NCBI GenBank assembly: GCA_903932685.1
Contig: CAIZGX010000059.1
Span: 1-44,983, forward strand
Length of the DNA: 44,983 nucleotides
Direction: 5' to 3'
From: an uncultured Bacteroidota bacterium
GTDB lineage: Bacteria; Bacteroidota; Bacteroidia; Flavobacteriales_D; Sanyastnellaceae
The notes under the pieces were generated by a model, which saw nothing but the letters and a program-made list of their open reading frames with translations, did not search any database and had not been told where the DNA came from. Positions 1-44,983 of this stretch are shown piece by piece. Each line of letters opens with the position of its first letter. Position 1 is the first letter of the stretch. The translations under genes were made by a program, and so were the position numbers.

Positions 1-405
1 CGCAACTACTTTTTTCGCAGGAGCAGCTTTCTTTATTGGCGCAACTACTTTTTTCGCAGGAGTAGCTTTCTTTATTGGCGCAACTACTTTTTTCGCAGGA
101 GCAGCTTTCTTTATTGGCGCAACTACTTTTTTCGCAGGAGCGGCCTTCTTCACAGGCGCAACTACTTTTTTCGCAGGAGCGGCCTTCTTCACAGGCGCAA
201 CTACTTTCTTCGCAGGAGCAGCTTTCTTTGCAGGCACGGCCTTTTTTGCAGGCACGGCCTTTTTTGCAACGACCTTTTTCGCAGGCGCTACTTTCTTAGC
301 AGGAGTGGCTTTTTTAGCAACTATCTTTTTCGCTGGAGCAGCCTTCTTTGCAGGGGCAGATTTTTTCGCAACAACTTTTTTGGCAGGGGTAGATTTTTTT
401 GCCAT
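1..405 (-). CDS. Lysine/alanine/proline-rich histone H1-like protein, N-terminal part, runs off left edge
   Basis: An open frame starts with ATG at 405-403, five bases after the ileS stop codon, and stays open to base 1, giving at least 135 residues. The start reads MAKKSTPAKKVVAKK, and the rest is built from AKK-type units, later from a regular 13-residue unit PAKKVVAPIKKAA and variants. The composition is that of bacterial histone H1-like tails, which bind DNA non-specifically by charge. In many Bacteroidota the gene after ileS encodes a DksA/TraR-type zinc-finger regulator, and some carry a lysine-rich N-terminal extension. It is therefore possible, but not visible here, that a DksA-like domain follows off the edge. 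It is probably co-transcribed with ileS. The reading frame is certain; the function is not. Confidence 0.8.
   Translation of the reverse strand, partial: MAKKSTPAKKVVAKKSAPAKKAAPAKKIVAKKATPAKKVAPAKKVVAKKAVPAKKAVPAKKAAPAKKVVAPVKKAAPAKKVVAPVKKAAPAKKVVAPIKKAAPAKKVVAPIKKATPAKKVVAPIKKAAPAKKVVA
2..235 (-). repeat. Six tandem 39-bp coding repeats
   Basis: Six consecutive 39-base units lie at 2-40, 41-79, 80-118, 119-157, 158-196 and 197-235. Each encodes 13 residues of the lysine-rich protein. The three units nearest the edge are almost identical at DNA level, and the others differ by a few bases. Towards the N-terminus the unit gives way to shorter 18-base units at 236-253 and 254-268. There are no spacers, so this is in-frame tandem duplication. 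Confidence 0.9.
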
Positions 406-410
406 GGGTC

Positions 411-3400
411 TTAAAGGTTTTTGGTTAATAGTAAACGTACCACTTCTTCACCTTCCCATTCAACCGCGACACCCCCTTCCATTTCTGGAACGAACTCAAG
501 CGAAGAAGCAAGTACTTGACTGCTAATATATTCAGAATTGTTTTTCAAAACATCATTCAGGTAGTTTTCTCCTGAAACTTTAACAATTATTTTATCTGTA
601 ACCTCGAAATGGGTCTCTTTTCTGAGGTTCTGTATACGATTCACTAACTCACGAGCATAGCCCTCCTCCTTCAATTCAGGGGTAATGGTAACATCTAAGG
701 CAACAGTAAGAGGGCCTTGGTTGGCTACTTTCCATCCGGGAATGTCAACAGGAATAATTTCCACGTCTTCGGTTTGAAGAAGAATGGATTCTTTTGTCCA
801 GAGGAATTCTCCTGTTTTCTCAATTGAAGAAATTATTTCTTGTGCATTGTCCAAGGCGAATTGTTGAATTTCCTTCATGAATTTCCCACACTTCTTTCCG
901 AGTGTTTTGAAATTTAATTTAAGATCCTTCACAATTTTGGTGGTTTGCTCATCAACACACTTAACAGCTTTCACATTCACTTCGCTGCAAATTAGATCTG
1001 CAACACTTTCAATGCGAGATTGTGTTGTTTCATCGAGAACAGGAATACGGATTTCAGCAAGGGTCTGACGAACCTTAATGTTTTCTTTTTTACGAATAGA
1101 AAGCGCCATGCTTGAAATGCGTTGAGCCAAATCCATGCGAGCTTCAAGATTTTCATCTCTGAAACTTCCGTTTTCTAATCGAGATAAATGCACCGACTCG
1201 TTATTGTTGTTCAGGCTTTGGAACAACCAATCCGAATAAAACGGAGCAAACGGACTTATGAGTTGTGCGACTTGTTTCAAGCAAGCATGAAGTGTAGCGT
1301 ATGCTGAACGTTTATCATCAGTCATTTCACCGTGCCAGAATCTTTTACGTGCAAGACGAACATACCAATTGGAAAGATGATCGTTCACAAACGATTCAAT
1401 GGCTCGCGCAGCTGGAGTAGGATCAAATGCATCTAGATTCTTTTGAACATCGAGCGTGAGCGCATTCAATTTACTTAAAATCCACTTGTCTAATTCTGAG
1501 CGGTCTTCAACTGCAGGATCATTTGCAGAAGCTTCGTACCCATCGATGTTTGCGTAAAGCGCGAAGAATGAATAGGTGTTCGACAGGGTTCCGAAGAATG
1601 TCCGTTGAACTTCAGCAATTCCTTCTGTATCGAATTTCAAATTATCCCACGGATCGGAATTGGTGATCATATACCAACGCGTTGCATCGGGACCGTATTT
1701 TCCAAGGGTTTCGAACGGATCAACCGCATTGCCCAATCGCTTGGACATCTTGTTTCCGTTCTTATCTAAGACAAGTCCATTTGAAATAACATTTTTATAA
1801 GCAACAGAATCGAAACACAACGTTGCAATCGCATGCAAGGTGTAAAACCATCCTCTTGTCTGGTCCACTCCTTCAGCAATGAAATCAGCAGGGAAGGAAA
1901 GGTTGTTGTCTATTTTCTCTTTGTTCTCGAACGGATAGTGCCACTGCGCATAAGGCATAGCACCACTGTCGAACCAGACGTCTATCAAGTCCGCTTCACG
2001 GTGCATCGGTTTCCCGCTAGGGCTAACCAAGACTATTTTATCTACGTATGGTTTGTGTAAATCGAACAAGTTATAATTCTCAACCGAATGTTCGTTCGGT
2101 TTGAAATTTTCAAGCTGATTGGTTTCTGAAATTCCAGCGGCTACGCTTTTTTTCAATTCTGATTGAAGTTCTTCTACCGAGCCAATGCAGATTGATTCGC
2201 TTCCGTCTTCGGTACGCCAAATTGGAAGTGGAATTCCCCAGAAGCGACTGCGTGAGAGATTCCAGTCGTTGGCATTTTCCAACCAGTTACCAAATCTTCC
2301 AGTACCTGTAGATTCAGGCTTCCATTGGATGTTGTTGTTCAATTCCACCAAACGATTGCGTTTTTCCGGAACTTTAATGAACCAAGAATCCAATGGATAA
2401 TAGAGAATAGGTTTATCTGTTCTCCAGCAATGCGGATAGTTGTGCGCGTATTTTTCTTTCTTGAATAATTTTCCTTCGGTTTGAAGTTTCAAGACAATAC
2501 GTTCGTCAACACTTAAATATTGAAGCTTGTCGGTGTCTTTAATGATTCCTCCAAGACTTGCTTTTTGCTTCAGTAATTCAGTAGCTTTTTCTTCTTCCGA
2601 ATAGTAGGCTTCTTTCACGAACTCTTCTCCGAATAAGAATTTGCCGTCTTGTACTTCAGGCAGGAAACGTCCTCTGCGATCGACAAGGGTAAGATTGCCC
2701 ATGCCGTTTTGTTTCGCCACGCGGAAGTCATCTGCTCCAAAGCTTGGTGCTATGTGAACAATTCCGGTTCCATCCTCGGTAGTAACGAAATCGCCGCCAA
2801 TAATTTTGAAAGCATGGCCGTCAGTAGGTTGTACGAAAGGGAGTAATTGCTCGTATCGAAGATTCAAGAGTTCTTTTCCTGAAATTTCAGAGACAGTTTT
2901 ATTCGGAATTTTTTTGTCTCCTGCATTGAATTCTTCAAAGTTTTCTCCGTTCGCTTCCGGGAAATGTTTTTCACGAAGAGCTGAAGCCACAATGAAATAA
3001 GCGCGCTCGTTTCCAAAAGGAGTCAAGGATTCAACGACAGAATAATTTATTTTTTCTCCAACGGCCAAGGCCACGTTAGAGGGCAATGTCCACGGTGTGG
3101 TCGTCCAGGCCAAAACATAAATCGGTAAATCAGCATTCACATTGAGTGTGGCATTCGCATCAATCAATTTGAACTGCGCTACCGCCGAAGTGTCTTTCAC
3201 TTCTTTGTAGCAACCGGGCTGGTTCAATTCGTGAGAACTCAAACCTGTTCCTGCAGCCGGTGAGTAGGGTTGAATGGTGTAGCCCTTGTACAACAGATTC
3301 TTCTTGTGCAATTGCTGAATTAACCACCAAACGGTCTCAATGTATTTGTTGTCATAGGTTACATACGGGTCGTTCATATCTACCCAATAACCCATGTCTT

Positions 3401-3809
3401 TAGTTAACTTTTCCCATAGGTCGGTGTACTTCATCACCTCCTTGCGGCAAGCATTGTTGTATTCTTCCACCGAAATGGTTTTACCAATGTCTTCTTTCGT
3501 AATGCCTAGTGTTTTTTCTACACTTAGTTCAATGGGAAGTCCGTGCGTGTCCCAACCCGCTTTGCGGTGTACTTGTTTTCCAAGAAGGGTTTGGTAACGA
3601 CAGAAAATGTCTTTAATGGAACGCGCCATGACGTGGTGAATACCAGGCATTCCGTTCGCAGAAGGTGGCCCTTCGAAAAACACGAACGGCTGTCCGCCTT
3701 CGCGCTCAGTGATACTGCGCTGGAAAATGTTTTCCGCTTGCCAGTATGCTTGTATGTCGTTCGCTATTTGTGGAAGCGATATTCCTTTGATTTCCCTGTA
3801 TTTGCCCAT
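411..3809 (-). CDS. ileS: Isoleucyl-tRNA synthetase (type 2, swapped GIHH signature)
   Basis: This cytoplasmic class Ia enzyme charges tRNA-Ile. At 1132 residues it is long, like the eukaryote-like type 2 IleRS. The order seen is: signature region PSANGMPGIHH with GIHH at about residues 56-59, the editing-domain strand WTTTPWTLPSN at about 235-245, and KMSKR at about 687-691, followed by the anticodon-binding and C-terminal regions. The canonical HIGH motif appears as GIHH, with its first and third residues exchanged. An upstream in-frame start at 3845 would lie inside the terminator hairpin at 3844-3870, so ATG at 3809 (MGKYREIKG) is preferred; it also matches the usual N-terminus of the family. 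The lysine-rich gene follows at once. Confidence 0.97.
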   Translation of the reverse strand: MGKYREIKGISLPQIANDIQAYWQAENIFQRSITEREGGQPFVFFEGPPSANGMPGIHHVMARSIKDIFCRYQTLLGKQVHRKAGWDTHGLPIELSVEKTLGITKEDIGKTISVEEYNNACRKEVMKYTDLWEKLTKDMGYWVDMNDPYVTYDNKYIETVWWLIQQLHKKNLLYKGYTIQPYSPAAGTGLSSHELNQPGCYKEVKDTSAVAQFKLIDANATLNVNADLPIYVLAWTTTPWTLPSNVALAVGEKINYSVVESLTPFGNERAYFIVASALREKHFPEANGENFEEFNAGDKKIPNKTVSEISGKELLNLRYEQLLPFVQPTDGHAFKIIGGDFVTTEDGTGIVHIAPSFGADDFRVAKQNGMGNLTLVDRRGRFLPEVQDGKFLFGEEFVKEAYYSEEEKATELLKQKASLGGIIKDTDKLQYLSVDERIVLKLQTEGKLFKKEKYAHNYPHCWRTDKPILYYPLDSWFIKVPEKRNRLVELNNNIQWKPESTGTGRFGNWLENANDWNLSRSRFWGIPLPIWRTEDGSESICIGSVEELQSELKKSVAAGISETNQLENFKPNEHSVENYNLFDLHKPYVDKIVLVSPSGKPMHREADLIDVWFDSGAMPYAQWHYPFENKEKIDNNLSFPADFIAEGVDQTRGWFYTLHAIATLCFDSVAYKNVISNGLVLDKNGNKMSKRLGNAVDPFETLGKYGPDATRWYMITNSDPWDNLKFDTEGIAEVQRTFFGTLSNTYSFFALYANIDGYEASANDPAVEDRSELDKWILSKLNALTLDVQKNLDAFDPTPAARAIESFVNDHLSNWYVRLARKRFWHGEMTDDKRSAYATLHACLKQVAQLISPFAPFYSDWLFQSLNNNNESVHLSRLENGSFRDENLEARMDLAQRISSMALSIRKKENIKVRQTLAEIRIPVLDETTQSRIESVADLICSEVNVKAVKCVDEQTTKIVKDLKLNFKTLGKKCGKFMKEIQQFALDNAQEIISSIEKTGEFLWTKESILLQTEDVEIIPVDIPGWKVANQGPLTVALDVTITPELKEEGYARELVNRIQNLRKETHFEVTDKIIVKVSGENYLNDVLKNNSEYISSQVLASSLEFVPEMEGGVAVEWEGEEVVRLLLTKNL

Positions 3810-3843
3810 GGAAGGTTTGAAAATAGAGTGCAAAGATAAAAAC

Positions 3844-3870
3844 AAAAGCGGAGGGTTGACCTCCGCTTTT
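3844..3870 (-). terminator. Intrinsic terminator of tRNA-Leu, nearly symmetrical
   Basis: AAAAGCGGAGG and CCTCCGCTTTT form an 11-bp stem around a short loop. In the minus direction it is followed by GTTTTT. It lies four bases beyond the 3' end of the tRNA and 34 bases before the ileS start, so it separates the two units. Confidence 0.85.
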
Positions 3871-3874
3871 CAAG

Positions 3875-3956
3875 TGCGCATGGAGGGACTCGAACCCCCA
3901 CGCCTCACGGCACTAGATCCTAAGTCTAGCGCGGCTACCAATTACGCCACATGCGC
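3875..3956 (-). tRNA. tRNA-Leu(UAG)
   Basis: The minus strand gives an 82-base class II tRNA. The acceptor stem GCGCATG pairs with CATGCGC, with discriminator A at 3875. The anticodon loop is CTTAGGA with anticodon TAG at 3922-3920, there is a long variable arm (TGCCGTGAGGCGT region), and the T arm is GGGGGTTCGAGTCCC. CCA is not encoded. It would read CUA and other CUN leucine codons. Confidence 0.95.
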
Positions 3957-3967
3957 ATGTTGCGGTG

Positions 3968-3975
3968 CAAATATA
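3968..3975 (-). promoter_or_regulatory. -7 box of tRNA-Leu promoter
   Basis: The minus strand reads TATATTTG, an exact match to the Bacteroidota -7 consensus TAnnTTTG, ending 12 bases before the tRNA 5' end. The -33 region is only a weak match. Confidence 0.6.
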
Positions 3976-4026
3976 CAATGCTTCTTCGAATATGAAAGTT
4001 TTTCTCTTCTGGATTAACTTAAATAG

Positions 4027-4836
4027 ATGAAATATTTCGCTTTTTCACTCTACTTCACGCTGCAATTCGCTACTGAAAATTTTGCTCAGAATGTCTGTGG
4101 TGCCCGAATGGCCGCACTTAGCGGAAGCGCCATTACACAACCCGATGCTTTTGCCGGATTCAACAACTTGTCGGCTTCTGCTCAATTCAAGGGGAGTTCT
4201 TACGCGTTTTATGGACAAATTCCCTATGGAATTTCGGAGATTAAAGACGCTGGAGTGTCCATTTTACAACATTTCGGAACAGGAGTTATGGGGGTGGTAT
4301 TCCAATCTTATGGGAATACGGAATTTAATCGTCAACGCATGAACTTCGGTTATGCGTTGAATCTTTCAAATAAATTCAAGGCGTCGGTTAGTCTCGGATA
4401 TTCTTCCACCCGAATAAGTAACGGCTATGGAAAGGCGCATACCCTTTGGGCGAATGTTGGGGCTACCTATGATGTTCGCAAAGATTGGAAATGGGCAGCG
4501 GTGATTGACCTTCCGGCGAGTGCTTTGAAGAATTCGGAAGAGCTGCCCGCAACACTTCGAATCGGGACGACCTATTCATTCGGAGAACAAGTGGTCCTTT
4601 CAGCGCAAGTGATTTCAACGACTAACGATCAATCTTCTGTGAGTTACAGTTTCGGATTGGAATACATTCCCATTGATGTTTTGTCTCTCCGATTTGGAAT
4701 GAACACGTTCTGGCAAACATGGTCTATGGGTGTCGGAACGAAATTCCGAAACTGCTCATTCGATGCTGCTGCATTTGTTCATCCGCAATTGGGTATTACT
4801 CCTCAAATCTCATTGACCTATGGAATGGAGAAGTAA
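4027..4836 (+). CDS. Predicted outer-membrane beta-barrel protein, PorV/PorQ-like
   Basis: The 269-residue product begins with a short hydrophobic segment ending near NFAQ, consistent with a signal peptide cut before about residue 21. The mature part has the look of Bacteroidota outer-membrane proteins: an early 'DAFAGFNNLSASA' stretch resembling the D-x-N-P/A region of PorV- and PorQ-type barrels, then many short alternating amphipathic strands (for example the 'FGYALNL' and 'YSFGLEY' regions), ending in YGMEK. No enzyme motif is visible. The gene overlaps the next one by 17 bases, which suggests translational coupling and a shared role at the outer membrane. The PorV/PorQ relation is an inference from local pattern, not a firm family call. 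ATG at 4027 gives the only good signal sequence. Confidence 0.7.
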   Translation: MKYFAFSLYFTLQFATENFAQNVCGARMAALSGSAITQPDAFAGFNNLSASAQFKGSSYAFYGQIPYGISEIKDAGVSILQHFGTGVMGVVFQSYGNTEFNRQRMNFGYALNLSNKFKASVSLGYSSTRISNGYGKAHTLWANVGATYDVRKDWKWAAVIDLPASALKNSEELPATLRIGTTYSFGEQVVLSAQVISTTNDQSSVSYSFGLEYIPIDVLSLRFGMNTFWQTWSMGVGTKFRNCSFDAAAFVHPQLGITPQISLTYGMEK

Positions 4837-6880
4837 GTGTCTTCTTTTTTTTCTTTTCGTTTGGAAAGGAATTGCTCTTTTCGCGCAAGAAGAAAACAAC
4901 GCGCTGGTTGAACAGCGCATTGAAACCATTTCAAGTTTTATGGAAGAGGGGAGTGACGTGGATTATTCTTCACTCACCGAAGATTTGACCTACTTCGCTC
5001 GCCATCCGATTAATTTGAACACAGCCGACGCGCTTTCCTTGCAATCGCTGTTAGTACTCAGCGACACCCAGATAAATGCACTCTTCAAACATATTGATTG
5101 TTATGGAAAATTGAAAAGCATCTTTGAATTGCAGAGTGTGGTTGGAATGGATTTGCCCACAATTCGATGGTTGCAGCCGTTTGTGTATGTGAATGAAGAC
5201 GATGGGTTTTCTGATTTTTCATTTCGAAGATTACGAGAGGAAGGAACACACGACATTATGCTTCGTTCGAAACGAACCCTGCAAGAACAAGCGGGATTTA
5301 TTCCAGATCCGCTCACTGGAAAAAAGAATTTTTCAGGAAGTGAATACGGAACATACATGCGTTATCGTTTTCAATACCGAAGAAATATTTTGGTTGGAAT
5401 GACCTTCGAAAATGACATTGGAGAACCGCTCAGGAATGGACCCGATTTTAAAAGTGCATCGCTGTTCATTCGCGAAGCGAAAGCATTGAAGCAACTCGTA
5501 GTTGGCGATTACCAAGTGCAGTTCGGACAAGGACTCACCTGCTGGAACAGCATGGCGTTCGGAAAGTCTTCGTTCAGTGTGCAGGTGAAACGAAATGCAC
5601 AAGGTTTGAAGCCTTATTCTTCGGTGAACGAAAGTTCGTTTTTTCGAGGAGCAGGTATTACACTTGGAAATAAATTTGTAACAGCAACAGTGTTCGCTTC
5701 TAGAAGAAAGTTAGATGCCACCATAAACACAGACACAGTTCTAACCGATGACGGAATGGCTGTGAGTTCAATTGTTTTAGGAGGTCTGCATCGAACGGAA
5801 AGCGAAATCGCCAAGAAGAATATATTGGCTGAACTTGTTTCGGGCGGAAATATCCAAGTTCAAAAAGGAATGTGGAAATTGGGAACTGTCGCTGTTCAGC
5901 GAAGTTTGAGTGATTCGGTTGCGGCACGAACAGATTGGTATGCGAACGAGAAATTCGCTGGTAAAACACAAAACGCGGTTGGAGTGTATGCGGAAGGTGT
6001 GTTGCAAAATGTTTCGCTGTTTGGTGAAGTTTCGCGCAGCTCGAACAATGCTTGGGCTTACGTTGCGGGGCTTACCGCTGCCTTGCATTCGCGGGTCTCA
6101 GCAACGATTTTATTTCGGAATTTCGATATAGATTTTCAATCGGTGTATTCGAATGTAATTGCTGAAGGAAGTAGTGTTTTTCCTTCGAATGAATTTGGAA
6201 TGTATTTCAGTGTTCAAGCGCAGCTTTCAAAAAAGATAAGTGTTAACGCATACTCAGATGGAGTGCAATACCCTTGGCTGCGTTATCAAGTGACAGGGCC
6301 TTCTAGTTTCAGCGATAATCTTATTCAATTCAATTATAAGCCAGACAAGAAGCATGAATTGTATGCGCGAATGCGCATTCGAAGAACGTCTATTGACCGA
6401 AGTGTTTTGAATCGCATTGACTTTCCTGTTGATAAGCTTTCGCAGCAAATTCGATTGAATTTTATTTTCAGTCCGACTGAAAGTTTGAAGTTGCACAGTC
6501 GTTTAGAATTAGTAAAAACCAATGAAGAAGGGCTTCCGACTGAAACGGGATATTTGGTTTTTCAAGATGTCATTTGGAAGAAGATGAATGTCCCATTTAG
6601 CGTAACGATTCGTTACGCATTGTTTCAATCAGATACTTGGAATGCCCGCTTGTATGCTTATGAGAACGATGTTCTATACAGTTACAGCATTCCGGCATAC
6701 TACGGAAAGGGTGCAAGAATCTACGGCATCTTCAAATTCGATGTTCGAAGGAACATAGATGTTTGGTTTAGAATTGCACAATGGACTTACACCGATCGAG
6801 ATTTCATCTCTTCGGGAAATTCAATGATTAGTGGATTTCGAAAAACAGATTGCACACTGCAAATGCGCATGCAGTTTTAA
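4820..6880 (+). CDS. Secreted helix-hairpin-helix (ComEA-like) protein with predicted beta-rich C-terminal region
   Basis: The 686-residue product has a signal peptide (KCLLFFLFVWKGIALFAQ, cut near residue 23). A stretch at about residues 58-116 looks like two helix-hairpin-helix units: 'INLNTADALSLQSL' is the typical ComEA-type opening, and 'LKSIFELQSVVGMD' belongs to the second. From about residue 155 to the end the sequence is rich in alternating strands with many aromatic residues, ending in LQMRMQF, as expected for a barrel anchored in the outer membrane. ComEA-type domains bind DNA in competence systems. Here the combination with a barrel-like region is common in Bacteroidota hypothetical proteins, but its role is unknown. 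It overlaps the upstream barrel gene by 17 bases and shares its stop region with convergent kmo. Confidence 0.8.
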   Translation: MEWRSKCLLFFLFVWKGIALFAQEENNALVEQRIETISSFMEEGSDVDYSSLTEDLTYFARHPINLNTADALSLQSLLVLSDTQINALFKHIDCYGKLKSIFELQSVVGMDLPTIRWLQPFVYVNEDDGFSDFSFRRLREEGTHDIMLRSKRTLQEQAGFIPDPLTGKKNFSGSEYGTYMRYRFQYRRNILVGMTFENDIGEPLRNGPDFKSASLFIREAKALKQLVVGDYQVQFGQGLTCWNSMAFGKSSFSVQVKRNAQGLKPYSSVNESSFFRGAGITLGNKFVTATVFASRRKLDATINTDTVLTDDGMAVSSIVLGGLHRTESEIAKKNILAELVSGGNIQVQKGMWKLGTVAVQRSLSDSVAARTDWYANEKFAGKTQNAVGVYAEGVLQNVSLFGEVSRSSNNAWAYVAGLTAALHSRVSATILFRNFDIDFQSVYSNVIAEGSSVFPSNEFGMYFSVQAQLSKKISVNAYSDGVQYPWLRYQVTGPSSFSDNLIQFNYKPDKKHELYARMRIRRTSIDRSVLNRIDFPVDKLSQQIRLNFIFSPTESLKLHSRLELVKTNEEGLPTETGYLVFQDVIWKKMNVPFSVTIRYALFQSDTWNARLYAYENDVLYSYSIPAYYGKGARIYGIFKFDVRRNIDVWFRIAQWTYTDRDFISSGNSMISGFRKTDCTLQMRMQF

Positions 6881-8214
6881 ATTCGTTTTAGAATTTCGTT
6901 TTCAATTTCTTCACTGTCCCAAACGGCTTCAATGTCTGGTCTGTTCATGACTTCCTTCATGATTTCATTCTGACGAATTCCGCTGCTTAACGCCTCGTGA
7001 TATGGAATGTGACTGAAGGTAACCTGCGAATAAAGTGGAATCCATTTTTCGGGATGTTTGCTCGCGAATCTTCCTTCAATTTTTTTCTGAAGAAGGAAAT
7101 CTTTGTCAGCTGTTAAATCGCGCATCTCAATGTAATTGCGAAGAGCGAGTTCTAAAATAGCGTCACCGTTTGGCTTGCGCATTTTTCCATATTCTTTCAA
7201 AAGTTCTGGATGGTCTTCACCCAGCTCAGTCATGAGGCGATCAAGTTCGCTGCAGTCTTCAAATCCACTGTTCATACCCTGACCGTAAAATGGAACGATA
7301 GCATGAGCAGAGTCTCCCATAAGTGCCACTTGGTTTTTGTAGTTCCAAGGATTGCATTTGGTCATGACTAAACTAGCGGTTGGATTCGTGTTGAAGTCCA
7401 ATAAAAGTTCGGGCATCATTGCCTTTGCATCTGGGAAATATTTCTCGAAGAAATCGAGAACGTCTTGATCTGTTTTTAATTTGTCGAAAGAGACTTCTCC
7501 TTCAAACGGGAAGAAAAGCGTGCAAGTGAAACTGCCATCTATGTTTGGAAGTGCAATCATCATGAACTCTCCGCGTGGCCAAATGTGCAAACAGTCGATG
7601 CGCATTTTATGCGTGCCGTCTTCGTTGGCTGGAATCTCTAATTCCTTGTAGCCGTGGTCTAAATAGGCTTGCGAATATTCGTTGCGATCAAGTTTCGTCA
7701 TTCGTGCTCGAACGGCGCTGAAGGCACCGTCTGTTCCGAAAATCTGATCGAATTGGTGACGGACGTGTTCGCCGTTTTTCCCTTCGAAAACAATGGTGTT
7801 GGTGTCGAGTTCAACATCGACACATTTGTGTTCGAAATTGAGTGAAACGTTTTCAAATTCTGCTGCGCATCTCACCAAGGTCTGATTCAGAATTCCTCTT
7901 GAAACACTGTATATGGCTTGCCCTTCTTTTCCGTAAGGTTGGTAGGTGAGTTCGCCTGTTACTGCGTGCATTAATCTTCCACTCATGGGAAGCGCAACCT
8001 CTTCAATTTCTTTGCGAATGCCAGCGCCTTCAAGGCCTTTCCAACCGCGATCGCTTAATGCGAGATTAATACTTTTGCCTTGAACAACTTTCACGTTGCG
8101 AATGTCTGATCTTCTATCGAAGACAGAAACTGTATATCCGCGTTTCGCAAGGTATACCGCCCATAAACTTCCAACTAATCCTGCCCCAACAACGGCAACG
8201 TTTTTCTTGTTCAT
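6877..8214 (-). CDS. kmo: Kynurenine 3-monooxygenase
   Basis: This FAD- and NADPH-dependent hydroxylase converts L-kynurenine to 3-hydroxykynurenine in tryptophan breakdown or de novo NAD synthesis. It is 445 residues long, normal for the bacterial family. The dinucleotide motif GAGLVG is at residues 10-15, and the second FAD motif GDSAHAIVPFYGQGMNSG lies at about 300-318, the characteristic KMO version. An in-frame codon at 8226 would overlap the upstream gene. ATG at 8214 starts one base after the upstream TAA and places the FAD motif at the usual distance. The gene is downstream of a cystathionine-type PLP enzyme, evidently in one operon. No other kynurenine pathway gene lies in the window. 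Its stop codon overlaps that of the convergent gene ending at 6880. Confidence 0.95.
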   Translation of the reverse strand: MNKKNVAVVGAGLVGSLWAVYLAKRGYTVSVFDRRSDIRNVKVVQGKSINLALSDRGWKGLEGAGIRKEIEEVALPMSGRLMHAVTGELTYQPYGKEGQAIYSVSRGILNQTLVRCAAEFENVSLNFEHKCVDVELDTNTIVFEGKNGEHVRHQFDQIFGTDGAFSAVRARMTKLDRNEYSQAYLDHGYKELEIPANEDGTHKMRIDCLHIWPRGEFMMIALPNIDGSFTCTLFFPFEGEVSFDKLKTDQDVLDFFEKYFPDAKAMMPELLLDFNTNPTASLVMTKCNPWNYKNQVALMGDSAHAIVPFYGQGMNSGFEDCSELDRLMTELGEDHPELLKEYGKMRKPNGDAILELALRNYIEMRDLTADKDFLLQKKIEGRFASKHPEKWIPLYSQVTFSHIPYHEALSSGIRQNEIMKEVMNRPDIEAVWDSEEIENEILKRI

Positions 8215-8215
8215 C

Positions 8216-9361
8216 TTAGATAGCATTTAATGCATTTGTTAAATCTTCAATCAAGTCTTCTGCGTCTTCAATTCCAACGCTTAATCTCAACAACGAATCG
8301 GTAATTCCGCTTTTTTCTCTTTCTGCTTTTGGAATAGATGCGTGAGTCATAGAGGCCGGGTGGCCAAGAAGAGACTCTACCCCACCGAGTGATTCAGCCA
8401 AAGAGAATACTTGAACGTTTTGAGCGAGTGTAGAAGCGTCTTCAAAACGATCACCTTTTAAACTGAATGAAATCATTCCGCCGAAATCGCGCATTTGTTT
8501 TTTCGCAACTTCATGATTCGGATGTGAAGGGAAACCAGGCCAGTAAACTTTTTCAACTTTAGGGTGGTTGGCTAAGAAGTTCGCGACTACAACGCCATTC
8601 GAGCAATGTCTTTCCATACGAACATGCAAAGTTTTCAACCCGCGTAACACCAAGAAACTGTCTTGAGGCCCAGGGGTAGCGCCACATGAATTCGCAATGA
8701 ATGCCAATTGCTCATATAAGTTGTCGTCGTTGGTGCACAAGGCGCCCATAACAACATCGCTGTGTCCGTTCAAATATTTAGTAGCGCTGTGCATAACAAT
8801 ATCCGCGTTCATGTCTAACGGATTTTGAAGGTATGGTGAAGCAAATGTGTTGTCTATGACAGAAATCAAATTGTGTTTTTTTGCCAACGCCACGCATCTT
8901 TCTATGTCTATGATTTTCATCATGGGGTTCGTTGGTGTTTCCACCCACAGCATTTTCGTTTTTGCATTTATAGTTTTTTCAAGCAAATCGAAATCATGCA
9001 TGTCTATGAAGTGAAATACAATTCCGTATTTTGCAAAAACCTTAGTGAACATGCGGTAGCTTCCACCGTATAAATCGTCGGTTGCAATCACTTCATCACC
9101 TGGAACAAGCAATTTGATAATTGCATCTGCGGCACCCATTCCACTTGAAAAACACAAACCGTATTTTGCGTTTTCCAATTCAGCCAAGCAACGCTCCAAT
9201 GCAACACGCGTAGGGTTTTTTCCACGCGCATAGGCATAGCCTTTGTGAACTCCTGGAGATTCCTGAACGTACGTTGAAGTCTGATAAATAGGAGTCATGA
9301 TGGCTCCTGTAGTTGGATCGGGCTCTTGTCCCGCGTGAATGGCTTTGGTTCCGAAACGCAT
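8216..9361 (-). CDS. Cystathionine gamma-synthase/gamma-lyase family PLP enzyme
   Basis: The 381-residue product belongs to the Cys/Met metabolism PLP-dependent family, which makes or splits cystathionine. The cofactor lysine lies in SATKYLNGHSDVV at residue 195. YGGSYRMF near residue 98 and the conserved SLGGVESLLGHPASMTHAS stretch with its glutamate fit the gamma-synthase/gamma-lyase branch rather than beta-lyase. Sequence alone does not separate synthase from lyase, so no gene symbol is given. ATG at 9361 (MRFGTKAIHAGQ) matches the family N-terminus; an upstream in-frame codon at 9400 would add 13 unlike residues. kmo follows after one base. Upstream, CTTG and TAAATTGC spaced by 18 bases (9376-9405) could be a weak promoter. 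Confidence 0.93.
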   Translation of the reverse strand: MRFGTKAIHAGQEPDPTTGAIMTPIYQTSTYVQESPGVHKGYAYARGKNPTRVALERCLAELENAKYGLCFSSGMGAADAIIKLLVPGDEVIATDDLYGGSYRMFTKVFAKYGIVFHFIDMHDFDLLEKTINAKTKMLWVETPTNPMMKIIDIERCVALAKKHNLISVIDNTFASPYLQNPLDMNADIVMHSATKYLNGHSDVVMGALCTNDDNLYEQLAFIANSCGATPGPQDSFLVLRGLKTLHVRMERHCSNGVVVANFLANHPKVEKVYWPGFPSHPNHEVAKKQMRDFGGMISFSLKGDRFEDASTLAQNVQVFSLAESLGGVESLLGHPASMTHASIPKAEREKSGITDSLLRLSVGIEDAEDLIEDLTNALNAI

Positions 9362-9414
9362 TGTAAAATTTTTCCGCAATTTACACCGAAGCGCCCACAA
9401 ACAAGCAGAACTAT

Positions 9415-10287
9415 TTACACGTTCTTTTCAATATACTTAATGATTTGTCCTGCTATATCAACACCAGTTGCAGATTCAATTCCTTCGAGGCCTGGAGAAG
9501 AGTTTACCTCGATAATTAGAGGACCTCTCTCACTGCGAAGCATATCAACTCCCGCAATGCCGAGTTTCATTGCATTGGCAGCTTTAATAGCAGCAATCTC
9601 TTCTTCAAGGGTAAGCTCAACAACTTTCGCGGTGCCGCCTCTATGAAGGTTGCTTCTGAATTCTCCTTCCTTCGCTGTGCGCACCATAGCACCAACAACA
9701 TGTCCATCAACTACAAAAGCACGAATATCTTCTCCGCGAGACTCTTTAATGAACTCTTGAACGATTACACGTGCCTTTAAACCGTTGAAGGCTTCGATTA
9801 CAGAAACCGCTGCTTTTTTATTTTCTGCCAGTACAACGCCTAAACCTTGTGTTCCTTCGAGAAGTTTAATAATAACGGGTGCTCCGCCGACTTCTCTCAG
9901 TGTGCGTTCAACGTCTTTTGAATAGTTGGTAAACACTGTTTTCGGAAGGCCTAACCCCGCACGAGATAAAATTTGTAAACTGCGCAGTTTGTCTCGGGAA
10001 CGGACCAAGGCTTGAGATTCCACAGCTGTAAAAACGTTCATCATTTCAAATTGACGAACAACTGCCGTTCCATAGAAAGTAACGGAAGCCCCAATACGCG
10101 GAATAACGGCATTTACACCCGTTATTTCTTCACCACGATAAAGCACTTTTGGTTTTCTTTTTTCAATCACTAAGTCGCATTTCGAGTGATCGATTACGCG
10201 AATTTCGTGGCCTCTTTTCTGAGCGGCCTCAACCAAACGTTTGGTGCTATAAAGCTTAACGTTTCTAGATAGTACAACTAAGTTCAT
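9415..10287 (-). CDS. rimK: RimK-type ATP-grasp ligase (ribosomal protein S6-glutamate ligase)
   Basis: The 290-residue ATP-grasp protein is close in length to E. coli RimK. It opens with the RimK N-terminal domain ([22 protein letters not shown]), followed by the ATP-grasp core: SRDKLRSLQ, the flexible loop [30 protein letters not shown], and the metal-binding end [14 protein letters not shown]. RimK adds glutamate residues to the C-terminus of ribosomal protein S6. Relatives ligate amino acids to other acceptors, so the substrate here is inferred. It lies upstream of the cystathionine-type gene with a 53-base gap and downstream of the polysaccharide operon with a 65-base gap, so it probably has its own promoter. 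No RimB-like protease or S6 gene is adjacent. Confidence 0.92.
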
Positions 10288-10352
10288 GATGGAATTGTGT
10301 GCGGCAAATTAACAACCTTTCTTTAAAGTATTTGTTAATGAAATGTAATTTA

Positions 10353-11474
10353 TTATCCGAAGAGTGTTTTGTTTTGAGCAAGGGTTTCATTGGAGTTCAC
10401 GTGTTGTGATGCGTATTTCAAAGCACCTTCTGACCAAATTTGGTAATCCTCTTTCGATAAATTAAAAAAGAAGTCCAGTGATTCAGCGAGTTTCCCAGGA
10501 TTCAGTGAAGTTGTTTTTCCAGCGAATTGTTCTTCAAGGTTTTTCCAAGGGGTAGCATTTGAAATCGCGACAGGCGTGCCGAAACAGAGGGCTTCAGCAA
10601 TAGCATGACCGTAATTTTCTCCGCGTGAAGGCATAAAGAAGAGATGAGCTTTTTCATAAAAACCTTGCAGCTCATCTGGAGTTTTATGTCCGTGTAATGT
10701 AATTTGAATGGAAGAACTATCATTCGCAAACAGCTGAATGGCATTAACCAATTCTGAATTTTCTTTGAGACCTATGATGTCCCATTGCACCGCCTTATTG
10801 GGATTGCACTTGCGCGCGGCATCAAGCGCTTCGTAATAACCTTTTTCCGGACTTATTCTTCCAACCGTCAAAATTCGGAAAGGAACGGAAAGTTCTTTTT
10901 TTATTGAAGTTAACGCTGCATTGGAAATATTCGGTGCAATTCGAATGTTGGCTTTAGGGAACAGTTGAAGTATTTCTTCTTGCTCAATTTCACTGGTAGC
11001 ATGCCAGACAATGTTGCTGTATAAGTTTTTGAATTTAGCAAATAACAGAAATAACTTTTTCTTGAATCCTTTTTGTTTGATAGCGGCAGGTTTCAGCATT
11101 CCGCGTGGAGCTAAAAAAACCTGTCTACTCCAAAAATTCTTGCGGCAAACCTTTAACGGAAGCAATGTGAACTTCGGCGACCACATCGAGTTCAAATAAA
11201 TTCTATCGGGCTCAATTTCATTGTAAATTTTATAAATGAAATCTTCGTTCATTGAATCTTCATTCAAATAATACACTTGAATGTTATCTTGAAAACTGGG
11301 TTGCCAACTGTTTGAACGGACGTTATCATATGGACTTGAACTATTTAAGTCAGTATCTCTAGTAATGACGAAAAAGCAATCTGAACTGAATTTCATCATT
11401 GAAATCAACGATTGAATCGGCCCGCCAGCTTGCGATCCCGGATAAAACCAATCGGTGAATACCAATATTTTCAT
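10353..11474 (-). CDS. Glycosyltransferase, GT4-type
   Basis: The 373-residue product of the last gene in the polysaccharide operon is a GT-B fold retaining glycosyltransferase. The N-terminal domain begins MKILVFTDWFYPGSQAGGP, with the glycine loop for the acceptor and nucleotide sugar. The C-terminal domain has 'ILTVGRISPEKGYYEAL' near 215-231 and the EX7E signature ENYGHAIAE. Donor and acceptor cannot be read from the sequence. ATG at 11474 overlaps the asnB-like stop as ATGA; an upstream in-frame start at 11531 would add 19 residues before the natural MKILVF start. It is likely one of the enzymes assembling the repeat unit of the surface glycan. Confidence 0.9.
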   Translation of the reverse strand: MKILVFTDWFYPGSQAGGPIQSLISMMKFSSDCFFVITRDTDLNSSSPYDNVRSNSWQPSFQDNIQVYYLNEDSMNEDFIYKIYNEIEPDRIYLNSMWSPKFTLLPLKVCRKNFWSRQVFLAPRGMLKPAAIKQKGFKKKLFLLFAKFKNLYSNIVWHATSEIEQEEILQLFPKANIRIAPNISNAALTSIKKELSVPFRILTVGRISPEKGYYEALDAARKCNPNKAVQWDIIGLKENSELVNAIQLFANDSSSIQITLHGHKTPDELQGFYEKAHLFFMPSRGENYGHAIAEALCFGTPVAISNATPWKNLEEQFAGKTTSLNPGKLAESLDFFFNLSKEDYQIWSEGALKYASQHVNSNETLAQNKTLFG

Positions 11475-13324
11475 GACTCGAATGTAATACGATTGTTCTT
11501 CATCCAATGCCCTAAAACCGAAAGGTGCCAAAATGAAATAAATGACTTTTCCTCACTGTCCAGAACAAATTTACTCCATGCCTTTCGAAGCACCTCTTCG
11601 TTTATAACGTCTTGCTTATACAGTTCATTGAATCCTTCTTCTGTGAAATCACGCAACTCATTCTTCATCCAGACACTCCACGGCAAAGTGAATCCCATTT
11701 TCTTTCTGTTCACCACTTCGTGAGGAAGCAGATCGGCGAATGTCTCTGTAAGGAATTTTTTGGCTGAAGTAGGATTCTTCAAATTCGTGGAGAGGTGGGT
11801 TGCTAATTCAACGACTGTGTGATCTAAAAATGGCACTCGAATTTCCAGCGAATGTGCCATGCTCATTTGATCGCTATCGCGAAGCAAAACATGTTGCATG
11901 TATGATTCTATCTCTGCTGCTGAAACGCGATTCAGAAGTGGTGCATTTTTTTCAAAAATGAAATTGAAATTGTTTTCGATTTCGAAATGCTTAGTAGTCC
12001 TTGGTATTAATTCTCCGGCTTTCCAAACGTTTCTTACCAGTGGATAAGCGGAAGCCAAATTGGCTTTTTGCAATCCTAACATCTCTGCTTTTTTACGTAG
12101 AGATCTGCTGGAAGAAATAGCGTTTAGCGCTACAGAAGCAGATTTTCTGAGTGGGTAAGACAACTTTAGTATAAATGACTTTTCAATGCTTTGCATGTAT
12201 TGAAAAACAGGATAACCCGCGAATAATTCATCGCCGCCTAGTCCGGATATTGCAACTGTAATTCCTGCTTTCTTTGCGGCTTTCGAAACGGCATAGGTGT
12301 TCGGTCCATCGCCACTTGGAAAGTCTATTGAGGCTATTGCCGATGGAATGTCTTTTAGAAATTCATTTGCACTCAAATTAATTTCGTGATGATCTGTGCC
12401 GAATTTTTTTGCGACGAGCTGCGCATATTTTCGCTCGTCGAAGGCTTCTTCTTCAAATGAAATTTGAAACGTATTTATTTTTTCGGTTCGAATTTCACTC
12501 ATTAATCCAACAAGCAGAGAGGAGTCAATTCCTCCGCTCAAGAATGCTCCAAATGGAACGTCGGCGCGCATGTGCTGAGCAACAGATTCGCGAAGGGTGG
12601 AGCGCAGTAATTCTTGTGTATTCGTTTTATCTGACAGTTCGTATGAGGTGTCGTCTAACAGTCGATAATAGCAATGCTTGGTTGTTTCTTTTTTGTTGAA
12701 ATGCAGGTAATGTCCGGCCTCGAGTAATTGAACATTTTCAATCAATGTGTTCGGTGCACAAACCGTTTGTGTTTCAATGTACTCTTCAAGCGCAGTTCGA
12801 TTTAGTTTTCTAGGAATGAAATCGCTCGCGAGCAAAGCACGCAGCTCAGAGGCAATGAAACATCCATTTTTTTGCATCGAGTAATACAACGGCTTCATGC
12901 CGTAGCGGTCACGAACAACATAGGTCTCAGCGGTTTCAATGTTGTGAAGTACGAACGCAAACATACCCCTCAACTTTGGAAGACATTCAACACCATATTT
13001 CTGAAATAGCTCTAAAATAACTTCAGTATCGCTCTCGGTTTGAAAGTATACTCCTTGAAGTTCGTTCGCTTTCAATTCAACATAATTGTAGATCTCACCG
13101 TTGAATGCAACGACCCATTTTTTGTTGCGTGAAAGCATGGGTTGATTGGCAGAATTTTCCGGATCAATGATGGAAAGACGTCTATGACCTAACCCAATTT
13201 TCTCATTGATATAAATCCCATCTGCATCGGGTCCGCGATGGTGCATAGAGTTGTTCATGCAATCGAGAGTTTCTCGAATGCGATGGGTTTCTATCGGGTG
13301 AATTATGGCGCTTATCCCGCACAT
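11471..13324 (-). CDS. asnB: Asparagine synthetase-type glutamine amidotransferase
   Basis: The 617-residue product has the two-domain layout of glutamine-hydrolysing asparagine synthetase. Cys2 (MCGISAI) is the class II glutaminase nucleophile, with HHRGPDADG at about 28-36 and FNGEIYN at about 74-80. The ATP-pyrophosphatase loop SGGIDSS is at 263-269, with SGLGGDELFAGY further on. Such proteins placed inside O-antigen and capsule loci (the WbpS/WbtH type) are thought to amidate the carboxyl group of uronic acids rather than to make asparagine. That reading fits this locus, which also encodes enzymes for a diacetamido-uronic acid. The gene overlaps both neighbours, by 13 bases upstream and 4 downstream. 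The symbol names the family, not a proven substrate. Confidence 0.93.
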   Translation of the reverse strand: MCGISAIIHPIETHRIRETLDCMNNSMHHRGPDADGIYINEKIGLGHRRLSIIDPENSANQPMLSRNKKWVVAFNGEIYNYVELKANELQGVYFQTESDTEVILELFQKYGVECLPKLRGMFAFVLHNIETAETYVVRDRYGMKPLYYSMQKNGCFIASELRALLASDFIPRKLNRTALEEYIETQTVCAPNTLIENVQLLEAGHYLHFNKKETTKHCYYRLLDDTSYELSDKTNTQELLRSTLRESVAQHMRADVPFGAFLSGGIDSSLLVGLMSEIRTEKINTFQISFEEEAFDERKYAQLVAKKFGTDHHEINLSANEFLKDIPSAIASIDFPSGDGPNTYAVSKAAKKAGITVAISGLGGDELFAGYPVFQYMQSIEKSFILKLSYPLRKSASVALNAISSSRSLRKKAEMLGLQKANLASAYPLVRNVWKAGELIPRTTKHFEIENNFNFIFEKNAPLLNRVSAAEIESYMQHVLLRDSDQMSMAHSLEIRVPFLDHTVVELATHLSTNLKNPTSAKKFLTETFADLLPHEVVNRKKMGFTLPWSVWMKNELRDFTEEGFNELYKQDVINEEVLRKAWSKFVLDSEEKSFISFWHLSVLGHWMKNNRITFES

Positions 13325-14331
13325 GACAGTTCGAGCATTTTAGTGAATTGACTTACCCAAATATCTGATGAATATTTCCGAGCTATTTCTGCACTGTGAT
13401 TGCCCATTGCTTGAAGCGCATCGTGCGGCGCTGAGAATATTTTCAAAAGTTGAAGTTTCAATTCATATTTCGAATGAGGACTGAAGGAATAACCGTTAGT
13501 TCCTTCTACCAATAAATCTTGCTTTGCTCCTACTACGTTTGAGAGTATTAAGGGTTTGCCTAGTGTAGCCATTTCATGAACAACGACTCCCCAGGGCTCG
13601 TATAGGCTGGGTAGGACGAATACAGTGGCTTTTTCAAGTTTGATACTTAATTCTTTCGGCTGAATAAATCCATGATGAACAATTGCCTCATCTTCAATTC
13701 TATTTGGAAATAATTCCCCAGTTCCGGCAATATTCAAAGTCCAACCCGAACGTTCATTCGGTGGTATAGAAAGAAAAGATTCGCAAAGGAAATTAATGTT
13801 CTTATTTGGAATATATCTGGCAATGCACCAGAGCTCTTTGCTTTTAGTTAGAGCCTTCTGATTGTGGCGAAAAACATCTTCGCAAGTATAAAACCCACTT
13901 AAAGTGGTTTTCGTTGAAAACCCTAATTTATATGAAGTTTCAGATTGAGAATTCCCTGGTATGAAGGCGAACCGAAACAGTTTTTTGTATTTAAATCTGA
14001 AGTAAAAACTTCCTAGAACGAATTTCAAATTGCTTTGCCAAATGGTGTCGAAAGCCAAAGCTGTTGGTTTATTCAAGGCTTTTACCCAATCAATATATTC
14101 CGGGTCACTCCACCCGCTGCACAAAATAAAATTCGGGTTGAATTCAATTATTTTAGCTGAAGTTAATTCTGATTTTGATTCGAGTTGAATTGCAGCATTG
14201 AATTCCAAATTGAATGGAGCCTCTTTGTTAATGGGGTAATGCACCACAAGCAATAAATGATTCGCGGCGAGTTTATTCAAACACTCCAGTGTATAGCCGG
14301 CTAATTCTTTGTATAATATTAAAATCTTCAT
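13312..14331 (-). CDS. Glycosyltransferase, GT4-type
   Basis: The 339-residue product looks like a GT4-type retaining glycosyltransferase. The C-terminal domain carries SLYEPWGVVVHEMATLGKP, which holds the EX7E pattern (EPWGVVVHE) typical of the nucleotide-sugar site, followed by VVGAKQDLLVEGTNGYSF. The N-terminal half (MKILILYKELAGY) is divergent and somewhat short. It begins four bases before the upstream polymerase ends (ATGA overlap) and overlaps the asnB-like gene by 13 bases. It should act in the cytoplasm or at the inner membrane face on the growing lipid-linked glycan. Specificity is unknown. Confidence 0.88.
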   Translation of the reverse strand: MKILILYKELAGYTLECLNKLAANHLLLVVHYPINKEAPFNLEFNAAIQLESKSELTSAKIIEFNPNFILCSGWSDPEYIDWVKALNKPTALAFDTIWQSNLKFVLGSFYFRFKYKKLFRFAFIPGNSQSETSYKLGFSTKTTLSGFYTCEDVFRHNQKALTKSKELWCIARYIPNKNINFLCESFLSIPPNERSGWTLNIAGTGELFPNRIEDEAIVHHGFIQPKELSIKLEKATVFVLPSLYEPWGVVVHEMATLGKPLILSNVVGAKQDLLVEGTNGYSFSPHSKYELKLQLLKIFSAPHDALQAMGNHSAEIARKYSSDIWVSQFTKMLELSCAG

Positions 14332-15599
14332 GCGGCAGCTTCTAACTTGGCTTTGGCTTCTGCTTGCGCTGCAAGTTCAATCTTATTGTCTTTCGCCAAA
14401 TAGAAATAAATCCACAAGAAAAATGGAAACCCGTTAAGGAAATAGTGCCCCTGTCGAGCCAAGTACAGAATAATAATGAGTGCGATTCCATTTGACATCA
14501 CCCAATGTTCTTCAGAGGCTGATCTCTGCTTGAATATCCAGCACTTGAATAGTATGTAGAACATAACAGCCAAACCATAGATGCCCGTTTCAGACATTAA
14601 TCGCAATGCCATTGAATTTGCATCCATTTTATTGAACTCAATGTCAACTGCTCCTGCCAAATTGGTGAGCGAATATTTATCGAATGCCGTAGGATGTGAA
14701 CCAAGTCCTGTTCCAAAAAGCGGATGTACTTTAAAGTTCTCTATGGCGATGTGATAGTTGTTATACAAGACGAAACTTGAACCGTGTATGTCGTAACTCT
14801 TGTAGTTCTTTGTTTCGAACATAGTTATTGTTCCGTCTAGACGATCTGTAAACTCGGGTACGTTTTTGTATGCATAGTCGAAGGAGAATATGAATAGGGG
14901 AACGAAGATGATAGAGTACTTAACAATTCCTAGGTTTAACAAGAAAAGCACAATTGCAACGAAAATCCCTATAATTCCAAGGCTGGAGAAGGTAAGTAGG
15001 TATGCGATTATAATAACAATGCTGTGCCAACGTCTCATGAAAATTGTCTTTCTAGCAATGACGTTATAAAGTGAAGTGAAAAATGCTGGGCTAATAACAG
15101 CTGCGAAATAGGAGGGTTCAGAGAACACCGAATTCAATCTTAATCCTATACCCCCTTCTGTCAAACTCCATTTGTTAAAAATCCAATTGTAATTGTATCC
15201 GGCTGTGAAGCCAATAAAGTATGATAGCAATTGAAACATACCAATGAACGACACGATAAGGGCACCTGTAATGTAGTATTGGAAGAGCTCTTTTAATTTA
15301 AAATCGAATGCTTGTAATACATAGTGGTAGAATAGAACGGAAGCAAAAAAGCCAACAAATATTTTCGTGAACATGGTTGAAGTGTTCTGACCTGCCCCAA
15401 CAAAGACAATTCCGGAAATAAGCAAAGGAGAAAACAAGAGTACGGGCCAACGAGGCACTCCGAATTTGGCAAAGAAAATAGGGAAGAAAATAACAAAAGC
15501 GAGGTAACTTATATAGGCCTCAAATGGCTCTTTAAAAAATACGTACGACGATATGAAGATGGTTATGAAAATGGATATAACTGTAAACCATCTAAACAT
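14328..15599 (-). CDS. O-antigen polymerase/ligase family membrane protein (Wzy-like)
   Basis: The 423-residue product is strongly hydrophobic, with about ten or more predicted membrane segments. The 'NSVFSEPSYFAAVISP' stretch and the 'HPLFGTGLGSHPTAF' stretch in the large periplasmic loop are hallmarks of the O-antigen polymerase/ligase superfamily. In this locus it would join repeat units in the periplasm (Wzy), though a ligase role cannot be excluded. The C-terminus is an unusual charged alanine-rich tail (AAQAEAKAKLEAAA). It overlaps the upstream acyltransferase by 8 bases and the downstream glycosyltransferase by 4. Confidence 0.85.
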   Translation of the reverse strand: MFRWFTVISIFITIFISSYVFFKEPFEAYISYLAFVIFFPIFFAKFGVPRWPVLLFSPLLISGIVFVGAGQNTSTMFTKIFVGFFASVLFYHYVLQAFDFKLKELFQYYITGALIVSFIGMFQLLSYFIGFTAGYNYNWIFNKWSLTEGGIGLRLNSVFSEPSYFAAVISPAFFTSLYNVIARKTIFMRRWHSIVIIIAYLLTFSSLGIIGIFVAIVLFLLNLGIVKYSIIFVPLFIFSFDYAYKNVPEFTDRLDGTITMFETKNYKSYDIHGSSFVLYNNYHIAIENFKVHPLFGTGLGSHPTAFDKYSLTNLAGAVDIEFNKMDANSMALRLMSETGIYGLAVMFYILFKCWIFKQRSASEEHWVMSNGIALIIILYLARQGHYFLNGFPFFLWIYFYLAKDNKIELAAQAEAKAKLEAAA

Positions 15600-16821
15600 C
15601 TTCTTGGGCTATTTCGGTTGTTGGTTTGGGTTGTGCGTATTTGTCTTTCAAGCGAATGAAAGCTTTTTCAAAAATATGATAACTTAACGAAGATAAGGCC
15701 ACGGTGAGTAAGAATGAAATTCCGTAGAGTAGGATATGTTGTGGCGTAGTAATATCATTATCTAAGCCCATATATTTGTCGAGTGCATGAATAGTGAATA
15801 CAATACACATAACGTGAAACATATAGAATCCGTATGAAATTCTGCCGAGGTATTGCAGGGTCCTATTTTCAAATCGTAAAAACGACTTCTCATTACCAGC
15901 AACGTTCAAGATGATCACCAAGAATGACATGGAAAAAAGTAAGTGAAGGATATCTTCAAAGGGTGTTGGGATGAAGTAAATCAGAAGGGGTATTGAGATT
16001 AACGCAATAATTTGCGAAAGGGGTTTGTACACGAAGCTAAGTAGCTCTTCTTTTTTACTGAAAAGCATATAGGCTCCCAAGCCCCCTAGAGCCATACACT
16101 CAAGTTTAGACATGGCCAAGAACTTCTTTAAAACGATGAGATATTCGAATTTCACAAACGGAAAAGACAAAAGCAACAGTCCTTTCAAGGCTATAATGGT
16201 TCCGGTTATCCAAAGAATAGATTTTAGAACATTTCTGCTTTTGCGAATGAGTAAGGGCCAAAGGAGATAGAACTGTTCTTCCACGCCAATAGACCAGGAC
16301 TGTCCAATATTTGGAACGGCGGTTGTGAAAATGGAAAACGCTAGGTTTGGCATAAAAAAAGCGTAGAGCATGAGATTTCCCCAAAAATTCTGTTGAAAGA
16401 ATTTGTCTTGTCCGGGAACTGCGAAAAAATCGAGATAGGGAAGAGCAAAAAATCCAAGAATGAAAATTAAGTAGTACAAAGGCCAAATGCGAAGGGCTCT
16501 TCGTAAATAGAATTTCCTAATATCAATTGAATTGTTTTGTTCTTTTTCTCTTAGAAGCAAAAATGTAATGAGAAATCCACTTAAAACGAAAAAGAATACA
16601 ACCCCAAGCGCACTGCTATATGCAATGAGGGGAGAAAGAGCGTCTATTTCTTTCGCCATTACCGATTGGAAAACCGTGAACTTGGTTATTCTTTCTTCGG
16701 GATCAATCCAATGACTGCCAAATCCTGTGAATTTTTTAATTAATTCAACGTGCGTGAAGAAGACCGCAAGTGCAGCAAAAAATCGCAAACTATCAAGTCC
16801 CTTGAAATACTCTTTCTTCAC
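15592..16821 (-). CDS. Acyltransferase family 3 membrane protein (O-acetyltransferase-like)
   Basis: This is an integral membrane acyltransferase of about 409 residues. It begins with the family opening YFKGLDSLRFFAALAVFFTH, and GVVFFFVLSGFLITF, a basic arginine-rich segment (YLRRALRIWPLYY) and SWSIGVEEQFYLLWPL follow in the usual order. Such enzymes transfer acetyl or other acyl groups to sugars on surface glycans. The start is not certain. In-frame candidates are GTG at 16821 or 16824 and TTG at 16857; there is no ATG. GTG at 16821 leaves the usual three residues before YFKGLD and a 22-base gap to the upstream gene, so it is used here. The product ends in a hydrophilic tail overlapping the polymerase start by 8 bases. 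Confidence 0.88.
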   Translation of the reverse strand: MKKEYFKGLDSLRFFAALAVFFTHVELIKKFTGFGSHWIDPEERITKFTVFQSVMAKEIDALSPLIAYSSALGVVFFFVLSGFLITFLLLREKEQNNSIDIRKFYLRRALRIWPLYYLIFILGFFALPYLDFFAVPGQDKFFQQNFWGNLMLYAFFMPNLAFSIFTTAVPNIGQSWSIGVEEQFYLLWPLLIRKSRNVLKSILWITGTIIALKGLLLLSFPFVKFEYLIVLKKFLAMSKLECMALGGLGAYMLFSKKEELLSFVYKPLSQIIALISIPLLIYFIPTPFEDILHLLFSMSFLVIILNVAGNEKSFLRFENRTLQYLGRISYGFYMFHVMCIVFTIHALDKYMGLDNDITTPQHILLYGISFLLTVALSSLSYHIFEKAFIRLKDKYAQPKPTTEIAQEDV

Positions 16822-16843
16822 CACAAATATCTTTGCTGTGAAA

Positions 16844-17989
16844 TTAAGGCTTTTCAACCACGTGCTGAAAAGTTTCTATGGTTTTAGAAATAATTTTCGA
16901 CCAAATAAATTTCGATTGAATAGTTGTCATTGCATTTGCAGAAAGACATTCCACCTGCTCTGCGTTCAGTGAGAGAGCTGCTTCAATCGCACTTTTAATC
17001 GCGGAGGCGCTTTTTGGCTGAAATATTATTCCGTTGGTGGGTGTTACCAGCTCACACACTGCCCCAACGTCAGTAGCAAGCGAAACAAGGCCTCGACTCA
17101 TTCCCTCTAAAATAACATTGGGCATTCCCTCTGAATGAGAAGGAGTAATGAGAAAAGTATGCTCGTCAAAAATTTCATTCAATCCATTTACGTTTTTCAC
17201 CTCACCGTAATAACGAACATTCGCACGATTCAATTTTTTCGAAGGAGGAATTGCTCCGACAAATGAAATTTCTAATTCGGGCATGGATGCAACTACCTGC
17301 ATAAGTTCTTCAATTCCCTTTCTTCTTTCATATCGACCAACAAAAAGAAATTTTGAATTCACTGGAAGGTTTCTTTTCTCGAGCAAAGTGTTGTCGCTAA
17401 CAGCACCGGGAATAACTAATACTTTTGATTCAGGAATTCCAATACCATTCAAAAGTGAGGTGATTTTACCTCCATAAGAGATGCAGTAATCTGCTTGATT
17501 TAAGTTCCATTTTGCGGGTGACTTCAATAAGTATGCTTTCAGTCGTTCTGCGAATGAAGCTTGTTGTTGAAACATTTCCAAACCATGAAAATTCACCAAA
17601 ATTGGACCTGTTTTGACCGTGCGCTTAATTCGTTGCTGAAGCAAGTTCCATCCGCAGAATCCCTTTACATAAATTAAATCGAACGTATGAAGCTTGTCTT
17701 TAAGCAAAGTAGTAATTGCAAAAGAATATTGATAGGATTCCTTAATGTAATGTCCTGGCATGCCTGTAGATTCAGGGAATCTAAGGGTATGAATGGTTAA
17801 GTGTTTTGAATTTTCGAATAGTCTGTTCACTTCTTCATTTTTAGGAAGTGAACTTTTTCCGTAGACGCAATGAACAAGGGTTACCTCATGTTCAAGTTTC
17901 AACAGTTCATTACACAAATTGAAACTGTGTCGCTGCATTCCGCCAATGACGTATGGTGTAATACCATCGGTGAGCAAACAGATGTTCAT
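16844..17989 (-). CDS. Glycosyltransferase, GT4-type
   Basis: The 381-residue product has a complete GT4 pattern. The N-terminal MNICLLTDGITPYVIGGMQRHS carries the glycine-rich loop, 'FLFVGRYERRKGIEEL' marks the start of the C-terminal domain, and HSEGMPNVILEGMSRG holds the EX7E motif. It probably adds one sugar of the repeat unit from a nucleotide donor at the cytoplasmic membrane face. It begins inside the last codons of the upstream glycosyltransferase (ATGA overlap, 17986-17989). Sugar specificity is not readable. Confidence 0.92.
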   Translation of the reverse strand: MNICLLTDGITPYVIGGMQRHSFNLCNELLKLEHEVTLVHCVYGKSSLPKNEEVNRLFENSKHLTIHTLRFPESTGMPGHYIKESYQYSFAITTLLKDKLHTFDLIYVKGFCGWNLLQQRIKRTVKTGPILVNFHGLEMFQQQASFAERLKAYLLKSPAKWNLNQADYCISYGGKITSLLNGIGIPESKVLVIPGAVSDNTLLEKRNLPVNSKFLFVGRYERRKGIEELMQVVASMPELEISFVGAIPPSKKLNRANVRYYGEVKNVNGLNEIFDEHTFLITPSHSEGMPNVILEGMSRGLVSLATDVGAVCELVTPTNGIIFQPKSASAIKSAIEAALSLNAEQVECLSANAMTTIQSKFIWSKIISKTIETFQHVVEKP

Positions 17990-19167
17990 TGTAATGATTT
18001 TATTTGTTGAAGAACGTTTTGTGCATTGGCTCTCCAGGTGTGCTTTTCTAAAACTTTTTGTTGGAATTTTCGCGCTTTTATTTGAAGTTCATCAACAGCT
18101 GTTATTGAAGCCAGAAGTCCTTCTTGAAATGCGATGTCGTTGTCTTCAAATAACACACCTTCTTCATTAGACATAACATCGGAAATTCCGGGTTCATTGA
18201 CGGCTAGAATTGTTTTGCCAATCGCAGCGTATGCGAACAACTTCACTGGAGAACAATACCATTTAGTGTTCGGCAATGTAAGTATGTCCATGGCTGAAAT
18301 GTAATTGTAAATGTCTTCTTTTGGAACAGAACCCGTGAAGTGAACGCGTGAAGAAATCCCAAGGTCGTTGGCGAGTTTTTTTAATTCAGGTATGAGGTAC
18401 CCGTCGCCAACAATAAGTATGGCAACGTCAGTGTAATCTAATGTTGAAACCCCTTTAATGAGTCTATCTACACCGTGATAAGGAAAAATTGACCCCACAA
18501 AACCAAATACAGTTACTTCTGAAAGATTATACTTTTTATTGATCTCTTCGATGCGTGATTCGTTGATTTGTATTTCGTTTTTTTCTATTGCATTCGGAAC
18601 AACGGCACATTTGCTCGCGCTTAATGCGTAGCGTTCAATGAGGTAAGTTTGAAGTGAGCTGGTTACAGGTAGAACTAAGTCTGCCGATTGAAGTAAGGAC
18701 CTTAGTTTATTCTTTCCAATAAGGCCAATGAGAGACGAAGTTTTTTCAAAGGCTTTGACCTCTTCCTCGAAGGGTGCGTTAATCTCAACAATGTGTTTTA
18801 TGTTGAAGTAAGAAAGAACCTTTACACTGCCGTTGCTCATCCAGGCAGAGCGCTCATAAACAAGATCTGGCTGAAAGGATTCAATGGTAAATTGAAGTTC
18901 TTTAGCTGCATGTTTATCGAATCGAATTTGCTGAATTTCTTTGAGTGTTCTCCACAGAATTTTCGGAATGAATAGCTTCGCTATTGATTTTAGATTGAAT
19001 GAAGAATCGTTTTTTACCAGGTAAGACGGGGCTTTTCCCATCACTAAAATTTCAACCTTGTGTCCTTCTTCTTGAAACCCATTTATCATCCCGCGCATGT
19101 GACTCCCGTAGCCAGTTGAAGCTTCGAGGTATAAGGTTGGGTGGGGAGAATAGAATAAAATCTTCAT
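17986..19167 (-). CDS. Glycosyltransferase, GT4-like with altered catalytic-site motif
   Basis: The 393-residue GT-B protein starts MKILFYSPHPTLYLEASTGYGS, and 'VFGFVGSIFPYHGVDRLI' lies near residue 220. The nucleotide-sugar region reads TKWYCSPVKLFAYAAIGKT. Family members usually have SPLKLFEYMA here, so the glutamate of KLFEY is alanine. The usual EX7E pair is therefore not evident. This could shift donor handling or mean reduced activity. The gene sits three bases downstream of its neighbour and overlaps the next by four, so it is plainly part of the operon. The fold call is secure; activity and specificity are open. Confidence 0.85.
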   Translation of the reverse strand: MKILFYSPHPTLYLEASTGYGSHMRGMINGFQEEGHKVEILVMGKAPSYLVKNDSSFNLKSIAKLFIPKILWRTLKEIQQIRFDKHAAKELQFTIESFQPDLVYERSAWMSNGSVKVLSYFNIKHIVEINAPFEEEVKAFEKTSSLIGLIGKNKLRSLLQSADLVLPVTSSLQTYLIERYALSASKCAVVPNAIEKNEIQINESRIEEINKKYNLSEVTVFGFVGSIFPYHGVDRLIKGVSTLDYTDVAILIVGDGYLIPELKKLANDLGISSRVHFTGSVPKEDIYNYISAMDILTLPNTKWYCSPVKLFAYAAIGKTILAVNEPGISDVMSNEEGVLFEDNDIAFQEGLLASITAVDELQIKARKFQQKVLEKHTWRANAQNVLQQIKSLQ

Positions 19168-19170
19168 GAA

Positions 19171-20424
19171 TCATTGAAAGGTATTCATGTGATTTAACAT
19201 TTCATTCACACGGAAATTAAGGGAATTGTCTACGCTAGCTTCTTGTTTAAAATCACGCGGACTGTGTGGCTGATTTTTAAGCAGCGAGTGGAAGTAAGTT
19301 TCCCAAGATATTCCTCTGTTTTCTTCTTCAATGCTCTTCAACACTTCGCCGCTAGCACCGAGGTACAGATAGGGTGTTCCTAAGGTTTGGTATTCGAAAT
19401 ATTTCGTGGTGAAGAAATCTTTGTTGTGATCTGCGAGAAGAATGATACACCAATGGGCTTGGGCAATGCGGTCTTCAATCTTTTTTCCAATGGAGTCGGA
19501 GATGCGCACGCAGGGATGATGCTTGAAAATTGCTTTTATTTTGTTGAAACTCGAGGAGTGAAAGTTTATATTCAGTCGCTCGTATAGCGCTGTATTAAAC
19601 TCTCTAAGCTTTGTTAAATCCTTTGCGAGCTGCTCGAGGTAAGGGTCAGTATCAATATAAATTTCCCCTCCGTATTCAATCGTTATATTACTTGAAGAAA
19701 AACCGAATGATTGTTCGGTTAGTTTTGGTTCTGAATGAAAATGTTTTAGATGGTAGAATTTTTTATTCTTTGTTGAAATCAAATTCAATGAAGTGAAATG
19801 CTCAAGTATTTGCATTGCTGGCGACGACAGCACTGTCGCATGTTCAAGCACACTGGATGCTTTTTGCACTTCTTCTTTCATTTTTTCTGGACTTAAAAGA
19901 GGCATGCCGTAGTTTCTCGCATTCAGCCAAGGATCGCGAAAATCGGCCCAGTATTTTATAGAAGGATGTTCTTTCTTCCATTCAGCAACCACGCGAAGCA
20001 TATCCCAGGGAGCGCCAGTTGCGAATACCCATTCAATCGGATGTTTTTTTGCAAGTTCGTTCAACTTGGGAATAAGATGTTTTTCCCAACCAAGGCTTAT
20101 GTCGTAGGGTGTGCCTTTATAATTTTTTTTAACCGTATTGAGGGCTTTTCTGTAGTGAAGTTTTTCGAAAAAGTTTGACGGTTGTGTGAGTAGAATTTGG
20201 GGATAAACACGAGGCAATGAATGCACGAAAATGTTTCTGCTGTTCACCTCTTCGCTCCACACCGATTTGTCTGTATCGCTCAGAGCATCTGCTTTTACTG
20301 CATGAACAATACAATTTTGTTCAGCGAATTCTTTGGCTAATTTTCCCCAACGTCTTCCTCCAATTCCTTTGTTCGGAGGGAAGTCGTAATTGACAAGTAT
20401 GATATGTTTTTCAGTAGTTGGCAT
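19171..20424 (-). CDS. Glycosyltransferase-like protein, GT-B fold
   Basis: This 417-residue protein resembles the N-terminal half of Bacteroidota glycosyltransferases of the GT4-like group: FPPNKGIGGRRWGKLAKEF near residues 15-33, then GAPWDMLRVV and YWADFRDPWLNARNY, as in proteins annotated simply as glycosyltransferase. The C-terminal part (TTKYFEYQTLGTPYLYLG) corresponds to the sugar-nucleotide binding segment, with KYFEY in place of KLFEY. No signal peptide or membrane segment is apparent. It overlaps the aminotransferase upstream by 14 bases. It may transfer the special amino-uronic acid made by the three genes before it, but that is only suggested by position. Confidence 0.75.
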   Translation of the reverse strand: MPTTEKHIILVNYDFPPNKGIGGRRWGKLAKEFAEQNCIVHAVKADALSDTDKSVWSEEVNSRNIFVHSLPRVYPQILLTQPSNFFEKLHYRKALNTVKKNYKGTPYDISLGWEKHLIPKLNELAKKHPIEWVFATGAPWDMLRVVAEWKKEHPSIKYWADFRDPWLNARNYGMPLLSPEKMKEEVQKASSVLEHATVLSSPAMQILEHFTSLNLISTKNKKFYHLKHFHSEPKLTEQSFGFSSSNITIEYGGEIYIDTDPYLEQLAKDLTKLREFNTALYERLNINFHSSSFNKIKAIFKHHPCVRISDSIGKKIEDRIAQAHWCIILLADHNKDFFTTKYFEYQTLGTPYLYLGASGEVLKSIEEENRGISWETYFHSLLKNQPHSPRDFKQEASVDNSLNFRVNEMLNHMNTFQ

Positions 20425-21505
20425 TTACATGCTCGGCAACGTAAGCAATTTGATCGTGTGTGAGTTCCGAGTACATCGGAAGCGAAAGGATTTTTTTCGC
20501 TAGTCTTGCTGCAATCGGATAATCTGCTTCGGAATGATGAAAGCGCGAAGTGTAGCAAGGCATCAAAGGTAATGGAACAGGGTAGTGCACAGCAGTGTCT
20601 ATTTGTGCTTCTTTGAGTTTAGCCATGAGTCCGTCTCTGTCTTCATGCTGAATGACATAGAGGTGGAATACATGACGGAAGTTTTCACGTTCGTAAGGAC
20701 GTTGAACTTTTTCATTCAAAAGTGAATGATATAATTGCGCATTTTTTCTGCGTCCTTCAGTCCACGTTTCGAGATGCGGAAGCTTTGTGTTTAACACTGC
20801 TGCTTGAATGCCGTCCATGCGCGAATTTCTTCCTTCGCGGGTATGGTTGTGTTTACCTTCTTGTCCGTGATTCGCGATGGCTCGGGCGATTTTTGCAATA
20901 TTGTCATCGTTGGTAATCATAGCGCCCGCATCGCCGTAGGCTCCTAAGTTTTTACCAGGGTAAAAACTAAAACTTGCGGCGTGTCCGAAGGTTCCTGCTT
21001 TTTGTCCGTGGACGGTCGCAGCATGCGATTGCGCGCAGTCCTCTAGTACGAGGAGACCGTGTTTGATGGCAATCGTCATTAGCGCATTCATATCAACTGG
21101 ATTTCCATAGAGATGAACGGGAATGATTGCTTTGGTGCGATTTGTAATGCGCTCTTCAATTTTAGAAATGTCAATGAGGAGATGTTCATCAACATCTACA
21201 AATACAGGTATTCCACCTGCGGTTGTCACAGCTTCTGCAGTGCTAATCCAGCTAATTGCGGGAACAATTACTTCATCTCCAGGCTTTATACCCATTGCCA
21301 CCAAAAGAATTTCCAAGCTATCGGTACCGTTCGCACATGCAATGGTGTGCTTCATTCCCATGTAGTCACTGAAACTTTTTTCGAAAGTATCTGCAGCAGG
21401 ACCACCAATGAATGAAGTGTTTGAAATAACATTTGAAATGGCGCGATCCATTTCTGATTGAATGGATAAGTATTGCGCTTTAAGATCTACAAAAGGAATA
21501 TGCAT
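20411..21505 (-). CDS. wbpE: DegT/DnrJ/EryC1/StrS aminotransferase (WbpE-like)
   Basis: The 364-residue PLP-dependent sugar aminotransferase has the cofactor lysine at residue 185 in FYPGKNLGAYGDAG, as in the family. 'ANGTDSLEILL' (residues 58-68) and 'EDCAQSHAA' (155-163) are the conserved phosphate- and ring-binding segments. With the WbpB- and WbpD-like genes directly upstream, the likely reaction is amination of UDP-2-acetamido-2-deoxy-3-oxo-glucuronate at C3 using glutamate. Its ATG overlaps the WbpD-like stop as TAATG. The family includes many sugar specificities, so the WbpE call rests mainly on context. Confidence 0.85.
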   Translation of the reverse strand: MHIPFVDLKAQYLSIQSEMDRAISNVISNTSFIGGPAADTFEKSFSDYMGMKHTIACANGTDSLEILLVAMGIKPGDEVIVPAISWISTAEAVTTAGGIPVFVDVDEHLLIDISKIEERITNRTKAIIPVHLYGNPVDMNALMTIAIKHGLLVLEDCAQSHAATVHGQKAGTFGHAASFSFYPGKNLGAYGDAGAMITNDDNIAKIARAIANHGQEGKHNHTREGRNSRMDGIQAAVLNTKLPHLETWTEGRRKNAQLYHSLLNEKVQRPYERENFRHVFHLYVIQHEDRDGLMAKLKEAQIDTAVHYPVPLPLMPCYTSRFHHSEADYPIAARLAKKILSLPMYSELTHDQIAYVAEHVNANY

Positions 21506-21963
21506 TAACGTATTTTTTTTGCGGGATTTCCGACATAAACCCCCGATTCAGTAATGTTTTTTGTGACCACAGCACCTGCACCAATCACAACGTTATCGCA
21601 AACGCTAACAGGCAAAAGCGTAACATTCGACCCAATTGAAACGTTATTTCCAATTTCAGTGGAAGACCATTTCGTTTTGTCATTTCCCGAAGGTCCACCG
21701 TCTTTGAATAAATCGTTCGTGAACATAACACCGTGTGCAACGAAGCAGTCCGATCCAATAGTGACCAATTCACAAATGAAAGTATGACTTTGAATGCGCG
21801 TGCGGTCTCCGATTTTTACTCCTTTTTGAATTTCAACGAAGGGCCCAATGAACACATCGTTTCCAATTTCACACTCGTATAAATTAACAGGTTCAACAAC
21901 GGTAACACCTGTTCCAAATTGAACGTCACGAATCTGTGCGGTATGCTTTTTCACTTCGTTCAT
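21505..21963 (-). CDS. wbpD: Left-handed beta-helix N-acetyltransferase (WbpD-like)
   Basis: The 152-residue product is made of hexapeptide repeats throughout (for example 'VFIGPFVEIQKGVKIGD' and 'VSIGSNVTLLPVSVCDNVVIGAGAVV'), forming a left-handed parallel beta helix that uses an acetyl-coenzyme A donor. It ends YVGNPAKKIR, a usual close for these enzymes. Between the dehydrogenase and aminotransferase genes it should acetylate the 3-amino group to give UDP-2,3-diacetamido-2,3-dideoxy-glucuronic acid. It overlaps the dehydrogenase by four bases and the aminotransferase by one. The size fits WbpD/WlbB. Confidence 0.87.
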   Translation of the reverse strand: MNEVKKHTAQIRDVQFGTGVTVVEPVNLYECEIGNDVFIGPFVEIQKGVKIGDRTRIQSHTFICELVTIGSDCFVAHGVMFTNDLFKDGGPSGNDKTKWSSTEIGNNVSIGSNVTLLPVSVCDNVVIGAGAVVTKNITESGVYVGNPAKKIR

Positions 21964-22970
21964 TGCAGAATGTTGGCATAAATTTTTTCAATGGCATCAA
22001 CACTTCTAACACCTTCAATGCCTTCTACATTTTGGCCTATTCCTGTTTGAATTTCCTTCACAATTCCGGCAATCACTTTGTCGTGATTGCTGCTTGTACC
22101 TTGATATTTTCCGTAGGCATTTGGTTTGTCGTTGAAGTCAATGTTGCTATCTAACTCATGTCCTTCAACATTCCAAAATTCAATTTTATTGAGGTAGGCT
22201 CCTCCAATTTTTACACTTCCTTTTTCACCAATAATGGTGATACTTCCTTCGTAGTTTTTTTCATAAACACAGGTGGTCCAAACCAATGAACCGAGCGCTC
22301 CGTTTTCAAATTCCATAACAGCAACGCCGCTGTCTTCGGTTTCGATGTTGTGATTTTGTGTGGCTGCTTTGGCCTTCACGCTAACAACATTTCCACACCA
22401 CCAAATAAGAAGATCTATGAAGTGACTGGCCTGTGTGAAAAGGGCACCACCTTCTTTATTCAGCTTTCCTCTCCACGGAGAGTCGTCGTAGTACCCTTGG
22501 TAACGGTTCCACAACACATCACATTTCACCATGAAAATTTTTCCCAACCACCCTTCGCGAATGGCCTGCTCGGCAAGGATAACAGGAACATTGAATCTAT
22601 TCTGTTTCACCACCCATAATTTTTTTCCGCAGGCAGTTGCTGTATCGTTCATTCGATTTGCCTCTTCAACAGAGAGCGACATAGGTTTTTCAACCAGAAC
22701 ATTAAATCCTGCTTTCAATGCGGCAATGCTTTGCTCGGCATGAAGGGCATGTGGCGTAACTACATTAATGACATCTGCTTGAATATTCTTCAACATTTCA
22801 TCGAAAGAAGAATAGACAGGAATATTTCCGTATAGCTCAGAAAGTGCAACGGCCGATGGAATATGGCTATCACACAACGCAACAATTTCTATTTCCGGAT
22901 TAGCGTCTAAGACAGCAACGTGTCGCTTCCCAATACTTCCACATCCGACTACTGCAAACTTGATTTTCAT
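21960..22970 (-). CDS. wbpB: Gfo/Idh/MocA sugar dehydrogenase (WbpB/WlbA-like)
   Basis: This 336-residue NAD-dependent oxidoreductase has its Rossmann motif GCGSIGKRH at about residues 9-17, then the family lysine in EKPMSLS, then VKQNRFN, and a GGALFTQASHFIDLL region that holds the substrate-binding histidine. These features match the WlbA/WbpB group, which oxidises UDP-GlcNAcA at C3. ATG at 22970 is used; the longer frame begins with a TTG at 22988 and adds six residues. The order dehydrogenase, acetyltransferase, aminotransferase is the order of the known pathway genes. The supply gene (UDP-GlcNAc 6-dehydrogenase, WbpA) and the epimerase (WbpI) are not in the window. Confidence 0.9.
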   Translation of the reverse strand: MKIKFAVVGCGSIGKRHVAVLDANPEIEIVALCDSHIPSAVALSELYGNIPVYSSFDEMLKNIQADVINVVTPHALHAEQSIAALKAGFNVLVEKPMSLSVEEANRMNDTATACGKKLWVVKQNRFNVPVILAEQAIREGWLGKIFMVKCDVLWNRYQGYYDDSPWRGKLNKEGGALFTQASHFIDLLIWWCGNVVSVKAKAATQNHNIETEDSGVAVMEFENGALGSLVWTTCVYEKNYEGSITIIGEKGSVKIGGAYLNKIEFWNVEGHELDSNIDFNDKPNAYGKYQGTSSNHDKVIAGIVKEIQTGIGQNVEGIEGVRSVDAIEKIYANILQ

Positions 22971-22988
22971 CGGTTGCAAAGTAATCAA

Positions 22989-24302
22989 TCATTTTTGAAT
23001 TTCAGCGACCTTTTGCCCAAGGAATTCCTTCAGTGGATATTTTTCGAGTCGACATCTTTCGAAGAATTCCTTTTCAGTTTCCTCATTGGCAAGTATGAGC
23101 GCAGCTTCAAGAGATTCGTAATCTGAAAGACACAGGTTTTTCAATGGGCTTCCTTCCAACGGGAAGGAAGTTTGAAAATTCGTTCCAATGAACGTTTTGT
23201 AGCCCATCGACAATCGCTCGAAAAGCAAGGTGGAATAAGCCATTACACCTACGTTTACCTTGAAAAAGGTATCACTCGACTTCATATCAAGGGGTGCAAT
23301 CGAAGTACTTGTTCCTTTGAAAAGAGAAGTGTAGTGAGATTCGAATTCTTTGTCTTTCCTCTCCTTCGGATGCGGGAAAATGATCAATTGAAATTCAGTG
23401 TGTTTTTCTAAGAACGTCTTCAATGAATTTAACAAGAAGAGCTCATTTTCTTGAATGCCCTTGCCCATTCCGAAGTCGGCATGTCCATCTTTCCTTCTTA
23501 TCCATTCGCCATGTGAATAGAATCCTATGATGTTTTTAGGTGGAAGGGGCACGTTCTCGTAATGTGAGGCATAGCGCATGTGCTGCTCTGGTGGCCAATT
23601 CGAAAACTCTTTCACGTACCAATGCTTGAAACCAGGAAGTTCTTCCAATTGATAGGCGCTAGAGAAGACAACTTCGTCAGCAATCATGAAGGTGTGATGC
23701 TCGAATAAAGGCCCCGGAGAGGGTATTTTCGTGACGTGAATTTCTTTTTCGATAAGTAAAAAGGCCAACGTGTTGCTGTCTTTTTCAAACGGGGTGAAAT
23801 CGAAGAACTGGTTAGAGTTGAATTTCACAAGAGCGGACTCAATAGCATTCCATTCTACCACTTCACGAATCAAGAGGGAAAGATTCAATCTTCGCGAATC
23901 GAAAAGGCACTGCAATGAAATGCGAAATGCAAAACGATGAAAGCGAAATGGAAATTGCGGAACAGAAAGCTCCTCACGAACCAAAACATTTAAGGTTTTA
24001 GTTGAGGTGTTTTTTGAAATATACTCCCGCGCTATATCGGCTTGGTTGGATGTGGAAACCAAAATAAACGGGACATTCGGTGAATGATCTGGAGTAAGTT
24101 GTTTTCTTGAAACAATGCGTTTCCATTCTTTGAAACCGATAAATATATCTTTTCTAGCGCTGCTCGGAAGGCGATAGGTTAAATCATGAAGAAGTCTATG
24201 CTGAAGCATACGCAGCTTGATGTCTTCCGACGCCCTCATGGGACGCTTCAGAAGTCCTTTCACGAAACGAATGGCAGTATTTAGGTTAGACATTTGATTC
24301 AT
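22989..24302 (-). CDS. Uncharacterised polysaccharide-locus protein, possibly GT-B-like
   Basis: I do not recognise this 437-residue protein. It has no signal peptide or membrane segment. Residues about 270-420 contain stretches that recall the second domain of capsule and teichoic-acid type transferases: IIGFYSHGEWIRRKDGHADFG, 'LIIFPHPKERKDKEF', and 'MAYSTLLFERLSMGYKTFI', where the histidine-proline and the S-T-L-x-x-E pattern are reminiscent of polysialyltransferase or CDP-glycerol transferase folds. The N-terminal 150 residues show nothing familiar. It sits second in the operon, overlapping the ThiF-like gene by up to 17 bases (alternative ATG at 24293), just before the nucleotide-sugar module. 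A transferase role is a guess from context and these patterns. Confidence 0.7.
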   Translation of the reverse strand: MNQMSNLNTAIRFVKGLLKRPMRASEDIKLRMLQHRLLHDLTYRLPSSARKDIFIGFKEWKRIVSRKQLTPDHSPNVPFILVSTSNQADIAREYISKNTSTKTLNVLVREELSVPQFPFRFHRFAFRISLQCLFDSRRLNLSLLIREVVEWNAIESALVKFNSNQFFDFTPFEKDSNTLAFLLIEKEIHVTKIPSPGPLFEHHTFMIADEVVFSSAYQLEELPGFKHWYVKEFSNWPPEQHMRYASHYENVPLPPKNIIGFYSHGEWIRRKDGHADFGMGKGIQENELFLLNSLKTFLEKHTEFQLIIFPHPKERKDKEFESHYTSLFKGTSTSIAPLDMKSSDTFFKVNVGVMAYSTLLFERLSMGYKTFIGTNFQTSFPLEGSPLKNLCLSDYESLEAALILANEETEKEFFERCRLEKYPLKEFLGQKVAEIQK

Positions 24303-25311
24303 GAAGCAAGAGTAGGAAAGAATCTAGTTTTTGGTTCCAACTGAGTATCGGAAAATTGAAATGTTTCGAAAGTTGTTCTGCTGCGGCCTTTGCTCGCATA
24401 CCTGTTTCGCAAAGAAGAATACACGGACGATTGACTTTTTCGATTACCTCCTTCAGTTCGGAAGCTGTCACAGAAATGACGCCAGCGGGTAGCGAATCGT
24501 TTTCTCCCAAGAAATAAATAGGTGTATCTCGGTCGCGCAATAACGCTTGAATAGTGGTTGCCGAATTCGAGTTTTTTTGTTTCGGGTTGAAATGAAACCT
24601 CGACCAAAGCCCAGTGTTTCCATCGAAATAATCGATAGCACCCACGAACGGACAAGGTGTTAGCGTCAAGAACTGAAGCGCTTGGTGGGCAACATGAATG
24701 CCCACTGCAGCTACAGCAGTTGGCCAAACGCCATCAACGGTGCAATCGCGCTCTACTTTGCTTGCGTCTTGGATGTGACCAAAGAGCATGGCGCTGGTTA
24801 TGCTGTTTAAATGAATAAATGCACTTGAACCAGCATTCATTTGCGCTGCAGCATAGAATAATGGAATTCTTTGTTTTTCGAAATGTTGGGCCAAGTCAAC
24901 TTTCGTTGTGAGCCTATCAGTGAAGTCGAAAACCAAGTCAAAGGCCATAACAAGTTTTTCACTCTGAGGCTCAAACATTCGCTCTTCAGAGAAGATTGTA
25001 ACTTTTGGAAAGTGAACCGAGCAGTATTCCTTCAGGATCAATGCTTTGTTCTTTCCAATGTCATTTGGAGTGAACAGATGTTGCCTATTTAAATTTGAAG
25101 ACTCTACTAAATCGCCATCGAAAAGAGTAACATTTCCAATTCCTGAGGAAAGTAAATAGGGGAGAGCGGCATGCGCTAGGCCACCGCATCCTATAACAAG
25201 GATGGACTTATCTTTTAAGTAATCTTGGTCCCAGGTCATTCTTCCTATATGAGGTGATTTTCGATTTGCAAGATAGTTTAGAGTCTGCCTTCGGGAATAT
25301 TTTACTAACAA
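24286..25311 (-). CDS. ThiF/MoeB-type E1-like adenylyltransferase fused to a short rhodanese domain
   Basis: The 341-residue product has two domains. Residues 1-245 are E1-like: YSRRQ at 5-9, GCGGLA at 41-46 (nucleotide binding), NLNRQHLF at 73-80, DFTDR at 129-133 and Cys190 in RDCTVDGVWP, the position of the acyl-disulfide cysteine of ThiF. The zinc-binding CxxC pairs of ThiF/MoeB are missing: Met175 and Gly178 stand where the first pair should be. Residues about 260-341 resemble a shortened rhodanese domain with active-site loop CETGMR at 301-306. Such fusions activate a sulfur-carrier protein and supply sulfur to it. No carrier gene is nearby. The start is TTG at 25311, since the family's YSRQ segment begins right after it and no ATG or GTG precedes it. 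It is first in the polysaccharide operon. Confidence 0.87.
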   Translation of the reverse strand: MLVKYSRRQTLNYLANRKSPHIGRMTWDQDYLKDKSILVIGCGGLAHAALPYLLSSGIGNVTLFDGDLVESSNLNRQHLFTPNDIGKNKALILKEYCSVHFPKVTIFSEERMFEPQSEKLVMAFDLVFDFTDRLTTKVDLAQHFEKQRIPLFYAAAQMNAGSSAFIHLNSITSAMLFGHIQDASKVERDCTVDGVWPTAVAAVGIHVAHQALQFLTLTPCPFVGAIDYFDGNTGLWSRFHFNPKQKNSNSATTIQALLRDRDTPIYFLGENDSLPAGVISVTASELKEVIEKVNRPCILLCETGMRAKAAAEQLSKHFNFPILSWNQKLDSFLLLLHESNV

Positions 25312-25320
25312 TTTTGTTTC

Positions 25321-25351
25321 TTAAAGTATTGAAAATGAGTGGCTAAACAAA
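25321..25351 (-). promoter_or_regulatory. Candidate promoter of the polysaccharide operon
   Basis: The minus strand reads TTTG (25351-25348), 19 bases, then TACTTTAA (25328-25321). Spacing fits the Bacteroidota -33/-7 arrangement exactly; the -7 box has two mismatches. It ends 9 bases before the TTG start of the first gene, so the leader would be very short. Confidence 0.4.
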
Positions 25352-25400
25352 GAAATTCAGGCTGTAAAGCAAAAAAAAGTGCGTACGTCATGAAAAGTTG

Positions 25401-25408
25401 TACTTTTG
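25401..25408 (+). promoter_or_regulatory. -7 box upstream of acpP
   Basis: TACTTTTG matches the TAnnTTTG consensus and ends 34 bases before the acpP start. No clear -33 TTTG is present at the normal distance. Highly expressed acpP would be expected to have its own promoter here, divergent from the polysaccharide operon. Confidence 0.55.
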
Positions 25409-25442
25409 CGGTCGTATTTAACCTTTAAAAAACATCAAGACA

Positions 25443-25676
25443 ATGTCTGAAATTGCACAAAAAGTTACCGAAATCATCGTTGATAAACTCGGTGTAGAAG
25501 CATCAGTTGTAACCCCTGAAGCTAGTTTCACCAATGATTTGGGAGCAGATTCTTTGGATACTGTAGAGCTTATCATGGAATTTGAAAAAGAATTCAATAT
25601 CGCTATTCCTGACGATCAAGCAGAGAAAATTGTGACTGTTGGTCAAGCGATTGATTACATCACAGCGAACAAATAA
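25443..25676 (+). CDS. acpP: Acyl carrier protein
   Basis: The 77-residue acidic protein carries the phosphopantetheine attachment serine at residue 37 in [19 protein letters not shown], the classic ACP sequence. It shuttles acyl chains in fatty-acid synthesis in the cytoplasm. It begins the plus-strand run acpP-fabF-rnc, an order widely conserved in bacteria, with a 33-base gap before fabF. Length and motif leave little doubt. Confidence 0.98.
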
Positions 25677-25709
25677 TCACTCGGAAATTATTCAACTTTC
25701 CCGAAAACT

Positions 25710-26960
25710 ATGGAGTTAAGAAGGGTCGTTGTTACCGGACTAGGAGCATTAACACCCATTGGTAATACTGTCCCAGAATACTGGAATGGTCTTATCAATG
25801 GTGTGAGTGGTTCAGATCTAATTACACGCTTTGACGCTAGTAAATTCAAAACGAAATTTGCTTGTGAAGTCAAAGGGTTTAACATTGAAGATCACATTGA
25901 GCGAAAAGAAATGCGCAAGATGGATCCTTACACGCACTACGCAATGGTGGTGGCTAAGGAAGCTATTGTAGATTCTGGCATCGATGTAGAGAAAGTAGAC
26001 AAAGATCGTGTTGGCGTCATTTGGGGTTCGGGAATTGGTGGATTAACTACTTTCCAAGAGGAGTGCATTAATTTTGCAAAAGGAGATGGAACACCACGTT
26101 TCAATCCTTTCTTCATTCCGAAAATGATTGCCGATATTGCCTCAGGGCATATTAGTATTCAATACGGATTCAGAGGTCCAAACTACACAACTGTTTCAGC
26201 ATGTGCCTCTTCAACCAACGCATTAATTGATGCCTTTAACTACATTCGTTTAGGTAAGGCAGATATTATTGTAAGCGGTGGTTCTGAAGCTGCAATTTGC
26301 GAAGCGGGAGTAGGTGGATTCAATGCTTGTAGAGCGCTTTCTGAAAACAATGAGAATTATAAAACAGCTTCTAGACCTTTCGATTCAACCCGCGATGGTT
26401 TTGTCTTAGGTGAAGGTGGCGGTTGTCTTATTTTAGAAGATTTAGATCACGCTTTAGCGCGTGGTGCTAAAATATATGCCGAGCTAATCGGCGGTGGAAT
26501 GTCTGCAGACGCTTATCACATTACTGCCCCACATCCAGACGGAATTGGCGCTACTAACGTAATGAAGAATGCGTTATCCGATGCGGGTATTTCTTCAAAT
26601 TCAATAGACTACATTAATGTTCATGGAACATCTACCCCTTTAGGAGATGTTCAAGAAGCTAAGGCCATTCAAAATATTTTTGGAGAGCATGCTTACAACG
26701 TAAATATTTCAAGTACCAAGTCAATGACGGGTCACTTGTTAGGTGCCGCTGGAGCAGTTGAAGCTATTGCATCTATCTTGGCCATCAAAAATGGAATCAT
26801 TCCACCAACGATTAACTTCGTAAATACCGATGAAGCTTTAGATCCGAAATTGAATTTCACATTCAATAAGGCTCAGCATCGTGAAGTGAACGTTGCAATG
26901 ACCAACACCTTTGGATTTGGTGGTCATAACACGTCAGCCATCTTTAAGAAATACGAATGA
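25710..26960 (+). CDS. fabF: 3-oxoacyl-[acyl-carrier-protein] synthase II
   Basis: The 416-residue condensing enzyme extends acyl-ACP with malonyl-ACP. The catalytic triad is visible: Cys165 in VSACASSTN, His305 in VHGTSTPLGD and His342 in KSMTGHLLGAAGAVE. The C-terminus [16 protein letters not shown] is typical of FabF. The stop codon overlaps the rnc start as ATGA, so the two are translationally coupled. The neighbouring acpP provides its substrate carrier. Confidence 0.98.
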   Translation: MELRRVVVTGLGALTPIGNTVPEYWNGLINGVSGSDLITRFDASKFKTKFACEVKGFNIEDHIERKEMRKMDPYTHYAMVVAKEAIVDSGIDVEKVDKDRVGVIWGSGIGGLTTFQEECINFAKGDGTPRFNPFFIPKMIADIASGHISIQYGFRGPNYTTVSACASSTNALIDAFNYIRLGKADIIVSGGSEAAICEAGVGGFNACRALSENNENYKTASRPFDSTRDGFVLGEGGGCLILEDLDHALARGAKIYAELIGGGMSADAYHITAPHPDGIGATNVMKNALSDAGISSNSIDYINVHGTSTPLGDVQEAKAIQNIFGEHAYNVNISSTKSMTGHLLGAAGAVEAIASILAIKNGIIPPTINFVNTDEALDPKLNFTFNKAQHREVNVAMTNTFGFGGHNTSAIFKKYE

Positions 26961-27667
26961 TTTGGAAATTCTTTTCCAAAGCACACCCGAATAGGGAACT
27001 CTTCGACTACATCAGAAACACCTTTCATGTAAAGCCGAAAAATCTTTCACTGTACGAAACAGCATTGCGGCATGCAAGTGCTGCCGACGAAATTCGTCCA
27101 GGTATAAAAAACAGCAACGAACGTCTCGAGTTTTTAGGAGATGCAATCTTAGATAGCATTGTCGCACATTATTTGTTTTCGAAATACCCGGCCCTCACAG
27201 AAGGAGAATTAACCAAGATGAAATCGAAGATTGTTCGTCGAGATAATCTCAATGCAATCGGGTACGATTTGAAATTGTATGAATTCTTAAATGTCAGTAT
27301 CGGTAGGCAGGAAATTCACGAAAGTCTAATTGGAAATGCTCTGGAAGCCTTATTTGGCGCTCTTTTCCTAGACAAGGGATATAAAGTCACTCGGGAAATA
27401 GCATTGAAATTACTGAAGGAGCATGGACTAGACGAGCGCGTACACTTAGATGTGGATTACAAAAGTAAACTGCACGAATGGGGACAAAAGACACGGAGGC
27501 ACTTGGTATATATTGTGCGCGAACAACGTAGCACTGGAGCGCAAATGCTATATACCATAGCGTTAGAGTTAGACGGTAAAGAAGTGGGAAGAGGAACAGG
27601 TGGTTCAAAAAAAGCGGCGGAACAATCAGCAGCTGAGGCAGCAGCTAAAGTAATCTTGATAAATTAA
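26957..27667 (+). CDS. rnc: Ribonuclease III
   Basis: The 236-residue double-strand-specific endonuclease matures rRNA and cuts structured mRNAs. The signature [16 protein letters not shown] at residues 54-69 holds the metal-binding acidic residues, with [18 protein letters not shown] for the second cluster at about 114-131. A double-stranded RNA-binding domain follows from about 158 to the end ([11 protein letters not shown] to [14 protein letters not shown]). The start ATG overlaps the fabF stop. Confidence 0.97.
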
Positions 27668-27678
27668 AACGGAAATAT

Positions 27679-28869
27679 ATGTACGGAAAAATGCAGGAAC
27701 ATTTGCAGAATGAATTGAATAGCATTCGCGAGGCGGGTTTGTTCAAACGCGAGCGTATCATTACTACCCCGCAAGCAGCGGTCATTCAAACAACTGAAGG
27801 AAAAGAGGTTTTGAATTTTTGTTCGAATAACTACCTTGGTCTCTCGAGTCACCCGGTCGTTTTGGAAGCTGCAAAAGCTGCAATCGATTCACGCGGATTT
27901 GGAATGTCGAGTGTGCGTTTTATCTGTGGAACACAGGACATTCACAAAACGTTGGAACATAAACTTTCTGAATTCCTTCACTCAGAAGATACCATTTTGT
28001 ACGCAGCTGCATTCGATGCGAACGGTGGAGTTTTCGAACCGCTGTTGAACGAGCAAGATGCAATTATTTCAGATGAATTGAATCACGCTTCAATCATTGA
28101 CGGAGTTCGTTTGTGCAAGGCACAGCGCTACCGCTATAAAAACAACAATATGGCTGATCTTGAAGAGCAGCTGAAAGCCGCTTCAGGCGCGCGTTTCAAG
28201 CTTATTGTAACCGATGGCGTGTTTTCAATGGATGGTTACGTGGCACAACTCGACATGATTTGCGACTTGGCTGATCAATACGGTGCAATGGTTATGGTAG
28301 ACGAATGTCACGCTACCGGTTTCATTGGAAAAACGGGAAGAGGAACTATCGAGTTGAAAAACGTTTTAGGACGAGTAGACATTATCACCGGTACTTTAGG
28401 CAAGGCCTTGGGTGGTGCAATGGGTGGTTTCACCAGTGGAAGAAAAGAGATTGTTGACTTACTTCGCCAACGTTCAAGGCCTTATTTATTCTCCAATTCA
28501 CTCGCGCCTTCTATCGTTGGAGCATCTATTGCGGTAATGGACATGCTTAGTGCATCCTCCGATTTGCGAGATAAACTCGAGGCGAACATTATTCGCTTTA
28601 AAACAGGTATTAAGGCCGCTGGATTCGACATTAAGGACGGAGACAGTGCAATAGTTCCAGTTATGCTATATGATGCGAAACTCGCACAAGATTTTGCCGA
28701 TGCGCTGTTGCAAGAAGGAATCTATGTCATCGGATTTTTCTATCCAGTTGTTGCGAAAGGTCAAGCGCGAATTCGCGTTCAATTAAGCGCTGGCCATGAG
28801 TTTGAGCACATTGATAAAGCCGTAGAAGCTTTCACCAAAGTTGGAAAAGCATTAAATGTGATTCAATAA
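27679..28869 (+). CDS. kbl: Glycine C-acetyltransferase (2-amino-3-ketobutyrate CoA ligase)
   Basis: The 396-residue member of the alpha-oxoamine synthase family has its PLP lysine at residue 242 in [17 protein letters not shown], preceded by [30 protein letters not shown] at about 47-59 and [16 protein letters not shown] at about 78-93 are characteristic of Kbl more than of BioF or HemA. It would convert 2-amino-3-oxobutyrate and CoA to glycine and acetyl-CoA in threonine breakdown. Its partner threonine dehydrogenase is not in the window. It lies 11 bases after rnc and 3 before the next oxidoreductase. Some homologues make other products, so the exact reaction is likely rather than certain. 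Confidence 0.9.
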
Positions 28870-28872
28870 TTT

Positions 28873-29910
28873 ATGTCGAAATATTTAATCGTAGGACAAG
28901 GGCTAGCAGGAACACTGCTAGCCTTTTCTCTTTTGGAAAAAGGAGAGGAAGTGCTTGTTGCCGATGATTATGCTCATGCCTCTGCTTCGCAAGTTGCGGC
29001 GGGCATGTGGAATCCAGTTACATTCAAACGACTTGCTGCTTCTTGGTTAGCGGAAGAAATGTTGGAGGAAATGAATGCAACTTTTCTGCAATTGGAAAAT
29101 AAATTGCAAGCGAATTTTTTTCATCAATTACCCGTTGCAAGAATTTTTAATTCCATTCAAGATGCTAATTTTTGGGATGAAAAATCAGATCACCCCGAAG
29201 TGGGAAGATATCTTTCAGCAAGGTCAAACATTAGTGTGCAGGAAAATTTCGATGCTCCTTTTGGAAACAGCGAAGTGAACGAATGCGGTTGGCTTAACGT
29301 CCCGCTTTTCCGCGAGGCTGCAAAGAATTATTTCATTCAGCAGGGAATTTTTTCAAGCGAAGCAGTGAAAGAAAGCGAAGTTGAATTTCATGAACAGGGT
29401 GCTCTATGGAAAAACTTGGAGTTTGATAAAATTATTCTTTGCACGGGAATAGGCTTAAATCAATGGGAAGGATTGAACGATTTAGATCTTATTCCTAATC
29501 ACGGCCAGGTGTTGGATCTGAATATTGAACATTTGGAGGTTGATGCAATTGTCAATTTCGGTCAGTTTTTACTTCCATATGGAAATGGAAAATTCAGATT
29601 GGGTGCTACCTATGATTGGAATGAAGTTGATGATGTTCCAACCGACGAGGCAAGAGAGCTTTTACTTTCCGAGTTGAATTCAAGATTGAATAAGGATGTT
29701 GTGGTTGAGAGCCAGAAAACAGGCTACCGTCCCACCACCCGCGACAGGCGTCCCATATTGGGATTTGCCAGAGGTAATGAAACGCTTGGTGTCTTTGGCG
29801 GATTAGGCTCGAAAGGAGTGCTTCTTGCACCGTATTTCGCGAAATTGTTTACATCGGTTTTAATGGAAGGCGTTGCAATTCCAAAGGAAGTAAATACCTC
29901 GCGATTCTAA
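28873..29910 (+). CDS. FAD-dependent oxidoreductase, D-amino acid oxidase (DAO) family
   Basis: The 345-residue protein begins SKYLIVGQGLAGTLLAF, an N-terminal FAD-binding Rossmann motif (GQGLAG at 8-13), followed by ASASQVAAGMWNPV, the DAO-family substrate-side segment. The C-terminus has YRPTTRDRRPILG and GVFGGLGSKGVLLAPYFAK, closing the FAD site as in glycine or D-amino acid oxidases and the MnmC oxidase domain. The substrate is unknown; an amine or amino acid is likely. It follows kbl after three bases, so glycine-related chemistry is possible but not shown. Confidence 0.85.
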   Translation: MSKYLIVGQGLAGTLLAFSLLEKGEEVLVADDYAHASASQVAAGMWNPVTFKRLAASWLAEEMLEEMNATFLQLENKLQANFFHQLPVARIFNSIQDANFWDEKSDHPEVGRYLSARSNISVQENFDAPFGNSEVNECGWLNVPLFREAAKNYFIQQGIFSSEAVKESEVEFHEQGALWKNLEFDKIILCTGIGLNQWEGLNDLDLIPNHGQVLDLNIEHLEVDAIVNFGQFLLPYGNGKFRLGATYDWNEVDDVPTDEARELLLSELNSRLNKDVVVESQKTGYRPTTRDRRPILGFARGNETLGVFGGLGSKGVLLAPYFAKLFTSVLMEGVAIPKEVNTSRF

Positions 29911-29938
29911 CAATTCAAGGTGAAGAACCTTTGAATTA
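29911..29938 (+). terminator. Weak hairpin after the acpP-to-oxidoreductase run
   Basis: AATTCAAGG at 29912-29920 pairs with CCTTTGAATT at 29928-29937 with one bulged base. No T-rich tail follows, so termination would be inefficient. It sits directly after the oxidoreductase stop codon. Confidence 0.3.
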
Positions 29939-29965
29939 GATTATGATCCGCTCAATTTGTTCAAA

Positions 29966-29973
29966 TAGATTTG
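29966..29973 (+). promoter_or_regulatory. -7 box upstream of the YfiR-like operon
   Basis: TAGATTTG is an exact match to TAnnTTTG and ends 24 bases before the ATG at 29998. No convincing -33 element is seen. It suggests that the YfiR-TPR-phosphatase trio is transcribed separately from the genes before it. Confidence 0.45.
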
Positions 29974-29997
29974 TTAAGCGCCTGAAATGTGCAAAAA

Positions 29998-30516
29998 ATG
30001 AAACGGATCTATTTACTTCTCATACTCTTGGCTTCGTGCCATTGGATATCTGCGCAGCAGATTGATGAAGGAGATTCACGTGCGATGATTCAGGCCAATT
30101 TCATTTATCAGTTTGCGGTTAATAGCAATTGGCCGGTTGAAATGAAGAAAGGAAAATTTCTGATTGTGGTTTATGGAAACGACGCTGTCTACAAACATGT
30201 TCTAGAAAAGTATGCGATGAAACCGGTAGGTGCGCAAACTATTGAGGTGCAATCTTGGGCCGATTACAAACCGGGATTAACGAGCCACATTGTTTTTGTA
30301 GATAAATCGAAAAAGGCCGACTTTGCGAGAATCATTAAAGAGGTGAAGGGTAAGAACACCTTAGTCGTGACAAACTGGGAAGGTGCCTTAGGAAGTGGGG
30401 CAGCGATAAATTTTAAAACAGTGGACAATTCTATTCGATATGAATTGAGTGAGGCAGCATTATCGGAGAAGAAGATTACTCCGGGAAATAAAATTTTACA
30501 ATGGAAAGTTCAATAG
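29998..30516 (+). CDS. YfiR-like periplasmic protein (DUF4154)
   Basis: The 172-residue product has a clear signal peptide (MKRIYLLLILLASCHWISAQ). The mature part starts with a short acidic segment, then IQANFIYQFAVNSNWPVE, matching the opening helix of the YfiR family ('K-A-x-F-I-Y-x-F...WP'), followed by a Rossmann-like alternation ending KILQWKV. In Pseudomonas, YfiR is a periplasmic repressor that holds the diguanylate cyclase YfiN inactive. The mature protein here lacks cysteines, so the disulfides of that protein are absent. ATG at 29998 is chosen over the GTG three codons earlier because it gives the clean signal peptide. A TPR-like protein follows after one base and a sensor phosphatase after that. 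Confidence 0.85.
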   Translation: MKRIYLLLILLASCHWISAQQIDEGDSRAMIQANFIYQFAVNSNWPVEMKKGKFLIVVYGNDAVYKHVLEKYAMKPVGAQTIEVQSWADYKPGLTSHIVFVDKSKKADFARIIKEVKGKNTLVVTNWEGALGSGAAINFKTVDNSIRYELSEAALSEKKITPGNKILQWKVQ

Positions 30517-30517
30517 T

Positions 30518-31405
30518 ATGAAGCACACATTCTTACTTTTTTTGATTTTACTGGGTGTGGCTCAAATGGCCTACAGTCAAGTAAATCCAATTGTAGCGAA
30601 AGCCGCTGAATTGTGCGATGAAAAGAAATACGAAGAGGCGCTTGCACAAATTGACGAGGGTTTTAAGTTGGCCAGTTTGAACTCAGATCCGAATGCATGG
30701 TTTGTAAAAGGATTTATTTTAAAAGAGCTTTACAAACAAAAAGAAGCCGATCAACGTCAAAGTAACTACAGATACCGAAGTGTAGCTGCGTTGAGGAAAG
30801 CACGCGAATTCGATTCGAATTTAGAATTCGCATCGAACATAGATGCCGCTTTTCAGTATATAGCTTTCACATATTTCAATGATGCGTTATTACGTTCCGT
30901 TGAAATGGATAACGAATCGGAGAATGAGCCTATCGACCTATTCAAAAAGTTTGAAGAGCTTTATTCAGGTTCAGATGTCGAACTTAGAGATTTGAAGTTA
31001 GAATTCAATAGCAAAATGGCAGAGGGGCATTACCGCAACTGGATTAAAAACACGGAGGACACTCATCATTACGCGTTGTGTTTGGAGTATTATTCGAAAG
31101 TTCTTTCCTTGGATAATAGAAACTGCACAGCCAACTTGAACTTGGCCATTGTGAACTACAATCAAGGTGTGTTCATGATTCGTAAGATTGGTGCACAGAC
31201 CGACATGATGGACTTAATTTCCATTCAAGACGAAAGTGTGAAAAAATTTAAGGCAGCCATTCCATTTGCTCAGCAGGCCTTTGCTTCATGTACCCCTGCT
31301 CCAACCAACTACAAGGTACTTATGTTTGTGAATCGCGCGTTGGGAAGGGAAGAAGAGTATCTTCGATTGAAGAAAGAGTCAGAAAAAAAATTCAAATCAA
31401 ATTAA
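30518..31405 (+). CDS. Secreted TPR-like repeat protein
   Basis: This 295-residue protein has signal peptide MKHTFLLFLILLGVAQMAYS. The mature part is helical. 'AAELCDEKKYEEALAQIDEGF' near residues 28-48 is TPR-like, as is 'YALCLEYYSKVLSLDNRNCTANLNLA' around 190-215. ATG at 30518 is used; an in-frame upstream codon at 30449 would lie inside the YfiR-like gene and bury the signal peptide. It starts one base after that gene's stop and ends 9 bases before the phosphatase start. Its likely place is the periplasm, where TPR helices usually mediate protein contacts. Its partner may be the YfiR-like protein or the sensor region of the phosphatase. No enzyme motif is present. Confidence 0.8.
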   Translation: MKHTFLLFLILLGVAQMAYSQVNPIVAKAAELCDEKKYEEALAQIDEGFKLASLNSDPNAWFVKGFILKELYKQKEADQRQSNYRYRSVAALRKAREFDSNLEFASNIDAAFQYIAFTYFNDALLRSVEMDNESENEPIDLFKKFEELYSGSDVELRDLKLEFNSKMAEGHYRNWIKNTEDTHHYALCLEYYSKVLSLDNRNCTANLNLAIVNYNQGVFMIRKIGAQTDMMDLISIQDESVKKFKAAIPFAQQAFASCTPAPTNYKVLMFVNRALGREEEYLRLKKESEKKFKSN

Positions 31406-31414
31406 TTGCAATCC

Positions 31415-32881
31415 ATGAATTGGTTCTTCAATAAGAAGTATCGTCTTGGATTTGGCTTCGGTGTCATCATATTCATCGTTGCTGGTACGTTGGTCATGAC
31501 CATGATTACTTTGCAGCGGAGTTATGATATCAATCGGAAAATTAATGACAAGTATGTTCCATCTATTGGACGCTTGCAAGACCTCGAGAGCTATACGCTT
31601 CGTTCAAAAGACTTAATTAAAGAATGGGCATTTGTTCAGCGGGTAGAAGAAGATCTTCATCGCAAAGAGATGAAGGCAATTAGTGACAGTTCACTTACTA
31701 ATTCATGGACACGACTCAAAGAAGTTAAAAGCAATTTCAGCAAGGAAGAACAACAGAAGCTCGATTCTTTAGAAGTCAGAATAGCTGTCATGTTGGTTCA
31801 GTACAAAGTAGTTCAAGAACTGTTACCCACCTTCGACAGTTACAGCAATCCAATTGCGTTAATGGAAGCTGAGTCATATTTTATTGAAGGCAGTGGAATA
31901 CCGCTTGTGGTTGAAGAAGCAGAGGCTATTCTAAATGAATTGCGCACAAAGCAAACCGAACGAATGAATAGGGAAATTGAAGAAATGAATGTTCAATTCT
32001 CTCGTTTAACCGGTGTTCTTGTGGTGGTTTCTTTGTTCGTTTTATTTGCGGGAATTGCCATTGCTTATTTCACAACGAAACTGAGAAAGCAAAAAGAAGA
32101 ATCTGATGTTCAAAAGGAACAATTGAATTTGTTGTATCACGATTTAACTGACAGCATCAATTACGCGCAAAGACTTCAAAATACAATCTTGCCGAACATT
32201 GGCGCGGTAAGACAAATCTTCAACAAGAGTTTTGTTTTTTATGTTCCTAAGGCTGTTGTAAGTGGCGATTTTTATTGGTTTAAGAATGTAGGGGGCAGGA
32301 AATTATTTGCTGCTGCAGACTGCACGGGACATGGCGTTCCTGGTGCATTCATGAGTTTGGTAGGTCACAACTTTTTGAATCATGTGACTAAAGTTTTTCT
32401 TGACCCGTCACAAATTCTAAATAGCGTTAATCGTTTAGGTACAGAGGTCCTGCGCAACAATAACACCGGTGTTCGAGACGGTATGGACATTGCACTTTGT
32501 GCAATCGATGAAAAGGAAATGATGTTGGAATATTGTGGTGCGAATATTCCGCTTTACGTTGTCAGAAAGAATGAACTTATTGAATTGGCTCCAACCAAGC
32601 GAAGCATTGGAACCTTCGGTGAACGCGGTGAGTCTTTTGAAACACAGAAGTTTCAATTGGAAAAGAATGATATGGTATACGCTTGCAGTGACGGTTATGC
32701 AGATCAATTCGGTGAAGAGACCAACAAGAAATTCATGCGGAAGAAATTCAAGGAAATGCTCGCATCTATTTCAACTTTAGAAATTGACACACAAGAAAAA
32801 ACCCTTCACGAAACGTTTTACGCTTGGAAGGGTTCAGTAGAACAAACCGATGACCTTTTAGTGATCGGAATTCGAATCTAA
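31415..32881 (+). CDS. Membrane-bound SpoIIE-type PP2C phosphatase with extracytoplasmic sensor region
   Basis: The 488-residue protein starts with a membrane segment at about 11-32, then a helical extracytoplasmic region (about 33-197) that resembles a four-helix-bundle sensor, then a second membrane segment at about 198-219 and a short coiled coil (LRKQKEESDVQKEQLNLL). The cytoplasmic PP2C domain follows: YAQRLQNTILP at about 250-260, VSGDFYW at 282-288, ADCTGHGVPGAFMS at 301-314, 'VRDGMDIALC' further on and DDLLVIGI near the end, so the metal-binding acidic residues are present. It would dephosphorylate serine or threonine on a partner protein, such as an anti-sigma-factor antagonist, in response to a periplasmic signal. 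ATG at 31415 is used in place of TTG at 31406. No HAMP motif is obvious. Confidence 0.9.
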   Translation: MNWFFNKKYRLGFGFGVIIFIVAGTLVMTMITLQRSYDINRKINDKYVPSIGRLQDLESYTLRSKDLIKEWAFVQRVEEDLHRKEMKAISDSSLTNSWTRLKEVKSNFSKEEQQKLDSLEVRIAVMLVQYKVVQELLPTFDSYSNPIALMEAESYFIEGSGIPLVVEEAEAILNELRTKQTERMNREIEEMNVQFSRLTGVLVVVSLFVLFAGIAIAYFTTKLRKQKEESDVQKEQLNLLYHDLTDSINYAQRLQNTILPNIGAVRQIFNKSFVFYVPKAVVSGDFYWFKNVGGRKLFAAADCTGHGVPGAFMSLVGHNFLNHVTKVFLDPSQILNSVNRLGTEVLRNNNTGVRDGMDIALCAIDEKEMMLEYCGANIPLYVVRKNELIELAPTKRSIGTFGERGESFETQKFQLEKNDMVYACSDGYADQFGEETNKKFMRKKFKEMLASISTLEIDTQEKTLHETFYAWKGSVEQTDDLLVIGIRI

Positions 32882-32885
32882 TTTA

Positions 32886-33725
32886 TTACGAAGCCAGGCT
32901 TGATCGGTCTGCTATATAGGTATCAACCGGGTTCACACACAACACAGGTATTTGTGCATCGTTAGTGATTACGTGCTGCTCGTAGCTTGAGTTGAATACA
33001 TTTAACAGGGAGCTCTCGTAGAAATTCATAATACAAATCAAATCCGCTTCAACTGCTGCGGAGTATTTCAATAAAGATTTGACGAATGATCCTTCTGACT
33101 TCGTTTCGGTAATTTCAACTTCAACAGGAATGTCCTTTGAGCTCAAATATTCTACGGCGTAATTTAAATTACGATCCAGTTGATTTTTTAGGAACTCATC
33201 GGTTTCATTCGGAGAAATCAAATACACTTTCGAGTTAAAGTATTTCGCTACATCGCGAACTGCGCTTAATTTTTGCTTGGTTTCTTTGTGCAAATCTAAT
33301 GGCACAACCAAACGGTGATATCCGTGCTCACGAATGGTTCTCTCTTGAACAACGATGAAAGGAATAGAACTTTCAGTAACAATTTTTAATGCGCGACTGC
33401 CAGTCATGAATTGCAAGCCGCGAGCCCCATGTGTCCCCATAATAATAAGTGCTGCATCCATTTCTGTTGCAGCCTTATCAATGTCTTCAAATATGTTCCC
33501 GATTCGAACGTGAGCGTGAATCTCAACGCTATTTTCAACACGAACGCGATCTTTAAGTGCTTCTAACTTCAAGCGTACTTCAGAAACTTGTTTCTTGTTT
33601 TCTACAATGTGAATCAGATGAATATCGGCAAGAATTGTTTTGCCCATCAAAAGTGCGTGTTCAATGGCAATATCGCTCACTTTAGTGAAATCGACAGGCA
33701 CTAAAATTTTCTTAGAAAATCCCAT
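32886..33725 (-). CDS. Universal stress protein, two tandem Usp domains
   Basis: The 279-residue protein has two UspA domains. The first, residues 1-145, starts KKILVPVDFTKVSDIAIEHALL and contains IIMGTHGARGLQFMTGSRALKIV, which fits the ATP-binding G-x2-G-x9-G(S/T) pattern. The second, from about 150, begins YHRLVVPLDLHKETKQKL and is more divergent; its glycine loop is not evident, so only one ATP site is expected. Tandem Usps are common in Bacteroidota and act in stress or energy sensing in the cytoplasm. It is convergent with the phosphatase gene, with four bases between stops. Confidence 0.93.
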   Translation of the reverse strand: MGFSKKILVPVDFTKVSDIAIEHALLMGKTILADIHLIHIVENKKQVSEVRLKLEALKDRVRVENSVEIHAHVRIGNIFEDIDKAATEMDAALIIMGTHGARGLQFMTGSRALKIVTESSIPFIVVQERTIREHGYHRLVVPLDLHKETKQKLSAVRDVAKYFNSKVYLISPNETDEFLKNQLDRNLNYAVEYLSSKDIPVEVEITETKSEGSFVKSLLKYSAAVEADLICIMNFYESSLLNVFNSSYEQHVITNDAQIPVLCVNPVDTYIADRSSLAS

Positions 33726-33739
33726 AATTATGTTTTTTG

Positions 33740-33747
33740 CAAAGGTA
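33740..33747 (-). promoter_or_regulatory. -7 box of the universal stress protein gene
   Basis: The minus strand reads TACCTTTG, an exact TAnnTTTG match, ending 14 bases before the ATG at 33725. It suggests transcription separate from the upstream hydrolase gene. Confidence 0.5.
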
Positions 33748-33760
33748 AATGAATTGAGTG

Positions 33761-34531
33761 CTATCCATTAAGACTAAAATCAAGTACTTGTTGGAAAAAC
33801 AGTTCTGGAGATTCGGCGTGAGGCCAATGTCCGGTGTTTTTCATTTCAATAATTTTAGCTTGGGAAAAGTATTCTTGAAGAGAATGCTCGTCTTCCTTCA
33901 AAATATAATTTGAAAGTTCTCCTTTAATAAACAATGTTGGTAGGCTAATGGGAACGTTGAACGGCACTTCAGCAAGAATTTCATTGATATGGAATTCAAG
34001 TGCATCAATATTGAAGCGCCATTCTAATTTCCCTGGTTCCGTCCAATACAGATTTTTAAGGAGAAAGAGCTGCGTGGCCTTGTCAACAGCGGTCTTGGAA
34101 AAAATATCTTCTGCCTCCGCTCGAGATTGTATTAAATCCAAGGGAACTGATCGCAACGCCTGAAAAACAGCATCATGGTGACGCGGATAGCGTTTTACGC
34201 CCATATCCACAACAATTAGTTTTTCAATCAGAAATTCAATTTCTTGCGCAACATGCATCACAGTCTTTCCCCCCATACTGTGACCCAAGAGTATCACATC
34301 ACGAAGGTTTTCCGCGGCAATGAAGTCAATGGCGTCTTCACACATCAGTTTATAATTCATTTCATCGGAATGAAATGATCTTCCATGATTTCGTTGGTCA
34401 ATGGTATATACGCAGAACCCGTGTTCTGCCCATTTTTTAGCGTGCGTGGTCCAATTATCTCCTGTTCCAAAAAGCCCGTGAAAGATGAGTATTGGTTTTC
34501 CTTCCCCGTATTTACTGAAATGCAATTTCAT
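33761..34531 (-). CDS. Alpha/beta-fold hydrolase (YbfF-like esterase)
   Basis: The 256-residue cytoplasmic hydrolase has HGLFGTGDNW at about 18-27 (oxyanion hole region), TIDQRNHGRS, the nucleophile elbow GHSMGGK with Ser at about residue 100, and the catalytic histidine in GHWPHAE near the C-terminus. This set matches the YbfF/abhydrolase group of short-chain esterases. The natural substrate is unknown. It starts two bases after the pdxJ stop, so the two are co-transcribed. Confidence 0.9.
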   Translation of the reverse strand: MKLHFSKYGEGKPILIFHGLFGTGDNWTTHAKKWAEHGFCVYTIDQRNHGRSFHSDEMNYKLMCEDAIDFIAAENLRDVILLGHSMGGKTVMHVAQEIEFLIEKLIVVDMGVKRYPRHHDAVFQALRSVPLDLIQSRAEAEDIFSKTAVDKATQLFLLKNLYWTEPGKLEWRFNIDALEFHINEILAEVPFNVPISLPTLFIKGELSNYILKEDEHSLQEYFSQAKIIEMKNTGHWPHAESPELFFQQVLDFSLNG

Positions 34532-34532
34532 T

Positions 34533-35246
34533 TTACATTAATTCATTTTTGTACATCTGCACAGTATTTTCCAATCCGAAATACAAAGCATCGGAGATAA
34601 GCGCATGGCCTATAGAAACCTCGTCGAGATGCGGCACCTGTTGAGCAAAGTATTTTAAATTCTCCATATTCAAATCGTGCCCGGCATTAACACCAAGTCC
34701 CGCGCTGTGCGCAGCTTTCGCTGTTTCTATAAAAGGCGCTACAGCTTTTTCTTTATCAAGGGAATAGCCAACCGCGTAACTTTCGGTATACAGTTCAACA
34801 CGGTCTGTTCCGGTAGCCGCAGCTTTTGCCATGAGCGCAGGATTGGCTTCCATAAAAATGCTTACACGCATGCCGTGTGATTTTAATTCTTTAACGATTC
34901 CCGATAAAAAATCAAAATGCGTTTCCACATCCCAACCTGCGTTGGATGTTATAGCATCGGGAGCATCGGGAACTAATGTAACCTGATTCGGTTTTGATTG
35001 AATGACCAACTCCATAAAGTCAGAAGTGGGAAATCCTTCCACATTGAATTCAGTTTTTACAACTTTTTTCAAAGCAGGGACATCGGCGTAACGAATATGA
35101 CGCTCGTCGGGTCTTGGGTGAACCGTAATGCCATCGGCACCGAAGCGCTCAATGTTCTGAGCTGCCACAATGACATCAGGTGTATTGCCTCCGCGAGCAT
35201 TGCGAATGGTGGCGATTTTATTAATGTTTACGCTAAGTGCGATCAT
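34533..35246 (-). CDS. pdxJ: Pyridoxine 5'-phosphate synthase
   Basis: This 237-residue TIM-barrel enzyme condenses 1-deoxyxylulose 5-phosphate with 3-amino-2-oxopropyl phosphate to give pyridoxine 5'-phosphate. Conserved stretches are SVNINKIATIRNARGG at the start, GADGITVHPRPDERHI at about 36-51, 'VTLVPDAPDA', 'RVELYTESYA' and 'GLGVNAGHDLNMENL', ending with 'VSIGHALISDALYFGLE'. The length is standard. ATG at 35246 is used; the longer frame from 35297 adds 17 residues not found in the family. It is divergent from the CBS-domain gene, with about 100 bases between. Confidence 0.96.
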   Translation of the reverse strand: MIALSVNINKIATIRNARGGNTPDVIVAAQNIERFGADGITVHPRPDERHIRYADVPALKKVVKTEFNVEGFPTSDFMELVIQSKPNQVTLVPDAPDAITSNAGWDVETHFDFLSGIVKELKSHGMRVSIFMEANPALMAKAAATGTDRVELYTESYAVGYSLDKEKAVAPFIETAKAAHSAGLGVNAGHDLNMENLKYFAQQVPHLDEVSIGHALISDALYFGLENTVQMYKNELM

Positions 35247-35347
35247 GTATTTAAAATTGGTTGTGCAAAACTCGGCAATATTCGAATTCAAATTCACGTT
35301 GTGGAACGAAAAATGAATGTAGGTTTAACCGCTCATCCAAAGATGCT

Positions 35348-36007
35348 ATGAATAAAGCTCTAAATTTAATATCGAAAAGCCTGCCCGCACTCAGTCGGGG
35401 AGATTCGGCTATGCACGTATTAAATTTAATGGATGAACTGCGCGTGAACGATTTACCTGTTGTTGAAAATGGATTGTTTTTAGGCCTTGCAAATGAAAGT
35501 GATTTTCTAAACGCGGAAGTTTATCAGGGTGAAATTCAGGCGGAACTCGATTTGCTAAACGTTTCTGTTTTACCAGATTCGCATGTTTTAGACGTGTTGA
35601 AGGTGGTCAGTGAAAATGATGTAACGGTTATACCTGTTGTTGACGAAGGAAATAACTACCTCGGTAGCATCACGTCTGCCGATTTGCTCGATCATTTAGC
35701 AGAAATGCTCGGGGTCATGCGCGAAGGTGGAATTATTGTATTGCAAGTTTTCGAGCGCGATCACAGCATTCAGCAAATTGCACGCATCATTGAAGAGAAT
35801 AACGCAAAGATCTTAAGCCTTTCTGTGGTTGCAGTTTCAGAAGGGAATTTGGAGATACACATTAAAATTGATTTACCCGATTTGAATCCTATTCTTCAAA
35901 GTTTAGAGCGTTTCAATTACAATGTCCTGAGTAAGTTTCAGGCTTCTCAGTACGACGATGAGTTAAAAGATCGTTACAACGAACTCATGCGTTACTTGAA
36001 TATGTAG
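35348..36007 (+). CDS. CBS-domain pair protein with C-terminal ACT-like region
   Basis: This 219-residue cytoplasmic protein carries two CBS motifs at about residues 15-120. The first includes SAMHVLNLMDELRVNDLPVV, the second HVLDVLKVVSENDVTVIPVV followed by YLGSITSADLLDHLAE. From about 130 an ACT-like stretch follows (GIIVLQVFERDHSIQQIARI to LEIHIKIDL). CBS pairs bind adenine nucleotides and ACT domains bind small ligands, so it is probably a sensor without enzyme activity. ATG at 35348 matches the family N-terminus; the longer frame from 35261 has an odd cysteine-rich leader. In Bacteroidota this gene precedes nadK, suggesting a link to nucleotide or NAD control. Confidence 0.87.
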   Translation: MNKALNLISKSLPALSRGDSAMHVLNLMDELRVNDLPVVENGLFLGLANESDFLNAEVYQGEIQAELDLLNVSVLPDSHVLDVLKVVSENDVTVIPVVDEGNNYLGSITSADLLDHLAEMLGVMREGGIIVLQVFERDHSIQQIARIIEENNAKILSLSVVAVSEGNLEIHIKIDLPDLNPILQSLERFNYNVLSKFQASQYDDELKDRYNELMRYLNM

Positions 36008-36024
36008 CGTTTGCTGAAAAACGC

Positions 36025-36032
36025 TACCTTTG
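36025..36032 (+). promoter_or_regulatory. -7 box upstream of nadK
   Basis: TACCTTTG matches TAnnTTTG and ends 13 bases before the nadK ATG. No -33 element is seen at the usual distance. It would let nadK be transcribed apart from the CBS gene. Confidence 0.45.
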
Positions 36033-36045
36033 TTTTTTACACGAT

Positions 36046-36921
36046 ATGTTAGTATACGTTTTTGGAAAAAAATTCGAAGCCGACTTGGCACCAGCAGTCC
36101 AACAATTTCTTGAGAAAATGGTGCGACGCGGAATTTCCATTTGTGTCTACAAAGGGTTTGAACGTTTTCTTCAGTCACACATTCAAATTCCTGCACACAC
36201 CACCTTCGAAGAAGATTCGGAATTTGAAAATGCTGTGGCTTTGTTCAGTTTTGGTGGCGACGGAACTTTTTTAGATGCGGCGCGACTTGTAGGCTCAAAG
36301 CGTATTCCACTTTTGGGAATTAACACAGGAAGACTAGGGTTTCTTTCACACGTAAGTGTATCAGAAGCAGACGAGGCGCTTGAGCAGTTTGTAAATTCTG
36401 AATACACCATTGACCCGCGTTCATTCATTCAAATTAAATCCGATCAATTTGATTTTGGAGATTTTCCTTTTGCATTGAATGAAATTACCATCAACAATGC
36501 CACGCGGAATGAAATGATAAAGATTAACGCCACAGTAAATAAAGCCTTTTTAAGCAGTTATTGGGCCGATGGTTTAATAGTAGCTACCCCTACAGGGTCT
36601 ACAGCCTATTCGCTTTCGTGCGGTGGGCCTATAGTAACACCGAATTCGAATAATTTTATTATCACGCCAATTTCTGCCCACAACCTTACAGCGCGTCCGC
36701 TTGTAATTGGAGACACTTCCACAGTTAAGTTGAAAGCGGATTGTAGGTCGGGACAGATACAAATAACATTAGACAGTTCGCAGTATGTAATGGACAGCGG
36801 AGTAGAAATTACATTGTGTCGCGCACCCTTTGAGCTTCAAATGATACTTTTGGAAGGAAGAAATTTCTTCAGAACCATTCGAAAGAAAATGGGTTGGGGC
36901 CTTGACATTCGAATGGATTGA
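36046..36921 (+). CDS. nadK: NAD kinase
   Basis: The 291-residue cytoplasmic enzyme phosphorylates NAD to NADP. GGDGT at 70-74 is the catalytic motif, LLGINTGRLGFLS at about 89-101 and LNEITINNATR at about 148-158 form the NAD-binding region, and DGLIVATPTGSTAYSLSCGG at about 176-195 is the second conserved motif. The length is standard for bacteria. It sits between the CBS sensor gene and porG in the conserved Bacteroidota cluster. Confidence 0.97.
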   Translation: MLVYVFGKKFEADLAPAVQQFLEKMVRRGISICVYKGFERFLQSHIQIPAHTTFEEDSEFENAVALFSFGGDGTFLDAARLVGSKRIPLLGINTGRLGFLSHVSVSEADEALEQFVNSEYTIDPRSFIQIKSDQFDFGDFPFALNEITINNATRNEMIKINATVNKAFLSSYWADGLIVATPTGSTAYSLSCGGPIVTPNSNNFIITPISAHNLTARPLVIGDTSTVKLKADCRSGQIQITLDSSQYVMDSGVEITLCRAPFELQMILLEGRNFFRTIRKKMGWGLDIRMD

Positions 36922-36953
36922 CAATAATTAACTGAAAAAAGCTTTGTACAGGT

Positions 36954-37790
36954 ATGAATAACCGTTTACTTCTTTTGGTCTTCTTTCTAGTTGGAAATGC
37001 AGCTGCAACAGGTCAGGCACTGAGCAAAGAGAAAAGCAAGGAACTTTCTATTTCTGTCGGAACGGCCTATTACCTCGGTGAAATAAATCCTTCTAAGCAT
37101 TTTGGAACCAAAGAAAAATTAGCACTTGGAATCGCTATTCGAAATAATTTGAACAAGCGTTGGGCTATTCGAACAGGTTTAACCTACGGAAATATTGAGG
37201 CTTTCGATTCAGACAGCAAAGATGCTTGGCAGCAGAATCGAAATTTGAATTTCAGGAATCGCTTTTTCGAAGGAAGCGTCATCGCAGAATTGAATTTCTT
37301 CAATTATCAAATTAATTCAAAGCACAACATCTCGCCGTATTTATTTCTAGGCGCTGCTGTTTTTCGAATGAATCCAGAGGGAATGTATAATGGCTATTGG
37401 CATCCCCTTCAACCCGCCGGAACTGAAGGACAGGGAATGGCTGGTAAAGATGCGTTGTATAAAACAACGGGATTCACAATGCCCATGGGTGCAGGATTGA
37501 AATGCAACATTAAAGGATTGCTTGGCTTTTCATTGGAATGGGGAATGCGCAAAACCTACACAGACTATTTCGACGATATTTCCGCAACATATGTAAATCC
37601 AACAATGTTGGCAGCAGCAAGGGGTCAGCTGGCCACTAATTTAGCGGATCAAAGCCTTCTTCCGGTGAATAACAACAATGCCTACATCCAGCGGGGAGAC
37701 CCAGGAAGAAAGGATCTTTACTTCTTTTGCATGGCCTCGTTAAATTTCAGAATAGACAAAAAAGGAAATAGCTGCGCAACCTGGCAGTAA
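36954..37790 (+). CDS. porG: PorG-type outer-membrane protein of the type IX secretion system (DUF6089)
   Basis: The 278-residue protein has a signal peptide (RLLLLVFFLVGNAAATGQA). The mature part resembles the PorG/DUF6089 barrel family, with 'ELSISVGTAYYLGEINPS' near the start, 'AIRTGLTYGNIEAFDSDS', and 'ISPYLFLGAAVFRMNPEG' in the middle. PorG is an outer-membrane component of the type IX secretion system used for gliding and protein export in Bacteroidota. The place between nadK and uppS is the usual one for this gene and supports the call. The C-terminus after about 260 is polar and does not end in an aromatic residue. Confidence 0.85.
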   Translation: MNNRLLLLVFFLVGNAAATGQALSKEKSKELSISVGTAYYLGEINPSKHFGTKEKLALGIAIRNNLNKRWAIRTGLTYGNIEAFDSDSKDAWQQNRNLNFRNRFFEGSVIAELNFFNYQINSKHNISPYLFLGAAVFRMNPEGMYNGYWHPLQPAGTEGQGMAGKDALYKTTGFTMPMGAGLKCNIKGLLGFSLEWGMRKTYTDYFDDISATYVNPTMLAAARGQLATNLADQSLLPVNNNNAYIQRGDPGRKDLYFFCMASLNFRIDKKGNSCATWQ

Positions 37791-37793
37791 TTG

Positions 37794-37824
37794 CTTGTCT
37801 AAACACGGGCTTTCCGTATCTTCG
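37794..37824 (+). promoter_or_regulatory. Promoter of uppS-bamA-ompH genes
   Basis: CTTG at 37794-37797 and TATCTTCG at 37817-37824 are separated by 19 bases, matching the Bacteroidota -33/-7 layout with one mismatch in each box. The -7 box ends 7 bases before the uppS ATG. Confidence 0.6.
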
Positions 37825-37831
37825 CACCTCG

Positions 37832-38572
37832 ATGAAAAGTGCCTTCGATCAAATAGACTTAAGTAAGACTCCACGCCATGTTGCCGTAATTATGGATGGT
37901 AATGGACGTTGGGCTAAAAATCAAGGGAAAGATCGGATATTTGGACACTTTAACGGGGTTGAATCTGTACGAGCTGCTATTAAGGCAGCGCGCAAGGCAG
38001 AAGTTGAATTTCTTACGCTCTATGCCTTTTCAACAGAAAATTGGAATCGTCCCAAAGAGGAAGTTGACGCCCTCATGGATTTACTCGTTACCACGATTAT
38101 AAGCGAATTAGCGGAACTCATGGAAAATGGTGTTCGGTTATTGGCTATTGGCGATATCGAACAACTGCCTTTGAAATGTCGCGATGAGCTGAAAACAGCA
38201 ATAGCTAAAACAGCCGACAACAAAGATGTTACCTTGGTATTAGCTTTGAATTATAGCGCCCGTTGGGAAATAGTAAATGCGGTAAGAGCAATTGTTACAC
38301 AACAAATCCCTGCTGAAAACGTTACGGCTGACGTGATTGCCCAAAACCTATCTACTGCTGAAATACCTGACCCGGAATTGCTCATTCGCACAAGTGGAGA
38401 GCACCGCATAAGTAATTTTTTACTTTGGCAAATCGCTTATACAGAATTGCATTTTACCCCCATTATGTGGCCTGAATTCAGAGAAGAACATTTTTTCGAA
38501 GCGCTGGTGAGCTACCAAAGCAGAGAACGTCGATTCGGTATGACTTCAGAGCAAACAGAACAAACGAAATAG
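37832..38572 (+). CDS. uppS: Undecaprenyl diphosphate synthase (isoprenyl transferase)
   Basis: The 246-residue cis-prenyltransferase makes undecaprenyl diphosphate, the lipid carrier for peptidoglycan and surface glycans. The catalytic Asp22 lies in MDGNGRWAK, followed by RIFGHFNGVESVR. TLYAFSTENWNRPKEEV comes at about 67-83, and the C-terminal IRTSGEHRISNFLLWQIAYTE region holds the diphosphate-binding arginines. The family usually has RTSGE-x-RLSNF, so Ile replaces Leu here. Its product is needed by the polysaccharide locus, though the genes are far apart. bamA starts 5 bases after its stop. Confidence 0.96.
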   Translation: MKSAFDQIDLSKTPRHVAVIMDGNGRWAKNQGKDRIFGHFNGVESVRAAIKAARKAEVEFLTLYAFSTENWNRPKEEVDALMDLLVTTIISELAELMENGVRLLAIGDIEQLPLKCRDELKTAIAKTADNKDVTLVLALNYSARWEIVNAVRAIVTQQIPAENVTADVIAQNLSTAEIPDPELLIRTSGEHRISNFLLWQIAYTELHFTPIMWPEFREEHFFEALVSYQSRERRFGMTSEQTEQTK

Positions 38573-38577
38573 AAAAG

Positions 38578-41148
38578 TTGAGAAAGACGCTGAAATATAA
38601 TCTCCCAAATATCCGAGCAATGTTATTTGCTCTTTCGTTCATGGCGTCTTTATTCGTTGCGCCAGTTCTTCAGGCTCAAGTTGAATTAGGCACTACCATC
38701 GACTACGCAGAACCGCGTAAGATGAAGATTGCAGGAATTACTGTGATGGGCGCAGAATATACCGATGCACAGGCAATATTGCTTTTTTGTGGTTTGAAGG
38801 TGGGTCAAGAGTTAATGATTCCAGGAGACGAAATTGCCGATGCACTTCGCAAGCTTTGGAAGAATCAGTTGTTCTCGGCAATTGACATTCGTTTGGCAGA
38901 AGCTCGAGGAGATGATGTTTTCTTGGTTATTGTGGTAAAGGAACTTCCGAAACTCGGAGTGTTCAAGTTTGAAGGAATTAAAAAAGGCGACGCAGATAAC
39001 ATTCGCGAAAAAATGAAAATCCGTTCAGGAAATATCGTGAACGAAAACCTAAAAGCTACTGCGACCAATATTATCAAGGATTTTTATGTGGAAAAAGGGT
39101 ACTACAACGCCAAAGTAAATATCGTTGATAAGCCTTATCCAAATTTGCCTAACGCCGTTGAATTAACCTTCGATATTGAGCGTGGCAATAGAATTAAGAT
39201 TGAAGAAATTGAATGGGTAGGGGCAGATAAGATGTCCATAGCGACGTTGAATCGCTCAATGAAGAAAACGAAGAAAGCTGCTTTCTATCACGTATTCAAA
39301 TCATCAAAATTTTTAGAAGAAGAATACGAAGAAGATAAAGTGGCGGTAATAGCCCGTTATAATAAAGAAGGTTTCCGCAACATGAGAATTGTAAAAGATT
39401 CTATCTACGCTGTTGGACCCGAGCGTTTGAAGATTCGAATTACACTGGATGAAGGAAATAAATTTTATTTCAGAAACATCTCGTTCATTGGAAATACAAA
39501 ATACAGAAGTAACTCTCTCGATTCAATTCTGAATATCAAGAAAGGTGATGTTTACAACATGGAGGTTTTGCAAACCCGTTTGAATATGAATCAAAGCGGA
39601 CGCGATGTTGCTTCATTGTATACAGACGATGGGTATTTGAATTTTTACGCCTACCCGGTAGAATCTTTGGTTCCACCAGACAGTATAGACATTGAGGTGC
39701 GAATGGGTGAAGGTCGTCAGTATCGGATAGGTGTTGTCAGCGTTTCTGGAAATTCGAAAACAAATGACCACGTTATATATCGTGAAATCCGAACACGTCC
39801 TGGCGATTTATTCAATCGCTCCGATTTGATTCGTTCACAACGCGAATTAGCAAACTTGAATTATTTCAGCCAAGAAGCATTTGATATTCGAACGAACCCA
39901 AGACCTGACGAAGGTCTAGTAGATTTAGAATATGTTGTTGAAGAAAAGCCTTCCGACCAAATTGAATTGTCAGGTGGTTGGGGAGGTGGACGCGTTGTTG
40001 GATCATTAGGATTGAGCTTCAACAATTTCAGCATGCGTAATTTCTTCAAGAAGGAAGCATGGAGCCCACTTCCAACAGGCGATGGTCAGAGACTTTCTAT
40101 ACGCGCAATGAGTAATGGCGCTTTCTTCCAATCATACAACCTAAGCTTTACCGAGCCTTGGTTGGGTGGAAAAAGACCGAACTCATTATCGGTTTCCGGC
40201 TACCACAGTGTTCAGTCGAATGGACAGGCCAAGTTCATAAATGATGTATTGAACCCGACCCGACAATCCCTAATTATTACAGGTGCGTCTGTTGTTTTCG
40301 GACAGCGTTGGCAGAAGCCAGATGACTGGTTCTTGTTCTTTGGTGGATTATCTTATCAGCATTTCGATTTGAACAATTACGGATCATTCTTCTCATTCAA
40401 CAACGGATACTCGAACAACCTAGCTGCTAACTTTACCATAGAAAGAAGTTCGTTGTCTGAAACGATTTATCCTACTTGGGGTTCGAAAATTACCTTGAGT
40501 TCGAAGTTTACATTGCCTTACACTACCATTGGAGAGAATTTCTTGGGTAAGGAGTATGATTATGCGACTATGACTGACCAGCAAAAAGTAGACTGGGTAG
40601 AATATTATAAGATTAAGTTCACTGCCAATTGGTACACATCTTTGAACAAACACAAAACGAACAAATTGGTTTTGCATACGCATGCTGGGTTTGGATTCCT
40701 CGGTGCTTACAATAAGAATCTCGGTCAATCTCCGTTTGAGAGATTTTATTTGGGAGGAGTTTTCTTAAGTGGCTTCTTACTTGATGGTCGTGAGATTGTG
40801 AATTTGCGCGGTTACGATGATTTGTCTTTAACCATGCCAAGTGATCGTGTAGGGGCTCCGGTAATTACGAAGTATGGTGCTGAATTGCGCTACCCAATTT
40901 CATTGAATCCCCAAGCAACAATTTTTGCATTGGCTTTTGCTGAAGCAGGAAGGACGTGGGTAGATTTCTCGGATTACAATCCGTTCAATTTGTACAAGTC
41001 AGTAGGTGGCGGACTTCGAATCTTTTTGCCTATGTTTGGACTGTTAGGATTCGATTACGGATGGAGATTGAACGATCTGCCTAATGCGCCCAACATGGCA
41101 CCAGGTCAGTTTCACTTCAGTATAGGTATGAACATGGGTGAACTTTAA
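38578..41148 (+). CDS. bamA: Outer-membrane protein assembly factor BamA
   Basis: This 856-residue Omp85 protein inserts beta-barrel proteins into the outer membrane. A signal peptide is followed by POTRA domains from about residue 45 to 470 (for example 'KMKIAGITVMGAEYTDAQAI', 'VFKFEGIKKGDADNIREKMK', 'FYFRNISFIGNTKYRSNSL' and 'YRIGVVSVSGNSKTNDHVIY') and a 16-strand barrel. LRGYDD near residue 745 corresponds to the conserved (V/I)RG(F/Y) loop 6 motif. The start is uncertain: TTG at 38578 gives a positively charged n-region and lies 5 bases after uppS. ATG at 38620 starts directly with the hydrophobic MLFALSFMASLF. The longer form is used. Two OmpH/Skp-type chaperone genes follow. Confidence 0.95.
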   Translation: MRKTLKYNLPNIRAMLFALSFMASLFVAPVLQAQVELGTTIDYAEPRKMKIAGITVMGAEYTDAQAILLFCGLKVGQELMIPGDEIADALRKLWKNQLFSAIDIRLAEARGDDVFLVIVVKELPKLGVFKFEGIKKGDADNIREKMKIRSGNIVNENLKATATNIIKDFYVEKGYYNAKVNIVDKPYPNLPNAVELTFDIERGNRIKIEEIEWVGADKMSIATLNRSMKKTKKAAFYHVFKSSKFLEEEYEEDKVAVIARYNKEGFRNMRIVKDSIYAVGPERLKIRITLDEGNKFYFRNISFIGNTKYRSNSLDSILNIKKGDVYNMEVLQTRLNMNQSGRDVASLYTDDGYLNFYAYPVESLVPPDSIDIEVRMGEGRQYRIGVVSVSGNSKTNDHVIYREIRTRPGDLFNRSDLIRSQRELANLNYFSQEAFDIRTNPRPDEGLVDLEYVVEEKPSDQIELSGGWGGGRVVGSLGLSFNNFSMRNFFKKEAWSPLPTGDGQRLSIRAMSNGAFFQSYNLSFTEPWLGGKRPNSLSVSGYHSVQSNGQAKFINDVLNPTRQSLIITGASVVFGQRWQKPDDWFLFFGGLSYQHFDLNNYGSFFSFNNGYSNNLAANFTIERSSLSETIYPTWGSKITLSSKFTLPYTTIGENFLGKEYDYATMTDQQKVDWVEYYKIKFTANWYTSLNKHKTNKLVLHTHAGFGFLGAYNKNLGQSPFERFYLGGVFLSGFLLDGREIVNLRGYDDLSLTMPSDRVGAPVITKYGAELRYPISLNPQATIFALAFAEAGRTWVDFSDYNPFNLYKSVGGGLRIFLPMFGLLGFDYGWRLNDLPNAPNMAPGQFHFSIGMNMGEL

Positions 41149-41155
41149 AAAACGA

Positions 41156-41809
41156 ATGATGAAAGCAAATTCAACGATCAAATTCATTTTTTCTTTTGTG
41201 CTTATTGTTTCGACATTGTCGTTGAGCGCTCAAAAATTCGCATACATAGATTCGAAGTACGTCTTATCGCACATGCCCGAATATATGGCAGCCCAAAAGC
41301 AGATCAACGAACTAAGTGCCGAATGGCAGGCTCAGGTGGAACAGAAATACACAGCCATTGAGCAATTGGAAAAGTCATTTCAAGCCGAGAAAATATTGCT
41401 TACAGAGGATATGAAGAAGAAGCGTGAGGCAGATATCAACGAGCGCAGAGAAGAGGCGAAGCAATATCAAAAATCGAAATTTGGAGTGGAGGGAGATTTA
41501 TTTAAAAAGCGTGAAGAGTTAGTGGCACCTATTCAAGAGCAAATATTTCAAGCAATTGAAGACATTGCTTCTCAATCTCAATACATGGTTGTGTTTGATA
41601 AGGCCAGTCACTCGAACATGTTATACACCAATCCGAAGCACGACATTAGTGATAAAGTACTGAAGAAAATGGGATTGAAACCAGGAGAAGTATTGGATAA
41701 AGACGAAGACGATAAGGAAGATTCTCAAGAAAAACCGGGTGAGAAACCAGGCACCGGTACCGGTCGTCCAGGAAATGATCGTCCAAGTTCACCGGGGAAA
41801 GGCAACTAA
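41156..41809 (+). CDS. ompH: OmpH/Skp family periplasmic chaperone with long charged tail
   Basis: The 217-residue protein has a signal peptide (STIKFIFSFVLIVSTLSLSAQ). The mature part starts KFAYIDSKYVLSHMPEYMAAQ, the usual OmpH opening, then a long coiled-coil arm (about 45-115) and YMVVFDKASHSNMLYTNPKHD near the C-terminal core. It then carries an extra tail of about 40 residues, first acidic (KDEDDKEDSQE) and then glycine- and proline-rich (KPGTGTGRPGNDRPSS). Skp-type trimers keep unfolded outer-membrane proteins soluble on the way to BamA. ATG at 41156 (or 41159) is used; the frame also opens with GTG at 41138, overlapping bamA. Confidence 0.93.
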   Translation: MMKANSTIKFIFSFVLIVSTLSLSAQKFAYIDSKYVLSHMPEYMAAQKQINELSAEWQAQVEQKYTAIEQLEKSFQAEKILLTEDMKKKREADINERREEAKQYQKSKFGVEGDLFKKREELVAPIQEQIFQAIEDIASQSQYMVVFDKASHSNMLYTNPKHDISDKVLKKMGLKPGEVLDKDEDDKEDSQEKPGEKPGTGTGRPGNDRPSSPGKGN

Positions 41810-41859
41810 TGCGTATTTTTGGTACTGTCATTGAATAGAAGAAAAAAAAACATACAATC

Positions 41860-42402
41860 ATGAAGAAGACAATTTTAGCAGCACTATTTATTTCATTGGG
41901 ATTTGGTGCATTCGCGCAGAAGTTCGCGCACGTGGATCGCCAGGCAATCCTTTTGCAAATGCCTGCAATGAAAGGCGTTCAAGCCGATATGGAAACAGCA
42001 AAGAAATCCTTTGAAGGAGAATATGTGGTTATGCAAAAAGAGCATGACGATAAAGTTGCCGAGTACGAAACAAAATCAAAAATGGCGGTTAGCGCAGGCG
42101 GATGGCCAGAAGCAATTCGTCAAAGCAAAGCACAGACTATAGCAGACCTAGAGCAGAACATGATGGATTTCCAGCAGACAGCAAACGATGAGTTGCAGCA
42201 ATTGCAAGACGGTTTGTTGAAGCCATTGGTTGAAGAGTTCGATGCGGCAGTTGCTAGAATTGCAAAGGCTGGCGGATATACATACGTATTCGATCTTGGA
42301 GCAGGAAACTTGGTATACGTTGGTGGTGAAGATCTCGGAGACAAATTGAAAGCTGAATTAAAAATTCCAGCAGCTTCTCCAACTACGCCAACACAGAAAT
42401 AA
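41860..42402 (+). CDS. ompH: OmpH/Skp family periplasmic chaperone, second copy
   Basis: The 180-residue product has a clean signal peptide (MKKTILAALFISLGFGAFAQ), then KFAHVDRQAILLQMPAMKGVQ, a coiled coil from about 40 to 130, and 'GGYTYVFDLGAGNLVYVG' in the core, the standard Skp/OmpH build. It is a paralogue of the gene before it but lacks the long tail, ending in AASPTTPTQK. It should also escort outer-membrane proteins to BamA. An A-rich stretch precedes the ATG, and a strong terminator follows at 42421. Confidence 0.94.
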   Translation: MKKTILAALFISLGFGAFAQKFAHVDRQAILLQMPAMKGVQADMETAKKSFEGEYVVMQKEHDDKVAEYETKSKMAVSAGGWPEAIRQSKAQTIADLEQNMMDFQQTANDELQQLQDGLLKPLVEEFDAAVARIAKAGGYTYVFDLGAGNLVYVGGEDLGDKLKAELKIPAASPTTPTQK

Positions 42403-42420
42403 TATTGATTGAATAAAATG

Positions 42421-42446
42421 AAATCCCGCCAAGCGGGATTTTTTTT
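42421..42446 (+). terminator. Strong intrinsic terminator after the second ompH, touching murI
   Basis: AAATCCCGC at 42421-42429 and GCGGGATTT at 42433-42441 pair across CAA, and eight T bases end the run at 42439-42446. It closes the bamA-ompH unit. The murI ATG follows only three bases later. Confidence 0.88.
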
Positions 42447-42449
42447 GTT

Positions 42450-43268
42450 ATGAATACAAATCCAATAGGCATATTCGATTCTGGAATTGGTGGACTAACT
42501 GTTGCGAAGGCCATACAGAAGTTTCTTCCGAATGAATCGTTTATTTACTTCGGTGATACTGCCCATCTGCCATACGGAGATAAATCTCCGGATAGCATTC
42601 GTGCTTATTCAAAACGTATTGCGGAATTGTTGGTTGAGCATAACTGCAAGGCAATTGTTATCGCATGCAATACGGCTTCAGCGCACGCGTATAAAACAGT
42701 TGTAAAAAGTATTCCTTCCCACATACCGGTTATAAATGTTGTAGATCCGGTGGCGATATACACAGCTGCGAACTACAACAAGACGAAGGTGGGGGTTATA
42801 GGAACAAAGGGTACCATTCATTCACGGATCTATGTGAAACGCATCGAGAAATTGAATCCAACGTTAAAAGTTCTTTCAAACGCTACTCCTTTGCTAGCTT
42901 CAATGATTGAAGAAGGGTATTACAACAATAAGATTTCACAAAGTATAATAGATAGTTATTTATCGAAATCTTCCTTCAAGGGAATTGAAGCACTTATTTT
43001 GGGCTGCACGCACTATCCGCTGATAAGAAAGGAAGTTGAGAAATTCTATCAACAGAAAATTGAAATCATCGACAGCGCTTCTGTTGTGGCTCATGCGGTT
43101 TCTGATGTATTGAAAAAGAAAGACATTCTGAACTTAAGTAGACGCAAACCGAAGTATTCCTTTTGGGTTTCAGATTACACCGAATCATTCGAAAAGAGCA
43201 CAGAAATTTTCTTCAACCAAAAATTGAAATTGGTTGAAAAACGAATTTGGAAAGACGAGCGTTATTAA
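42450..43268 (+). CDS. murI: Glutamate racemase
   Basis: The 272-residue cytoplasmic enzyme makes D-glutamate for peptidoglycan. IGIFDSGIGGLTV (residues 6-18) is the family opening, and the two catalytic cysteines are Cys73 in IACNTASAHA and Cys186 in LGCTHYPLI. YFGDTAHLPYGDKS at about 33-46 is also conserved. The start must be close to 42450 because residue 6 already belongs to the conserved motif. It begins three bases after a terminator tail, so no ordinary leader is left. Its stop codon overlaps that of convergent purH. Confidence 0.96.
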   Translation: MNTNPIGIFDSGIGGLTVAKAIQKFLPNESFIYFGDTAHLPYGDKSPDSIRAYSKRIAELLVEHNCKAIVIACNTASAHAYKTVVKSIPSHIPVINVVDPVAIYTAANYNKTKVGVIGTKGTIHSRIYVKRIEKLNPTLKVLSNATPLLASMIEEGYYNNKISQSIIDSYLSKSSFKGIEALILGCTHYPLIRKEVEKFYQQKIEIIDSASVVAHAVSDVLKKKDILNLSRRKPKYSFWVSDYTESFEKSTEIFFNQKLKLVEKRIWKDERY

Positions 43269-44788
43269 TGTTTGAAGTGACGAACACCTGTCATGTACAT
43301 GGCTATGTTGTTCGCATTGCAATAGTCTATTGAAAGCTGATCTTTTATTGATCCCCCTGGTTGAACTACCGCAACAATGCCAGCGTGCTTCGCAATTTCT
43401 ACGCAGTCTGGAAAAGGAAAAAACGCATCGCTTGCCATGGCGCTGCCTTCTAGAGAAAAACCAAAGTGCTTCGCTTTTTCAATGGCTTGCTGAAGCGCAT
43501 CTACGCGAGAAGTTTGTCCAGTTCCACTTGCAAGCAAGGTGTTGTCTTTTGCAAATACGATTGTGTTACTCTTGGTATGCTTCACCAATTTATTTGCGAA
43601 AATCATATCTTCAATAGAAGCAGCATTGGCTTCGGTCAGTGTTGCGCATTTTAAGTCGGCTGATGATTCTGTTGCGTTGTCTTTTTCTTGAACCAAATAT
43701 CCATTCAAAATAGATCTTACTTGGGTTTGAAGAAGAGGTGTTTCTTTTATGATTAGAATAATGCGATTCGCTTTAGACTTCAACAATTCAACAGCTTCAC
43801 TCGAATAGGAAGGTGCAATAACTACTTCGCAAAAAAGCGAATTTATTTTTTCGGCTGTGGCGAAATCAATCTCGCCATTTGCAATTAGAACTCCACCAAA
43901 AGCTGAAGTGCTATCGCAAGCTAGGGCAGCTTCATAGGCTTCAACCATTGACAATCTTGTAGCGACGCCACAAGCGTTGTTGTGTTTTAGAATAGCAAAT
44001 GTTGGCGCGTTGTTTTTGAATTCAGCAATCAACTGAACCGCGGCTTCAACATCTAACAAATTATTATAGGAAAGTTCCTTTCCGTTAAGTTTCGTGAACA
44101 AAGCATCTAGATCGCCGAAAAAGCTTCCTTTCTGGTGTGGGTTTTCACCGTAACGCAAAACATGTGCATCACGAGAAGCAATGCGCAAAGATCCGTCTTC
44201 GTTTCCTTTAAAGTAAGCGTAGATAGCAGAGTCGTAATGTGAAGAAACTTCGAAGGCCTGCTTCGCGAAGAACTGTCTTTGCTCGAGGGAAGTCTCTCCC
44301 TTCTGATTGACTAGTAATTCATGAAGAGCGCTGTATTCATTTTTCGAAGGAACAATTACAACATCATTGAAATTTTTCGCGGCTCCACGAATAAGAGCAA
44401 TTCCACCAATGTCTATCTTTTCGATGGTGTCTTCATGTGAAGCTCCCGTAGCTACAGTCTTTTCAAACGGATATAAGTCAACAATTACGCAGTCAATTGC
44501 TTGTATATTGAATTTCGCGGCCTCTTCAAGGTCCTGTGCCTCATCTCTTCGGTACAAAATTCCGCCTAACACACCGGGATGAAGCGTCTTCACCCTTCCT
44601 CCAAAAATACTTGGATACCCCGTTAAATCTTCCACCGCTGTAACAGGGATGCCCATGTTTTCAATGAATGTTTGGGTTCCTCCGGTGCTATAAAGTGTAA
44701 TACCCAATTGATTCATTTGTTCAACAATTGGAGCTAAACCATCTTTATCGAACACGGAAATGAGAGCTGAAGAAATTCGTTTGTTCAC
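43265..44788 (-). CDS. purH: Bifunctional AICAR formyltransferase/IMP cyclohydrolase
   Basis: The 507-residue product performs the last two steps of purine synthesis, forming IMP. The N-terminal cyclohydrolase domain starts RISSALISVFDKDGLAPIV, with STGGTQTFIENMGI and GGRVKTLHPGVLGGIL following. The C-terminal transformylase domain contains ILKHNNACGVA with its lysine-histidine pair, and 'SDAFFPFPDCVEIAKHAGIVAVVQPGGS' near the end. The start codon is GTG at 44788. No ATG lies between the upstream region and the conserved SALISVFDK, and the resulting N-terminus has normal length. A possible -7 box TAAATTCG lies at 44815-44808. Confidence 0.96.
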   Translation of the reverse strand: MNKRISSALISVFDKDGLAPIVEQMNQLGITLYSTGGTQTFIENMGIPVTAVEDLTGYPSIFGGRVKTLHPGVLGGILYRRDEAQDLEEAAKFNIQAIDCVIVDLYPFEKTVATGASHEDTIEKIDIGGIALIRGAAKNFNDVVIVPSKNEYSALHELLVNQKGETSLEQRQFFAKQAFEVSSHYDSAIYAYFKGNEDGSLRIASRDAHVLRYGENPHQKGSFFGDLDALFTKLNGKELSYNNLLDVEAAVQLIAEFKNNAPTFAILKHNNACGVATRLSMVEAYEAALACDSTSAFGGVLIANGEIDFATAEKINSLFCEVVIAPSYSSEAVELLKSKANRIILIIKETPLLQTQVRSILNGYLVQEKDNATESSADLKCATLTEANAASIEDMIFANKLVKHTKSNTIVFAKDNTLLASGTGQTSRVDALQQAIEKAKHFGFSLEGSAMASDAFFPFPDCVEIAKHAGIVAVVQPGGSIKDQLSIDYCNANNIAMYMTGVRHFKH

Positions 44789-44900
44789 GGCGTTGTAAAT
44801 TAAGTCGCGAATTTACAATGTAAATCAGGGCTTTAGCCTTGCTTTTTTCAACAACCCTGTATTATTGTGGTTTTTTAGTTTTGTTCCACTTTTCAAACCT

Positions 44901-44926
44901 TATCTTTGACTATAACTAAAAGGAGA
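44901..44926 (+). promoter_or_regulatory. -7 box and strong ribosome binding site for a gene at the right edge
   Basis: TATCTTTG at 44901-44908 matches TAnnTTTG exactly, with TTTG 17 bases upstream at 44880-44883 as a slightly close -33 element. AGGAGA at 44921-44926 is a strong Shine-Dalgarno sequence, unusual for this window. Confidence 0.5.
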
Positions 44927-44933
44927 CCACACA

Positions 44934-44983
44934 TTGGCATTTTCACTCGGTAATCAAGCACACCCGTTTTTCGATACGTTGAA
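44934..44983 (+). CDS. Start of an unidentified gene, runs off right edge
   Basis: TTG at 44934 lies seven bases after AGGAGA and opens a frame that stays open to the window end, reading (M)AFSLGNQAHPFFDTL. I do not recognise the protein. The promoter-like TATCTTTG and the ribosome binding site in front support a real start, but only 16 codons are visible. It is divergent from purH. Confidence 0.45.
   Translation, partial: MAFSLGNQAHPFFDTL

Follow-up and report, generated by a model that had tools for sequence, protein, structure and literature searches.

A conserved locus encoding a YfiR-like protein, a TPR-like exported protein and a SiaA-like phosphatase: a candidate transmembrane switch in an uncultured Bacteroidota bacterium

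Background

YfiR-like proteins have been studied as regulators of c-di-GMP. In the YfiBNR system (TpbB/HmsCDE) of Pseudomonas, Escherichia and Yersinia, a protein with the DUF4154/YfiR fold stands beside a two-span inner-membrane enzyme and a further exported protein. The enzyme, YfiN, has a CHASE8/PAS periplasmic domain, HAMP and GGDEF and is restrained by YfiR, and YfiB is an OmpA-like outer-membrane lipoprotein. The SiaABC(D) system of Pseudomonas aeruginosa combines a PP2C phosphatase, which has a coiled-coil lead-in, with SiaC, which carries an NTSS site, and a SiaB-family kinase. In a third arrangement, found in Bacteroidota, DUF4154 adjoins a two-span sensor protein with a CHASE8 sensor and a histidine kinase output.

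The locus described here lies in a window of 44,983 nucleotides, the whole stretch of DNA that was analysed. As in YfiBNR, a YfiR-like protein is encoded beside a two-span membrane enzyme and another exported protein, but 1) the output is a PP2C phosphatase rather than a diguanylate cyclase, 2) the sensor is a four-helix bundle, where YfiN has a PAS-type domain, 3) the third protein is TPR-like, without a lipobox, rather than an OmpA-like lipoprotein, and 4) the YfiR-like protein has none of the redox cysteine pairs and a GGDEF search of the window's own genome gave no match. The PP2C domain with its coiled-coil lead-in, a SiaC-like protein with the NTSS site and a SiaB-family kinase are shared with SiaABC(D), although the neighbours of the phosphatase gene are DUF4154 and TPR genes instead of siaB, siaC or siaD, its N-terminal half differs and no SiaD-type cyclase was found. 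The equivalog cut-offs for SiaA, SiaB and SiaC were all missed, while the subfamily cut-off for the SiaB family was passed. The Bacteroidota kinase loci also place DUF4154 next to a two-span sensor protein and differ in both sensor and output. Literature searches for YfiR together with SpoIIE, and for SpoIIE partner switching with TPR in Flavobacteri-, found no report; judged by titles, nothing seems to address a SiaC-phosphatase switch of this kind in Bacteroidetes.

Results and discussion

The three genes

Domains, folds, gene linkage, fusions, the presence of SiaB and SiaC and the near-absence of GGDEF proteins were computed directly. The features of the locus are as follows.

29998..30516, + strand: gene 1, YfiR-like (DUF4154/PF13689) periplasmic protein, 172 aa, signal peptide at about residues 1-19
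30518..31405, + strand: gene 2, secreted TPR-like helical-repeat protein, 295 aa, without lipobox
31415..32881, + strand: gene 3, membrane SpoIIE/PP2C phosphatase, SiaA-like, 488 aa
31415..32080, + strand: sensor unit of gene 3, consisting of TM1, an extracytoplasmic four-helix bundle (about residues 34-198; AF2) and TM2
32294..32875, + strand: catalytic SpoIIE/PP2C domain of gene 3 (PF07228, residues 294-487)

The ATG starts at 29998, 30518 and 31415 and the stop codons ending at 30516, 31405 and 32881 leave gaps of one and nine bases, so that coordinates and domain matches bear out the closely spaced three-gene layout described in the earlier note. Promoter and terminator consensus scans gave nothing exceeding shuffled sequences.

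The catalytic domain of the phosphatase matched PF07228 with 74.6 bits, and the aspartates of the PP2C motifs were invariant across 32 aligned sequences. The NCBIfam SiaA model matched residues 233-488 with 164.8 bits, below its equivalog cut-off of 700; the full-length SiaA match failed, as only the C-terminal part aligned. The sole solved relative found was the SiaA PP2C domain (6k4e, E 6.3e-28, residues 233-487). The segment between the two membrane spans was predicted by AF2 to be a four-helix bundle (pLDDT 91.8 for the modelled chain), similar in fold to the periplasmic sensor 4k0d_B (Z 15.8, rmsd 2.3 Å, 145 aligned residues) and to the ligand-binding domain of MCP2201 (7wrm_A, Z 14.7). 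Pfam sensor families gave no match to the bundle, and a sensor profile run against PDB sequences returned only 22 chance-like rows, the best of which (8.4e-4) was a designed protein, so that the structural matches came from fold comparison. Sensor residues P49 and W71 were invariant in 28 rows. The domain search of gene 3 gave no CHASE8, HAMP or GGDEF match; relatives carry HAMP-type domains in addition, and the genus has none, HAMP being absent from the window's protein and four others of the genus.

The N terminus of the gene 2 product, judged by eye, resembles a signal peptide and has no lipobox cysteine. Its TPR matches fell below the Pfam cut-off (17.7 bits against 26.8) and were the only matches in the domain search, which found no OmpA. 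Among 39 aligned family members, TPR_11 matched 17 and TPR-S matched 14 (E<=0.01), and the AF2 model was all-helical with high pLDDT and matched TPR proteins in fold comparison.

Conservation of the trio

DUF4154 was present in 51 of 60 relatives. All three genes were found in order in 47 of these 51; two others fit contig breaks and two have a histidine kinase instead. Across 349 genomes of the order, sensor and DUF4154 occurred together in 162 and were both missing from 162, with the sensor alone in eight and DUF4154 alone in 17. Among 150 sensor matches listed, at least 131 had DUF4154 within 5 kb, and for 130 of those 131 it was on the sensor's strand, 882-1900 bp upstream. The 19 listed matches with no DUF4154 nearby comprised 15 from genomes with no listed DUF4154 and four with one elsewhere. 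Seven of the 19 were inspected: one is a complete trio (G603), five show the TPR gene and then the contig end (G534, G611, G675, G499 and G540:C32), and one (G041) truly departs from the pattern, having a GAF output and lacking DUF4154. The 12 others include three trios (G010, G017, G036) and a contig break (G024).

The same association was seen from the side of the phosphatase. A sensor match of at least 60 bits was present in 14 of 80 named SpoIIE loci, 12 of which have DUF4154 and two of which begin at a contig end; the remaining 66 gave no DUF4154 match. The TPR gene was confirmed at locus L276, and locus L180 has a SpoIIE protein with a weaker sensor match (36 bits) and no DUF4154 nearby. 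In a second class (L108 and L189), DUF4154 is divergent to the sensor-phosphatase gene.

DUF4154 is also physically joined to output domains, in one natural DUF4154-coiled coil-TM-SpoIIE fusion (L106) and in seven DUF4154-histidine kinase fusions, all confirmed. At five loci (L103, L113, L234, L243, L246) it adjoins CHASE8-HAMP histidine kinases, and there the TPR gene is replaced by a long exported neighbour that looked TonB-receptor-like by eye only. Four proteins combine the sensor of the gene 3 type with a GAF or GAF-PAS output; DUF4154 is adjacent to one (L237), elsewhere in the genome for two (G106, G243) and absent for the fourth (G041). These proteins were dropped as proof of a DUF4154 partnership, adjacency being found in one of the four.

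Part of the linkage could stem from inherited gene order, and flanking genes are indeed common to many loci outside the genus (kbl relatives at 21, oxidase relatives at 22, Usp at 25). That inheritance is the whole explanation, with the YfiR-like and TPR proteins serving unrelated envelope roles, is very improbable: the trio was retained at four loci without any of seven tested flanks (L080, L100, L114, L115), the fusions exist, the second class is rearranged, and sensor and DUF4154 strongly co-occur. Because conservation spans the order, beyond close relatives, the trio is real beyond chance. The view that it constitutes one signalling operon is upheld by the order kept in 47 of 51 DUF4154-bearing relatives and by the order-wide co-occurrence, and the three proteins very probably operate as one module.

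The YfiR-like protein

The gene 1 product matched PF13689 over residues 31-168 with 79.9 bits (cut-off 24.9). A single-sequence search of DUF4154 against PDB sequences did not return YfiR, but fold comparison of a relative's DUF4154 model did (4zhu_B, Z 17.6, rmsd 2.5 Å, 143 aligned residues). Two conserved cysteine pairs are described for YfiR (PMC4655355). The sole cysteine of the window's protein, C14, is within the signal peptide, so the mature protein has none, as had been claimed, and redox switching of this protein was rejected. This absence is a property of the window's protein and not general: among 53 DUF4154 domains checked, leaving out the L106 fusion and including four copies outside trios, 26 have no cysteine, 19 have one and eight have two or three.

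Periplasmic binding proteins dock on chemoreceptors and kinases, and the YfiR-like protein might likewise be an activator that has a small molecule as its ligand and engages the four-helix bundle, with the TPR protein delivering or holding it; the wiring would be the same and the logic opposite. Consistent with this reading, the relative's DUF4154 model also matched 3lkv (Z 13.1) and the substrate-binding proteins 6k1x and 8wgl (Z about 11), the sensor resembles ligand-binding domains of chemoreceptors and kinases, and the redox cysteines are missing. YfiR itself reportedly binds vitamin B6 or L-Trp weakly (PMC4887326). We regard activation as possible though doubtful, since the nearest fold is that of the repressor YfiR (Z 17.6 against 11-13) and there is no known ligand. 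The preferred sign is repression, for which the odds appear about even.

Predicted contacts

AF2 was run on two chains, each joining a pair of the proteins, as a three-protein MAFFT alignment placed TPR rows on the DUF4154 region. The DUF4154-TPR chain gave a pTM of 0.72, which by a simple calculation requires an inter-domain error of about 6-8 Å; pTM reports contact only weakly, and the alignment had one true paired row plus four trimmed copies of it, with the first 20 or so residues of the TPR rows misplaced in a local trial. The TPR-sensor chain placed no TPR on the sensor (pTM 0.54). Complex prediction, proposed earlier for all three proteins, provided on pairs a hint of one contact and not of the other. 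That hint, the only one, involves the TPR protein, to which the earlier note gave no role, and a DUF4154-TPR contact in the model is an evenly balanced proposition.

The suggestion that YfiR's periplasmic logic is retained with a phosphatase as output was supported, but the YfiR-YfiN interface is not simply transferable because the sensor is a four-helix bundle without the CHASE8 of the DUF4154-linked kinases. Direct action of the DUF4154 protein on the phosphatase sensor, through a physical contact that we infer, is nevertheless likely.

SiaB and SiaC

The genome has one match each to PF09345 (SiaC) and PF19788 (SiaB-type), both over the Pfam cut-offs. The SiaB-family kinase model scored 93.8 bits (cut-off 85), and the equivalog cut-offs were missed by both SiaC (71.9 against 150) and SiaB (49.4 against 225). 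The SiaC-like protein carries YFNTSSSK, and the phosphosite peptide given for Pseudomonas SiaC is LLYLNTSSIK (PMC7647112). SiaC was found in 55 of 60 relatives. With a SiaA-like phosphatase, SiaC and a SiaB-family protein in one genome, the partner-switching pathway raised as a possibility in the earlier note has its candidate components. GGDEF matched in two of 60 relatives, one over the cut-off.

The phosphatase may instead act on another substrate, e.g. a STAS-domain protein with an RsbW-like kinase or several Ser/Thr phosphoproteins. A single STAS match and a single RsbW-like HATPase pass the cut-off in the genome, and the SiaC and SiaB genes are unlinked to the trio there (contigs C9 and C69, the trio being on C59). 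Two results make this alternative rather unlikely: gene 3 is the best SiaA match among the genome's three SpoIIE proteins (a receiver-domain protein scored 73.6 bits, the other none), and SiaC was present in 48 of 49 trio genomes and 7 of 11 others, counts that ignore relatedness and come from genomes most of which hold other SpoIIE proteins. Counting against the SiaC/SiaB reading, SiaC was missing from one trio genome (G018) and SiaB from G002, which is 71% complete. SiaC is, in our judgement, the likely substrate.

A proposed circuit

The trio probably encodes a transmembrane switch in which the YfiR-like and TPR proteins control the four-helix-bundle sensor, and through it the SiaA-like phosphatase and SiaC/SiaB; its contacts, substrate, sign and stimulus are what we infer. 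In the periplasm, the YfiR-fold protein, bound or presented by the TPR protein, would act on the sensor, and the signal would reach the PP2C domain by way of TM2 and the coiled coil. The active phosphatase would dephosphorylate the SiaC-like protein at its conserved threonine, opposing the SiaB-family kinase. With the preferred sign, the YfiR-like protein would restrain the phosphatase as YfiR does YfiN, and the TPR protein would sequester or position it, in the place of YfiB.

Conclusions

There is about an even chance that DUF4154 is a general periplasmic input, plugged in trans or by fusion into cyclases, kinases and phosphatases, and that it forms here a new TPR-containing, three-part switch of a SiaA-like phosphatase that drives a threonine phospho-switch where c-di-GMP cyclases are nearly absent. 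YfiR-like proteins are conserved in genomes most of which lack a GGDEF match (58 of 60 relatives) and are tied there to a phosphatase. If the proposed circuit is correct, SiaABC-like phospho-switches, frequent in these bacteria, would gain a testable input, and an operon that is conserved order-wide and has no name would gain a function.

Organization of the trio

Three plus-strand genes in the window encode a DUF4154 (YfiR-like) protein, a secreted TPR-like protein and a membrane SpoIIE/PP2C phosphatase whose two spans enclose an extracytoplasmic four-helix sensor.

29998-30516, plus strand: DUF4154 protein, 172 amino acids (Pfam DUF4154, 79.9 bits)
30518-31405, plus strand: secreted helical-repeat protein, 295 amino acids (Pfam TPR matches, all below the cut-off)
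31415-32881, plus strand: membrane SpoIIE phosphatase, 488 amino acids (Pfam SpoIIE, 74.6 bits)

The intergenic gaps were 1 and 9 bases, in agreement with the close packing described in the earlier note, and the mature YfiR-like protein has no cysteines, in agreement with the note's statement that those used for redox control in Pseudomonas are lacking. A universal-stress-protein-like gene (32886-33725) adjoins the phosphatase gene in convergent orientation, and 25 loci outside the window's genus have relatives of it in the trio's neighbourhood. Two other parts of the window, 10353-24302 and 38578-42402 taken jointly, hold what we take, on inspection, to be a minus-strand run of genes resembling glycosyltransferase and other surface-polysaccharide genes and, presumably, a BamA-like gene with two OmpH/Skp-like genes after it.

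Conservation

The conserved trios that the earlier note had proposed to count proved to be common. DUF4154 was present in 51 of 60 relatives, and 47 of the 51 carried the complete trio in the same order, including four in which the phosphatase was cut by a contig end. Among the other four, the gene content of two (G008, G024) was compatible with contig breaks, while two (G042, G054) had a CHASE8 histidine kinase instead. Three genomes (G015, G016, G034; loci L077, L078, L096) had two tandem TPR genes between DUF4154 and the phosphatase. Flanking genes were common to many loci but not all, and four loci (L080, L100, L114, L115) have the trio but not one of the seven flanking genes tested for.

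Of 349 genomes surveyed in the order, 170 had the sensor and 179 had DUF4154; 162 had both, 8 the sensor only, 17 DUF4154 only and 162 neither (Fisher p = 1e-67, a test that ignores relatedness). For 131 of the 150 sensor matches listed, a listed DUF4154 lay within 5 kb, in 130 cases upstream on the same strand. Of 395 genomes from across the phylum, 39 matched DUF4154 and 20 matched the sensor, for the most part weakly; the trio therefore looks to be mainly a feature of this order.

The sensor matched with at least 60 bits in 14 of 80 named SpoIIE-phosphatase loci, all from Bacteroidota MAGs, of which several carry the label Flavobacteriales, Crocinitomicaceae or Salibacteraceae. DUF4154 was present in 12 of the 14, and the remaining two (L154, L178) start at a contig end. 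The other 66 loci, some on short contigs, gave no DUF4154 match; they include L180, where the sensor match is weak (36 bits), and L198, whose similarity to the window phosphatase also begins near residue 8.

Absence of HAMP in the genus

HAMP was matched in 29 of the 32 phosphatases of alignment A2 and in neither the window phosphatase nor four others scanned from its genus. In the alignment, the phosphatases of the window and G007 lacked the entire HAMP and the subsequent HAMP-like stretch after the second span. The HAMP-type domains that follow this span in other trio phosphatases are thus missing from the window's genus (31415-32881 of the window; L061-L068). All eight phosphatases that are complete in this genus have 488-489 residues, and the other complete trio phosphatases in the 60-genome set 585 or more. 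In this genus, the bundle seems to act straight on the coiled coil.

The output side

The only PDB relative of the catalytic domain at E ≤ 0.001 was the SiaA PP2C domain (6k4e, E = 6.3e-28). The window phosphatase scored 164.8 bits against the SiaA model, a second SpoIIE protein of the genome, with a receiver domain, 73.6, and the third gave no match; by sequence, the window protein alone of the three has two membrane spans. The single SiaC gene of the genome, on contig C9, contains YFNTSSSK, which was aligned by eye with the T68 peptide of P. aeruginosa SiaC, LLYLNTSSIK, as given in PMC7647112. The genome also has one SiaB-family DUF6272 protein, on contig C69, above the NCBI SiaB-family kinase cut-off (93.8 versus 85) and below the SiaB equivalog cut-off. 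SiaC was present in 48 of 49 trio genomes versus 7 of 11 others, and SiaB gave the same figures, relatedness not being corrected for. GGDEF was matched in 2 of 60 relatives, once above the cut-off, and not at all in the window's genome, which makes both a YfiN and a SiaD output unlikely here. A substrate other than SiaC is a possible candidate, since the genome also carries a STAS protein and an RsbW-like kinase.

In one locus (L123:3308-6684) the 3' end of the SiaC gene overlaps that of a gene for a 1008-residue ABC-ATPase/ABC2-membrane protein, and a similar-looking long gene converges with SiaC in L124, L126, L130 and L136.

DUF4154 and the sensor in other arrangements

DUF4154 also plugs into other outputs. 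One open reading frame (L106) joins DUF4154 (26-162) to SpoIIE (369-565), and seven of 603-611 residues (L264-L270) carry DUF4154 at the N terminus and HisKA and HATPase domains at the C terminus; in some of these fusions the stretch between the two parts includes a long coiled coil and what looks like one membrane span. Elsewhere in the phylum, in 20 stretches inspected, a histidine kinase is often the neighbour or fusion partner of DUF4154; the long exported protein beside these loci we take to be a putative TonB-dependent receptor. In L108 and L189, the DUF4154 gene is transcribed divergently from one for a phosphatase of about 495 residues with the same four-helix sensor. In these loci (L108:3948-5518, L189:3322-4829), DUF4154 is followed by a gene for an exported protein of about 335 residues without clear family.

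Four proteins pair the trio-type sensor with a GAF or GAF-PAS output. DUF4154 was adjacent only in L237, unlinked in G106 and G243, and absent in G041; consequently, the sensor is not exclusive to DUF4154, the linkage being tight for the SpoIIE form. HAMP-GAF or HAMP-GAF-PAS follows the sensor in L237:6084-8081, L257, L271 and, by sequence only, L258, and no recognised catalytic domain was found in these proteins.

Predicted structures and mechanism

The AlphaFold2 model of the window TPR-sensor chain (alignment A4, 22 rows; pLDDT 91.8, pTM 0.54) showed the sensor as a bundle of four helices, the first and last of which continue into the membrane spans. Its best fold matches were periplasmic sensor domains (4k0d_B, Z 15.8; 3va9, Z 15.4; 7wrm_A, Z 14.7). 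The DUF4154-TPR chain from L172 (alignment A5, 27 rows) gave pLDDT 84.5 and pTM 0.72, and its DUF4154 model matched the YfiR fold (4zhu_B, Z 17.6, rmsd 2.5 Å over 143 residues). By a simple calculation, two unplaced domains in either chain would give a pTM near 0.5-0.6. The value of 0.54 therefore provides no relative placement of TPR protein and sensor, while 0.72 would imply an inter-domain error of about 6-8 Å, a hint of contact that, with unpaired rows, is suggestive only.

In the Pseudomonas c-di-GMP system YfiBNR, YfiR represses YfiN via its periplasmic PAS domain and is sequestered by YfiB, according to PMC4887326. The literature searched contained no case of YfiR together with SpoIIE. 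On its input side the trio resembles YfiBNR, and on its output side the threonine phospho-switch SiaABC; strictly, it belongs to neither system. By analogy to YfiBNR, from which we infer both the contacts among the three proteins and the sign of control, the YfiR-like protein would restrain the membrane phosphatase, and the TPR protein, like YfiB, would fill a sequestering or positioning role.
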